DNA of 48,346 nt from a virus. The position numbers and the translations under genes were made by a program. This document shows, piece by piece, positions 1 through 48,346 of the stretch; within the stretch, counting starts at the first letter, position 1, and each line of letters opens with the position of its first letter. The stretch covers positions 1 to 48,346 of IMG/VR virus record IMGVR_UViG_3300032333_000120. One strand, 5' to 3'. A model generated the notes under the pieces. The model did not search any database. It was not told the DNA's origin and worked only from the letters and a program-made list of their open reading frames with translations.

Positions 1-123
1 TATGAAGGTCAAGGACATCAAGAAGTTCGTCAGGGGCATGAGGGAGAAAGGTCAGGGCGACATGCCAGAGCAGTATGTGTCCAAGAACCTTCCGTGCGTC
101 GAGGCACTCAAGCCATTCGACGA
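1..123. repeat. terminal duplication, left copy (circular overlap)
   Basis: Bases 1-123 are identical to 48224-48346. Both copies lie inside the portal reading frame, and joining them gives one uninterrupted gene. This is best explained as the overlap left when a circular or circularly permuted molecule is assembled and cut at an arbitrary point. A physical direct terminal repeat inside the portal coding sequence would break that gene. Confidence 0.95.
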
Positions 124-1570
124 AGTATGCTTCCCTCCCGAGACGGCTGACCTGCAAAAAGCCCGTGTCATCTTCCGCAGGCAGTACATGACCGAGGTTG
201 AACTTAGGTCCACCGCACAGATTGACGGATGGAATCAGGAGTGGGTTGACAAGGTGGCCAACACGCTAGGCAACCACTACTACTTCAATGACCCGAACCT
301 GATTCCAACCACCACCATGCTCAACTCGAACATCGAGAGGGGTAATAATCTGTGTGAGATTGTCTGGGCATACTACAGGCAGTTGGACGAGGATAACGTA
401 CCAGCCATCTACTACACTGTGTTCTCCCCTAGGGTGGGCGAGGGTCTTTACGCAAAGCAGGAACTGCTCAACTACGCACACGGCGAATACCCATTCATCG
501 AATACAGGCGTGAAAGGCATCGCAGGGCTGTGGCCGAATCCCGTGGCATCCCAGAAATCAACAAGACTGAACAGGATGAGGTGAAAGCACAGCATGACGC
601 TATCAGGGATAGGACCGCATTCGACGTCTTGCCCCCAGTAAAGGTCGTCAAGCGTATCGGTGCCCTCAACCGAATCGCACCAGCACAGGTCCTCCCAGTC
701 TCGAATAAGGATGACTACACTTGGCTTGAGTCCCCTAGGGGTGATGCAGGCATGGCCTTCCAGTGCATTGCTCAAGTTGAGCAGAATCTAGGCAACTACT
801 ATGGCTACGCAGTCGGAGAAGCCATCGACCCGAACAAGATTCAGATGCTCAAGCAACTTCAGGTCGATAACTGGCTTCAGTTCTGGACCCGTGTGTTCTC
901 CCAGATGTTCTCTCTCTGCCTCCAGTACATGCCAGAAGAGCAAATCGTCAGGATTACGAACACCCCCCTCAAGCAGGGAATGTCGGACATCCATAGCCAA
1001 TACGATTTCAACGTGAGGTTCGACGTAAGGGATACGGACCCAGAGTTCGTCCAGAAGAAACTGGAAGCCATCATCAAGACTGTTGTTCCTCTGGACAGCG
1101 GTGGCGTCATCGACAGGAACAAACTCGTCAAACTCGTCATCGAGTCTATCAGCCCAGACGCCGCCCGAGAACTCGTCATCGACCAAGCCTCCGCTTCTCA
1201 GAAGTTGTACAAGGATGTCGTGAGCGACATCGGAATGATGATGCTTGGCAACGAGGCTACCTACGTGGAGAACGACCCAGCCGCCTCCTCGAAACTTCAG
1301 TTCGCTCAGGATATCCTTCAAAAGAACCCGAAGGCACAGAAGGCACTACAGGGAGACCAAATCTTCCAGATTCTCTTCCAGAACTACATGAAGCAGTTGC
1401 AGTTCTCGGTTGACCAAGAGAAGAACAAGCAGATTGGACGTGTCGGCGTGTCTCCAGCGTCTGAGGAAATCCAAAAGGAGTTCGGAGAACTTGCCCAAGA
1501 GCAGGCTTCTGGCGACTTGGCCGCACAACAGCAGGGCCAGCAGATGAACCTTGAGGAACCAATGCTCTGA
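2..1570 (+). CDS. portal protein, C-terminal part (begins at 47562)
   Basis: C-terminal 522 residues of the 743-residue portal protein; the Met at position 2 is internal (residue 222), not the start. The segment contains the long helical middle typical of portals (wing, stem and crown cannot be placed reliably by eye). It ends in a Gln-rich tail of low complexity, as many podovirus portals do. Its TGA (1568-1570) overlaps the ATG of the next gene by one base, so the two are probably co-translated. Family assignment follows from gene order and length; no single diagnostic motif is visible. Confidence 0.83.
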   Translation: MKVKDIKKFVRGMREKGQGDMPEQYVSKNLPCVEALKPFDEVCFPPETADLQKARVIFRRQYMTEVELRSTAQIDGWNQEWVDKVANTLGNHYYFNDPNLIPTTTMLNSNIERGNNLCEIVWAYYRQLDEDNVPAIYYTVFSPRVGEGLYAKQELLNYAHGEYPFIEYRRERHRRAVAESRGIPEINKTEQDEVKAQHDAIRDRTAFDVLPPVKVVKRIGALNRIAPAQVLPVSNKDDYTWLESPRGDAGMAFQCIAQVEQNLGNYYGYAVGEAIDPNKIQMLKQLQVDNWLQFWTRVFSQMFSLCLQYMPEEQIVRITNTPLKQGMSDIHSQYDFNVRFDVRDTDPEFVQKKLEAIIKTVVPLDSGGVIDRNKLVKLVIESISPDAARELVIDQASASQKLYKDVVSDIGMMMLGNEATYVENDPAASSKLQFAQDILQKNPKAQKALQGDQIFQILFQNYMKQLQFSVDQEKNKQIGRVGVSPASEEIQKEFGELAQEQASGDLAAQQQGQQMNLEEPML

Positions 1571-1818
1571 TGAACGAAGAAAAAGCCCGCATCGACGCCC
1601 TGAGGGCCTTCATGTTTAAGGACATGGAGGCTCAGGAACTGTACAAACAGGTACTTTTTGTGTGCGACTTGGCCTTGCAGGTCGAAATGTCCAAGGTCAT
1701 GTCCGCAAATACTGTCGGGGAAGCACGAATCCACGCCGCTGGACGCTTAGACGCCATAAATGACGTGTTGCTGGAGTTCCAGAAACTCAGGGAAGAAGCC
1801 CTGAAGCACCGAACTTAA
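1570..1818 (+). CDS. small helical protein between portal and scaffold
   Basis: 82 residues, charged and predicted almost wholly helical, with no signal peptide or membrane segment. The ATG shares a base with the portal stop. Position between portal and scaffold suggests a head-assembly accessory role, but I do not recognise the family. A gap of about 106 bases follows, the only sizeable break in the head operon. It may hold a promoter for scaffold and capsid genes, though no convincing -35/-10 pair can be seen. Confidence 0.75.
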   Translation: MNEEKARIDALRAFMFKDMEAQELYKQVLFVCDLALQVEMSKVMSANTVGEARIHAAGRLDAINDVLLEFQKLREEALKHRT

Positions 1819-1924
1819 GTCAAAAGCGTATCAAACCATCACTTTTTGGCACTGTACTTGATTTCTCGATACAAGGCCCAACACTACTCAACGCTTCTGG
1901 GAGCATAAAACCCTGACTTCCTAC

Positions 1925-2971
1925 ATGGAAAACGAACAACAGCCCACCGCTGACCTCGAACTTGGGACCGAGGCTAATCCCCCCATGAACCAACAGAGCG
2001 AAAAATCCGATTCGCTCAACGAACAAAGCCTTTCAGATTACTTTCTGAGGGTCCTGTCTGACGGACAGACTAGGGCGGAGAGCGACAACTCCGTAAACAA
2101 TGAAGTCGAAAGTGCCGATGCCGAAGACGACATCGACCCCGAATACGAGGAGACCGAAACCACTGAAGAAGTGGAGGAAACCGAAGTTGAAGAGGCCGTG
2201 GCGGAAGAGGTTGAAGCAGACACGGAAGAAGAAGAAGTCGAAGAGTATGCCCAGTCCGCCGAAACGCCAAAAGGCGTCAAGAAGAGGCTGGCCAAACTTA
2301 CGGCCCTACGACGTGAAGCAGAAGCGAAAGCACGACAGTTAGAAGAAGAGGTTGAAACACTCAGGCGTTCACAGGCCAACCCGCAGAGTCCTAATCCATA
2401 TCGAAACTTGGACTCTGAGGACAAAATTAAGGCCGAGTTTGAGCGTCAACGTCAGATTCGATTGTTTTGCGAACGCTACCCAGATGGTTTCTACGAGGGT
2501 AATACGGAAAACGACAATGTTTCTAAGGAGGAAATCGCCAAGGCTAAGGTCGTGGCACTTCGAGCCCTAGAAGAACACCTGCCAAGGCAGGCTGAGTTCA
2601 TTGTCGCCCAGAAACAGTTCAAGGATAAGGCTCGCAAGGAATTCCCTTGGCTTAATGACCCCTCTGACAAGAGGGCAAGCATGGCTAAGAGGTTCATCGC
2701 CGCCGTGCCAGAAATCAAGAAGTTCCCAGACTACGAGATTTACGCCGCACAACTCGCCTTGGGCATGTCCACGTATCAAGAGCAGAAGAAGAACGCACGT
2801 TCTGGCGTACAGCAGGAACAGCGTGCTCCATTCCAGCCATCCCTCATGTCCTCGGCACCTAAAGCATCAGTGAAAATTGATGAACGTGAGGCCAAGGAAA
2901 GTTACAGTCGCTTCAGACAGTCGGGCTCTATCGACGACCTCGCCGCCGTGTTTCGGTCTAAGTTCGTCTAA
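1925..2971 (+). CDS. scaffolding protein (candidate)
   Basis: 348 residues. Residues 1-45 are Gln/Asn/Ser-rich. Residues about 55-108 are extremely acidic (long Glu/Asp runs), followed by a basic coiled-coil segment (about 117-150) and a helical C-terminal half ending in a basic stretch. Scaffolding proteins chaperone capsid assembly and then leave or are degraded. They typically sit directly before the major capsid gene, are acidic and helical, and bind capsid through a basic C-terminus, all of which fits. No protease-like triad is visible, so this is not a protease-scaffold fusion. Confidence 0.75.
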   Translation: MENEQQPTADLELGTEANPPMNQQSEKSDSLNEQSLSDYFLRVLSDGQTRAESDNSVNNEVESADAEDDIDPEYEETETTEEVEETEVEEAVAEEVEADTEEEEVEEYAQSAETPKGVKKRLAKLTALRREAEAKARQLEEEVETLRRSQANPQSPNPYRNLDSEDKIKAEFERQRQIRLFCERYPDGFYEGNTENDNVSKEEIAKAKVVALRALEEHLPRQAEFIVAQKQFKDKARKEFPWLNDPSDKRASMAKRFIAAVPEIKKFPDYEIYAAQLALGMSTYQEQKKNARSGVQQEQRAPFQPSLMSSAPKASVKIDEREAKESYSRFRQSGSIDDLAAVFRSKFV

Positions 2972-2990
2972 CCCCTAAATACCTACTATC

Positions 2991-4412
2991 ATGGCTTCAC
3001 TGTTCGAATCTCAATTCCAGAATCAGCGTCCGCTTCCAAACGGCCCAACCCGCAACGGCTTCGCCTCGGGTCGCATCGGTATCCGTGAAGAACTCTCGGA
3101 CCTCATCGCCAACGTCGATGCCAAGGACACCCCCATCTCCTCGATGGCCAAGCGTGGTTCCAAGCCTGGCAATACGACCTTCCGCTGGCAGGTTGACCGC
3201 AACCCAGACCCCTCGATTGAACTCGGCGTTCTCGATGGTGCTGACGTTGACCCAAGCAACCCGTCCCAGAACCCTGCCTTCAAGCAGTACACCCTCGGCT
3301 ATCGTGAAGAAGTGGAAAACAACATCCACATGTTCCGCCGTGCCGTTCACGTGTCCAACCTGACGCAGGACATCCTCAACATCGCTGGCGTTCAGGATGA
3401 ACTCTCCCGCCAGTTGTCCAAGGCCACCATTGACCTCAAGCGTTCGATGGAACTGACCTTCACCTCGGACATTCTCCCCGCTCTCGACGACGGCTCGACC
3501 CCATATCGCACCCGCTGTCTGACCGCTTGGATTAAGAATGACCTCCTCGGTGCCCAGAACAACACCCAGCAGAAGTATGGTTCCCAGAACCAGTCCATCC
3601 GCCCTGTCGGTGAAAACTTCCGCACCCCTGCCTCGTCCATCGTCGGCACTGGTGAGACTGTTGACCAGTTGGGTGAGAACACTGTTCAGGACCTCATGAC
3701 CTCGGTCTACGAGCAGACTGGCCAGTTCAAGAACCACGAAGCCGTCGTCGGCACCGCCCTCAAGCGTCAGTTCACGAACCTCGTCTACACCAAGACCGAG
3801 CCTGCCCTGACCTCCCGCATCCAGAACCAGCGTGATGCCAACTCTGACACCATCAAGGCGTCGGTTGACTACTTCGAGGGTGACTTCGGTAAGTTGGCCC
3901 TCATCCCGTCGCAGTTCCTGCACGCTGGCGTCAACCCCTACACCATCGTTGACTGCGGTGCTGGTGCTACTGGCAACTCCTACACGGCCACTGGTCGTTA
4001 CGCTATCGTCGATGGCGTGTACTCCACGGCTGACGTCGCCTCCAACGGCTCTGGCCTCAACGGCTCTGGCAAGAACCTCGTCTGGCTCAAGAACGCCACC
4101 ACGGATAAGTATGAGCGTGTCGCCTTTGGCACCGCTAATGCTGTCCCTGCTCGCTTCGCCACCGAAGCCGAGGCCAAGACCTACGCCAACCTCCACGCCA
4201 ACAACGCCAAGTGCAAGGGCTTTATCATCCCTTGGAACATGCTCGAAATCCGCTACGGCGGTAACATCGCTCAGGTTCGAGAACTCACCGAAAACGGCGG
4301 TGGTCCACGTCGCATGATGGAGGCTATGGCGGCTCTCGTCGTCCAGAGTCCTCTCACGTTCGGCATGATGGACTATCGTGCCAGCACGGCGAACGGCGGT
4401 CTCCTCTCCTAA
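2991..4412 (+). CDS. major capsid protein
   Basis: 473 residues, encoded directly after the scaffold candidate and before the connector genes, the canonical place for the shell protein. The sequence mixes strands and helices without membrane segments, consistent with an HK97-type coat protein, although the fold cannot be proven by eye. Codon use differs sharply from neighbours. Arginine is encoded only by CGN, with no AGG codon noticed, whereas most other genes are rich in AGG. This is the pattern expected of the most highly expressed protein. The leader is A/T/C-rich with no Shine-Dalgarno sequence. Confidence 0.88.
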   Translation: MASLFESQFQNQRPLPNGPTRNGFASGRIGIREELSDLIANVDAKDTPISSMAKRGSKPGNTTFRWQVDRNPDPSIELGVLDGADVDPSNPSQNPAFKQYTLGYREEVENNIHMFRRAVHVSNLTQDILNIAGVQDELSRQLSKATIDLKRSMELTFTSDILPALDDGSTPYRTRCLTAWIKNDLLGAQNNTQQKYGSQNQSIRPVGENFRTPASSIVGTGETVDQLGENTVQDLMTSVYEQTGQFKNHEAVVGTALKRQFTNLVYTKTEPALTSRIQNQRDANSDTIKASVDYFEGDFGKLALIPSQFLHAGVNPYTIVDCGAGATGNSYTATGRYAIVDGVYSTADVASNGSGLNGSGKNLVWLKNATTDKYERVAFGTANAVPARFATEAEAKTYANLHANNAKCKGFIIPWNMLEIRYGGNIAQVRELTENGGGPRRMMEAMAALVVQSPLTFGMMDYRASTANGGLLS

Positions 4413-4421
4413 ACCAGAGGA

Positions 4422-4793
4422 ATGGACGGACTAGAGTCCATCCACGAAGCCATCCCGTCCGACCTTCTCCCGCAAATGCTGGAGGAGTTTCGGACGGGGT
4501 GGGCCCTTCGTAAAGTTCAGGCGAAGGCCAACGCTAAACTGTTGGGTAAACTGAACCAGAAAGAGCACGGCCACGTCGAAGGACTTGGCGAGATGACCAT
4601 GCGTATTCCAGTCGAATCGTACCACTATTGGGGCAAACGCCTCGGCTACGACTGCTGGAGGGATGCTGGTTTCAGGAAGGAGTTCCTGCGTGACAACCCT
4701 GAGTGCAGGGTAAACTCAAAAGCGACCAAGACAACTGTCAGGGTCGAGGGTAACAAGCCCCTCTATGACGCTTACGGCGTCCCAATTTCTTAA
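4422..4793 (+). CDS. head-region hypothetical protein
   Basis: 123 residues, helical first half (about 1-55), then a mixed segment with a WGKRLGYDCW motif (about 70-80). It follows the capsid gene by 9 bases and its TAA overlaps the ATG of the connector gene (TAATG at 4791-4795). Possible roles are a capsid-associated or head-completion protein; I do not recognise a family. Confidence 0.75.
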   Translation: MDGLESIHEAIPSDLLPQMLEEFRTGWALRKVQAKANAKLLGKLNQKEHGHVEGLGEMTMRIPVESYHYWGKRLGYDCWRDAGFRKEFLRDNPECRVNSKATKTTVRVEGNKPLYDAYGVPIS

Positions 4794-5548
4794 TGCGTAC
4801 CATTCCTTTCAGTGAAATTCTGTACTCCGCACTCCAGATGTGCGGTCTGGACAGGAATCTGACCACCACTGACAGGTTCAACACTGTGAGGGACTTCACC
4901 TCTAGGAGGCTCCAGACCATCTGGGAGTCTCAAGACTGGCCAGACCACAGGCGATACGTCAAATGCGACAGCGTGCTGTCCGAGGGGAGGCGTAAAGTGA
5001 CGCTCCCAGTGGGCTTTGCAGGCCAAGTTCTGGCCGTTTGGAACAAAGACCCTCTTGCATGGACGGCAGTCGAGAAAGACTTCTCGCTGTACAATGGCGA
5101 TGTTTACCTCGTCAACGACGCCGATGCCGTCGTTTGGGTAGAATATCGTGTCGATGCCCCAAAACTCTTCGGCACTCACTGGAAATCGTCCACCACCTAC
5201 ACTAAGGGTGCCCAGTGCTACTACGATACTGGTGCCGCCGACACCATTGAGACTGGTCTTGTGCCGAAGGAAGGTACGCCTAGCATCGGAAATTTCTATG
5301 AATACACTGGAGAAACTGCTCAATCGGGCCAAATCCCTCCTATCGGAGTGTGGCAACTGGTTCAAATCCCTCGACTCTTCGGGTCCTACCTCATCCACGG
5401 ATGCCACGCTGACTATCTCCGTTCGCAAGGCCAAATGGAAGAAGCCCGTGTCGCAGAATCGGACGCCGCCCAAGCGTTCGACGAAGCGGTTGACCAAGTG
5501 TTGCGTCAACAGGGCCAAACCCGCAAAATAAACTTCAGAAACTACTAA
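4793..5548 (+). CDS. head-tail connector/adaptor-like protein
   Basis: 251 residues. Residues 1-60 are helical with a T-F-R/W-E-S-Q pattern, and residues 60-125 are strand-rich. Residues about 125-180 look like an inserted strand module with Tyr/Trp/Gly spacing (W-x2-S-x-T-Y-x2-G-A, then G-x-F-Y-E-Y-T-G) reminiscent of small carbohydrate-binding modules. The C-terminal ~70 residues are helical. Overall shape, length and position two genes after the capsid resemble the T7 gp11-type adaptor ring between portal and tail nozzle. The assignment is by layout and fold pattern only. Confidence 0.6.
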   Translation: MRTIPFSEILYSALQMCGLDRNLTTTDRFNTVRDFTSRRLQTIWESQDWPDHRRYVKCDSVLSEGRRKVTLPVGFAGQVLAVWNKDPLAWTAVEKDFSLYNGDVYLVNDADAVVWVEYRVDAPKLFGTHWKSSTTYTKGAQCYYDTGAADTIETGLVPKEGTPSIGNFYEYTGETAQSGQIPPIGVWQLVQIPRLFGSYLIHGCHADYLRSQGQMEEARVAESDAAQAFDEAVDQVLRQQGQTRKINFRNY

Positions 5549-5549
5549 C

Positions 5550-5849
5550 ATGTCCCACGCCTATCAGCCCCAAAACATTCCTAGCGTAGATGTGACTGTC
5601 TTCAATAGCGTCGGCACCAAAATTAAGGTGCTTGATGGCGTTAGGAACAGGCGTGTCTTCGGCATCGTCAACACGTCCAACGACACCATCCTTAACTTTT
5701 ACCTCCAGCCCGATGGTGCTGGCTCTCCTATCGTGCTTACGCATGAAAAGAACGCCAACAAGCACGACGGAGGCTCGTTCGAACTGAACGGCTACAACGG
5801 CGAGGTGTGGGTTGATGGCGAAGGATACGTCTATCACTACGCCCAGTAA
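5550..5849 (+). CDS. small beta-rich virion protein
   Basis: 99 residues, almost entirely strand-forming with Gly/Asn turns and no charged helices. Its TAA shares a base with the ATG of the next gene. The size, strand content and place among structural genes suggest a head-decoration or tail-accessory protein. I do not recognise a specific family. Confidence 0.7.
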   Translation: MSHAYQPQNIPSVDVTVFNSVGTKIKVLDGVRNRRVFGIVNTSNDTILNFYLQPDGAGSPIVLTHEKNANKHDGGSFELNGYNGEVWVDGEGYVYHYAQ

Positions 5850-6940
5850 TGCCTTTCAAGGGGGACATGCGTCTAGGTGGCCCTCACGATAACGAGGCTA
5901 ACCTAAATGGCTCATCCGACATGGATGGGGCACCATCCGCTGGCACCTTGCTCAGGTCAGAGACTAATGTGCTAAGGCAACCAGAGGATGGTGGCTCCGT
6001 CGTGAACTACACCAGCCCAGTGGATTCTCAGCCTTACAGCATACCGAACAAGAGGTGGACTGTTCCAGTCAAGGCTGACGGCATCGGGGGTGAGTATTAC
6101 GACTGGAGTGGTGCAACCAACCCAGTATTCCTTACTGGCGGTCAGTTGCCAGCGTCAAATACCACCTACGATACGACAATCACGATTGAAGGTGCGACGT
6201 TCTACAACGGAACTGGAACGTCGTACTACAGCCATGATGGCACTGGCGGATACCAAGTCGAGTCTAGCAACTCTTACTACGAGCAAAGCAGTTCTCCGTT
6301 TTACACTCAATACAGCCTACCCTACTACAAGAGTTACGGAAACTGGTCAGGTTCCTATCAAGTTGGGCACAGGGATAGGTCTTACTACCACAACGGCTCT
6401 GGAGGATACACTGACGCTTACACGAACGTCCAGTATTACGACGACAACACGACCATTGGTTCGAGGACGGAGCCATTTTCTCTCTACGTTTCTCAACTTA
6501 GTGGAGAGTATCCCGCTGGAACAAACACCTATGTGGTTTATGTTCTTAACGGAGAGCCCACCGACAGCGGTGCGGCAACATCTTCAAGTTACTACGAAAG
6601 CGGTACGAGAATCTCAGAGGACAACTACTATTACTGGGACGGGCAGGGCGGGGTTTACTACGAAGAGCCATACAATCCGCCGTCAAATGGGACACCGACT
6701 GGAAATACGACAAGCGGAAGCAACTTCGTCGAGATTAATGGCTCCAACTACTTCAACGGAACCTACAGTGGCACCGAGGTCCACGATGGAGTAGGAGGAA
6801 CCTATTGGGAATACTCGTATTCATACGAATCATACGGCTACGTCTTCACCAGTGAGTGGATTTACGACATGGAGACTTCGTATGGCTACACGCTTTACCA
6901 CAAGTCTAATGGTTCTGGGGGCTACTACTCTGAATCCTAA
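5849..6940 (+). CDS. Tyr/Gly/Ser-repeat tail or fibre protein
   Basis: 363 residues with extreme Tyr, Gly, Ser, Asn and Thr content and almost no Lys. Six degenerate copies of a motif approximating [DN]-G-x-G-G-x-[YF] occur at about residues 76-85, 128-138, 179-190, 261-271, 312-321 and 352-362, usually flanked by Tyr-Tyr or Tyr-Trp pairs. The spacing is about 40-80 residues, so the protein looks like a row of similar strand modules. Position before a collagen-like protein and a nozzle-like protein fits a tail or fibre component exposed on the virion. No enzyme motif is seen. Confidence 0.75.
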   Translation: MPFKGDMRLGGPHDNEANLNGSSDMDGAPSAGTLLRSETNVLRQPEDGGSVVNYTSPVDSQPYSIPNKRWTVPVKADGIGGEYYDWSGATNPVFLTGGQLPASNTTYDTTITIEGATFYNGTGTSYYSHDGTGGYQVESSNSYYEQSSSPFYTQYSLPYYKSYGNWSGSYQVGHRDRSYYHNGSGGYTDAYTNVQYYDDNTTIGSRTEPFSLYVSQLSGEYPAGTNTYVVYVLNGEPTDSGAATSSSYYESGTRISEDNYYYWDGQGGVYYEEPYNPPSNGTPTGNTTSGSNFVEINGSNYFNGTYSGTEVHDGVGGTYWEYSYSYESYGYVFTSEWIYDMETSYGYTLYHKSNGSGGYYSES

Positions 6941-7596
6941 TGGCTTTCAGGAACTACCATGGCTCCGACAGGTCTTCGACTTCTCGACTGGCCATGACTG
7001 GTGGCGGTCAGGCTGTTAAAAGGCTTGGACCGCCAGTTGGCATCGGACCAGCGGGACCACAGGGCGAGCAAGGTCCTCAGGGTCCATCTGGAGAGCCTGC
7101 ACAGGAGCCAGAATTTACAGCATCGGCTGAGACTGTAGGCTCAGAGTCCGTTGCTAGCGTTGAGATTACTGGACAGTATCCAGATTTAAACTTGGAGTTC
7201 AGAATACCTAGAGGTGCCGACGGAACCAATGGAGTAGACGGCTTTGGCACCATCGACGTTGGGCAGACTGAAACACTTTCCGCTGGAAGCAATGCCTACG
7301 TAACGAACTCAGGAACCTCACAAAACGCTATTCTTAATTTTGGAATTCCACGTGGCCAAGATGGTAGCGGAGGAGGCTATGGAGTCGAAGAGGCTCCATA
7401 TGACGGACAGATTTACGGAAGAAGCAGTGGCGGGTGGACTCCAATAACTGGAGGCGGGGGTGGAGGAACATGCGAATGCCCTCCTCCGCCAGACCTTTCT
7501 GGATACATTCAGGATGCCCCTCAGGACGGATACCCATACGTCCGTGTCAATGGCAGTTGGGTACAACTATCGAACTACGTAATGACCAATGGCTAA
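6940..7596 (+). CDS. collagen-like tail fibre protein
   Basis: 218 residues. A short Gly-Pro-x collagen-like stretch (about 31-52) is followed by two copies of a strand segment ending in F-x-I-P-R-G-x-D-G (about 86-94 and 129-137), then a Gly-rich linker. A C-terminal pair of Y-x-R-x-x-G-x-W segments (near 160 and 203) resembles repeats at the tips of phage fibres. Such proteins trimerise and form fibres or spikes for host contact. The start overlaps the previous stop by one base, and the end overlaps the next gene by 8 bases. Confidence 0.8.
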   Translation: MAFRNYHGSDRSSTSRLAMTGGGQAVKRLGPPVGIGPAGPQGEQGPQGPSGEPAQEPEFTASAETVGSESVASVEITGQYPDLNLEFRIPRGADGTNGVDGFGTIDVGQTETLSAGSNAYVTNSGTSQNAILNFGIPRGQDGSGGGYGVEEAPYDGQIYGRSSGGWTPITGGGGGGTCECPPPPDLSGYIQDAPQDGYPYVRVNGSWVQLSNYVMTNG

Positions 7597-8962
7597 AGAA
7601 ATCCAACAGGACGGAGACATCAAGTTCGACGGGTTCGCATCCTATCCGAACAGTTGCACCTTCTCGGGGGACTCTGGCCTGCTTGAGTACTCCGAGAACA
7701 TGGAACTGATTGCTGGCAAGGTCATGCCTAGGCTTGGTTACATGCTGGCTGGTACTGCGTCTGCTCCAGTAACCTACGCTTGCACGGCACAGTCCAGCAA
7801 CGGAGACAGCATCCTTCTCTGGGGAGCGAACCAGCGTTTCAATTGCCAAAGCGGAACGTTCACTTCGGTCAATCTGGCGTCAAAGCAAAAAGCCCGTGGT
7901 CAGGGGTATCAGGACGCATTGACGATGGAGACTGCTGACACTGACTTTATCAGTGGGGCAAACATCGTCGAACGGCTGGTTACGGCAAAAGGGGATAAAT
8001 TGAAGTTTTCCCTCTACACTGGAGTTGCCCCATACGAGCCAGATTCGGCTTATCTTGTTCAGGGCACCTATGATTCGATTCAGGCAATCATACCAGACCT
8101 CAACTCTTTCACTGTTTTAGGCAAAAGGAGCGTGTATCAGGTTCAGGCTGGTCTCGGACGTCAGGCAAACATCGACAGAAAGCCAGAACAAGCCGTCTTC
8201 CATAAGATTAACAAACTCTCCGATAACGATGGAGTCGTCGGACCAGACGCATGGGCTTACTTGGGCGGAAACATCTCATTCTTGGACCACGACGGAATCA
8301 AGATTTTCAGCGAAGGTAAGTTCGGAGATGGAATTCCTCCAGCATCTGATACGATTTTAGACGTCATCAAAAACATCACGCCAGAGAAACTGGCTGAAGT
8401 TTCGGCAGTCGGACTTAAAACGAGGGCTTACTACGCCATGCACCTTGGCTCGCCGTACAACAAAAGCGTCGTATTGGTGCTTAATAGCGACAACAAGGGC
8501 ATTTTTGAGTCCTTGCACGTTTACCCAGAAAGCATCGACTTACTTGCAGTCGCCAGAAAAGACGGAATCCCACGTGTCTGGGGCATCAACAAGGCCAGCG
8601 GACGAATTTATCTGCTCGAAGAGTCTAGTACCGACGATGGGACTCCTATTGTCGCAAAGATTAGGAGCAGAAACTACCTTTTCGCCACGCACGGAGAAAA
8701 GCGTTACGAAAACTGCTACGCATACCTAGACACTAAGGGTGATGCGTCAGTCGAATTTTACTTCATCTCGACCAACCCAGATGGAAGGTGGCTACTAGAT
8801 AAGTTCAGCGGGAACCTTGGCACTGCGGTTAGGCGTGCTTTGGCCAACAAAAAGTCCATGTTGGGCAAGTTGGAAATAGTCGTAAAATCTGGCAGGCCTG
8901 AAATCATGAGCATCGGAGTCGAAGCCTCCGCTGTTGGTCGCTCAATCTTCTCCTCATTCTGA
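7589..8962 (+). CDS. tail nozzle / stabilisation-like protein
   Basis: 457 residues, strand-rich throughout with repeated hydrophobic-Gly blocks, consistent with a beta-propeller such as the T7 gp12 or P22 gp10 type tail proteins. These form the tube below the portal adaptor. The C-terminal part (about 350-450) keeps a W-x-L-D-x-F-S and R-x-x-L-x-N pattern typical of ends of such propellers. Position after the fibre genes and before the internal proteins agrees. The assignment is inferred from fold pattern and order, not from a diagnostic motif. Its TGA shares one base with the next ATG. Confidence 0.55.
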   Translation: MAKEIQQDGDIKFDGFASYPNSCTFSGDSGLLEYSENMELIAGKVMPRLGYMLAGTASAPVTYACTAQSSNGDSILLWGANQRFNCQSGTFTSVNLASKQKARGQGYQDALTMETADTDFISGANIVERLVTAKGDKLKFSLYTGVAPYEPDSAYLVQGTYDSIQAIIPDLNSFTVLGKRSVYQVQAGLGRQANIDRKPEQAVFHKINKLSDNDGVVGPDAWAYLGGNISFLDHDGIKIFSEGKFGDGIPPASDTILDVIKNITPEKLAEVSAVGLKTRAYYAMHLGSPYNKSVVLVLNSDNKGIFESLHVYPESIDLLAVARKDGIPRVWGINKASGRIYLLEESSTDDGTPIVAKIRSRNYLFATHGEKRYENCYAYLDTKGDASVEFYFISTNPDGRWLLDKFSGNLGTAVRRALANKKSMLGKLEIVVKSGRPEIMSIGVEASAVGRSIFSSF

Positions 8963-9849
8963 TGCCTGACCCAAATCCAGAACTTTACCCGCCATACGCC
9001 AATCAGACGTATGTAAAGGTCCACGACATGAATACCTATGGCGTAACTGCCACTGGGTATGCCGTCAAAACGATAGCCAATTGGCTTAGTGTCAACGGCG
9101 GACCCTTTCAGGACACATACGTAAGCGGACCAGACTACACCGACAAGGCTAAGTATCAGGTTTTCGATGGCCTTATTGGGTTGGTATGGGTAAAGAACTC
9201 CAGTACGCCATACGTAAGGGTTTCTAGCGGTGCTGGAGTGCCACTGGCATTTGACAGCATGTCGAAGGCTTCAGCCGCCATTCAGAACCTTCCAGCAGTT
9301 GCGGATGGAAAGTATTCCTTCTGGGGCAGGAACCCTAGGTTCGAGATGGCTCAGGCTCTTGACGCCTACAAGCAAAACGCCGATGAATTTGCATCAGTTG
9401 ATGCACAGATTACGGCTGGCCTTACGGCTAGGAATGTAACTAACGCCAACTCGATTTACAACTACGTCGCAGGAAAGGTAATCAATCAGGACTCCAATCA
9501 GCAATACGTGCTTGGACTTTCTGCGGCCTCTGGTGGCGGTCAGAATACTACTTATTTGGCTAACTCCCTGTCGGCCACCCAACTGCAAAGCATCGCTGAG
9601 AACGCCTTCAAGGAGGCATCCTCTACGCCGATTGTTAGTCCGTTTGAGTCTCCGCTTATCGCTGAAGCCCACTCTCAGGCCGTCGAAGCCAAAAACGCTG
9701 GAGAAATCCGTGACCAGCAAATCAGGCAGTCTATTTCCTCTGCCCAAGGCGTACTTGATGCACTTAGGGCAACGAGCACGTCTGAGCCAGACTACGCATC
9801 CATTATCGTCGGTGCCTACGGACAACTCGGGGCCGCAAGACAAACTTAA
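8962..9849 (+). CDS. virion-region hypothetical protein
   Basis: 295 residues. The first ~120 are strand-rich with Tyr/Pro. The second half is Ala/Asn/Gln-rich and helical (about 130-295) and contains likely coiled-coil stretches. There is no signal peptide or membrane helix. It begins at the overlap with the nozzle-like gene and ends 2 bases before the next start. It could be a tail or internal head protein; I do not recognise the family. Confidence 0.7.
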   Translation: MPDPNPELYPPYANQTYVKVHDMNTYGVTATGYAVKTIANWLSVNGGPFQDTYVSGPDYTDKAKYQVFDGLIGLVWVKNSSTPYVRVSSGAGVPLAFDSMSKASAAIQNLPAVADGKYSFWGRNPRFEMAQALDAYKQNADEFASVDAQITAGLTARNVTNANSIYNYVAGKVINQDSNQQYVLGLSAASGGGQNTTYLANSLSATQLQSIAENAFKEASSTPIVSPFESPLIAEAHSQAVEAKNAGEIRDQQIRQSISSAQGVLDALRATSTSEPDYASIIVGAYGQLGAARQT

Positions 9850-9851
9850 TT

Positions 9852-10460
9852 ATGGACTATCAATATCTAGGAGGCGGTCAGGAAGGCAACAGGTCTTCCG
9901 TTGGTCAGGCACTAGGCCAGACCTATTCCCCGCTTGAGAACATGCAAAAGATGAGCCAAGAGTTCGTCCAGCAAGGACTGAACAACGCTGGCTCGATGGC
10001 TAGGACCAATGCCGAAATCAGTGCTAGGTCTTGGGAGGCACAGACCAATCGAAACGATGAACGCCGTCAGGCTTACGACGAAAAACAAAAACTCCGTAAG
10101 CAACAGTTGGGTTATCTTGGAGAACTGCTCGCTGAACAGGAAGCACTTGTCGATGCGGCGGCGGACTCTGGCGACGAAGAACAGATTCGTCGCATCCCAG
10201 AAGTTCAGGCCAACATCGAACGCATCAGGAAAATGCTTTCTGCCCCAACCGATTTCAACACCCTTGAGGGCGTCCTCAAAAGGAACGTTGACCGACAGTC
10301 CCTTGAGGCGGAAACCGCTGGCAACAGGGGTGCACTAAGGAAGCCACAAGAGGGCTCTTCTGACACTCCTACGCAAAAGCCAGAAGAAAAGGGCAAGAAG
10401 AAGGATGACGGAACTAGGCTTAAGCCATCCGCACGTGCACCAATCTCACTAGACTCTTAA
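9852..10460 (+). CDS. coiled-coil internal virion protein (candidate)
   Basis: 202 residues. A Gly/Gln-rich N-terminus is followed by a long charged helical/coiled-coil region (about 45-145) and a disordered Lys/Pro/Ser C-terminus (about 155-202). This composition, and its place as the first of a set of non-globular proteins before the giant gene, resembles internal core proteins ejected with podovirus DNA (T7 gp14-16 region). Function is inferred from position only. Confidence 0.6.
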   Translation: MDYQYLGGGQEGNRSSVGQALGQTYSPLENMQKMSQEFVQQGLNNAGSMARTNAEISARSWEAQTNRNDERRQAYDEKQKLRKQQLGYLGELLAEQEALVDAAADSGDEEQIRRIPEVQANIERIRKMLSAPTDFNTLEGVLKRNVDRQSLEAETAGNRGALRKPQEGSSDTPTQKPEEKGKKKDDGTRLKPSARAPISLDS

Positions 10461-10463
10461 ACC

Positions 10464-11546
10464 ATGGGAAAAAAACTCGTAATCACTCCCCCCGTCACTC
10501 CAGTACGTGGGGCCGCTGGAAGCGGAAGGCCAACCCCCGTTCCAGCACCAACTGGGTTCCCTCCAATTCCAACCAAGAAGGGACCTAGGACTCAAGTAGG
10601 CCCTGTCTCGACCCCACGGCCATCGTCAGGCGGTACGGGGCCTGCTCCTACACGGCCCCCTGTGACTCCAGCACCAAAGCCAGCAGGGCCAATTCCCGTT
10701 CCGAAGAAAAAGAAGGCTCCAAAGAAGACTGGAAAGCCAGCACCGACTGGAAAGCCAGCACCGACTGCCAAGCCGAAGAAAACGGCAAAGCCTAAGCCTA
10801 CGCCCACGCCTACGCCTGCGACCAAGCCAGCAAAGACGGCTAAGAAGACGGCTAAGAAGACGGCTAAGACTGCCCTAGGAAACAGGATGACGAAGACGCC
10901 ACCCGCTGGCGACAACTTCCTGACCAAGTTCGGACCTTGGGGCCTTGGCCTTTACGGACTGTACAAGGCTTATCAGGGCCTGACGGCCACTAATCCATCG
11001 CTAGACGCTACGATGAAGCGTGGAACTGTTGCTACCACCGATGGCGTTACTCCGAGTGGTTCTTCTGGTTCTGGCCCAAGTCCCACCTCCTCTGGTGGCG
11101 GTGGCAGTACTGGCTCGAACATGACCACTCCAGACCAAGTGAAGAAGAACCTTGAGATGTACCCTAACTCTTCTGGCTACAACTGGGGTGCTGTCGATAC
11201 TAGGGGGCAGTACAGGCAAGGTTCTGGAGTTAACATCGACTATCAGTCCGCACTTGGACCAGACGGAGTTCCGATTGCACAACGTCAGGCTGAGTACTTC
11301 AACCAGCGTGGAATGGCGACCGCCGCCCAGAATGATTTGGATATCAACTCTCAACTCATGGATAGGACGAGCCCTCTCTATCGTGCCTACGACAGAATGA
11401 CCAACGGCCAATTAACGCAGTTCAGGCTTGGCAATGAAGAATCTCAAGCGACTTATGATGCTAACGTAAGGGAAGCCGAAGAACGCTCTAAGGAACGGAT
11501 GAGGCTAGCAGAGCAGGCTCGTCAGGCCGCTAAAAACGCACGCTAA
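10464..11546 (+). CDS. Lys/Pro/Ala-rich H1-like virion protein
   Basis: 360 residues. Residues about 1-78 are Pro/Gly/Thr-rich. Residues about 79-140 are a Lys/Pro/Ala/Thr tract resembling the tails of histone H1 or bacterial Hc1-type proteins. A hydrophobic Gly/Tyr/Leu segment follows (about 152-176) that could enter a membrane, then Ser/Gly linkers and a charged helical C-terminus. The tract is built from short tandem DNA repeats at 10731-10766 and 10835-10870. A DNA-binding internal protein that is packaged and ejected is plausible, but no family was recognised. Confidence 0.65.
   Translation: MGKKLVITPPVTPVRGAAGSGRPTPVPAPTGFPPIPTKKGPRTQVGPVSTPRPSSGGTGPAPTRPPVTPAPKPAGPIPVPKKKKAPKKTGKPAPTGKPAPTAKPKKTAKPKPTPTPTPATKPAKTAKKTAKKTAKTALGNRMTKTPPAGDNFLTKFGPWGLGLYGLYKAYQGLTATNPSLDATMKRGTVATTDGVTPSGSSGSGPSPTSSGGGGSTGSNMTTPDQVKKNLEMYPNSSGYNWGAVDTRGQYRQGSGVNIDYQSALGPDGVPIAQRQAEYFNQRGMATAAQNDLDINSQLMDRTSPLYRAYDRMTNGQLTQFRLGNEESQATYDANVREAEERSKERMRLAEQARQAAKNAR
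10731..10766 (+). repeat. 18-bp tandem repeat x2 in the H1-like tract
   Basis: Two adjacent perfect copies of an 18-base unit, each encoding Gly-Lys-Pro-Ala-Pro-Thr. They sit in frame and lengthen the basic Pro/Lys tract. Confidence 0.9.
10835..10870 (+). repeat. 12-bp tandem repeat x3 in the H1-like tract
   Basis: Three adjacent perfect copies of GACGGCTAAGAA, encoding Lys-Thr-Ala-Lys units. This is a likely site of copy-number variation between related phages. Confidence 0.9.
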
Positions 11547-12652
11547 TGGAATCTGGGCAAGAAAACGTCAGGCCAGTCATGGGTCCGAACGACAGGCCCA
11601 TGAGTCAGAGGCAATGGGACAGGAGACTGGACCAGTACATGGCGGACGACCAGAACGGCTATCCAAGGCAAAACTACCCTAATGAACTAAAGAGGGCGGA
11701 CATCGACCCTAACAACTTTAGGCCATTCAGGTATGACGTAGCCGACAGGGGTGTTGATGCTGTCTATGGCACTGCCATGGGGGAAGCCCAAGACCAATGG
11801 AACGCCATTAAGGGTGACGCACGGGGCGTGGGGTTCGCTGGTGGCTATCAGGCACTATCTTTGACGGACGAGTTGATGCGTTCTGGTCAATCCATCAGGG
11901 ATTACGGCCTTAAATCTACTCTGACTGGTAAAGGAAATCTTAGCGGATTCAGAGACCCAGTTCTAACAAAGGCTGGAAGTAAGGCCGTTAACCCTAGGCT
12001 TGTTGATAAATTTATCCCAGAAGGCAAAGTGCTTGGCGTCGATGTTGCCAAAATGGCAGGAAGGCAGGGAATCACCACCAATCAGGCAATTGCCAGAGGA
12101 ATGGTAGACAAGGCACCAAGCGTACTTTCTAAACTTAAGGCACAGCCAGTGAACGCTGGATTCGCCGCACTTAACGTCGGAACCGCCGCCGCTGACGCCT
12201 ACAAGGAACTTTCTGGAACGAACTACAACCCTTTCCTTCTTTTTACCGAGGCTGGAAGGCAACAGTTTGGCGAAACAGAATACGAGGTGGATGAATTCGG
12301 AAACGCAATCATCGGCCCAGACGGACAGCCGATAGCGGTAAAAGGCCGACGTGGAAAGGCACACGACAACAGGGCACTTGGTGCCTTGGAAGCATTCGGA
12401 AACACTCTTGCCTCTGGAGGGTACGACGCCTTCAGGGCCAATAGCGGTTTTGCCGACATGGCGGAAATGGTCGGACTCGGTGGCCAGTGGAGCAGGGATG
12501 CGAAACGTAACGCCCGTGAGTACGTCGCACAGCGTGGAGGTGCCGTTGACGCAGACCCATTGAATGTTGGCAAACTTGCCGAATGGGTGACCACTCAGGC
12601 GTTCAACTTTTTTGACGGAGACAACAACCAGCCAAGGAACGTTAATCCTTAA
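11546..12652 (+). CDS. internal virion protein candidate
   Basis: 368 residues. The N-terminus is rich in Arg, Asp and Pro. The middle (about 80-240) is Gly/Ala-rich helical, followed by a strand segment with D-E-F-G-N-x-I-x-G-x-D-G-x-P near 250. It starts on the overlapping stop/start of the previous gene (TAATG). It belongs to the block of virion-associated genes before the giant gene. I do not recognise it. Confidence 0.6.
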   Translation: MESGQENVRPVMGPNDRPMSQRQWDRRLDQYMADDQNGYPRQNYPNELKRADIDPNNFRPFRYDVADRGVDAVYGTAMGEAQDQWNAIKGDARGVGFAGGYQALSLTDELMRSGQSIRDYGLKSTLTGKGNLSGFRDPVLTKAGSKAVNPRLVDKFIPEGKVLGVDVAKMAGRQGITTNQAIARGMVDKAPSVLSKLKAQPVNAGFAALNVGTAAADAYKELSGTNYNPFLLFTEAGRQQFGETEYEVDEFGNAIIGPDGQPIAVKGRRGKAHDNRALGALEAFGNTLASGGYDAFRANSGFADMAEMVGLGGQWSRDAKRNAREYVAQRGGAVDADPLNVGKLAEWVTTQAFNFFDGDNNQPRNVNP

Positions 12653-12669
12653 AAACTTTAATCACTAAA

Positions 12670-13431
12670 ATGGCTAAGAAAATCACTACTAAGAAACTTC
12701 CTAAGACTCCTAAGAAAAAGTTTGGAGAAAGGGCATACACCCTTGGCCAACAATTTGGAGAAAAGGGAGGCGAATGGGGTGCCAACATTGGCTCTGGTGC
12801 AATTGGATTCCCCACTGGATTCGTCAATTCCATCGGGACCCGCCTTGGCAACATTGGCGGAATGGGGCTTGGCAAATACACAGGTCCAATGGCTGAATTT
12901 GGCTCGCTCGCCTATCTGATGAACAAGTTTGGGCCATCTATTGGCAGTGGAGTCGGTGGCATGCTAGAGTCCGACGAATCCAAGAAGATGAGGGTTCAGA
13001 CCGAGGCGGACAAGAAGTACAAAGAGAAGATTTCCGAAAGCATCCTTAACGGCACTGACTCATTCCTTGAAAACGACTTGGATACCGCAGACCAGAATCA
13101 GGACGCTGGCTGGAGGGAAACTATCGCTGGCATTGACCAGAAGAAGTATGAAGAGGTGGCTTCAAAGGCACTTAAGGATGAAGACCCTCAGGCAATCTGG
13201 AATTTCGTGGTAAGGGAAGCCCGTGCAAAGGGTAAGAAGATTAACATGTCCAAGCCAGTCTATCTCCCAAATACGTTTACCAAGGGCGGTCGAAAGTATG
13301 CTTACGCCATCGACCCAAGCCAGAAGGACGACAATGGAAAGAGGACTCTGAAACTCATCCCAATCCCGATTGGCGGTAGGCCGTTCGAGGAGCCAGAAGA
13401 CGCTGAAGAAGTCGGAGGCACCGAGGAATAA
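12670..13431 (+). CDS. Gly-rich basic internal virion protein candidate
   Basis: 253 residues. The N-terminal 20 residues are Lys/Thr-rich. Residues about 25-100 are dominated by Gly with evenly spaced hydrophobics, a glycine-zipper-like pattern that can insert into membranes. The rest is charged and helical with an acidic end. A 17-base A/T-rich leader precedes it. An ejected, membrane-interacting core protein is a reasonable guess. Confidence 0.6.
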   Translation: MAKKITTKKLPKTPKKKFGERAYTLGQQFGEKGGEWGANIGSGAIGFPTGFVNSIGTRLGNIGGMGLGKYTGPMAEFGSLAYLMNKFGPSIGSGVGGMLESDESKKMRVQTEADKKYKEKISESILNGTDSFLENDLDTADQNQDAGWRETIAGIDQKKYEEVASKALKDEDPQAIWNFVVREARAKGKKINMSKPVYLPNTFTKGGRKYAYAIDPSQKDDNGKRTLKLIPIPIGGRPFEEPEDAEEVGGTEE

Positions 13432-13433
13432 TC

Positions 13434-14378
13434 ATGGACGAAGAAATGTACCCAGAGCAGGAACAGGAGCAGGAACAGGAACAGCCCAGCCCCATGTCCA
13501 GCATGGCTGGGATGGTCAGGCAACAGTCCATGACGGAAGCCCAGCAGAATGTCTCCATGGGCTTTAGCCCTTGGGCTCACATCGGAAAGAACTCCGAGAC
13601 GGCACAATTGCAAAAGGCTAGGGCTAGGGGCATGGGTATGTCCGCCCCGCAGGCTCCAGACCCTAGGGTCAGGGATGCACAGTTCTATGCTGGCCTTGGT
13701 GACTATGGTGCAGTCGAGGCCCTCATGAAGAGCAAGGGTGGTGCCATCTTTCAGATGAATGAAGAGGTGGAACTCGATGACGTCGATGAACAGGGAAAGG
13801 TTTACAAGCGTAAGTACTCCCTAGGCCCAAAAGGCACCTATTCGGTGACTGGTCAGGACGGCAAAAGGGTCAACGTACCAGCCTCCATGCTCGCCCGAAA
13901 GGCTGGCGTTGGCTCCATCCCGTTTAAGGGCGGAGACGAGGCGGCTAGGAACTACAGGGGAACCCTGTCTAAACTTGCCAAAATGAACAGGGAGTTGGCC
14001 CAACTTGAGTCCCTGTATCGAAAGAATTCATACCTAAGCAGTCTAGACCCATCCGAAGACGCCGCCATGGCTAGGATGCTCGAGTCCAGCATCAAGACCG
14101 ACTACCTAGCCCTCATGAAGGACATGAAGGGCATGGGAGGTTCAGTGTCCGATAACGACATGGCCATTGCCTCTCACATGGTTCCTCAGCGAGCCACGTC
14201 GGCAATCACTAGGCTTGGTGGAAACGAACTTGCTATCCTGCGTAACGTAAGGGAAAGTGCGATGCGGAAGGCGATGGAGGTAGGCGAAATGAATGGGCTT
14301 GTGCTCATGGATTCTACCCCGAAAGCCCGAATCAACCAACATTTCCAAAAAGGCGTTATCGACACCCAGCCCCAATGA
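13434..14378 (+). CDS. virion-region protein before the giant gene
   Basis: 314 residues. A Glu/Gln repeat opens the protein (about 7-18). A disordered Met/Gln-rich stretch follows, then a strand-rich block (about 105-150) and a helical C-terminal half with coiled-coil character (about 175-290). The stop overlaps the giant gene start (ATGA at 14375-14378), so expression of the two is probably coupled. It may act as a partner or chaperone of the giant protein; this is inferred from coupling alone. Confidence 0.6.
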   Translation: MDEEMYPEQEQEQEQEQPSPMSSMAGMVRQQSMTEAQQNVSMGFSPWAHIGKNSETAQLQKARARGMGMSAPQAPDPRVRDAQFYAGLGDYGAVEALMKSKGGAIFQMNEEVELDDVDEQGKVYKRKYSLGPKGTYSVTGQDGKRVNVPASMLARKAGVGSIPFKGGDEAARNYRGTLSKLAKMNRELAQLESLYRKNSYLSSLDPSEDAAMARMLESSIKTDYLALMKDMKGMGGSVSDNDMAIASHMVPQRATSAITRLGGNELAILRNVRESAMRKAMEVGEMNGLVLMDSTPKARINQHFQKGVIDTQPQ

Positions 14379-17300
14379 TTAACGAACAGGATGGCCAAAA
14401 TGAACAAGAGCAGATTGACCCGCAGACGCTAGATTTAGCGGTCAATCAGGCCATGACTGACGGGCTGAGGCTCGCCTATCAGCCAGACGAACAGGAAGTC
14501 CAGCAGGCTGAAGGCGACTTTAGCGGGAACGAACCAACCCCAGACGAGGTTTGGGAGTATTTTGCTACCAATAGGTACAAGACCTTCGACAAAACCACCG
14601 CCGAGGGCAGGAGGCTTTACGAACTTTTCAAGATAGCCAATAAAGAGAGGAACGATTTCACCCTCAATCAGGTGAAGGAAATGGCCAACATCGTGGCCAA
14701 GGTTCCTTTCGACATCGCAAGCGGTCTTATCAGGAGCCCACTAAAGGCACCAGTGTCCGCACTGGACGGCATGGCCCGAGACCTGCGTGACCTTTACGGA
14801 ATTTTGGCACAGTCCGAAGACCCAGACTCTGTTCTGTTTAGGTTCAAGGACCACATCCTTGGCACTGGCACCATCGAAGACCAGATTGACCAGTTCAACG
14901 AGGCTAGGTGGTTCAACAATCGTTCCACTGAACTCGAAGAGGGCAGGGCCACTGTGCTTGAGGACTGGGTTCCAAATGATTACAAGGGATTCGTAAAAAG
15001 CCTGATTGACCCGAAGTTGGCTAACGCCCTCTCCTACATCGGTCTCGAAACTCCTCACCTGCTACTCGGTGCTGTCAGGAATTCTGGCAGGAAGGCTATC
15101 GCCGATTCGGTCAAGTCGTACAAGGGCTCCGTGCTCGGCAAGGTTGCACAGGAAGAATTTGAAAAGGAAGCCGCCAGCACGCTCGGCTCCATCACCACGA
15201 CTTGGAGGGAGACCTATGACGGAGTGGCGAACCGAATGAAGGAATACTCCATGCGTGCACTTGGTAGCACCATGGCTGGAACCGCCGATGCAGTCGCAAA
15301 ACCATTTACCTATGTTCAACAAAAGATTGCCCAAGGTTCGACTGCCATCGCCGAAACCGCTGGCTCAAATCCGACAGTCCTCCGTAACGCCGCCCAAACT
15401 GCTCTTGCCGACGCTGGAGAAAGGACAATCGGCGAAGGGCTCACCCTTTCGCCCATTCGTTCAACGATTTTCTCGCTTGGTGTAAAGCCACTTGCGGAAT
15501 ACGTCAGCGTTCTAGGAAACGAAATCGTGGACTACGCCAACGGCGTTGTTCAGGTTAAGTCGCAGAACATGGGCATGGGCATGCTTGAACGCCTTGCCTC
15601 TAAGAATGGTAGCAGGGTTCCGATGAGTGCTGAGGCACTTGCCGTAGCCAAGTTCACTAACGTCGTAGTTGGATGGCCAGCGTCCATGGCTGTTCCAGTG
15701 CTACAGAGGGCCGTCGGCGACGCCGCCTTCATGGGAACGCTTGGATACCTGTCGGCACGTGGTGCTGGTGCGGCCAGTGGCGTAGGTATCGGTTTCGCTT
15801 GGGGTGGCCTCTCTGGTAGCCTTAGGCACGTCCATAACGTTTACAGCCAGAATCAGGGCCATCTCTACATGATTGAGAATTTCGACAATTCTCAGATTAA
15901 CATGATTGAGGCCAAGAGCCCAGACAACGCCAAGCACATCAGGGCTACGCTCAAGGCCGTCGATGCCATGGGCGACAACAGAATCAGTGCCACCATGAGG
16001 GCTGTATTCTCGCAGTCATTCACCGCCAATCCAGAGGGTCAGTACAGGTTTGGCACCAGAGAAGCCCTCATTAAGGAATTCGGGCCAGACCAAGCCATCT
16101 TGAGCCTCCCGCCCAACATCATGGGAGTTGAGAATCTCAAACTCACCAAGAATGGGGCACCGATGAAAATCCAGTGGATTAATTCATCTGCGGCCACTCC
16201 AGAGACCATCGCCCACGAACTTGCACACGGACACCTCACTTCGATTTTCGAAAAGGATGCCGACTCTGTTGAAATCGTAAAACAGTTCTTTGGTAGCGAA
16301 AAGGATGGTGGCGTAATCAGCGATGAGGCCATGGCCCATCTTTATGCCGATTACTACATCAGGCAGAAACTTCCTCAGGACGCACAGAATCCTAAGAACT
16401 TTGCATCCATCCTCAAGAACATGAGGGGCGTGATTGAAAGCATGCGTAAGGAGCAGGGCGGTAGCATTTCCTTCTTCGATAGGATGGTTACTGGGCCAGA
16501 CGGAACCATGGTTCCAGAGGCACTTAATAACTACGGAGGCGTTCTTTACAGCCTAGTCCAAGAGGCCTTTGCGTATTCGTACTCGAATAGCATCCTGAAC
16601 AAGAGCCCAGACTACTTCCTCAGGAATCCAGAGTCTAGGAGCCTCAGGGCTAGCCTTGAGAACCTATACATGCTTCACACCCAAAGGGCTGTAGCAAAAA
16701 TCGAGCAGGCTGGAGTTCTCATTAAGCCATACAACCCGAAGGACAAGAATCCTAGGTTTACTTCTTTCATGTGGGAGGACGGAAGGTATCTCCACATCCC
16801 TCTCCTCGATGCTTGGACCCAGCGTATCATGACGCAGGCAATGAGGCACGGAGACATCAACGTGTCGCTGATGAGCCCAGAAAGGGCTGAGGCATACTTC
16901 AGGCAGACTGGCAAAGATAGGTTCGCAAACTCCGTCAAGGGCGGAAAGGCGATGAAGGGCAAGGCTGAGGTCGATGAAATCATCACCCGCAATACCGAGA
17001 AAATCGTCACCTCTCTGGACAGTCTTCCAGCGAACGAACAGCCCAAGTACAACGTTGACCAGAACGGCAACAGGACCTTGGACATGACCACTCTTAGCAA
17101 GAAGCAGTGGGATACCATCATCAACTCTGGTGCCTACAGCAAGTCCGAGATGGATGACCTTAGGGGTATCGTTGATATGGTCAGGAACACCCGTGCTGGA
17201 AAGCCAGTGTTCAACACCCTTATCGCCCAGTACCTAGGAAGGACGCATCAGGTCGTCATCGACGGACAGGTTAGGCGTCTCACTGGCAAGGACGTACCAG

Positions 17301-20300
17301 TTACCAATAGGCACTTCTCCCCGTACGCCATCGAACTCAGGTTCGATAAGTACGACGAGTATGGCAACCCGCTGAAGAAGCCTAAGGGCCATGTAACTAT
17401 CCATGCCGTTGACGTTCGTGTGCTCAACAGGCGTAGGATGAAGATGTGGCAAAGGTCTGACGTGCGTGCACTGTTCACCGATTTCGGTCACTACACTAGG
17501 ACGTTTGCTGACTACATGGACAACCTTTCTCAGGACGCATCCAGCAGGATGACTTCCGTCGATAGGTTCAAGCCAGAGTTCGGAGCCAACGCAGAAGCCG
17601 TCAGGGACATCATGTATGAAACCTTCGGCGGAAGAAAGCGTGTGGACGAATCCTACATCAACGCTCCTAAGTCTGGATACAGTGGCAATTCTGACGGACC
17701 TAACTATCCGTTCCACTCCCTCAGATTTGAACTGCTGGCCAACATCGAGAAACAGCCACACGTATTCCAAGAAACGTTTGGCAACAAACTTTCATACCTT
17801 CCTTACAACCACGTCAACGCATACGAGGGTGTAAGGCGTAACCTGATGGTTGGCGGATTTGTCGAATACCCAGTCGGTGAAAACGGCTCGTATTGGGCTA
17901 ATCACGTCGGACACGAAATCAGGAGAAGCGGTAGCAAGTTCACCCTCTTCAGCCCATTTGGCCTAGTACTTGGAGTATTTAAGACAGCCGAAAAGGCGTT
18001 CTCCTACGCCGAGCGTAGCCTTAAGAGCCTTCCTCAGGAGGAAGGTCGTGGTTTTGTGGGCACCGAACAGGGCCCAGCACAAGAAGGAGACTTGGAAATG
18101 AGGACGTCGGTAGGAGACGTCACCAGTCTCTCCACCAACATGATGATTGGCAGGGGCGGAATCTACGACGCCGAGGTCATGCTCGAAGATAATCCTAACT
18201 GGGAAAGGTTCTTGGATGACGTTCAGAATAGCAAGCATGACGCAATCCTCCACGGAAGGGATGACAACTGGCTTTTCAGGATGGCATCCATCAGGCTTGG
18301 CGATATCCTTACGGACAAGAGGCTCATTCAGGATTACCCGCATCTGGCGGATTACGAAATCGTATCTAGCCCACTTGGCGTCTTGCACGGAGGTTACGTC
18401 GAAGGTCAGTTCCCGTCCAGAAATAGCAACACGCTGTTCGCACTCCCTCAGTGGATGCTTGAGGGTGCCATGGCCAAAGGCCTAGAAAAGAGCCTCAAGT
18501 CACTGCTACAGGTAAGGCTTCAGGAACTGATGGCCTTCTCCGACGGAAACGTTGGCTCTGGCAAGTTGGCGTTCGCAGACGGAGACATCAGGTACATTGG
18601 AAACACCCATGTCATGGGTGTGATGAGCAGGCTGGACAATGAACTTCAGGCACTGAGGAAAGACAATCCAAACGCCACCCTCAAGGAAGTCCTTGAGAAC
18701 GAAGCCGTAAAGAACATCGAAGGAAATCTTACTACTGGATTCTGGGGATACTCCGTCACCACGTCGAAAAGGGGTGGAACCAAGGTTAAACTGGACGTTG
18801 TAAACCGAAAGTTCGGAAGCAGGTCTAAGAACGTATTCGGCCTAACTGAGGCGGAGCACGACATAATCACTGCACATTTCCTTTCCATCCTTGAATCGTT
18901 TAAGGGTAAGAGGAAGAACTCCTACGTCATTCAGGCACTGGGCTCTACCTTTGTATTCGTCAACCCAGACGTCCTTAAGATTCCACAAAACCTTGCTGGC
19001 ATTCTTGATAAGCCACTTCTCGTAAGCCCACAGTCGCAAAAGCAGGGCACATTCAGGGAAATCTACAACGACACGATGGCCATGGGCATGTCCATGTTCC
19101 ATCATGTCTCTAAGCAGGGCGACAGGAAGAGGGCCAACGCAACACAGCCACTCGACCTAATCGAGTCCATTTCCAATGCCAATGCCGTAGAGAACGGAAT
19201 GGTTGATAACGTAAGTCAGGACGTAAGCGGTGAAAACATTTTCTACGGAGACCCTAACGTTTCCGTCCAAACCGCCGTAGCACTGGAGGGAATCCAAGAC
19301 TATGCCATCATTAGCATTGGAGGCAACTTTGACCCGACGCCAAGAGAGACCGCAAAATCGCTTCCAGCGGCCAGCGTGATTACTCGCACGACTTCCTTTA
19401 GTGGGCTTGCTGGATGGACGAATAGAAAGCCTGCCGTCGGAGTCACAACCGAAACTAGGGTTCTTTCGCCATACTCCGCAACGGCGTCTCTTGGTGCGAA
19501 GAATAAGGGCATTCAGGTTTCCATCAACGCCATCATGGCTTCGAATGGCCTGTCCCCATACCTGTCTTCTGAGAACCTAAACCAGTACACCAATGGTAGC
19601 CTCTACAAGCACGTTAAGAACGGGGAGTTTTCTAAACTGTTTGCGTACCTTTATCAACAGGAGTTCCCAAATGAGTTCAAGCAACTCATGCAAAACGCAC
19701 AGGGGGGAGTTAATCCTTTCTCCGATTACAGAATCGTAAAGCGTATTGCTCAGGGCATTTTCAAGAAGGGCATCGAGTCCCCACGTGAGTATGCAATCTT
19801 CCAGTTCGCTACGGCACTGAACCAGATTCTCCTTGGCGAGGAGATGTTTGCTGGCACTGAAACTGGCCAGAAGGCTGTCGCAATTGCACAGGAAGACCTG
19901 AAACGTTCCTCTGGCACGCAGGCTGTTTCGATTAGCAATCTTCAGGCCAATGGATTCTATGACGGAAGGTACCTTGGTGCTGGCTCAGTCAATGAAGGCG
20001 TTGCCAGAATCCTGCTCATCGCAGAACGCATGGGCAAAGGAAACCTTGTGGACGCTGGGTACAGCAGTTTCGTAAGGTCCTACGAAGGCTCTGATGCCTC
20101 GGTCAAGCAGGCCGAATCCTTCACCAAGGCATTCAGCACCACCGCAGAATCCATCGACCAGATTCTCGTAGCGGCTGGATTCGACAAGACCAAGCCAATC
20201 AGCCCAGTGGCAGAAATCGGAAGCACCAACATGATGGTTGGTGGGTTCAAGGCCTCTCTGAGTGCGAACGAACAGATGCTTGAGGCCGCTGGCATGCTCA

Positions 20301-23300
20301 GGCTTGTCGTCACTGACAGTGGAAAGATGTACAAGGCTTTCGAATTCAGCGACAAGGGTGCTAGCCTGACGCTTGGTGCAGTCGATGACAAGATTCACCT
20401 TCTTCCGTTCATCAACGACCTAGACTCCCCTACGGCTGGGTTCGATAACTTCATCAAGGAGATTCAGCAGGCATCAGCCAACAAGGATGAAATCGCATAC
20501 AGCAACGCCATCAGGAAGATTCCTAGCGTAGGCTTGAGCGAAATCCTGAAGCATGACCTTCTCTACAAGTTCTACCCGTCCCTCAAGAACGTAAGGGTTT
20601 CCTTCGTCGAGGGCTTCGGTGCTGGCTACTACCCAGTCAGGAACCAAATTGTCCTAGGCATCGACAGGATGATTTCTGGTGCAGTTAGGGAGGCAAATGG
20701 TCTGGAATCGGACAGCGTAATCATCCCAGACAACGTTCGTTCCGATAGCGTCCTCAACTCGCTCATCCACGAAGTACAGCACGCCATCCAGAGGGCTGAG
20801 ACTTGGACTCAGACTGGAGACATCACTGAGAGTGCTCAGTACAAGCGTGGTCTATACAAATACCTTATCAGGAACATGATGGGCGTAGGTGGTCCTTTCT
20901 ATGGACCACTGCTTGAGGCGAAGAGCAAGGGCACCATCGACCTTGAGGTTGTAAACGCAAAGGAGGCTGGCCTCGACGACGCCGATATCGCAAAAGCCCT
21001 AGAACTAAGTGCACCAGAAGTCGAAAGGCATCTCGTTGAACTCCTCGACAGCCCGTTGGCACAAAGGGTAGGTGAACTCGCAATTCCGAACGGCGTTAGG
21101 CTGTTCGAAGCGGATGCCATGGCCCTTGAGAGGCTTGCGTTTGAAATGGGCTCTGGAACCAAGGAGCACACGAAGATTTCCGAGATGAGCAGGTCCCTGC
21201 TGGAACTCAGTAAGGAGGCAAAGTCGCTCTCTGATTCTGTCAGGTCTGGAAACATTAACCCAGAAGTTGCACGAACCCTCCTTGTGGGGCCGAGCGACAG
21301 TCTTCTTGCTAGGCGTAACAGGACTCTCGACCTCCTCAGGGCTACCATGGGTGAGGACGTCTCCTCCCTTGCGTTCGAATACCTATCCCACCACGACAGG
21401 TATCTCGAACTGATGCTTGATGTGACTAGGGCTACCGACTCCATCAGGTACAGCCTGTCCAACGGGCCAGCATTTAACGCCAACAAGATTAGGCATCTTG
21501 CTGAATCCCTTGGCTTGATGCAGTACTACGGCCAGACGAACGAAAAGCAGGCCTATGAGACCGCCGAGCGTCGGAAGATGACGCAGGAGCAACTCAATGC
21601 CGAACAGCCCAAGGCTGGTTTCTCTGGCTCGATTGGTACCATTGGTAAGAACAATTCACTTCGTGACTTGGGCCTGATGTTCAAGCGTGGTCAGGTTCCT
21701 AAGGTGGCCAACATGATGATTGGTGGCTACGGAATGGGCAACGACGTCAGCAAGGTCATCTCCGACGACGGAAGGCTTGAGGCACTCAGGCGTGTCGCAC
21801 GACTCTCCACCATCTCTTACTATCTCATCGGAACGCAGGCAGAACTCAGGAAACTTGGAAGGTATGCCTTCTCCGCAAGGGGTTGGGAGGTTATCGACGG
21901 GCAGGCTAGGCTTGTCTACAAGACTGGCATCATTGAGACCCCACTCCTCTCCCAGTCGAGCAATGAGCGAAAGGTTGAGAAGTCCTATGGAGCCCGAGGC
22001 AAGGTCGTTCCTATCGCTACTGGCTTCGGCGACGGAGCAGACAGCAGGCTATCAATCGGAAACGGCCTGTCCGAGAACATGCAGAATTCCATTTCCCTTG
22101 AAGAAGTGGCAAGGCTGGTTGAGGGAACTGTCATACTTGAAAACGAACTAAGGACTCCATCTGAGGCCGTAGATTCCGTTTACAGGCAAGACTTCCCTGA
22201 GCACGTTTTGGCTGATGAACTTGCCACTGTGCTGTCCAGCCGAGGCGTATCCGCCGAAGGACTCAGGATGGCCAACATCGAACTCATCCAGAGCAATTTC
22301 GCAGGAGTCACGCTTTCACGTGAGGAGGTTGCGAACATCCTCGCAATCAACCATCAGTTCATAGCAACTGAGATGTCCTACGGCTCCGCCTTCGGGCGTG
22401 AGAGGCTTAACAAGGCTGTCAAACAGTCTTCGCCTACCCCAGAGATGCTCATCACGGCGTTGAAGCGTAAGTGGGGAACGCATTACGAGAACCATCTCCC
22501 CAACGCACTCAGGTCCATTGGGATTGCCCCAGAGGCTTGGACTAGTCTTAACGAAGACACTCCAAAGAGGTTCGGCCTCTTCAAGGCCATTAAGGGCAAA
22601 CTTGTGTTTAGCCCAGAAAGGCCAGATTTCATACCAGTTGAGGTATGGGATGCTTGGGTGGCAGACAAGAAAGCCAAGGGCGTATGGCCAAAGGACAGGA
22701 AGTACATCGAGATTCCTAGGGACGAACTCCACGACATCTTCGACCAGTACCCTGACAAGTCCTTCGGAGAGGGAGAATTGGCAAAACTCAATTCCCTTTA
22801 TTCCCAGAGGTGCCTCAAGATTAAGCCGTTCTTCGAGCACTTCATGTCTCGAATCGACGAGTTGGACAATCAGTTGAAGTTCTCGCTCATCGACGAAGCC
22901 ATCCTTCTTAAGACCAGATTCGAGCCAGAAGCCATCAGGACTGTAAAGTTCGATAACTTTGGCATCAGGACCATGAAGGCCGAAGAGATGGGCAACCAGT
23001 CTCAAACCGATGCGTTCAATGAGTTGCTCGGTGAGGGCGACGGGTCCGACCAGAACAAGGGCAGGGTCGGTCCGTTTGGACCAAACATCCTGCTCGGAGA
23101 TGTATTCAGGACGTCTGGCTCTCCAGCCGACTCAATGATGTTCGGAACCAACCTTCTGCTATCGCCGACTGCTGGCCTTACGACTAACAGGCAGTTCAAT
23201 TACACTGGCGGAGAAGCGTCTGATTCCGAGAAGGGCATACCCCTTGCTTGGTACAAGCCAGTACGCAACGAAGAGGGCAACATCGAGAGCAGTCTTGGAA

Positions 23301-26300
23301 TCCCAATCCAATCTGCAATCCTCACCAATCCGTACCACACCATTTACCACAATGAGTCGTACGTCGGCGTCGTAGGATTTACCAATGGCACTGGTGCACT
23401 CATCACCCTAGACACTTCTCACCAAGGTCTGACCAGAATGGTACAGGGCTTGTGTCATAGTTGCGATGAGGTCTTCAGGCGTTCCGTTCAGGCAGTGGAA
23501 CGACTCCCAGAAGAGGTGAGGGCTGATACCCTTGAAAGAATTGAGCAGGAAAAGGCTAGGACTGTCGGAATGCTAAAAGGCCTATACGGAACGCTGTCCA
23601 TGATTTCCTCTGGATGGCAGTCCAGAAACACCCTCCTAGTCCCATATCAGGCGGCGGCTAGTGCTAGGACTCACATAGAGGGAACGACGGACAGGGTTTA
23701 TTCCGCCAAGGGATATCTGGACAAGGATGGTTCGTTGGTGGTCGAAGGAGTCAGGGAGAATGTCCATGACGCAAACCCTGCATACACTGACATCGTAACG
23801 ATTCCATACCTGAAGGACCAAAATGCTCCTCAGGTTAACGTGGACGTTTCCATGTCGCGACTCAAGAAGGTCGTACTTGCAAGCGTCACTTCAGACCTTG
23901 AAAGGGCATTCCTGTTCAACGGAGAGATTACGACGGAAAGCGGTCCAAACATGAGGACCATCTATCGCTCTGGCGATATCCATGTCGCCTTTAACAAACT
24001 CATCGGAAACGGAATCGCCACTCCGTCAGAGCCTACCGAAGTCACAATCACTCTCAGGCAGGATAACATGTACGCCTACACTGGCGTCCATGCACTTCAC
24101 TCGGCACTTTACCAACTGTCCCTCAAGAAGAACATCCGACCAGAAGTGCTGGCTGGTGCCATTCAGAATTCTCCAGAGTTGCTGATGCTACTTCAGCAGA
24201 CTCATTACAACGGAAGCAACGTATTCCCAGTCGAAATCGGTCATGGAGAGGTAAAGGTTTCCGCAAGCACATACGCACTCGGAATGGTGCCAATCCTTTC
24301 GAAGGCATTCGCAAAGACGGCAGTTTACTACCAGCACGGAAGGTTGCAAAACGCTGACATTCTCACGACCACGCAAAGGGCTGAATTCGAATCCCTTCTG
24401 GCCGACGCAAACAAGGAAGTAAACATTCCAGAGAATGGAACTCTTGACCCAGAATACGAAGCGAGGGTCGTTAACTTCCTTACGTCCCTAGACCCGTCGC
24501 AGAAGATTATCATGGCCGAGATGTGCTCGGACGTGAACTCGAACATGCTTCTGGACTCCAACATCACTGGCATGCAGGGCATGGCCGCAATTGAGATGCT
24601 TGGAGCATACCCAGCGATGGAAGCCATCCTGCCAGACTTCAAGGAGCAGATGCGTGAGCAGATGCGTGAGTACATCAAGCGTGGTGCCATCCAGTGGGAA
24701 CAGGGCGTAAGCGAAAAGATTGCTGACCCTATTCAGCGTAAGAGCGACGTGTCCGAGAAGCCCTACAAGGCGGCGGTTCACGTCATGCTTCGTGAGTCCA
24801 ACGCAATTGCTTTCGCAAGATTCCTGCTGGGCCTCAGGGAGTTGGAAAAGTTCCCAGCGTACGAAATCACTAGGGGCGATTCTAGGTACAAGTTGACCGA
24901 GCCAGAGAGAGTCGGAATGGAATCTGGCCCGTCTGTTCAGGCTAACTTCAGGATGTCTCTTCGCACGGCACAAGAAGGGTGGGCGAACGTAAGCAACGAG
25001 GAATTGGGAGTGGCCAAGAAACTGCTCCTCGATGGTCTAAGCGAACCAATCAAGCGTCAGCACAGCCTCAACGCCTCTGGCCATTACGCCAACAACGCAC
25101 CAGTCTATCTCGGCGTTAGAGAAGTTGCTGGAATGACCCTTGCACAGATGTTGCTAAGGGAGGCCAACTACGGAGACCTAGGTACACTCGCCTTGGATAC
25201 CAATTCGGAAGTAGGCTCAAGCAGTGCCAATATCGTACTGCCCAAGAAAGCAGTATCCATTTCTAGGGCGTTCGCCAGAAAGCACCTCGTCGATATGCTG
25301 ATTAGGGAGGCGAGGAAGGCTGGAAGCGGTAAGATTGCCCTACAGCCTGCCCGAACTGCTACCTACGGAAGAAGGCTTCTCGGAAAGGGTCAAATCATGT
25401 CCGCTGGAGAGACTGGCCTAGAAGGCCAAAAGGGGTACTTCATGGACTACGGAATTAGGTCCATCGGAATCGGAGGATACCTCTCGCCCATCAATCGTGA
25501 TTTCACTGGTGCACTCCCATACTCGGACGCAACGTTCAAGCATGGAGAAATCGCACCATTCGGAGAAAAGGCCTCCATGGGCTTTGCGTTCAAGAGGCTA
25601 GAAGATGGAAGGATTGTAATTAACATCTCTGGCGACGTCACGGGATACAAGAACTTCAGCACCCTGTCCAATCGTAGCGGATGGAGCACTCTGGCCATGG
25701 GTGTAAACCTTGAAGAAGCACTTGGGTATTCCCATTCGGACGGACTTATCTCGCATACCGACCCAAAACTTTTTGGTCAGAGCGTAAAGACCATCTCCTC
25801 AACCTCTACCGAAAAGATTGCCAGACTGACCGACATTTATGGCGGTGCTTGGCGTATCGAAGCCTTGAAGAAGGCTAGGAAACTAATGTCTGGAGTTCAT
25901 GAGTTGAGGGAAGTGAACCAGAAACTCATGTCCGTAGGAGGAGAGTATGGTGCTATCTATCATGAGTCGCTTGAGAGAATCGCAAGCGGTACCGCTGACC
26001 ACAACAACGCCAGAGACGTGCTTACGGCAATGGCATTGGTTAGGGATTCATCGACTGACAACTACGTAACGCTTACCATCCCAGCGAACGCAACTGCCGA
26101 AGATGTTAAGGCGGCCATCTTCACCTTCCTGATGGAAAGGGATGGCGTCACTAGGTTCTACAGGGAGATGTACTACGGAGGCCACTTCGACTACAACAGG
26201 TTCGGCTCTACGCTTTCTTACTCTAACCACGACGAGGGCAGTCCTTTCGCCGCATTAATCATGGGAGAGAAAGGTCGTAGCCTAGCATCCCAATCGGGAA

Positions 26301-29300
26301 GCGGAAGAAGGGACCAAGGCTCGCTCCACCAAGCCCTTGAGCAGAACGTAAGGGATATCGCCTCCAAGAGGGATTCTACCTCTGGAAGTCTTTCCTCTAG
26401 CCGTAGCACAACTGAAATCAAAGACGTTGTTTCCTTCCTCTTTGAAAGCAATCCGCACCTTGTTGCGGACGTCGAGAAACTCGCACAGTTGGCAGTGGCA
26501 AAAGACCATGGATATCTGATGCCAGACTTGGAACGCCAACTCGCCATGAACGGCGACAAGCGTTCGGTAATCGAAGCCCTGTTCCCCAACAGGCCAGAGT
26601 TGACCGAGTTCGCATGGGACAACGCAGAGACGTCCAACGTATCCATCGTTCCCAAGCGTGAAGGTAAGAAGATTGTCAGTTACTTGGTTGGCTACGACAT
26701 TCCAAGCGGTATCGACCAGACCACTGGACGAGTCCTTACCTCCAGAAAGGTCACATCCGTAAAGACGCTATCTGAGGCTGAGGCACTGAAGGCAAAGTTC
26801 ACCATCAGCACCAGCAAGGCCGAGATGGCTAGGGCTATCGAAACCCTTACCAATGAGACTGGAAGGTTCTCCATCAATCCTCAGGCTGGGGTCAAGGACC
26901 ACTACGCTCCAGTAAGGCGTAAGCAGATGATTAAGTCCGTCGAAGCGGAAAACGGGTACGAAATGAAGTACACGAATACCAAGGAGTTTACTGTCGGAGA
27001 CTTGGACCTTTCCCTCACTAGGGAGCAGGCCGAAGCACTCAGTGCTCAACTGTCCGTCAGGGATTCGCTTCAGGCCGACGTCATCGACGTGTCTAGGCCT
27101 AACATGATGATTGGCGACGCAAGCCACACGCCTAAGGAAATCGAAGGCATGCTTAGGCGTAAGATTAACTTCGGCGTGGGGCAGGGAAGGGTAGAGTTCT
27201 CCTCCAAACTCATGTCCGTCATTGCCTATGGTAAGATGAAGTCTGGCAAGAACCTGTATCCGCACTCCCTTACTGGCTCCGAGTGGGCCAAGTTCATTAA
27301 GGAGAACGGCGTGTCAAAGGATGAAGTCAGGATGACTGGACTCATGTACCTTCTTTCGGACAATTCAGGAAGGCAGATTAGCAGGCTGGAACTGGCTGAG
27401 TTCCTTTACACTGTCTATCCGAGGAACTTCAGGCAGGACAGAGGTGGTCCAGTGGCTGACAGTTCTCACCTGCAAGCGATAACTGGAAGGACGAACGAAG
27501 AAAAGGCGTCCAGAGGAGAATTCCTCTATCCGTTCATATTCAATGCCGAGGGCAAGGAAAAGCAGTCCGTGGATATCCATAGTGAAAACCTCAGGCTTAT
27601 CCTGACCAATCTGGATGTCCTTAGGAATTCTGGAGAAGAGGGCGTAGCCCGTGCAAACGCAGTCGAGACGGCAATCAGCAAGACTCTGGATGAACTCGTA
27701 GATGTCCTTGGAATGCCTAACATGTTTGGCAAGGAAGACACCTTGCAGGCCAAACTTGACGCCGTAATCAAAAGGGCGGCTGAAGGATTCAGCAAGGACA
27801 CTCCTGCGGAATACGTCGCAGGAACCCAGAGGTTGGTAAGGCCAGCACACTTGGAACTTCTCGTAAGGTCCGCCGTCGATGCGAAACTCGCAGAGGTAAG
27901 CGGTATCGCAACTTCCGCACTGGGAGACATTGGAGTTAAGGACCCTTGGAACTGGGGATTCTCCGACGTATCCAATGGCTACACGGATTATCCGCACACC
28001 GACAATAGTGGTGTCAGCGTAGGAAACTACACCAACAGCACCGATGCGGTGCTTCGTGTGGAAAGCGTAACCCCACAGCAGAAAAACCTGTGGCAACAGG
28101 GCGTAATCACTTCGAACGGAAGTGCACATGAAGGCTACGCCACTTATCGTGGTGCGTACACCAGCAGTATCTGGCTGACCGAACTTTGGTCTCATCGAAT
28201 GAAGTCGGAGTTCGAGAGGTACACTGGCATACTGAAGAAGAGGATGAGCGAATCCACCAACCCTCAGGACATCGAACGCATCCAGTCCATCATCAACGCC
28301 ATGGAGCGTGTGAAGATTGTCAGGTCTAGTTGGAACGACCATCACGGGGGCCAGATGGGCAATGCTGGCCACTACAGCACCAAGATGGGAGGCGTCTTCC
28401 AGTTGGGCCACATAAGGACTACGGCAGGCGTGATGCTCTCCTCGCACGGACCTCAAGTCGCTGGAGAAGGCGTTCATTACATCGACGACCAGAATCCAGT
28501 ACTGGGCATCAAGAAGGAAATTGAGCCGACGTTCATGATTGAAGAAATTCAATCTGACACGTTCCAGTACAAGACGTTCGGAGACCCAGCGTCTCCCAAG
28601 TTCGCACTGCCAGATAGCATCGAACAGGCCGCTGGACTTGCCAGCGTGGCAGACATCACAGTATTCGAGAAGCAAATCCTAGACTTGGAGGATAGCATGA
28701 CTCAGGTGAGGCAGAGCCTTGCAGAGCAAATCAACATACTCAAGTCTAGGGGCAACCACGTTAACAGGCAGTTGCAGACTTACCTTACTAGGCAAATCTT
28801 GGACGCCACCAGCCAAGTCGAAAGGCATCTCCTGTTCAGGGATTACATGGCCCTCTGGGGTGATGGCGATTATGAACTGCCACTCGTAAAGGGTAATGGC
28901 GTAATCAAACTTAACCCAGAGCAGGCCGAATACATTGGCGTAAGCGAGATACCGAATTACGAATGGAACCCAAGATTCAAGTACGATTCTGACAACGCAC
29001 AGATGCTTGCTGGACTCACCTTGGCTTCGTTCAAGGCGAGCAGGCTTGCCCTTCATGAATTGAGTTCTGGAAGGTTCGGCGTAATGGACATGGAAGGTCA
29101 CAGTTCTTCCCTTACGGACGCTGATAACTTCAACAGCAGTTCGTCCCTTACCCCGTCTCTGCTACTGTTGCAGTATGCCATGATGGACGAGCAGGCACAC
29201 ATGTCTGCAAACGAAATGAACCTTGCTCTGGCTGAGACTAGGCCTGCCAACTTCGATTACGACGCCATGGCACAAAGGCTCGTCGAAAGGGTCGAGAAGG

Positions 29301-31861
29301 CAGTCGATGCGTGGAAACGCAGAGACCCAGCATTCAAGTACAACAACCATGGAAGCAGGCTGATGAAGGTAAAAGTCCTGAACGGATTCGTTTCCATGCT
29401 GAGGGATTTGCAGGCATCCAACCCAGACAAGATTATCAACGTTACTCAGGACAGGACTGAAGGAAATTGGCAATCTCCAGGCCATGTGAACGAAATCGCA
29501 TCAGCATCTGCCACTGGAACCACTCCACACAACTTCGACTTCTTCGATTTCGACCAACTTGGAGACCACTTCGGACAAAGGCATGAGTTCGATGGAGTCA
29601 CCAATGAGCGTAAGGTCAGGATTAACAGGAACGAGTTGATGACCAAGATTAGCAACAATAGGACTGTCCGATACAGGATGAGGTCCTCGATGGCTACCAA
29701 TGCACTGTCTCAGTTGCTGATGGATTACTCGTCTCTCTTTGCGGTACAGCGTAATATCGGAGACACCCCAAAGAAGGTTGAAGAACTGAAGGCCAAGGTC
29801 GCAGAAATGCGTTCAAAACTCCCAATCGCTAAGACCTCAGACCAAGGAGACCCGCATATCATCACGTCCCAGCCGTTCGGCATCGAAGACATTTACAGGC
29901 CAATCTCCTTGCAGGGAACTGTACTTCGTGCGGCCAATGCTGGATACAGGCAAATCGGCATGACCGATGCACGCCACCACTTTGTACGTGGATGGGATTC
30001 TGTTCCAAGGCTTGGTTTCGTGCTCGGTGCCAGAAAGCGTGCTTTCAACCTTACTGGCATTGAGAACTCGAAGATGAGCATGTCGCTCAAGGCGTTGAGG
30101 CTACTGCCTGAAGAAAGGTTTAAGCAGTTGCACGGAGGCCTGTTCCAGAGGCTCACCATGGTTCCTGATGCAGAACTCAGGCCTATGATGGAGGGCAAGA
30201 ACTTCGAACACAATGGCGTCAATGCGAACCTTGCACAGCATTTCGTCCATGCCATTGCCGAGGCAGAGGAGGTCCACACGCTCGGAGACAGTAGCATGCT
30301 GTCCACGGCCAGCCTGCAAAGGGCTGTCGCTGGAGACGCTGAAACGATGTCCGCTATCGTCTCTGGCGATGGCACTAGGATGTTCAGGTGGCAATACGAC
30401 CTTAACGAAGTCTTCTACGAAGATGGCGGAAACGCATTGGTTGGTCCTGACGGAAAGCCAATCGGACACAGGAAGCAACCGACTAGGTTCTGGATGTCTC
30501 ATTACGGAGAAGCCGTAAGCGGAGACAAGACGGACAACCAAAGGATGTTTGACGGCATCGCCGCAAACCCAGAATCCGTCTACATGCTCGTCGAGTCTGC
30601 CAAGGCGTCTGGCTACGTAGGCAACTACGGACTGCCACTTTGGTATCTCAAACTTAACTACGCTGGTCAGAATGTTAAGTCGTTGCAGAAACTGTCCACC
30701 GACTCGTTCGAAAGGCCAGTTCTTGAGATGGCTGACGGCAAGTATCGAATCATCGACCCGAAGACATCTAAACTGATTATCGAGACCGACAATCCAGCAC
30801 AGGCTAGGGAAGCCATGCTGTATCACTCCAAGTATCTTGGTTCGTTGCCTTACATCTCTAAGTTCCTCGCCGAGTGGAAGCCTTCTGGCGGATACATCTT
30901 CTCAGGATACGGACTTGGCGTAAGGCTTGAAGACCACCGCATCAACGTCGGAGACACTCAGGCACAGGCAATCCTTGATTCCAGCCGTGAGCCTTTCAAG
31001 TTCGCCACCAACATCAGCGTCGATGAATCGACCACCTTTGACACGTCTCAAGGTGAGATTGGAAGGAATGAACGCTCCAAGGTGTTCAGGCGTTTCGGAC
31101 CTAGGATTGAACTGACTAATGGATACAGCCACACGATTTCCAATGGTGCGGCCAAATCTTGGAGCCAGATTCCACAGCAGTACCAAAACATCTCGATGAG
31201 ACTCCTGACCAAGATTCACTTCGGTCTGGAGCCGACGCCTGAGAACATGGCCAAGGTCATCAAGTTGATGAACTCGAACAGCACCACTGTTATGAGGTTC
31301 GCCCCAGAGTTCCAGACCGACGCCCAGCGTAATGAGTTCAGGCGTAAGGTCATCGCTGGCATCCCGAACATGATGGTCGGTGGCGTCGATGAAGGCGGTA
31401 GGCCTCAGGCCAACCCAGAACTTCTAAAGTGGCTGGATAACGTCGCCAATAACTACGACAAGGCAGGGAAACTGGCTAGGGCTGTTCATGACATACAAAC
31501 TGGTGCCCTGTCTAGGGAAGAGGCGGCGAGCAAACATGGAACCACGTTGCACAACATACAGGTCACGGAATCAAGGCTAAGAAAAAGGGGCGTACCAATC
31601 ACTCCAAGGATGGGAGGAAAGGCTCCACTTTCTCAGGCTGAGTTGAGGGTAAACGAGGAGACTGGCAAATACGGACTATCTCCTAGGGCGATACAAAGAA
31701 TAGTGGAACTGAGACAGCAGGGATACTCGCTCAGGGAGATTGCAAAGGACGTAGGCGTATCCAGTTCTAACGTACATAAGTACCTATCAAGAAAGAACAT
31801 GGATGGAAGATTGGATGAAGACAGGAACAGGATGCCAGACGAACCCGACACAATGCCATGA
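14375..31861 (+). CDS. giant 5,828-residue polyvalent virion protein
   Basis: One open frame of 17,487 bases. Visible parts in order: acidic Gln-rich N-terminus (1-60); amphipathic and Gly/Ala-rich hydrophobic segments (about 110-145 and 425-490) that could contact membrane; HELAHGH metallopeptidase motif (614-620); a second motif HEVQH (2132-2136) in a region like the LPD23 domain of polyvalent proteins; a G-E-K-G-containing segment (about 3963); a module at about 4250-5250 with FMIEEIQSD (4720-4728), also typical of polyvalent proteins; and two C-terminal helix-turn-helix motifs (about 5710-5739, 5779-5807). N-M-M-[IV]-G-x occurs five times. Proteins of this class are packaged and ejected with phage DNA and act early in the host cell. 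The position at the end of the virion block and before lysis fits. Most of the length has no recognised function. Confidence 0.85.
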   Translation: MINEQDGQNEQEQIDPQTLDLAVNQAMTDGLRLAYQPDEQEVQQAEGDFSGNEPTPDEVWEYFATNRYKTFDKTTAEGRRLYELFKIANKERNDFTLNQVKEMANIVAKVPFDIASGLIRSPLKAPVSALDGMARDLRDLYGILAQSEDPDSVLFRFKDHILGTGTIEDQIDQFNEARWFNNRSTELEEGRATVLEDWVPNDYKGFVKSLIDPKLANALSYIGLETPHLLLGAVRNSGRKAIADSVKSYKGSVLGKVAQEEFEKEAASTLGSITTTWRETYDGVANRMKEYSMRALGSTMAGTADAVAKPFTYVQQKIAQGSTAIAETAGSNPTVLRNAAQTALADAGERTIGEGLTLSPIRSTIFSLGVKPLAEYVSVLGNEIVDYANGVVQVKSQNMGMGMLERLASKNGSRVPMSAEALAVAKFTNVVVGWPASMAVPVLQRAVGDAAFMGTLGYLSARGAGAASGVGIGFAWGGLSGSLRHVHNVYSQNQGHLYMIENFDNSQINMIEAKSPDNAKHIRATLKAVDAMGDNRISATMRAVFSQSFTANPEGQYRFGTREALIKEFGPDQAILSLPPNIMGVENLKLTKNGAPMKIQWINSSAATPETIAHELAHGHLTSIFEKDADSVEIVKQFFGSEKDGGVISDEAMAHLYADYYIRQKLPQDAQNPKNFASILKNMRGVIESMRKEQGGSISFFDRMVTGPDGTMVPEALNNYGGVLYSLVQEAFAYSYSNSILNKSPDYFLRNPESRSLRASLENLYMLHTQRAVAKIEQAGVLIKPYNPKDKNPRFTSFMWEDGRYLHIPLLDAWTQRIMTQAMRHGDINVSLMSPERAEAYFRQTGKDRFANSVKGGKAMKGKAEVDEIITRNTEKIVTSLDSLPANEQPKYNVDQNGNRTLDMTTLSKKQWDTIINSGAYSKSEMDDLRGIVDMVRNTRAGKPVFNTLIAQYLGRTHQVVIDGQVRRLTGKDVPVTNRHFSPYAIELRFDKYDEYGNPLKKPKGHVTIHAVDVRVLNRRRMKMWQRSDVRALFTDFGHYTRTFADYMDNLSQDASSRMTSVDRFKPEFGANAEAVRDIMYETFGGRKRVDESYINAPKSGYSGNSDGPNYPFHSLRFELLANIEKQPHVFQETFGNKLSYLPYNHVNAYEGVRRNLMVGGFVEYPVGENGSYWANHVGHEIRRSGSKFTLFSPFGLVLGVFKTAEKAFSYAERSLKSLPQEEGRGFVGTEQGPAQEGDLEMRTSVGDVTSLSTNMMIGRGGIYDAEVMLEDNPNWERFLDDVQNSKHDAILHGRDDNWLFRMASIRLGDILTDKRLIQDYPHLADYEIVSSPLGVLHGGYVEGQFPSRNSNTLFALPQWMLEGAMAKGLEKSLKSLLQVRLQELMAFSDGNVGSGKLAFADGDIRYIGNTHVMGVMSRLDNELQALRKDNPNATLKEVLENEAVKNIEGNLTTGFWGYSVTTSKRGGTKVKLDVVNRKFGSRSKNVFGLTEAEHDIITAHFLSILESFKGKRKNSYVIQALGSTFVFVNPDVLKIPQNLAGILDKPLLVSPQSQKQGTFREIYNDTMAMGMSMFHHVSKQGDRKRANATQPLDLIESISNANAVENGMVDNVSQDVSGENIFYGDPNVSVQTAVALEGIQDYAIISIGGNFDPTPRETAKSLPAASVITRTTSFSGLAGWTNRKPAVGVTTETRVLSPYSATASLGAKNKGIQVSINAIMASNGLSPYLSSENLNQYTNGSLYKHVKNGEFSKLFAYLYQQEFPNEFKQLMQNAQGGVNPFSDYRIVKRIAQGIFKKGIESPREYAIFQFATALNQILLGEEMFAGTETGQKAVAIAQEDLKRSSGTQAVSISNLQANGFYDGRYLGAGSVNEGVARILLIAERMGKGNLVDAGYSSFVRSYEGSDASVKQAESFTKAFSTTAESIDQILVAAGFDKTKPISPVAEIGSTNMMVGGFKASLSANEQMLEAAGMLRLVVTDSGKMYKAFEFSDKGASLTLGAVDDKIHLLPFINDLDSPTAGFDNFIKEIQQASANKDEIAYSNAIRKIPSVGLSEILKHDLLYKFYPSLKNVRVSFVEGFGAGYYPVRNQIVLGIDRMISGAVREANGLESDSVIIPDNVRSDSVLNSLIHEVQHAIQRAETWTQTGDITESAQYKRGLYKYLIRNMMGVGGPFYGPLLEAKSKGTIDLEVVNAKEAGLDDADIAKALELSAPEVERHLVELLDSPLAQRVGELAIPNGVRLFEADAMALERLAFEMGSGTKEHTKISEMSRSLLELSKEAKSLSDSVRSGNINPEVARTLLVGPSDSLLARRNRTLDLLRATMGEDVSSLAFEYLSHHDRYLELMLDVTRATDSIRYSLSNGPAFNANKIRHLAESLGLMQYYGQTNEKQAYETAERRKMTQEQLNAEQPKAGFSGSIGTIGKNNSLRDLGLMFKRGQVPKVANMMIGGYGMGNDVSKVISDDGRLEALRRVARLSTISYYLIGTQAELRKLGRYAFSARGWEVIDGQARLVYKTGIIETPLLSQSSNERKVEKSYGARGKVVPIATGFGDGADSRLSIGNGLSENMQNSISLEEVARLVEGTVILENELRTPSEAVDSVYRQDFPEHVLADELATVLSSRGVSAEGLRMANIELIQSNFAGVTLSREEVANILAINHQFIATEMSYGSAFGRERLNKAVKQSSPTPEMLITALKRKWGTHYENHLPNALRSIGIAPEAWTSLNEDTPKRFGLFKAIKGKLVFSPERPDFIPVEVWDAWVADKKAKGVWPKDRKYIEIPRDELHDIFDQYPDKSFGEGELAKLNSLYSQRCLKIKPFFEHFMSRIDELDNQLKFSLIDEAILLKTRFEPEAIRTVKFDNFGIRTMKAEEMGNQSQTDAFNELLGEGDGSDQNKGRVGPFGPNILLGDVFRTSGSPADSMMFGTNLLLSPTAGLTTNRQFNYTGGEASDSEKGIPLAWYKPVRNEEGNIESSLGIPIQSAILTNPYHTIYHNESYVGVVGFTNGTGALITLDTSHQGLTRMVQGLCHSCDEVFRRSVQAVERLPEEVRADTLERIEQEKARTVGMLKGLYGTLSMISSGWQSRNTLLVPYQAAASARTHIEGTTDRVYSAKGYLDKDGSLVVEGVRENVHDANPAYTDIVTIPYLKDQNAPQVNVDVSMSRLKKVVLASVTSDLERAFLFNGEITTESGPNMRTIYRSGDIHVAFNKLIGNGIATPSEPTEVTITLRQDNMYAYTGVHALHSALYQLSLKKNIRPEVLAGAIQNSPELLMLLQQTHYNGSNVFPVEIGHGEVKVSASTYALGMVPILSKAFAKTAVYYQHGRLQNADILTTTQRAEFESLLADANKEVNIPENGTLDPEYEARVVNFLTSLDPSQKIIMAEMCSDVNSNMLLDSNITGMQGMAAIEMLGAYPAMEAILPDFKEQMREQMREYIKRGAIQWEQGVSEKIADPIQRKSDVSEKPYKAAVHVMLRESNAIAFARFLLGLRELEKFPAYEITRGDSRYKLTEPERVGMESGPSVQANFRMSLRTAQEGWANVSNEELGVAKKLLLDGLSEPIKRQHSLNASGHYANNAPVYLGVREVAGMTLAQMLLREANYGDLGTLALDTNSEVGSSSANIVLPKKAVSISRAFARKHLVDMLIREARKAGSGKIALQPARTATYGRRLLGKGQIMSAGETGLEGQKGYFMDYGIRSIGIGGYLSPINRDFTGALPYSDATFKHGEIAPFGEKASMGFAFKRLEDGRIVINISGDVTGYKNFSTLSNRSGWSTLAMGVNLEEALGYSHSDGLISHTDPKLFGQSVKTISSTSTEKIARLTDIYGGAWRIEALKKARKLMSGVHELREVNQKLMSVGGEYGAIYHESLERIASGTADHNNARDVLTAMALVRDSSTDNYVTLTIPANATAEDVKAAIFTFLMERDGVTRFYREMYYGGHFDYNRFGSTLSYSNHDEGSPFAALIMGEKGRSLASQSGSGRRDQGSLHQALEQNVRDIASKRDSTSGSLSSSRSTTEIKDVVSFLFESNPHLVADVEKLAQLAVAKDHGYLMPDLERQLAMNGDKRSVIEALFPNRPELTEFAWDNAETSNVSIVPKREGKKIVSYLVGYDIPSGIDQTTGRVLTSRKVTSVKTLSEAEALKAKFTISTSKAEMARAIETLTNETGRFSINPQAGVKDHYAPVRRKQMIKSVEAENGYEMKYTNTKEFTVGDLDLSLTREQAEALSAQLSVRDSLQADVIDVSRPNMMIGDASHTPKEIEGMLRRKINFGVGQGRVEFSSKLMSVIAYGKMKSGKNLYPHSLTGSEWAKFIKENGVSKDEVRMTGLMYLLSDNSGRQISRLELAEFLYTVYPRNFRQDRGGPVADSSHLQAITGRTNEEKASRGEFLYPFIFNAEGKEKQSVDIHSENLRLILTNLDVLRNSGEEGVARANAVETAISKTLDELVDVLGMPNMFGKEDTLQAKLDAVIKRAAEGFSKDTPAEYVAGTQRLVRPAHLELLVRSAVDAKLAEVSGIATSALGDIGVKDPWNWGFSDVSNGYTDYPHTDNSGVSVGNYTNSTDAVLRVESVTPQQKNLWQQGVITSNGSAHEGYATYRGAYTSSIWLTELWSHRMKSEFERYTGILKKRMSESTNPQDIERIQSIINAMERVKIVRSSWNDHHGGQMGNAGHYSTKMGGVFQLGHIRTTAGVMLSSHGPQVAGEGVHYIDDQNPVLGIKKEIEPTFMIEEIQSDTFQYKTFGDPASPKFALPDSIEQAAGLASVADITVFEKQILDLEDSMTQVRQSLAEQINILKSRGNHVNRQLQTYLTRQILDATSQVERHLLFRDYMALWGDGDYELPLVKGNGVIKLNPEQAEYIGVSEIPNYEWNPRFKYDSDNAQMLAGLTLASFKASRLALHELSSGRFGVMDMEGHSSSLTDADNFNSSSSLTPSLLLLQYAMMDEQAHMSANEMNLALAETRPANFDYDAMAQRLVERVEKAVDAWKRRDPAFKYNNHGSRLMKVKVLNGFVSMLRDLQASNPDKIINVTQDRTEGNWQSPGHVNEIASASATGTTPHNFDFFDFDQLGDHFGQRHEFDGVTNERKVRINRNELMTKISNNRTVRYRMRSSMATNALSQLLMDYSSLFAVQRNIGDTPKKVEELKAKVAEMRSKLPIAKTSDQGDPHIITSQPFGIEDIYRPISLQGTVLRAANAGYRQIGMTDARHHFVRGWDSVPRLGFVLGARKRAFNLTGIENSKMSMSLKALRLLPEERFKQLHGGLFQRLTMVPDAELRPMMEGKNFEHNGVNANLAQHFVHAIAEAEEVHTLGDSSMLSTASLQRAVAGDAETMSAIVSGDGTRMFRWQYDLNEVFYEDGGNALVGPDGKPIGHRKQPTRFWMSHYGEAVSGDKTDNQRMFDGIAANPESVYMLVESAKASGYVGNYGLPLWYLKLNYAGQNVKSLQKLSTDSFERPVLEMADGKYRIIDPKTSKLIIETDNPAQAREAMLYHSKYLGSLPYISKFLAEWKPSGGYIFSGYGLGVRLEDHRINVGDTQAQAILDSSREPFKFATNISVDESTTFDTSQGEIGRNERSKVFRRFGPRIELTNGYSHTISNGAAKSWSQIPQQYQNISMRLLTKIHFGLEPTPENMAKVIKLMNSNSTTVMRFAPEFQTDAQRNEFRRKVIAGIPNMMVGGVDEGGRPQANPELLKWLDNVANNYDKAGKLARAVHDIQTGALSREEAASKHGTTLHNIQVTESRLRKRGVPITPRMGGKAPLSQAELRVNEETGKYGLSPRAIQRIVELRQQGYSLREIAKDVGVSSSNVHKYLSRKNMDGRLDEDRNRMPDEPDTMP
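16214..16234 (+). other. HELAHGH metallopeptidase motif in giant protein
   Basis: Residues 614-620 form HExxH plus a third His, within a Thr-Ile-Ala-H-E-L-A-H context typical of the active-site helix of zincin peptidases. A third ligand further downstream is not obvious. Confidence 0.6.
18137..18154 (+). repeat. NMM[IV]G motif copy 1 (residues 1255-1260)
   Basis: Encodes N-M-M-I-G-R, preceded by Ser-Thr and followed by Gly-Gly. First of five copies of a motif that probably separates segments of the giant protein. Confidence 0.7.
20228..20245 (+). repeat. NMM[IV]G motif copy 2 (residues 1952-1957)
   Basis: Encodes N-M-M-V-G-G, again preceded by Ser-Thr. It lies about 700 residues after copy 1, just ahead of the HEVQH region. 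Confidence 0.7.
20768..20782 (+). other. HEVQH motif, LPD23-like metallopeptidase region
   Basis: Residues 2132-2136, in the context L-I-H-E-V-Q-H-A-I-Q-R-A-E. An upstream Y-x-P/I-x-L strand region and a downstream N-E-x-Q-A-Y-E-T-x-E-R-R helix (about residues 2388-2400) match, from memory, the layout of the LPD23 domain, in which the late Glu could be the third zinc ligand. Assignment without a profile search is tentative. Confidence 0.55.
21710..21727 (+). repeat. NMM[IV]G motif copy 3 (residues 2446-2451)
   Basis: Encodes N-M-M-I-G-G after Val-Ala. With copy 2 it brackets the HEVQH (LPD23-like) region as a segment of about 494 residues. Confidence 0.7.
27101..27118 (+). repeat. NMM[IV]G motif copy 4 (residues 4243-4248)
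   Basis: Encodes N-M-M-I-G-D after Arg-Pro. It lies directly before the polyvalent module that carries the EEIQSD motif. Confidence 0.7.
28532..28558 (+). other. EEIQSD motif of a polyvalent-protein module
   Basis: Residues 4720-4728 (FMIEEIQSD). It is preceded by G-H-Y and H-I-R motifs about 55 and 40 residues earlier and followed by an A-A-N-A-G-Y-R segment at 5186. Further upstream, around residue 4300, a block reads W-A-K-F-I-K, then G-V-S-K-D-E-V-R-M-T-G-L. This series is characteristic of a widespread module of large polyvalent phage proteins whose activity is not known to me. Confidence 0.55.
31367..31384 (+). repeat. NMM[IV]G motif copy 5 (residues 5665-5670)
   Basis: Encodes N-M-M-V-G-G after Ile-Pro. 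It precedes the final ~160 residues, which carry both helix-turn-helix motifs. Confidence 0.7.
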
Positions 31862-32181
31862 GTGCTCCAGACCCAGACCTTCTACAGACAGCCGAAGACC
31901 TGAAGAAGGGTGGCTGGATTGTGGCTATGCTTGGTGCCTTAGGTGCACTATGCAGGCTGTTGCTGACCAACGAGGACGTTCATTGGTGGATGTGGGTGAA
32001 ACGAATCATCGCTGGTGGAATCATCGGCGTGCTGTGCTACTTCGCCGTGCATGGCAGGGTTGAGCCTATCTACGAAGCCATCATCTATTCCTGTTGCGGT
32101 TCAGCGTCGCAGGAATTAATGTCCCTTCTCATCCGAACCATCAACCGAACCAACCATGGAAAAAATCAAAGAAGTCGCTAA
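31858..32181 (+). CDS. holin
   Basis: 107 residues. A short charged N-terminus is followed by hydrophobic helices at about 20-37 and 46-65 and a weaker one at 71-90, then a basic tail. Size, number of membrane helices and a charged C-terminus are those of phage holins, which form the inner-membrane holes that start lysis. It opens on the stop of the giant gene (ATGA) and precedes the spanin candidate, so context agrees. The endolysin is not adjacent; it is at 41284. Confidence 0.75.
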   Translation: MSAPDPDLLQTAEDLKKGGWIVAMLGALGALCRLLLTNEDVHWWMWVKRIIAGGIIGVLCYFAVHGRVEPIYEAIIYSCCGSASQELMSLLIRTINRTNHGKNQRSR

Positions 32182-32260
32182 CTACCTATGGGAAAACGAA
32201 ACCATCCGTTATTTCAGCATCGGTCTGGTTATTGGATTCTTGCTGTCGCTTATCTTCTGA
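32156..32260 (+). CDS. 34-residue membrane peptide in lysis cassette
   Basis: The ATG at 32156 gives a 34-residue peptide with a charged helical N-terminus (MEKIKEVANYLW) and one membrane helix (about 19-34) that ends the protein. It overlaps the holin by 26 bases and the spanin candidate by 73 bases in another frame. Its start follows the leader ACCAACC, like many genes here. It could be an antiholin, a holin partner or the inner-membrane half of a two-part spanin, although it lacks a periplasmic domain. Confidence 0.6.
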   Translation: MEKIKEVANYLWENETIRYFSIGLVIGFLLSLIF

Positions 32261-32973
32261 TTGGCTGTACGACTGAACCACTGCCACCAGTGGTTAAGGT
32301 CGTGGACAATCCAGAGAAGGATAAGTACATCGCACGCATCGAGCATGAGGCGTCGGAGGCATCCGCCGCCCTCAAGGTCGCCAAGGAGGGCGTGACGCCT
32401 CCTCATTCCAAGTTGGTTGACCTGACCATCGTCAGGCTCGACGGCGTGAAGCCACCTACCCAGAAACAAGTGGATGCATTCAAAGCCACGCTTGGTAGCA
32501 CCAAGGAACTGAAGAAGGCCGAAGACAAGGCTAGCAAGGTGGAGGAAGATACCAATGAACTGTGGACGATGGTGGACATGGTGCAGTTGGAGAATCAGTC
32601 CCTGAAGGAGGAGAACGAAGCCATCCGCAAAGAGCAGGCGTTCTCGGAACTCAGGGCACAGTGCTTTACCCTTGGCTCATGGTTCGCAATCGGTGGCGTG
32701 CTGTTGCTCATAGGCTCCAGCGTCCTCGGCATGAGCAAGAAGAACGGGCTCACCCTGATGGCCACGTCGGCTTTCTTTTTCGCATGCCCATTCATCATTC
32801 AAGACGTGGTTGAATCCCTTTGGTTCAAGATTGGCGTAGGCGTCCTCATTGGACTCGGTGCCGTGCTTTTCCTCATAGAGGCATACCAGCATCACAAATG
32901 CGTTAAAAGTCGCTTGACCAGCCAGCAGGATGGCAAAGATGAACCTGTGCGTGTCACGGGTCCGAGAGGTTAA
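32188..32973 (+). CDS. lipoprotein spanin, probable one-piece (u-spanin)
   Basis: 261 residues. An N-terminal signal with lipobox L-I-G-C (Cys27) indicates an outer-membrane lipoprotein. Residues about 42-66 and 103-158 are charged coiled-coil. Three hydrophobic helices follow (161-182, 187-204, 212-231) and a basic/polar tail. An outer-membrane lipid anchor, periplasmic coiled coil and C-terminal inner-membrane anchor in one chain is the design of unimolecular spanins such as T1 gp11, which disrupt the outer membrane in the last step of lysis. This implies a Gram-negative-type host. Three membrane helices instead of one, and the length (about twice T1 gp11), are unusual. Confidence 0.65.
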   Translation: MGKRNHPLFQHRSGYWILAVAYLLIGCTTEPLPPVVKVVDNPEKDKYIARIEHEASEASAALKVAKEGVTPPHSKLVDLTIVRLDGVKPPTQKQVDAFKATLGSTKELKKAEDKASKVEEDTNELWTMVDMVQLENQSLKEENEAIRKEQAFSELRAQCFTLGSWFAIGGVLLLIGSSVLGMSKKNGLTLMATSAFFFACPFIIQDVVESLWFKIGVGVLIGLGAVLFLIEAYQHHKCVKSRLTSQQDGKDEPVRVTGPRG

Positions 32974-33016
32974 ATGGGCGTCGTTCTGGTTGTTCGATAG
33001 CCCAGCCCGACAGGCA

Positions 33017-33043
33017 CAAAAAAGGAGAGACATGAGTCTCTCC
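33017..33043 (-). terminator. intrinsic terminator of the leftward operon
   Basis: On the minus strand a perfect 8-bp stem (GGAGAGAC / GTCTCTCC) with a 4-base loop is followed directly by six T residues (33018-33023). It lies just past the tRNA-Arg gene, the last gene of the leftward operon. In the plus direction the hairpin has no good T run, so it is mainly a leftward terminator. Confidence 0.85.
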
Positions 33044-33048
33044 GAATT

Positions 33049-33120
33049 TGGCCCCACTAGGAATCGAACCTAGATTAAGCGTTTAGGAAACGCCTGTCCT
33101 ATCCGTTGAACGATGAGGCC
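33049..33120 (-). tRNA. tRNA-Arg (anticodon CCT)
   Basis: Full cloverleaf on the minus strand: 7-bp acceptor stem (one G-T pair), 4-bp D stem, 5-bp anticodon stem with loop TTCCTAA, and 5-bp T stem with TTCGATT loop. Anticodon CCT reads AGG, the most striking arginine codon of the late and giant genes. The discriminator is A; CCA is not encoded. It lies 6 bases after the Erf gene and before the terminator. Confidence 0.95.
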
Positions 33121-33126
33121 TAAGGG

Positions 33127-33864
33127 TTAGAACGGAACGTCGTCGCTGGTGTCCGCTTCAGGCTTGGCGTTGCCTTGAGCGAGCCTGTCGAGGGCTTCAC
33201 GCAGAGCCACGTCCTGAGGGCTCAACTTGCCGTTGTAGGGCTTGGCTTGGAACTCCTTGATGTACCAGTCGAGCGAGTTCTTGGGCAGTTCGCCGAGCGT
33301 CTTGCCCTTGTTCTTGCCGAAGTGGAGCACGATGGACAGGTCGGGGTTTCCAGAGATGGGCTTCTTGATTTCGGCGTTGTCATTGATTTTCTCATACGCC
33401 TTCTCAATCGCTTTCTGCTCACGCTGGAAGTGGTTCATGTTGACCTGCTTCATGGGCTGTTCGTGAACCTGCCTGTCGGCTTCTCCGTCATCATCCGAGG
33501 TGGCCAGATTTGCCACGGACGCTATGGCGTACCTCCTCAAATAGGAGATAAGCGAACCGACGTCCTGACCCTTAACGCCTTCGGCGACGGGCATGAGGAT
33601 TGTTCTGGAGAAGTAACCGCCAGACTCATGGATGACCATGGTCTCGACTCCGATTTCTCCACGATTGACGCTGTTCGACACAGGGAACTGCACGATGGCG
33701 AGTCCGTACTTGGCGAAGATTGCCTTGGTGGCCTGAATATGGGCACCGAGGGTGGCGTAGGCGTTCTTATGGAACGGATTGGTGGCGTCGGCTACGACGT
33801 CACGGGTGTGGCTGACCGCCTCGGCGTAAGCCTTGGCGAATTCTGGTGTGATGTTTGTGCTCAT
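33127..33864 (-). CDS. Erf-family single-strand annealing protein
   Basis: 245 residues. Residues 29-130 carry the ERF pattern (N-P-F-x-K-x-x-Y-A-x-L near 29-39, G-x-A-I-V-Q-F near 54-60, S-L-I-S-Y-L-R-R-Y-A-I at 104-114). Residues about 180-206 resemble the F-G-K-x-K-G-K-T-L-x-E-L-P segment seen in DUF3820-type proteins. The C-terminus is T-S-D-D-V-P-F, very like the acidic tip of bacterial SSB. Erf proteins anneal complementary single strands in phage recombination. The RecE-like nuclease in the same operon is the natural partner. The leader is ACACCAA-ATG with no Shine-Dalgarno sequence. Confidence 0.85.
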   Translation of the reverse strand: MSTNITPEFAKAYAEAVSHTRDVVADATNPFHKNAYATLGAHIQATKAIFAKYGLAIVQFPVSNSVNRGEIGVETMVIHESGGYFSRTILMPVAEGVKGQDVGSLISYLRRYAIASVANLATSDDDGEADRQVHEQPMKQVNMNHFQREQKAIEKAYEKINDNAEIKKPISGNPDLSIVLHFGKNKGKTLGELPKNSLDWYIKEFQAKPYNGKLSPQDVALREALDRLAQGNAKPEADTSDDVPF

Positions 33865-34076
33865 TTGGTGTGGGTGAGATTGGAGATGTCTTTGCGGACA
33901 GTGAGAGAGGATTCAGGGTTCCTGAGGAAAGAGGAGACGATGAGACGGCAAAGCGACGCACGGGTAAGTTCCCATTGTCCTGCGATGCTGTCCAGTTCGT
34001 TTGCCTGTTCCTTGGTCACCTTAATCCAGACGAGTCGGTGCGACTTATCGTTTGTTTCGGTTGGGTTTGGTTTCAT
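33861..34076 (-). CDS. ribbon-helix-helix protein (small)
   Basis: 71 residues. A strand-like segment (about 13-20) followed by two helices (about 21-51, with a Gly-containing turn near 33) gives the Arc/MetJ ribbon-helix-helix pattern. Such dimeric proteins usually repress their own or early promoters. It overlaps Erf by 4 bases (ATGA) and the preceding gene by 32 bases. Its target is unknown. Confidence 0.55.
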   Translation of the reverse strand: MKPNPTETNDKSHRLVWIKVTKEQANELDSIAGQWELTRASLCRLIVSSFLRNPESSLTVRKDISNLTHTK

Positions 34077-34374
34077 TGGTGTTGGAGAAAAGTGAGTTGA
34101 GAAGTTCCGTCATCTCCTTCGATTTGATTCGGCTGTCGCCCCAGCGAACTTCGTTGGGGTTGTTGATGGACTGCCACTTGGGGCCGAACTCCTTCAGTTT
34201 GCACGTCATGGCTCCCCATGATGTGTAGCCGTCTTCGTAGAAGGACTTGCAGAGGTTGTAGAGGTGTTCGTCGTTGGAGACGTAGTTAGCGACACTCCAC
34301 GTGGTGAAGTTGCTGTAGCCGTTGTAGGGCTCGTCATCCTCCGTGAACTTGGTGATGTTCTTGGCTGATTTCAT
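34045..34374 (-). CDS. conserved phage protein with Y-x-G-Y-x-N-x-x-T-W motif
   Basis: 109 residues from the ATG at 34374, chosen because it follows the leader CAACAACCA seen at other starts. The frame stays open further upstream, but that would overlap the previous gene. Residues about 16-40 contain N-G-Y-S-N-F-T-T-W with V-A-N-Y following. From memory this matches a short domain common in phage early genes (N-Y-E-T-W-N-V-A-L-W type); its function is not known. It has a charged C-terminus. Confidence 0.65.
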   Translation of the reverse strand: MKSAKNITKFTEDDEPYNGYSNFTTWSVANYVSNDEHLYNLCKSFYEDGYTSWGAMTCKLKEFGPKWQSINNPNEVRWGDSRIKSKEMTELLNSLFSNTNETKPNRNKR

Positions 34375-34580
34375 TGGTTGTTGGTGGGTAATCTGGTGTT
34401 GGTCTTCTTCGATGCAATAACTTTTTTTGGAATTTCTTGTGGCGTCCACTTGTTCAGAGAGAACAGGTGCTTCCACATATCGGCCACTTGTTGGCCGACG
34501 TTCTTAACGATTTTCTGTTCGTGAGGCGTCAGCAGTTTGAGGCTGGGCTTCAGTCTTTCGGGCCTACGCTTCTGGCTCAT
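34371..34580 (-). CDS. small basic hypothetical protein
   Basis: 69 residues, basic, helical, with Lys/Arg-rich ends. It overlaps the preceding gene by 4 bases (ATGA) and the next by 4. An AAGGGAG sequence lies upstream, one of the few Shine-Dalgarno-like stretches, but it is also coding sequence of the previous gene. I do not recognise a family. Confidence 0.6.
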   Translation of the reverse strand: MSQKRRPERLKPSLKLLTPHEQKIVKNVGQQVADMWKHLFSLNKWTPQEIPKKVIASKKTNTRLPTNNQ

Positions 34581-34834
34581 GCTCCCTTGCCTTCCAAGAA
34601 GTCGATTCGGTTTTGGAGTTGCTCGTTGTCTTCGGTCAGTCGCTTAACCTCTGCCTTGAGTTTCTTGATGTCATCCTTGGCTAGTTCGGCGGCGTACAAG
34701 TATGCAGTCAACGCATCTGGCTGAGTCTGTGCGTCCAAGAAATCCTGATACCTGACGTAGTGTATGTTATTAGGAACCTGATACGGAACCTTGGACAACA
34801 TGTTCGCTGGGTCGATGTAGAGTTGGACTTTCAT
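34577..34834 (-). CDS. coiled-coil small protein
   Basis: 85 residues from the ATG at 34834, chosen because it overlaps the stop of the 33-residue peptide (ATGA). The N-terminal half has V-P-Y-Q-V-P and a D-A-x-T-A-Y-L helix. The C-terminal half (about 46-82) is a leucine-spaced coiled coil suggesting dimerisation. Function is unknown; it is part of the replication operon. Confidence 0.6.
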   Translation of the reverse strand: MKVQLYIDPANMLSKVPYQVPNNIHYVRYQDFLDAQTQPDALTAYLYAAELAKDDIKKLKAEVKRLTEDNEQLQNRIDFLEGKGA

Positions 34835-34932
34835 TTGCGGAACTCGTGAATCGCCGTGGCAATCGTAATGCCGAGAGAAAGTCCCGAGAGGAACATCGAC
34901 CACATAATCATCTTGATAGTCTTGTCGCTCAT
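34831..34932 (-). CDS. 33-residue single-pass membrane peptide
   Basis: The ATG at 34932 overlaps the stop of the DnaC-like gene (ATGA), and its own TGA overlaps the next ATG. The peptide has a short charged N-terminus (MSDKTIK), one hydrophobic helix (about 8-28) and H-E-F-R-K at the end. Double overlap with real genes on both sides supports expression. The role is unknown; small early membrane peptides of phages often modify host membrane processes. Confidence 0.6.
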   Translation of the reverse strand: MSDKTIKMIMWSMFLSGLSLGITIATAIHEFRK

Positions 34933-35624
34933 TTTGCGGCGACCCTCTGGAATAGGTCTGGGTCTTTGAGACGTGCGACAAAGGCCGCCCCAGTCTCCTT
35001 GTCATGGAATCGCTCCAGCAAGGTCTCGCCCGTAAGGTTGGTCGTGATGATGGTAGGACGCTGGTGCATCGTACGCTGGTCAACGAGGGCAAAGAGGCAT
35101 GATGCCATGCGGTCAGTCATCTTCTCCTTGCCGAGGTCATCGAGAAACAGGAGAGGCACGTTGGTCATGTGGAGCATGGTCTTGTCCCATGTGCTATTGC
35201 CCCACGACGATGCGATTCGTGCTTCGAGTTCGAACATGGTAAGGAACAGATACTTGTTCTTGTACTTGTCGGTCTTCCAAAGCCTGTTGGCGATGTACCA
35301 AGCCGTACGTGTCTTTCCCTTACGTGTGGAGCCGTGGATGAGCAGGCCTTTGCCACTAGGTTGCCATGCGACGGCGAACTGGCTCAAAGGCTCTCCGATA
35401 CGCTCAGGCTCGGTATCCTCGAACAGGGCAGGCATGGGAGTCTCAGGCTTGGGCTCCTTGGGCATACCTACGGACATGACCATCTTGTTCCAGTGCACCA
35501 TGCAGGGCGTGCACAGCGTCTCGTAGATGGCTACACCGCCCTCGCCGAACTCACGCACGTGGCACGTGTTGTTGCAGTTGAAGTTACGGCACAGAGGTGC
35601 GTTAGAATCCTTTGGCGTGGTCAT
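34929..35624 (-). CDS. DnaC-like replicative helicase loader (AAA+ ATPase)
   Basis: 231 residues from the ATG at 35624; a longer frame would run into the upstream gene. The N-terminus has five cysteines (12, 17, 21, 38, 41), a possible zinc site. Walker A is G-S-T-R-K-G-K-T (98-105), Walker B L-L-F-L-D-D-L-G (158-165), sensor-1 T-I-I-T-T-N (191-196), with an arginine near 218 suited as finger. This is the DnaC/IstB branch of AAA+ proteins, which loads host or phage helicase on the origin. With the winged-helix protein just upstream it forms an initiator-loader pair. No helicase or polymerase gene is seen in this genome. Confidence 0.85.
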   Translation of the reverse strand: MTTPKDSNAPLCRNFNCNNTCHVREFGEGGVAIYETLCTPCMVHWNKMVMSVGMPKEPKPETPMPALFEDTEPERIGEPLSQFAVAWQPSGKGLLIHGSTRKGKTRTAWYIANRLWKTDKYKNKYLFLTMFELEARIASSWGNSTWDKTMLHMTNVPLLFLDDLGKEKMTDRMASCLFALVDQRTMHQRPTIITTNLTGETLLERFHDKETGAAFVARLKDPDLFQRVAAK

Positions 35625-36264
35625 CGGTGCTCTTGGCTTGTTTGTTGATGTACTGCTGGAAGGCTCCCTTGGTCTTGGGTCTGAAGATGCCCTGATAGCC
35701 ATTGAGCAGGGACGTGGTGACTGCGGAGACGGCATCGGCGACGCCCCACTCCTTGAGTTCCTCGTTCCAGCGATTGACGTAGGCTACGTTGGCTGTCTTG
35801 CGGTTGGCTTTACGCCACTTGATGTAACTGTCCCAGACGGCACTGAGGCTCTCGTCTGAACGGATAAAGGAATCATCCAGTTCGGGCTCCGCCCGTTTAT
35901 CTTTCTTATCCATATCCTTGTATCCATATGGGTGAAGTTCTTTGCACCCCTCAAGCGAAATTTCTTTCACCCCTTGGGTGCAATCGGCTTCACCCTCAAG
36001 GGCGAGCGTGAGGATATCCCAGATGGTGCCGTCCTTGGCACGCCTGACGTATCCACATTCCACTAACCTGCCGATGCCATACTGGACATTCCTTTCGGAC
36101 ATATCGAGGTAGTTGGCGAGCGTCTCACGTGTGGCGAAACAGCCCTTGGCATTGGAGAGGATGTGCACGATAGACCACAGGAACTTGTCAGACTGCGTGA
36201 GTCTAGAGTCCCTGAACACCTTGGCAGGTATCCAGACGCCTTTGAATGGGAAGTCCTCAGGCAT
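35602..36264 (-). CDS. winged-helix replication initiator-like protein
   Basis: 220 residues from the ATG at 36264, which overlaps the stop of the RecE-like gene by 8 bases. Residues about 25-85 form a winged helix: K-F-L-W-S-I-V helix, recognition region around F-A-T-R-E-T-L-A-N-Y-L and M-S-E-R-N-V-Q-Y, then the wing (G-Y-V-R-R-A-K-D-G-T-I-W). The C-terminal part (about 125-205) contains W-x-x-Y-I-K-W and W-N-x-E-L-x-x-W, a DnaD-like layout. Proteins of this type open phage origins and recruit the loader encoded next. Confidence 0.7.
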   Translation of the reverse strand: MPEDFPFKGVWIPAKVFRDSRLTQSDKFLWSIVHILSNAKGCFATRETLANYLDMSERNVQYGIGRLVECGYVRRAKDGTIWDILTLALEGEADCTQGVKEISLEGCKELHPYGYKDMDKKDKRAEPELDDSFIRSDESLSAVWDSYIKWRKANRKTANVAYVNRWNEELKEWGVADAVSAVTTSLLNGYQGIFRPKTKGAFQQYINKQAKSTDDHAKGF

Positions 36265-37144
36265 TGAGTTCAGTGACTCCGACGTAGCCGTAGTCCATGG
36301 GTTTCCCGTTCCTGCTCCACTCGGCGATTTGCACAAGCGAACGCAGGTATGTATGACGGCCACGCTCAATCATCTCGGGTGCGACGACGAACTCACGGCT
36401 CAGGTTGGGCTCCTCCTTCTCGGAGCATACGTAGGTGAACTTGGGCATGGTGCCCAATGCCTCACGCACGCAGTCGCTGTAGAAGGCAGACTGAATGCCC
36501 CAGCAACTGCCACGTGCGGACGCAATAACGTCGCTGTCGGACAGGCTGGCCATGGATTTCAGGTCGAGGATTTCAATCTCCTGTTCCTTCTTGGATTTCC
36601 AAGGCGTGGTGAGCAGGTCGAGTTTGCCTTTGAGGTTGAAAGGGAAGGAGTACAATTTGCCCTCCCATTTGTAATCAACCTTGGCGACGCCAGTGAAGGC
36701 AATCTCGTACATGACTTCGGGCCTGTCGAAGCGTGACTTGACGATTTCAAAAGCGGACTTGGACATAGCCTCGGCCACATCCCAGTCATCACCCTTGACC
36801 ACTTCGAGGCCATTGGATGACTGCTCGAATTCGGCGTGCACCTCCTTGCCGTACTTGGTGCGTCTATCGACGTTGGGAGCACGGAGGTATCGCTTGTGGA
36901 CTTCATCAGGCTCCAGCGTGAGGCAGTGGTACAGGCTACCGATGAGGAGAGCCTTGGACTTCTGCACCTTGCTGTTCTTGTCGGCCTCGGCGTGTGCTAC
37001 GCCGTGCGTGTGGACACGCTTGAGGTACGACTGGTTGATGGCGTCGAGGGAGCGATACTCCTGTTCGCTGAGGTCGGGACGTAGCACGACCCTGTGAAGC
37101 GTGAGGCTGGCCTCACACTCAGATAGATTCTTGAGATGACTCAT
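36257..37144 (-). CDS. RecE-like PD-(D/E)XK exonuclease
   Basis: 295 residues. Motifs: G-S-L-Y-H with L-E-P after it (69-79), Glu147 in M-Y-E-I-A-F, G-K-L-D-L-L (173-178, Asp176), D-L-K (194-196), and W-G-I-Q-S-A-F-Y (215-222). This is the order of the RecE/lambda-exonuclease-like PD-(D/E)XK fold found in phage recombination operons. It would resect duplex ends to give strands for the Erf annealer. The start has the leader CGAACAACC-ATG. Confidence 0.85.
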   Translation of the reverse strand: MSHLKNLSECEASLTLHRVVLRPDLSEQEYRSLDAINQSYLKRVHTHGVAHAEADKNSKVQKSKALLIGSLYHCLTLEPDEVHKRYLRAPNVDRRTKYGKEVHAEFEQSSNGLEVVKGDDWDVAEAMSKSAFEIVKSRFDRPEVMYEIAFTGVAKVDYKWEGKLYSFPFNLKGKLDLLTTPWKSKKEQEIEILDLKSMASLSDSDVIASARGSCWGIQSAFYSDCVREALGTMPKFTYVCSEKEEPNLSREFVVAPEMIERGRHTYLRSLVQIAEWSRNGKPMDYGYVGVTELNA

Positions 37145-37358
37145 GGTTGTTCGTTCGGATGTTCAGTTCGAGTTCGTCGATTGCAATCTGAATCTTTGCT
37201 TTGATTCGAGTGGCGAGATTCTTGTCCGATACGCAGTCCAAGTCCTTGCACGCATAGTGCAGGAACCTGACCGCCTGCCACTGACGCCGACGGATGAGGT
37301 CGGCGGACAGGTCGGCATTGACCTGTTCAGTGGCGGGACGATTGGAGCGAACGGCCAT
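37119..37358 (-). CDS. small helical hypothetical protein
   Basis: 79 residues, helical, with R-R-R-Q-W near 23-27 and an Asn/Ser-rich tail. The start overlaps the DUF932 stop (TAATG) and the end overlaps the nuclease start by 26 bases. The family is not recognised; it may assist the adjacent recombination proteins. Confidence 0.6.
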   Translation of the reverse strand: MAVRSNRPATEQVNADLSADLIRRRQWQAVRFLHYACKDLDCVSDKNLATRIKAKIQIAIDELELNIRTNNHESSQESI

Positions 37359-38287
37359 TAGTTGTAGGCTTGGTCGATGCTGTCCAGCAACCTGATGCCA
37401 GAGTCTTCGTGCTCGGAAGCAGTGTACAGGGCACTGAGGATACGGCCAGACTTACGCTCGTTGGATTCGTATTTGTGGATGCTGGCATCGTGCGTGAACA
37501 CTTCCGTGAACGCATTGTACAGGTTCCACATCGAACGTTCGGAGTCGTGCTCGAAGGAAGGAGACTTCCAGCGTTCGAGGACACGCTTGCCTACATGGTC
37601 TCCGATGAGACCACGCCCGACGAGATTCTCGATGGCGTTGAATCCCTGCGTATCCGAAATCCGCTTACTGGCCAGCACGCTGGTCTGACGCTTGAGGGCG
37701 TCCCACTGGGCGATGGCACTGTCGAGCACGCCAAGGGCGAACTCAGGACGGATACTGCTGTTGTGCTTGCTGGTGAGCGTGAGTTCTTCGCTGAAGGACG
37801 TCATGCCATTCGTGCATACGAGACGCACGGCACCGACGGACACGGACGCAGGAGACGAGCCGTTGAACGAGTTGTGCGTGATAAGGCGGAGGCAGATGAT
37901 GTCTCCACGCTTGCTGGTGGGCACCTCGAAAGCCTCGTCACGGAAGTCATAGCGGACGTGCACACGGGAGCCGTGCGAAGCGACGATGCCTTCGGTTTCG
38001 GTGGGCTGGAGGTTGCGTCCCTTCAGGCCGTTGAGGATGACGTCTTCCAGTTCGTTATTCTGGAGGATGCCGTATCGCTCGGACGTGACGCCGATGACGA
38101 CGTTGCTGTCCTCACGGACGTTGCCCCATGCGTTGGCGGGGACTCCATCTTCGGTGAACAGGGGAACGGACTTCACGCTGAAGCGATGTGCGTTCTGCTC
38201 ACGGACGATTTTGGCGACGCCGTTGCGGTGGTTGATGACACGTGCTTTGTAGAGAGCACGGGCCTCGGATTTGTTGATGTTACTCAT
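37358..38287 (-). CDS. DUF932-family phage/plasmid protein
   Basis: 309 residues from the ATG at 38287, which follows the leader ATACAACC. Upstream sequence in the same frame is tRNA and is not used. Residues about 40-260 carry the DUF932 pattern: G-V-T-S-E-R-Y-G-I-L-Q-N, an R-V-H-V-R-Y segment, L-I-T-H-N-S-F-N-G-S, and V-R-L-V-C-T-N-G-M. Family members are common in phage and plasmid operons; their molecular role is not established. Here it sits with recombination and replication genes. Confidence 0.75.
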   Translation of the reverse strand: MSNINKSEARALYKARVINHRNGVAKIVREQNAHRFSVKSVPLFTEDGVPANAWGNVREDSNVVIGVTSERYGILQNNELEDVILNGLKGRNLQPTETEGIVASHGSRVHVRYDFRDEAFEVPTSKRGDIICLRLITHNSFNGSSPASVSVGAVRLVCTNGMTSFSEELTLTSKHNSSIRPEFALGVLDSAIAQWDALKRQTSVLASKRISDTQGFNAIENLVGRGLIGDHVGKRVLERWKSPSFEHDSERSMWNLYNAFTEVFTHDASIHKYESNERKSGRILSALYTASEHEDSGIRLLDSIDQAYN

Positions 38288-38312
38288 GGTTGTATTGTGT
38301 GTGGGTGGAAAG

Positions 38313-38388
38313 TGGTCGGGCAGACAGGACTTGAACCTGCAACACCCTGCTCCCAAAGCAGGGACTCTACCAATTGAGATACTGCCCG
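38313..38388 (-). tRNA. tRNA-Pro (anticodon TGG)
   Basis: Minus-strand cloverleaf of 76 bases: 7-bp acceptor stem fully paired, anticodon stem CCTGC/GCAGG with loop TTTGGGA, T loop TTCAAGT, encoded CCA end. Position 10 of the D stem is mispaired. Anticodon TGG reads CCA, the usual proline codon in most of the late genes. Confidence 0.95.
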
Positions 38389-38393
38389 ATGTG

Positions 38394-38696
38394 TTAGATT
38401 GTCTTGGGGATGGGATTCTTGTCCATGAAATCTTCAAACAATTTCATGAAGAGTTTGCGACGGCTGATTTTGAATCCGTGCTTCATGTACGTGTAGTTCA
38501 CCAGTTCGGTGATGTACTCGTCGGCCTTGCTCGCACGTGCGACCCATTCATCACTGTCACTCACGCCCCAGTTGAGTTGGGCGACGTTGTGCTGAAGGTC
38601 TTTGTGTGAGTGAGAGACGTAGTACGTCTTGCCATCACGCTTGTACGAGCGACGTGTCGTGCTCTTGAAGGCGGACTCAGATTTACGCTTGGCCAT
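38394..38696 (-). CDS. small basic hypothetical protein
   Basis: 100 residues from the ATG at 38696 (MAKRKSES), taken as start because it overlaps the end of the upstream gene by only 14 bases. The N-terminus is rich in Lys/Arg/Ser; the C-terminal half is helical with aromatic residues (Y-T-Y-M-K, F-M-K-L-F). It ends 5 bases before the tRNA-Pro gene. No family was recognised. Confidence 0.6.
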   Translation of the reverse strand: MAKRKSESAFKSTTRRSYKRDGKTYYVSHSHKDLQHNVAQLNWGVSDSDEWVARASKADEYITELVNYTYMKHGFKISRRKLFMKLFEDFMDKNPIPKTI

Positions 38697-38973
38697 TTTT
38701 GATTTTGATTTGGTTGTTGATGAGTTCTTGGAAGTACATCTTGCAGGCCGCAGAAATCGAGCAGTTCTTCTCACGTGCGTAATCCACAAGGATTTGGAAT
38801 TGGGATTCGTCGATGGAGATGGCGATGCTACGCTTCATGTCTTTGCGGTGGTTTGCCTTGGGCTCCTTGAATTGATGGTGGCCCTGTCTTGCGTGTTCCC
38901 CGTCCCGTACCAAGTCCTTGTGGGACTTGAGGGACTTGAGGAAGTCGGCGTCGTTGATGTTGAGGTCGGACAT
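38683..38973 (-). CDS. ribbon-helix-helix protein with N-terminal extension
   Basis: 96 residues. The C-terminal ~45 residues show a strand (K-R-S-I-A-I-S-I) followed by two helices (about 54-66, 71-86), the ribbon-helix-helix DNA-binding pattern. The N-terminal 45 residues are charged and His-rich. It could repress early promoters or act in partition-like DNA binding. This is the second protein of this fold in the operon. Confidence 0.6.
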   Translation of the reverse strand: MSDLNINDADFLKSLKSHKDLVRDGEHARQGHHQFKEPKANHRKDMKRSIAISIDESQFQILVDYAREKNCSISAACKMYFQELINNQIKIKNGQA

Positions 38974-38978
38974 GATGG

Positions 38979-39983
38979 TTAGATGCAGTGGACTTGAGAG
39001 AGCCAGTCACGGCGAGCCCAGACGGCGTTGTTCTCGATTTCGGCCATTTCCATGACGCAGGAGAGGAGCAACTTGAGACGCTTGATTTGACGGGAATCCT
39101 TGGACTGGAAGTTCAGACTGCTACCGCCACTGCGGATGTACACGTAGTCTTCTTCCACGAAGTATCGAAGGGTCTTGCCGTCCTCTTCGTAGGACTTGAT
39201 GTGGCCGACAGCCACCTGCTTCACGTGCGAGTCCTTGTCTCCAGAGGCGTAGTTGTTACGCCCGTCGGCTTCGAACTCTACGGCGATGACGAAGTTCTGG
39301 TGAGCAACCTTGTCCTTGCCCCGCTTGTTACGCTCTTCCAAGTCCTCATGGGTCATGAGGAAGTCGTTATGGAGAATCGTGTAGCAGATTTGGGACTTGT
39401 GGTTCCTGTGGAGCCCTTCGACTTCGACAGAGGCGTAGTTGCCAGATTCACGGATGGCCTTGGCCATCTTGTCGTGTATCTTGTTTTTAACTACGTTGAC
39501 CTGCTCATCGACGTGCTTGCCGACGGCCTTGATGGCCTCGTCGCCGATGTCGTTTTCAAGTTCCTGAATCTTGGTGTTGTACAGCCTGTACAGGACGGCC
39601 TGATTGCTCTTGGCGAAGGACTTGAAGGCGGAACGGAAGGCCTTGCGGATTCCGACGTCTTCAATGTGCTTCCACTCGACGCCTTCGTAGTTGTCGTGTG
39701 CGATGCGATTCAGGTACTGGGTGTAGTTGTAGGCTTCACGCTGGATTCGTTCGAATCCTTCGTTGCCTTCGAGCCACGCTCTGAGAACGAGGTCGATGGA
39801 TTCCAGTGCGATACGCTTCTTATCCCTGAGGGACTTGAGTTCGGCATACTTGGCGTGGGATTCGTCAATGACAGCACGTTGGTGAACGTGGTCTTTGCTC
39901 CATCCCTCTTCAGAGGTATAGGCCTGAACACTGAGCCCCTGCACGGAGGTGCAGAGCGTGTCGATGATGTTGATTTTACTCAT
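38979..39983 (-). CDS. hypothetical protein of early operon
   Basis: 334 residues. A helical N-terminal half (about 25-190, with coiled-coil-like stretches around 125-185) is followed by a strand-rich C-terminal part (about 195-290) and a helical end containing L-L-S-C-V-M-E-M-A. There is no Walker, nuclease or membrane motif. The start is preceded by AAACAACC. It lies between two tRNA-bearing segments. I do not recognise it; a host-modifying or DNA-binding role is possible but unsupported. Confidence 0.7.
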   Translation of the reverse strand: MSKINIIDTLCTSVQGLSVQAYTSEEGWSKDHVHQRAVIDESHAKYAELKSLRDKKRIALESIDLVLRAWLEGNEGFERIQREAYNYTQYLNRIAHDNYEGVEWKHIEDVGIRKAFRSAFKSFAKSNQAVLYRLYNTKIQELENDIGDEAIKAVGKHVDEQVNVVKNKIHDKMAKAIRESGNYASVEVEGLHRNHKSQICYTILHNDFLMTHEDLEERNKRGKDKVAHQNFVIAVEFEADGRNNYASGDKDSHVKQVAVGHIKSYEEDGKTLRYFVEEDYVYIRSGGSSLNFQSKDSRQIKRLKLLLSCVMEMAEIENNAVWARRDWLSQVHCI

Positions 39984-40022
39984 GGTTGTTTTTATTTGGT
40001 TGTTTTACTTTGGGTTAGGAAA

Positions 40023-40097
40023 TGGTCAGCCAGACAGGACTCGAACCTGCAACACTATGCACCCCATGCATAGACTCTACCTTTGAGATACTGGCTG
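40023..40097 (-). tRNA. tRNA-Pro (anticodon GGG)
   Basis: Minus-strand cloverleaf of 75 bases: acceptor stem CAGCCAG/CTGGCTG, anticodon stem TATGC/GCATA with loop ATGGGGT, T loop TTCGAGT, encoded CCA. It reads CCC and CCT. The T arm, the D-stem segments and the anticodon 3' flank are nearly identical to the tRNA-Pro (TGG) at 38313, suggesting duplication of one gene followed by anticodon-arm change. Confidence 0.93.
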
Positions 40098-40105
40098 TAA
40101 ATTGG

Positions 40106-40121
40106 TGCCCCCGAAGGGGCT
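40106..40121 (-). repeat. GC hairpin with UUCG loop, copy B
   Basis: Sixteen bases identical to 40421-40436. On the minus strand the transcript folds into a 5-bp GCCCC/GGGGC stem closed by C(UUCG)G, an exceptionally stable tetraloop. It lies between the 88-residue gene stop and tRNA-Pro. There is no T run, so it is not a classical terminator; it may stabilise or process the transcript. Confidence 0.8.
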
Positions 40122-40127
40122 AGAACA

Positions 40128-40394
40128 TTAGATGCCGAATCGCTTCTCCAGTTTGGCGAGTTCGTCCTCGATGAGGGACGTAGCCCACTCGGTCTTGACG
40201 AAGCGATATCCACGCTTGTCGGCTTCGGACTTCACTCGGTCGAGTCGGGAACGGAGTTCCTCGATTCGCTCCTTGTGGGCGTCGCTGTTAGCCTTGGTCG
40301 TGGCAATCGTGAGTACGCAGATGGCTTCAGACTTGAGGGCCTTGGCCTTGCGAGCACGCTTGATGCCCTTGATGTTCTTGATTTGGTTGTTCAT
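40128..40394 (-). CDS. small basic coiled-coil protein
   Basis: 88 residues from the ATG at 40394 (MNNQIKN), preceded by the leader AACAACCAC. The frame is open further upstream but runs through hairpins and another small gene. The protein is basic at the N-terminus, with a helical/coiled-coil region at about 32-60 and a helical end. Function is unknown. Confidence 0.6.
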   Translation of the reverse strand: MNNQIKNIKGIKRARKAKALKSEAICVLTIATTKANSDAHKERIEELRSRLDRVKSEADKRGYRFVKTEWATSLIEDELAKLEKRFGI

Positions 40395-40420
40395 GTGGTT
40401 GTTTGTGGTTGGGAAAGTAA

Positions 40421-40436
40421 TGCCCCCGAAGGGGCT
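40421..40436 (-). repeat. GC hairpin with UUCG loop, copy A
   Basis: Same 16-base unit as at 40106. It lies 5 bases past the stop of the 32-residue gene and ahead of the A/C-rich leader of the 88-residue gene. Confidence 0.8.
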
Positions 40437-40441
40437 GGCAC

Positions 40442-40540
40442 TTACCAGACGAGGCCGATGGTCACGCATAGAGCCACGAGAATGGCGATGTCGATGACGA
40501 GGGCGACGACCCAGAGGGTGCCGATTTGGTACTTGTTCAT
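40442..40540 (-). CDS. 32-residue single-pass membrane peptide
   Basis: The ATG at 40540 is preceded by AACAACCAAC. The peptide starts MNKYQIG and continues with one long hydrophobic helix (about 8-31). It appears to be the first gene of the leftward operon. Small early membrane peptides occur in many phages (superinfection exclusion, membrane remodelling), but no family was recognised. Confidence 0.55.
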   Translation of the reverse strand: MNKYQIGTLWVVALVIDIAILVALCVTIGLVW

Positions 40541-40835
40541 GTTGGTTGTTTGTTGGTTGTGCCCGTGAGGGCGGTGATTGGTTGTTGGTATCTGATGTAC
40601 GAACTGTTGATTGATTGTAAAGAGGGAACTGAAGGAAAGTTTGGTTACTTTCATCGCCCCTAGCCATAAGGGGCATGGTACCGAGGCTTTTGGCCTGTTC
40701 GGTTGTTACAACACTTCAGTCGTCAGTGGCTAGCACCGACATAACCCACAATGGAACGTAGATACGTGCGTGCAACAACATAATGTATATTTCGTCCAGA
40801 TTCATCGTAAGTCGTTGATAATCAACGTAATCCAT
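40541..40835 (-). promoter_or_regulatory. leader/promoter region of the leftward operon
   Basis: About 295 bases without a gene, upstream of the first leftward gene. From far to near it holds a perfect 7-1-7 palindrome (40813-40827), a GCCCCT/AGGGGC hairpin (40656-40674), a GCCC/GGGC hairpin (40561-40572) and an A/C-rich leader up to the ATG at 40540. A TACAAT hexamer lies at about 40613-40618 on the minus strand, but no good -35 box accompanies it. The early promoter is therefore likely here but not located. Confidence 0.45.
40813..40827. promoter_or_regulatory. operator-like perfect palindrome
   Basis: CGTTGAT-A-ATCAACG, seven-base arms around one central base, in the region that should control leftward transcription. 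Size and symmetry suit a dimeric repressor; the phage encodes two ribbon-helix-helix proteins and several HTH proteins that could bind it. Confidence 0.4.
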
Positions 40836-41267
40836 TTACCTATAATCTTCACTTTCAGCCTGAATCATAGGCCTGTTGACGCCCATGTAGGGGATTGAAC
40901 GCATTGTGTTGTACTCGACGAACTCTTCGGCGGCTGACTTCATGCCTTCCTTATCTTGTATGTATTCTTCAACTACATCAGCCCACACATGATGGCGAGA
41001 GTTGTCGTAAATCATCGAGAGTGCAGTCCACTTCACCAGCAGAGGATATGAGTACACCACATGGAATGAGCCGTCAGTTACGTCACGCACGACGTCTTGC
41101 ACTGCGTGGTCAAGGTATTCACGTGGCTCCAGCATCACGGCCTCGAACTCACCATCGTATCTTTCCTTTACTCGTTCCATGAATCCAGTCCACCATGCCT
41201 CAGGTATGAGCGACGCACGCTTTGCATTCTTCTCCTTACGTTTACCCGCTTTGTTGTTCTTGGCCAT
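40836..41267 (-). CDS. hypothetical protein, Lys-rich N-terminus
   Basis: 143 residues. The first 20 are dominated by Lys/Arg/Asn, and the rest is mixed helix/strand with many aromatic residues (W-W-T-G-F, Y-S-Y-P-L, H-H-V-W). It reads away from the endolysin gene; their starts are only 16 bases apart, or overlap if the endolysin uses the alternative ATG at 41266. No family was recognised. Confidence 0.6.
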   Translation of the reverse strand: MAKNNKAGKRKEKNAKRASLIPEAWWTGFMERVKERYDGEFEAVMLEPREYLDHAVQDVVRDVTDGSFHVVYSYPLLVKWTALSMIYDNSRHHVWADVVEEYIQDKEGMKSAAEEFVEYNTMRSIPYMGVNRPMIQAESEDYR

Positions 41268-41283
41268 GACCCAGTTGTGTGCG

Positions 41284-41868
41284 ATGAATCAGAGCCAGAG
41301 CAAGCGAATGTTAATCTACGACGATAGACGTGCACTCACGTCCGCACTATCTCTGATTGAATCAGGCAATGATGATTTGGCCGTTGGTGATAGACGCTCA
41401 AGCGATGGTCCAGCCTTAGGTAGATTTCAGATACACCAGAGTGCGTGGAATGACATTACGGCCATGCGTGCCAAGGATGGCTTGCCTCAGTTCACTTATC
41501 ACAGTGCCCACAATCGCTACGCATCAGAGGAGTATGCCTACTATCTGTTGAATGCTATCAATGCTGAGTTCATCAGGCATCACAGGCATAGCCCACATCC
41601 AAGCGTGCTGTATGCGTGCTATTCCCTTGGGCCTAGCATCATAGCCAAGATACCACGTATGCGTAATCTCAAGCCATATCAGATACCACATGATGCCATC
41701 ATGCTCATCCCCGATATGACCAAGCCCTATTCGTTCCTCACATCTATCGGCTACAGCAGGTACATGGCCAAGCGTAAGTACGAGACAGGCGTGCGATACT
41801 CCAATTTGTTGTTTGACCACACCAACTCAGTCAGGCTCTATGGCCGTCCAACACTCTACACACGATGA
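41284..41868 (+). CDS. endolysin, lytic-transglycosylase-like
   Basis: 194 residues from the ATG at 41284. Alternatives are 41266 and 41311; longer frames would run antisense into the neighbouring gene. Residues about 18-52 carry the lysozyme-like pattern A-L-S-L-I-E-S-G-N-D-D-L-A-V-G-D, then G-R-F-Q-I-H. Glu26 is the probable catalytic acid. Such enzymes cleave the glycan strands of peptidoglycan. No signal peptide is evident with this start, so export would depend on the holin at 31858, which lies far away in the late operon. It overlaps the next gene by 4 bases. Confidence 0.75.
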   Translation: MNQSQSKRMLIYDDRRALTSALSLIESGNDDLAVGDRRSSDGPALGRFQIHQSAWNDITAMRAKDGLPQFTYHSAHNRYASEEYAYYLLNAINAEFIRHHRHSPHPSVLYACYSLGPSIIAKIPRMRNLKPYQIPHDAIMLIPDMTKPYSFLTSIGYSRYMAKRKYETGVRYSNLLFDHTNSVRLYGRPTLYTR

Positions 41869-42317
41869 GCAAGGACAGAGCCAAGTTCGATATCGACCTA
41901 CAGTATGGTCAGGCAGGCGAACGTTGGCTCACGTGGCTTGGAACAGACCAAGCCAAGGTAGAGGTGAAGACAGAGCGTGATACTTGGGCTACCACAGGCA
42001 ATGCGTGCTTCGAATACAGATGCAGAGGCAAGGCATCAGGCATAGCCATCACTGCATCAGACTATTGGATACACCTGTTCAAGTTGGGTGAGACCACACA
42101 CATGGGCTTCATATGGTCAGTTGATGACCTTAAGCAGTTCCTAAGGATATGCATCACAACCAAGGGCTATGCTGGCTCTAGAGTGGTCCAAGGAGGAGAT
42201 GATGACCAATCCACAGTCATCCTAGTCCCCATTACCGAATTGTGGCGTGTATCGACTATTGGCTTACCGATTGGTGCTAAGACTAAGCCAGTAGACAGTG
42301 ATAATCGGCCTGATTGA
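41865..42317 (+). CDS. PD-(D/E)XK nuclease-like protein
   Basis: 150 residues. G-Q-A-G-E (15-19), V-E-V-K-T-E-R-D (32-39), a Y-R-C-R-G-K-A-S-G-I segment (51-60) and S-D-Y-W-I-H (65-70) match the pattern of small phage PD-(D/E)XK enzymes, with Glu33 and Lys35 as the E-x-K pair. A Holliday-junction or other DNA-cleaving role is possible, but RusA in the same genome already supplies resolution. Expression is probably coupled to the endolysin through the ATGA overlap. Confidence 0.6.
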   Translation: MSKDRAKFDIDLQYGQAGERWLTWLGTDQAKVEVKTERDTWATTGNACFEYRCRGKASGIAITASDYWIHLFKLGETTHMGFIWSVDDLKQFLRICITTKGYAGSRVVQGGDDDQSTVILVPITELWRVSTIGLPIGAKTKPVDSDNRPD

Positions 42318-42558
42318 TTGATTAGCCTAGGATTAAATGCGTCGCATGGCTGATGGTAATTCTGAAAGAAAGATAGCCTAGTCAAGCCCCCTCTACGTCA
42401 CTTGGTGTGTTTGGTACGCATTTTGTGCATACACATCACCCCAACTGACCTTGATTAGACATAATGACTATTTTGCGAAACCCGCTGTATCCCCTCCTAA
42501 TGGTTTCGAAGGGGGCGGGGGGGGTCGAACGTTGAGATTTTCCAGATATCCAGACGGG
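42318..42558. other. intergenic region between convergent genes
   Basis: About 240 bases with no gene. It holds two GCCTAG-containing repeats, a long imperfect hairpin (42404-42440) and a G run (42511-42524, broken by one C). Candidates are a bidirectional terminator or an origin; neither is proven. Confidence 0.5.
42404..42440. terminator. long imperfect hairpin between convergent genes
   Basis: Inner stem GTACGCA/TGCATAC (one mismatch) around a TTTTG loop, outer stem GGTGTGT/ACATCACC with a one-base bulge, separated by a 3-base internal bulge. No T run follows on either strand, so it may be a weak terminator or a structured DNA element. Confidence 0.35.
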
Positions 42559-43116
42559 TTAGGAGACATCCCCCTTATCCCCAAAAAGACTCTTCTTCGG
42601 GTCTTTCGACCACTCAAGGAACGCTGACGTAGACTTAGGTTTATCGACGACTACCTCGGCGTCAAGGATTACTTCTTTGGCCTTTTTGAGACCCTCCCCC
42701 TTTTCCTTCAACAGTTTATTGATGGTGTCGTGGGTGATGCTAAATCGGTGTTCTACGACAGCCGTCGGTTGGTCCTGTAGGGACTGAATCTTGTCGATGG
42801 CGATGCCCATGGCGATGGGTATCTGGGAGACGTGAAGGTTGTCCAGTTCGGCCACCAGTTTGTGGGAGGCCTGTTGGACGAAGTTCTTAAGGTTGCGGAC
42901 AGTGACCGATTTAAATTCATCCCTAAGTCCAGTGGACTCGGGCATCTCCCGCTTGATGGCCATGACGTTGTTTGGGGACATCTTGTGCTCCTTGGCGATT
43001 TCAAGGATTGGGGTGCCTGCCCTGAGGGCTTCCTGCACGGCCTCACGTCGGGCGGGGTCAATTCGGCTTGCGTTGTGGTCTGACGAGGGGTTGGTGTCTA
43101 GGCGTTCGTTTTCCAT
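42559..43116 (-). CDS. HTH protein, candidate small terminase subunit
   Basis: 185 residues. A helix-turn-helix lies at about 35-57 (T-P-I-L-E-I-A-K-E-H-K-M-S-P-N-N-V). A helical region follows (about 75-120) with I-A-M-G-I-A-I-D-K-I-Q-S-L and P-T-A-V-V-E-H, a pattern I associate with phage HTH proteins near terminases. The C-terminus is charged. Small terminase subunits bind DNA through an HTH and then form rings by a central helical part, which fits. However, the gene points away from the large terminase, so a regulator is an alternative. Confidence 0.5.
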   Translation of the reverse strand: MENERLDTNPSSDHNASRIDPARREAVQEALRAGTPILEIAKEHKMSPNNVMAIKREMPESTGLRDEFKSVTVRNLKNFVQQASHKLVAELDNLHVSQIPIAMGIAIDKIQSLQDQPTAVVEHRFSITHDTINKLLKEKGEGLKKAKEVILDAEVVVDKPKSTSAFLEWSKDPKKSLFGDKGDVS

Positions 43117-43159
43117 TGACCCAAATTGGTCCGAAGTGAGTATCGGGTCAATGGAGAAC
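43108..43159. promoter_or_regulatory. inverted repeat spanning two divergent starts
   Basis: GGGTCAATGGARAAC occurs on both strands facing outward (43145-43159 on + and 43122-43108 on -), one mismatch, with 22 bases between. Each copy contains the start codon of its gene, so both proteins begin Met-Glu-Asn. This may be an operator or a shared translation-control site. Confidence 0.55.
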
Positions 43160-43636
43160 CAGCCTAACTACTTCGAGCGTAAATGCATGCTCGAAATCAC
43201 CCCCATCAAGAGCACGCACCAGTCTGCCCTCAGAATCATCCACCGCAAGGGCGGGAAGCCATTCGTGGGTAAGTACGCCAAGAGCGACGTAAAGCAGTGG
43301 ATTGAGCGTTTTGAGCATTTAGCCAAGGATAAGGCTCCAGACAAGCCTTACACGGGTCCACTGGAACTTACGCTCTATTTCGGTTTTCCACTCATTCAGT
43401 CTGACAAGGGCAAGAGTACCGCCATGACGACCAAGCCCGATTTCGACAATTTGAGCAAGTCGGTCTGCGATGCCCTGACCAAGTGCGGATACTGGCATGA
43501 CGACTCTCAGGTGGTTTTTGGCAAGGTCCTCAAGTTCAGGACGGATAAGCCATTTGTCGGATTCTGGGTCAAACCATGCAATTGGGTCGATAACGCCTAT
43601 TGCGACCAACTCAGGCAAACCCTCTCCAATGCGTGA
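43151..43636 (+). CDS. rusA: RusA-family Holliday junction resolvase
   Basis: 161 residues from the ATG at 43151. The RusA signature is clear: K-P-D-F-D-N-L (95-101), D at 107 in V-C-D-A-L, and W-H-D-D-S-Q-V-V (115-122) with the catalytic aspartates. RusA dimers cut four-way DNA junctions and are typical of phages that recombine or need branch-free DNA before packaging. It overlaps the next gene by 8 bases. It may work with the RecE-like/Erf pair encoded on the other strand. Confidence 0.93.
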   Translation: MENQPNYFERKCMLEITPIKSTHQSALRIIHRKGGKPFVGKYAKSDVKQWIERFEHLAKDKAPDKPYTGPLELTLYFGFPLIQSDKGKSTAMTTKPDFDNLSKSVCDALTKCGYWHDDSQVVFGKVLKFRTDKPFVGFWVKPCNWVDNAYCDQLRQTLSNA

Positions 43637-44087
43637 ACAAATCGTAATCGCCACCTATGGCATCCCGAAGGCCGAACTCCAAGATTTCCGCAGAACCCTC
43701 GAAGAGGGCAAGATGTGGTTCCGAGAGCGTTCTGGCGGGAAGCCGTCAACCCTGTGTCCTGTCGCTTTCACAGAGGAAGGCCTTAAGGCTGTTTTGGCAC
43801 GCTTTGGCGTCGGACAGTCCAAGCCAGCCGAAATCGACGCATCTACATTTCCCGCTAAGGTGGTCAGATGCGACTTCCCTAACAAGCGACTGATGTCGGT
43901 GCTTCCAGAGGGGGCCGATAAGCCAGTCATGGTACAGACGGCCAACTCTGGCCTTTTCTATCGAGGAGCACAGGTGGTCGTTACCCGTAGGGGGAATTCA
44001 CTTATCTGCTTGCAACGTCCAGTCAGTAAGGAGAAACTCTTTACCACCCTCAATCGAACCAAGCCCAATGAGCAAGAGCACTCGTAA
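43629..44087 (+). CDS. hypothetical protein after rusA
   Basis: 152 residues. The first half is helical with charged residues (about 12-60). The second half is strand-rich with repeated basic residues and ends in a charged tail. The ATG at 43629 overlaps the rusA stop. No known motif was recognised. Confidence 0.65.
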   Translation: MREQIVIATYGIPKAELQDFRRTLEEGKMWFRERSGGKPSTLCPVAFTEEGLKAVLARFGVGQSKPAEIDASTFPAKVVRCDFPNKRLMSVLPEGADKPVMVQTANSGLFYRGAQVVVTRRGNSLICLQRPVSKEKLFTTLNRTKPNEQEHS

Positions 44088-44136
44088 GAATAAGTCCAAG
44101 ATGAACAAGCCAGTCCGTGGCGGTAAGCGTTGCTAA
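44068..44136 (+). CDS. 22-residue basic peptide (possible gene)
   Basis: ATG at 44068 to TAA at 44136: a 22-residue peptide with nine Lys/Arg, ending G-G-K-R-C. It overlaps the preceding gene's end by 20 bases in another frame and is followed by 21 bases before the next ATG. The neighbours on the right also begin with short basic sequences. Whether it is translated is uncertain. Confidence 0.35.
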   Translation: MSKSTRKNKSKMNKPVRGGKRC

Positions 44137-44157
44137 CCGCCGCCAAGATAAAAAGCC

Positions 44158-44580
44158 ATGGCTAAGAACATCAGTCGCAAATTGAGGACGGCTTATTCCA
44201 AGATGAATAGGCCCAAGGCAGATTCATCTCCTGTCGCCGCCGAAAAGAAAAAGTCCGACACGACTGTCATCGCTGGCCAGCGGATGAAGACCCGCAATGC
44301 CGAGAAGAGTTTTGAACTCGTCGGCGGTTATCGACAGGGCTCTGCCCACGTCTCCAAGAGGGCTATGGCAACTCAGGGCCCAAAGGCCGTAACTGACGCT
44401 TTCAAGGGCCAGATGGTCAGCCCGAAGAAACTCCGCATCGGTGCATCCCGATACGACGCCAAACACGGCACGCCAAAGCGTATGCAGACTGAAGCCTACA
44501 TCGAAGGCGTCCAGACTGGCATGCACGGCCAATCCGTCTGGTCCATGCACAAGAACAAGAACAGGGCTAACGGCTTCTAA
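44158..44580 (+). CDS. basic hypothetical protein (packaging region)
   Basis: 140 residues, rich in Lys/Arg (about one quarter of the N-terminal 50), with Gly/Ser stretches and no long hydrophobic segment. It begins MAKNIS, resembling the next gene's MAKNIK start. The composition suits nucleic-acid binding or a disordered virion protein. No family was recognised. Confidence 0.65.
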   Translation: MAKNISRKLRTAYSKMNRPKADSSPVAAEKKKSDTTVIAGQRMKTRNAEKSFELVGGYRQGSAHVSKRAMATQGPKAVTDAFKGQMVSPKKLRIGASRYDAKHGTPKRMQTEAYIEGVQTGMHGQSVWSMHKNKNRANGF

Positions 44581-44600
44581 CTTTCAATCCACCAAACCAA

Positions 44601-45155
44601 ATGGCTAAAAACATCAAAGTAAAATACCGAATCGGCAGTCAGGTCTCCGACTCCAAGTTCGTCCGCAACGAAGTTGCTAAGAACAGGAATCGCATGCGTA
44701 AGCCGACGCCAGAAGAGTCTGGCAAGGGCACGAACCCGAATCCCTTCAACTTGAAGAAGTGGGCGAAGGAAAACATCAAGGTGCCCAAGCAGAAGAAGAC
44801 CAAGTACATGTCCCCCGCCAACGAAAAAAAGTCTCTGGCATTCAAAGGTAAGCACCAGAGGGCTAAGTTCAACGAGGGCATCGTCAATAAGGTGAAGGAG
44901 CAGGGCTCCGTCAGCGGCGTTGACCTCTATCCGCCAAATCGTGGCATCGGCCCAGACGGCAAGGCTACCATGTATGACGAGCGTCAGTGGAAACTCCGCA
45001 AGGGCCACGACGACATCATGAAGCGTCGAGACAAGAAGAACTTCAATCGTGGTGCCGTCACTGGTGGTGCCATCGGCGTCGGTGCCGCCACCACCGCCAT
45101 GGGTGCCCACTCCTATTGGAGCAAGCACAAGGAATCCCAGCGTAACGCCAAGTAA
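44601..45155 (+). CDS. basic protein with Gly/Ala hydrophobic segment
   Basis: 184 residues. Long Lys/Asn/Pro-rich body (1-145), then a Gly/Ala-rich hydrophobic segment (about 150-170) followed by H-S-Y-W and a basic end. The leader is ACCAAACCAA-ATG, close to the common A/C-rich leader. It may be a virion protein that binds DNA and contacts membrane. No family was recognised. Confidence 0.65.
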   Translation: MAKNIKVKYRIGSQVSDSKFVRNEVAKNRNRMRKPTPEESGKGTNPNPFNLKKWAKENIKVPKQKKTKYMSPANEKKSLAFKGKHQRAKFNEGIVNKVKEQGSVSGVDLYPPNRGIGPDGKATMYDERQWKLRKGHDDIMKRRDKKNFNRGAVTGGAIGVGAATTAMGAHSYWSKHKESQRNAK

Positions 45156-45746
45156 TTGGATGATAACGAGGTCATAGTCCCGACCTCGGGCAACCCTGCT
45201 CTTGACCCTTCAAAGGCCGAGAGTGGGCTTGTTGGACGCTTAAACCTTGAGGGCAAGTTTTCCGACACTAGAGCCGAGAAGAAATTCGAGACTAGGGTAG
45301 GCTATTGGGGCGGAAAGCATTGGTCCCAGATAGCAGAAGACAGTAATAAAAATTCTCGTCGCCTTCTTTCAGAAGGCGACAGGCAGAAGGAGCAACTCAA
45401 GGAATACTGGGACGCTAGGAAGCGGAAGGAGCAACAGAACCCAGACAAGAAGCCGAGGCATACGCAAAGCGTAGGCGGTGAAGGCGGTGGGGGCGGTAGG
45501 GGTCGGAGCATGCAGTTTGGAATTTCAAACGCATCTGGAGCCAATTACGCCACGATGCAATTTAGGAGCAAGGTGATGCAGGACGCCTGTTCGGCAAAGT
45601 TTACTTCCGCATTTCCAATGAACACCCACCTTCCTCAGGTCTGTGGTCCGTTCAGGCCAATCACCATATCTTCGCAGGGTGGCCTATCGCAGTCATCTCT
45701 GCAAGAATCTATCGGCACGGGATTAATCCCGAACATGGACGCATAG
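45156..45746 (+). CDS. hypothetical protein with TTG start
   Basis: 196 residues if translation starts at TTG 45156, directly after the previous TAA (45153-45155). No ATG in this frame lies near; the ATG at 45160 is in another frame. Residues about 40-105 are charged and helical. A Gly run follows (about 108-117), then a neutral strand-like C-terminus. Ending 1 base before the large terminase, it could be a terminase-associated protein; a small-subunit role is possible but no HTH is seen. Confidence 0.6.
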   Translation: MDDNEVIVPTSGNPALDPSKAESGLVGRLNLEGKFSDTRAEKKFETRVGYWGGKHWSQIAEDSNKNSRRLLSEGDRQKEQLKEYWDARKRKEQQNPDKKPRHTQSVGGEGGGGGRGRSMQFGISNASGANYATMQFRSKVMQDACSAKFTSAFPMNTHLPQVCGPFRPITISSQGGLSQSSLQESIGTGLIPNMDA

Positions 45747-45747
45747 C

Positions 45748-47376
45748 ATGGCATTTGAGCGAGTCACAGTCGCTGGCGTCGAATTGACCAAGCATCCAGT
45801 CATTCATCTTCCAACCGAGGAAGAGGTTTTGCGTATCGCACGTGAACTTGGTCCAGAGGCCACCGCTGAAATCCTAAAGCGACGTGAGGAAAAGATTAAG
45901 GCAGAGGAAGTTGACCCGTACAGGCACGGCTACGAGCCAGACTGCTGGGCTGATGCAGATGAGATTCTCATGTCTGGCACCGAATTGCTCATCATGGGTG
46001 GCAATCGTGCTGGAAAGACCGAATACGCCGCCAAGAGAGTAATGCAACTTCTGTGCACTAGGCCAGAAAGCAGGGTTTGGTGCCTCCATACTACGTCTCA
46101 AACTTCCATTCAGATGCAACAGGCGGTCATTTGGAAGTACATGCCACCAGAGTTCAAGAACGCCAAGAAGACCAAAGTGACCAACATCCAGTATTCCCAG
46201 AAAAACGGGTTTACTGATGCTACATTCGTACTGCCGAATAGGTCTCAAATCTTCTTCATGAACTATGGTCAGGAGAAAAAGGTCATCGAAGGTGGCGAGC
46301 CAGACCTTATTTGGTGCGACGAACTAGTTCCGCCAGATTGGGTCGAAACGCTCAGGTACCGACTGGCTACTCGAAGCGGAAAGATGATTATCACCTTCAC
46401 TCCCATCACTGGTTTCACTCCAGTCGTGAAGGATTACGTCGCTGGGTGCAGGATTAAGAAAACTTTGCCTGCCACGCTCCTTCCAGACACGCAAAACGTT
46501 CCAAGCATTCCGCTTGGGCACATGCCATACACGGCGAAATGCTTAAAGGGTGCGGCTGGGGTCATCTGGTTCCACTCCGAACTCAACAGGTATTCCCCGT
46601 TTGAGCAGATTAAGTTAGCACTTCGTGGTCGTGGCCCGTATGAGGTAAAAATTCGTGCCTATGGGTGGGCTGAGTCTCTTTCTGGCTCTCAGTTCCCAAG
46701 ATTCGGAGAGCCGAATATCATCCCAGACGACCAAATCCCAGAAGAAGGCACAAACTACATGGCAGTTGACCCTGCTGGTGCAAGAAACTGGTTCATGATT
46801 TGGATGCGTGTCGATGAATACGGAAACAAGTTCGTCTATCGTGAATGGCCAGACATTAGCATGGGCGAGTGGGCCATGGCTGGAGACAAGCACGACGGAA
46901 AGGCTGGCCCCGCACAAAGGCAGGGTGCTGGAATGGGATTGGACGAAATCAAGGCCCACATTTTGAATTTAGAAGACGAAGAAGAGATTGCCGACAGGTT
47001 TATCGACCCACGTGCAGGCGGAACTACAATCATCCAGAAGGAGGGCGGAACAACGCTCATACAACTGCTTGACGATGGCGAGTTCCCCATGTTTTTCACG
47101 CCAGCGGCGGGACTGAGGCTCGAAGAAGGCATCTCCATCATCAACGACTGGTTCTCTTACGACCCGAATCAGCCAATCAGTGCGGTCAACCAGCCGAAAC
47201 TTTACATCTCCGAAAACTGCCACAACCTGATATGGTGTCTGCGTGAGTGGACTGGGCTAGACGCCGAAAAGGGTGCAAGCAAGGACCCAATCGACGCATT
47301 GAGGTATCTAGCCGTCATGGACCCGCAATATGGCGGCTCCGACTCTTATCGTGCATTCGGAGGAGGCTCTTACTAA
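45748..47376 (+). CDS. terL: large terminase subunit
   Basis: 542 residues. The ATPase part has Walker A G-G-N-R-A-G-K-T (84-91) and Walker B L-I-W-C-D-E (Asp191, Glu192). The nuclease part (RNase-H-like) has M-A-V-D-P-A-G (Asp341), F-I-D-P-R-A-G-G (Asp420) and D-P-I-D-A-L-R-Y (Asp516). The enzyme cuts concatemeric DNA and drives it into the capsid through the portal. Length and motif order are normal. It is followed after 1 base by a small HTH gene and then the portal. Confidence 0.93.
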   Translation: MAFERVTVAGVELTKHPVIHLPTEEEVLRIARELGPEATAEILKRREEKIKAEEVDPYRHGYEPDCWADADEILMSGTELLIMGGNRAGKTEYAAKRVMQLLCTRPESRVWCLHTTSQTSIQMQQAVIWKYMPPEFKNAKKTKVTNIQYSQKNGFTDATFVLPNRSQIFFMNYGQEKKVIEGGEPDLIWCDELVPPDWVETLRYRLATRSGKMIITFTPITGFTPVVKDYVAGCRIKKTLPATLLPDTQNVPSIPLGHMPYTAKCLKGAAGVIWFHSELNRYSPFEQIKLALRGRGPYEVKIRAYGWAESLSGSQFPRFGEPNIIPDDQIPEEGTNYMAVDPAGARNWFMIWMRVDEYGNKFVYREWPDISMGEWAMAGDKHDGKAGPAQRQGAGMGLDEIKAHILNLEDEEEIADRFIDPRAGGTTIIQKEGGTTLIQLLDDGEFPMFFTPAAGLRLEEGISIINDWFSYDPNQPISAVNQPKLYISENCHNLIWCLREWTGLDAEKGASKDPIDALRYLAVMDPQYGGSDSYRAFGGGSY

Positions 47377-47377
47377 A

Positions 47378-47581
47378 ATGGAACTACCCAAAGACACCCC
47401 ACCCCTTCTCAGGCTCGCTGACGCTTCAAGACTCCTGAACATTTCTAAGTCCACTATCCTGAGGCTTCGTCGCTCTGGACGCATCAAAACGTTTAAGACG
47501 CTTGGCGGTCAGCACATGATTTACAGGGATAGCATCCTCGAATTTATCAAGCAAAACTCTAATGAAATTCAAAAGCCCTAA
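47378..47581 (+). CDS. MerR/excisionase-type HTH protein between terL and portal
   Basis: 67 residues from the ATG at 47378. Helix-turn-helix at about 14-32 (L-A-D-A-S-R-L-L-N-I-S-K-S-T-I-L-R), then a wing-like G-R-I-K-T-F-K-T-L-G-G-Q segment and a short helix. This is the HTH_17/excisionase fold. No integrase exists, so it is unlikely to be a true excisionase. It could bind the packaging site or regulate late genes. The stop overlaps the portal start by 20 bases. Confidence 0.75.
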   Translation: MELPKDTPPLLRLADASRLLNISKSTILRLRRSGRIKTFKTLGGQHMIYRDSILEFIKQNSNEIQKP

Positions 47582-48346
47582 TCCTCACAGCGATAAACTG
47601 GCCTTCCATAAGGATAAGCCAGACATCCAACTTCTTCTGGAGGAGTATGAACGCTCCGCCTACATGGGCACCATGGTGTCTAAGATGAACTACGCCGACG
47701 ACATCAGGCTTGCCCGTTGGGCTGGCCAGACTGAAGACGGCAAAAAGCATTCTTGGGCTAGGCCAGAGGGCGACCCAGCATTCCCGTTCGAAGGAGCGTC
47801 GGATGTCCGTGTAAGGCTCGTTGACAGGCTTATCAACGACCAGAAGGCACTCCTTCTAACCTCCTTCAAGGGTTGCACGCTTAAGGTCGGAGGAACCGAA
47901 ATCAATGACACCATGGCGGCGGCGTCGGCCACCAACCTGATGCGTTGGCTGGTAGAAACCAAGATTAAGAACGAACTGCACAGGGAGGCGGAACTCGCCG
48001 CAGATTACGCCCTGACCTATGGTTGGTCCGTAGTTCAGGTTACTTGGGAGCAACAGATGTCCGTCAGGATTCAGAGCATGACCATGGACGAACTACAACA
48101 GATGGCACAGCAGGAGATTCAGGAAGGAAACCCAGACGGCCAGTTCGGAAAACTGATTAATGCCATCATGGACCCAGCCAAGGAGGAGTACGCCATCCAT
48201 CTTGTCCGAGACCTTCTCAGGGATATGAAGGTCAAGGACATCAAGAAGTTCGTCAGGGGCATGAGGGAGAAAGGTCAGGGCGACATGCCAGAGCAGTATG
48301 TGTCCAAGAACCTTCCGTGCGTCGAGGCACTCAAGCCATTCGACGA
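47562..48346 (+). CDS. portal protein, N-terminal part (continues at position 2)
   Basis: The ATG at 47562 opens a frame that runs off the window end and continues in frame at position 2. The full protein is 743 residues, of which 221 lie before the Met at 48225. The portal is the dodecameric ring at one capsid vertex through which DNA is packaged and ejected. The call rests on the position directly after the large terminase and before scaffold and capsid genes, the length (usual for podovirus-type portals), and a mostly helical body with a Gln/Glu-rich C-terminus. The start lies 20 bases inside the upstream HTH gene, suggesting translational coupling. No Shine-Dalgarno sequence is seen. Confidence 0.85.
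   Translation, partial: MKFKSPNPHSDKLAFHKDKPDIQLLLEEYERSAYMGTMVSKMNYADDIRLARWAGQTEDGKKHSWARPEGDPAFPFEGASDVRVRLVDRLINDQKALLLTSFKGCTLKVGGTEINDTMAAASATNLMRWLVETKIKNELHREAELAADYALTYGWSVVQVTWEQQMSVRIQSMTMDELQQMAQQEIQEGNPDGQFGKLINAIMDPAKEEYAIHLVRDLLRDMKVKDIKKFVRGMREKGQGDMPEQYVSKNLPCVEALKPFD
48224..48346. repeat. terminal duplication, right copy (circular overlap)
   Basis: Exact copy of bases 1-123. Removing one copy gives a closed molecule of about 48,223 bp. Confidence 0.95.

What the first reader, a model, noticed from the sequence alone, without database searches (positions are those of the whole stretch)
14375..31861. One gene of 5,828 codons fills about 36% of a 48-kb phage genome
The frame is uninterrupted, starts on an ATGA overlap and ends on another, and codon use is uniform, so it is one true gene. 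Two HExxH motifs, polyvalent modules and HTH motifs mark it as a polyvalent virion protein. A protein of this size would make up a large internal mass. Most of its length matches no family I can name.
Basis: partly seen in the sequence, partly recalled or inferred. Interest (0 to 1): 0.9.

Follow-up and report, generated by a model that had tools for sequence, protein, structure and literature searches.

The report
Giant phage protein with repeated delimiter motif
A group of uncultured phages makes one enormous, almost cysteine-free protein of up to 6,460 amino acids, probably injected into the host, whose modules are set apart by a short sequence tag that changes in step at five separate places in each virus lineage, as cutting or docking sites for one shared partner would.

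Summary
ORF 14375-31861 is one intact gene (5,828 aa; ATGA overlaps at both ends; purifying selection along its whole length). More than 25 relatives from independent metagenome assemblies carry it as one open frame (complete copies 5,615-6,460 aa). The HExxH at residue 2132 is a phage polyvalent metallopeptidase (profile-profile 99.6%). The N-terminal module resembles large polyvalent proteins in structure. The protein has 4 cysteines in 5,828 residues, like the known ejected proteins of T7 and N4 (0). New here is a short motif (xMM[IV]GG in this phage) that recurs at residues 1156, 1255, 1952, 2446, 4243 and 5665 in non-homologous contexts and evolves in concert: a whole clade has Ser instead of Met at position 3 at all five core sites. 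All four modelled copies lie in predicted disordered linkers. Two copies bound a hypervariable, recombining cassette whose right breakpoint falls on the motif. I read the gene as an ejected, polyprotein-like protein whose modules are delimited by recognition sites for one partner, most likely an embedded metallopeptidase. Cleavage is inferred, not shown; docking is the main rival. Host unknown.

The parts
14375..31861 (+). giant gene, 5,828 aa
   Evidence: single open frame, conserved in >25 relatives, purifying selection
14375..17839 (+). conserved N-terminal module, residues 1-1155
   Evidence: best conserved, low-indel part of the family alignment; fold of 500-1300 resembles large polyvalent proteins
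16214..16228 (+). HExxH, residues 614-618 (HExxxH in one clade); downstream invariant Glu 730 (nt 16562-16564) is the candidate third zinc ligand
   Evidence: ligand role inferred
17840..17857 (+). delimiter motif copy, residues 1156-1161 NLMVGG
   Evidence: pLDDT<50 loop
17861..18031 (+). small beta domain between the first two motif copies, residues about 1163-1219
   Evidence: AlphaFold model
18137..18154 (+). delimiter motif copy, residues 1255-1260 NMMIGR; not kept in all lineages
   Evidence: pLDDT<50 linker
18020..20227 (+). hypervariable exchangeable cassette, residues about 1216-1951; one His (1576) aligned in all 36 copies
20228..20245 (+). delimiter motif copy, residues 1952-1957 NMMVGG; right breakpoint of the cassette
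20246..21709 (+). metallopeptidase module, residues 1958-2445, HExxH at 2132-2136 (nt 20768-20782), candidate third ligand Glu 2390 (nt 21542-21544)
   Evidence: hhalign 99.6% to phage polyvalent metallopeptidases; folded block between two disordered linkers; ligand role inferred
21710..21727 (+). delimiter motif copy, residues 2446-2451 NMMIGG
   Evidence: pLDDT 26-35 linker
27101..27118 (+). delimiter motif copy, residues 4243-4248 NMMIGD
   Evidence: structure not modelled
28541..28558 (+). EEIQSD conserved block, residues 4723-4728
   Evidence: invariant in the family alignments
31367..31384 (+). delimiter motif copy, residues 5665-5670 NMMVGG
   Evidence: structure not modelled
31694..31792 (+). 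C-terminal helix-turn-helix, residues about 5774-5806, in the variable tail after the last motif
   Evidence: tail breakpoints 5698 and 5703
8962..14378 (+). six cysteine-free genes just upstream, candidate partner ejection proteins
   Evidence: 0 Cys in 1,792 residues; role inferred

Best explanation
The gene encodes a giant internal virion protein of the polyvalent kind that is ejected into the host. Its folded modules are joined by flexible linkers that carry copies of one recognition motif: x, a hydrophobic residue, Met or Ser (or Gln) by lineage, Val/Ile/Leu, Gly/Ala/Ser, Gly/Asp. Most likely one of the two zincin metallopeptidases built into the protein cuts at these sites and splits the chain into about six or seven products of roughly 1,156, 100, 700, 500, 1,800, 1,420 and 160 residues. 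One of them, residues 1256-1951, is a fast-exchanging cassette, probably the part that meets host-specific targets. Shown: the gene, the family, the motif and its concerted change, linker location at four sites, the cassette and its breakpoints, metallopeptidase homology, cysteine depletion. Inferred: packaging and ejection, cleavage, which enzyme cuts, and the role of the cassette.
For: Concerted change of five dispersed sites: lineage permutation 0 of 5,000; unsupervised scan of 11.6 million position pairs puts all ten pairs of the five sites in its top 40; a whole 100/100 clade has Ser for Met at all five sites. Flanks of the sites are not homologous to each other, and a similar string in the portal does not switch. 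All four modelled copies lie in pLDDT<50 loops, background 32% and 12.5%. The metallopeptidase module sits exactly between two copies and is a true polyvalent metallopeptidase. Cassette breakpoints fall on the motif at 1952. Cys depletion as in T7 gp15/gp16 and N4 gp50-52. Polyvalent metallopeptidases have been proposed to self-process, and P1 DdrB is processed before packaging (PMC5512222).
Against: No cleavage product has been seen. N4 vRNAP also has an HExxH domain and is packaged uncut (PMC5512222). Sites 1156, 4243 and 5665 lie in low-indel context, and two of these were not modelled. The residue after the Gly is not fixed. The link between HExxxH and the Ser motif is one event on the tree. 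PF18818 does not hit directly.
Confidence: 0.5

Rival explanations
1. The motif is a docking or packaging signal, not a cutting site: several copies bind one multi-copy partner (a scaffold, core or chaperone protein) that co-evolves with them.
For: Explains concerted change, linker location and absence from other genes equally well. Six uncharacterised Cys-free virion-block genes lie upstream as candidate partners.
Against: Does not by itself explain why the copies flank the metallopeptidase module and bound the exchanged cassette. No partner with matching lineage change was identified.
Confidence: 0.3
2. One uncut ejection protein like N4 vRNAP; the motif copies are only flexible hinges that help it unfold through the tail.
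For: Same position, size class, HExxH and lack of cysteine as N4 gp50.
Against: Hinges need no lineage-specific letters, yet all five sites switch together.
Confidence: 0.13
3. The ATGATG in the motif marks internal translation starts that make shorter products.
For: In the window clade the motif DNA holds ATGATG (family D4).
Against: In the Ser clade several copies have no Met at all (NLSTGG, RLSVGD, LQSVGG) while the site is kept.
Confidence: 0.03
4. Assembly or ORF artefact.
For: None found.
Against: The same frame occurs in independent assemblies at 25-79% identity, with purifying selection throughout.
Confidence: 0.01

Closest known systems
Large polyvalent proteins of phages (Iyer et al. 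2017, PMC5512222)
   Same: Giant multidomain phage protein with a polyvalent-type zincin metallopeptidase and an N-terminal fold like annotated large polyvalent proteins; HExxxH variant also known there.
   Different: Longer (up to 6,460 aa), no recognisable effector domains, and a concertedly evolving delimiter motif that I did not find in 25 other polyvalent ORFs scanned by a simple 5-mer test, a test that also misses the motif in the diverged members of this family.
N4 virion RNA polymerase gp50 (3,500 aa)
   Same: Giant, Cys-free, last of the virion block, HExxH domain.
   Different: No RNA polymerase family matches here; N4 gp50 is packaged uncut (PMC5512222).
T7 gp15/gp16 core proteins
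   Same: Encoded just after tail genes; Cys-free.
   Different: Much smaller; no sequence match.
Prohead-protease substrates (SPN3US gp245, motif AXE; PMC10052503)
   Same: One short motif recognised at many places in ejected proteins.
   Different: Different motif; there a separate protease and mostly N-terminal propeptides; no such protease family found among the genes searched here.
Gly-Gly-cut virion polyproteins of eukaryotic DNA viruses (adenovirus precursors, ASFV pp220; from memory, a lead only)
   Same: Hydrophobic-x-Gly-Gly-like sites between modules of a large virion precursor.
   Different: Those use a cysteine protease; here the giant has 0-10 Cys and zincin domains. A likeness in layout only.

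Membership tests
Large polyvalent protein | polyvalent-type zincin metallopeptidase in a giant multidomain phage protein | tested here: met
   hhalign prob 99.6, E 1.5e-24, 87 columns, to 80 phage polyvalent proteins
Large polyvalent protein | direct match to Pfam PF18818 MPTase-PolyVal | tested here: not met
   no match at E<=10 in the window; none in eight relatives
Large polyvalent protein | fold similarity to annotated polyvalent proteins | tested here: met
   BFVD hits down to E 2.9e-17, several named large polyvalent protein associated domain; TM-scores low
Large polyvalent protein | recognisable effector domains (ART, NTase, kinase and the like) | tested here: not met
   no Pfam or PHROG match
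Large polyvalent protein | packaged in the virion or delivered into the host | not testable with these tools
   only indirect: gene order and Cys depletion
N4-type virion RNA polymerase | T7-like RNA polymerase domain | tested here: not met
   no match in Pfam or PHROGs
Ejection protein | cysteine depletion seen in T7 gp15/gp16 and N4 gp50-52 | tested here: met
   4 in 5,828 residues, P about 1e-22 against the phage's own background
Protease-processed viral polyprotein | repeated recognition sites of one kind | tested here: met
   five core sites evolve in concert
Protease-processed viral polyprotein | sites in exposed flexible linkers | tested here: inconclusive
   4 of 4 modelled sites in pLDDT<50 loops; sites 4243 and 5665 not modelled
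Protease-processed viral polyprotein | cut products | not testable with these tools
   needs protein work

The most novel reading that the evidence does not exclude
A tailed phage with a true giant polyprotein: a metallopeptidase built into the chain cuts it at about six sites whose sequence co-evolves with the enzyme, releasing a set of separately acting ejected proteins, including an exchangeable host-facing cassette.
Probability: 0.4. Interest if true: 0.9.

Novelty: new variant of a known kind. Interest (0 to 1): 0.76.

Why it matters
Polyvalent proteins have been suspected of processing themselves (PMC5512222), but the section on peptidases names no cleavage sites. Here evolution itself points to candidate sites: five dispersed short motifs that switch together, in linkers where modelled, with recombination breakpoints on one of them. 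That makes the question directly testable on one purified fragment. It would also show how a 48-kb phage can deliver several large proteins from a single gene, and where it keeps a rapidly exchanged module.

Tried and rejected
Internal start sites: rejected, the Ser clade lacks Met at several sites. Motif as part of a duplicated domain: rejected, the flanks of the five sites share no homology. Motif as a general head-protease site: no covarying copy in other genes; the portal MMMLG does not covary. Cysteine protease inside the giant: unlikely, 4 Cys in the window and none in several relatives. Function of the cassette from Pfam and PADLOC: only chance-level hits. PDB fold search of both models: nothing significant; the best hit for residues 500-1300 was a zincin toxin protease at E=0.06, not pursued. 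Host by relatives in 84,980 genomes: none, with the giant or with TerL. Relatives of the giant in named phages: none. The nearest named phage by TerL is C75C1 (33% identity); its large protein is unrelated by HMM. The breakpoint count printed (13 of 28) includes six contig-end artefacts; without those it is 13 of 22 within 40 residues of a site against about 1.9 expected, and the pairs are not independent.

Full report
OBSERVATION. The open frame 14375-31861 is real: 5,828 codons, one stop, ATGA overlaps at both ends, even codon-position composition. The window ends share a 123-bp repeat, so the contig looks complete. TerL, portal, scaffold, major capsid and tail-type genes precede the giant gene, and a holin-like and a spanin-like gene follow it (the portal and lysis names are read from the sequence, not from family matches).

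FAMILY. TerL led to more than 100 IMG/VR contigs. The N-terminal 1,000 residues match 26 of the 29 records searched; complete copies run from 5,615 to 6,460 aa in one frame. Fifteen more were added. No named phage and none of 84,980 bacterial and archaeal genomes gave a relative of the giant. Third codon positions diverge fastest in every bin of the gene, so all of it is translated and under purifying selection.

WHAT IT IS MADE OF. Pfam and PHROGs see only the C-terminal HTH. Two HExxH sites are kept in the family. The one at 2132 is a polyvalent-type metallopeptidase by profile-profile comparison with 80 phage proteins (99.6%, E 1.5e-24); the 80 were picked by the LHEIQHAIQ string itself, but the match extends about 60 columns upstream of it. 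PF18818 does not hit directly. The one at 614 is followed by an invariant Glu (E730, EExFAY) and becomes HExxxH in one clade, a variant known from polyvalent proteins (PMC5512222). The fold of residues 500-1300 resembles large polyvalent proteins of uncultured phages (best E 2.9e-17, though with low TM-scores).

EJECTED PROTEIN. The giant has 4 Cys in 5,828 residues against 1.1% in a set of the phage's other proteins (P about 1e-22), and the six genes just upstream have none in 1,792. As controls, T7 gp15 and gp16 and N4 gp50, gp51 and gp52 also have none; N4 MCP has none either, so the mark is not specific. This, with gene order, supports an internal, ejected virion protein; it is not proof.

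THE DELIMITER MOTIF. In the window NMM[IV]G recurs at residues 1255, 1952, 2446, 4243 and 5665, with NLMVGG at 1156. The sites are kept across the family, but their letters depend on the lineage and are shared between sites within a genome. A permutation of lineages gave 0 of 5,000 as extreme, with the sites placed by eye. An unsupervised scan of 11.6 million position pairs ranked all ten pairs among the five core sites in its top 40. One clade with 100/100 support has Ser for Met at position 3 in all five core sites. A second shift ([QM][IL]TG at four of five sites) marks L092/L093/L174. The sites' flanks are unrelated to each other, and a similar string in the portal does not switch. Concerted change of unlinked short sites implies one shared partner.

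WHERE THE SITES LIE. In AlphaFold models of residues 1880-2600 and 500-1300, all four copies fall in pLDDT<50 loops, against backgrounds of 32% and 12.5%. The model of 1880-2600 is only moderate (mean pLDDT 62). Sites 4243 and 5665 were not modelled; these two and 1156 are in low-indel context.

THE CASSETTE. Close relatives are near-identical over most of the gene but differ strongly between about 1216 and 1951: L087/L096 are mostly 85-100% identical after 1954 and 20-28% in the cassette; L171/L172 are 90-100% elsewhere and 44-72% in it. The right breakpoint lies at 1947-1954 in six pairs and at 1967 in a seventh; identity resumes directly at or after the motif at the DNA level. Third-position divergence jumps too (0.66 against 0.07-0.13 after the site for L087/L096), so this is exchange by recombination, not only fast amino-acid change. 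Not every pair shows it (L093/L174, L098/L100). Cassettes are still homologous, with one His aligned in all 36 copies. The tail after site 5665 is also variable. No function was found for the cassette.

MECHANISM. I favour processing at the motifs by a zincin of the chain itself (about 0.5), because the sites are shared, co-varying, in linkers where modelled, delimit the metallopeptidase module on both sides, and bound an exchangeable cassette. The simultaneous change of the N-terminal zincin to HExxxH and of the motif to Ser in one clade is suggestive but is a single event. Docking of a multi-copy partner explains most facts as well (about 0.3). A plain uncut ejection protein like N4 vRNAP is less likely (about 0.13), because hinges need no lineage-specific code.

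COMPARISON. It belongs with large polyvalent proteins by metallopeptidase and fold, but lacks detectable effector domains. It works like T7/N4 ejection proteins if the cysteine signature is trusted. The principle of one short motif cut at many sites in ejected proteins is known from SPN3US (AXE; PMC10052503), but with a different motif, a separate protease and N-terminal propeptides. I found no paper in the held library that describes a concertedly evolving delimiter motif in a giant phage protein; that library is incomplete.

Noticed in passing
L102 (phage C75C1, OQ984151), ORF 38742 across the origin to about 7573, 2,769 aa: The large protein of the nearest named phage by TerL carries its own repeated string, [LAM]P[DE]F[NST]V, at least six spaced copies of PDFxV, unlike anything in shuffles. 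It may be another delimiter-type motif.
   Followed up: partly
window 8962-14378: Six consecutive genes of unknown family contain no cysteine in 1,792 residues; candidate ejection-protein cluster.
   Followed up: partly
giant protein residue 1576 (nt 19100-19102): One His is aligned in all 36 copies of an otherwise hypervariable cassette, followed by K or Q four residues on; a possible active-site residue.
   Followed up: no
L170 and four other relatives: Giant proteins with no cysteine at all, one of them 5,676 aa long.
   Followed up: partly
L115/L116 (record G027), minus strand 15821-26953 of the joined stretches: A relative by TerL (64%) has a different, unrelated large protein of about 3,706 aa in place of this one.
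   Followed up: partly
window 41179-41868: A protein that reads like a lysozyme or transglycosylase (LIESGNDDLAVGDRRSSDGPALGRFQIHQSAW) but has no Pfam match.
   Followed up: no
window 33049-33120, 38313-38388, 40023-40097 (-): Three tRNA genes, Arg(cct), Pro(tgg) and Pro(ggg), within the leftward early gene block.
   Followed up: no
window 47562-48223 joined to 1-1570: The portal-type gene is split by the contig ends; the 123-bp repeat is an assembly overlap or circle join, not a gene break.
   Followed up: yes
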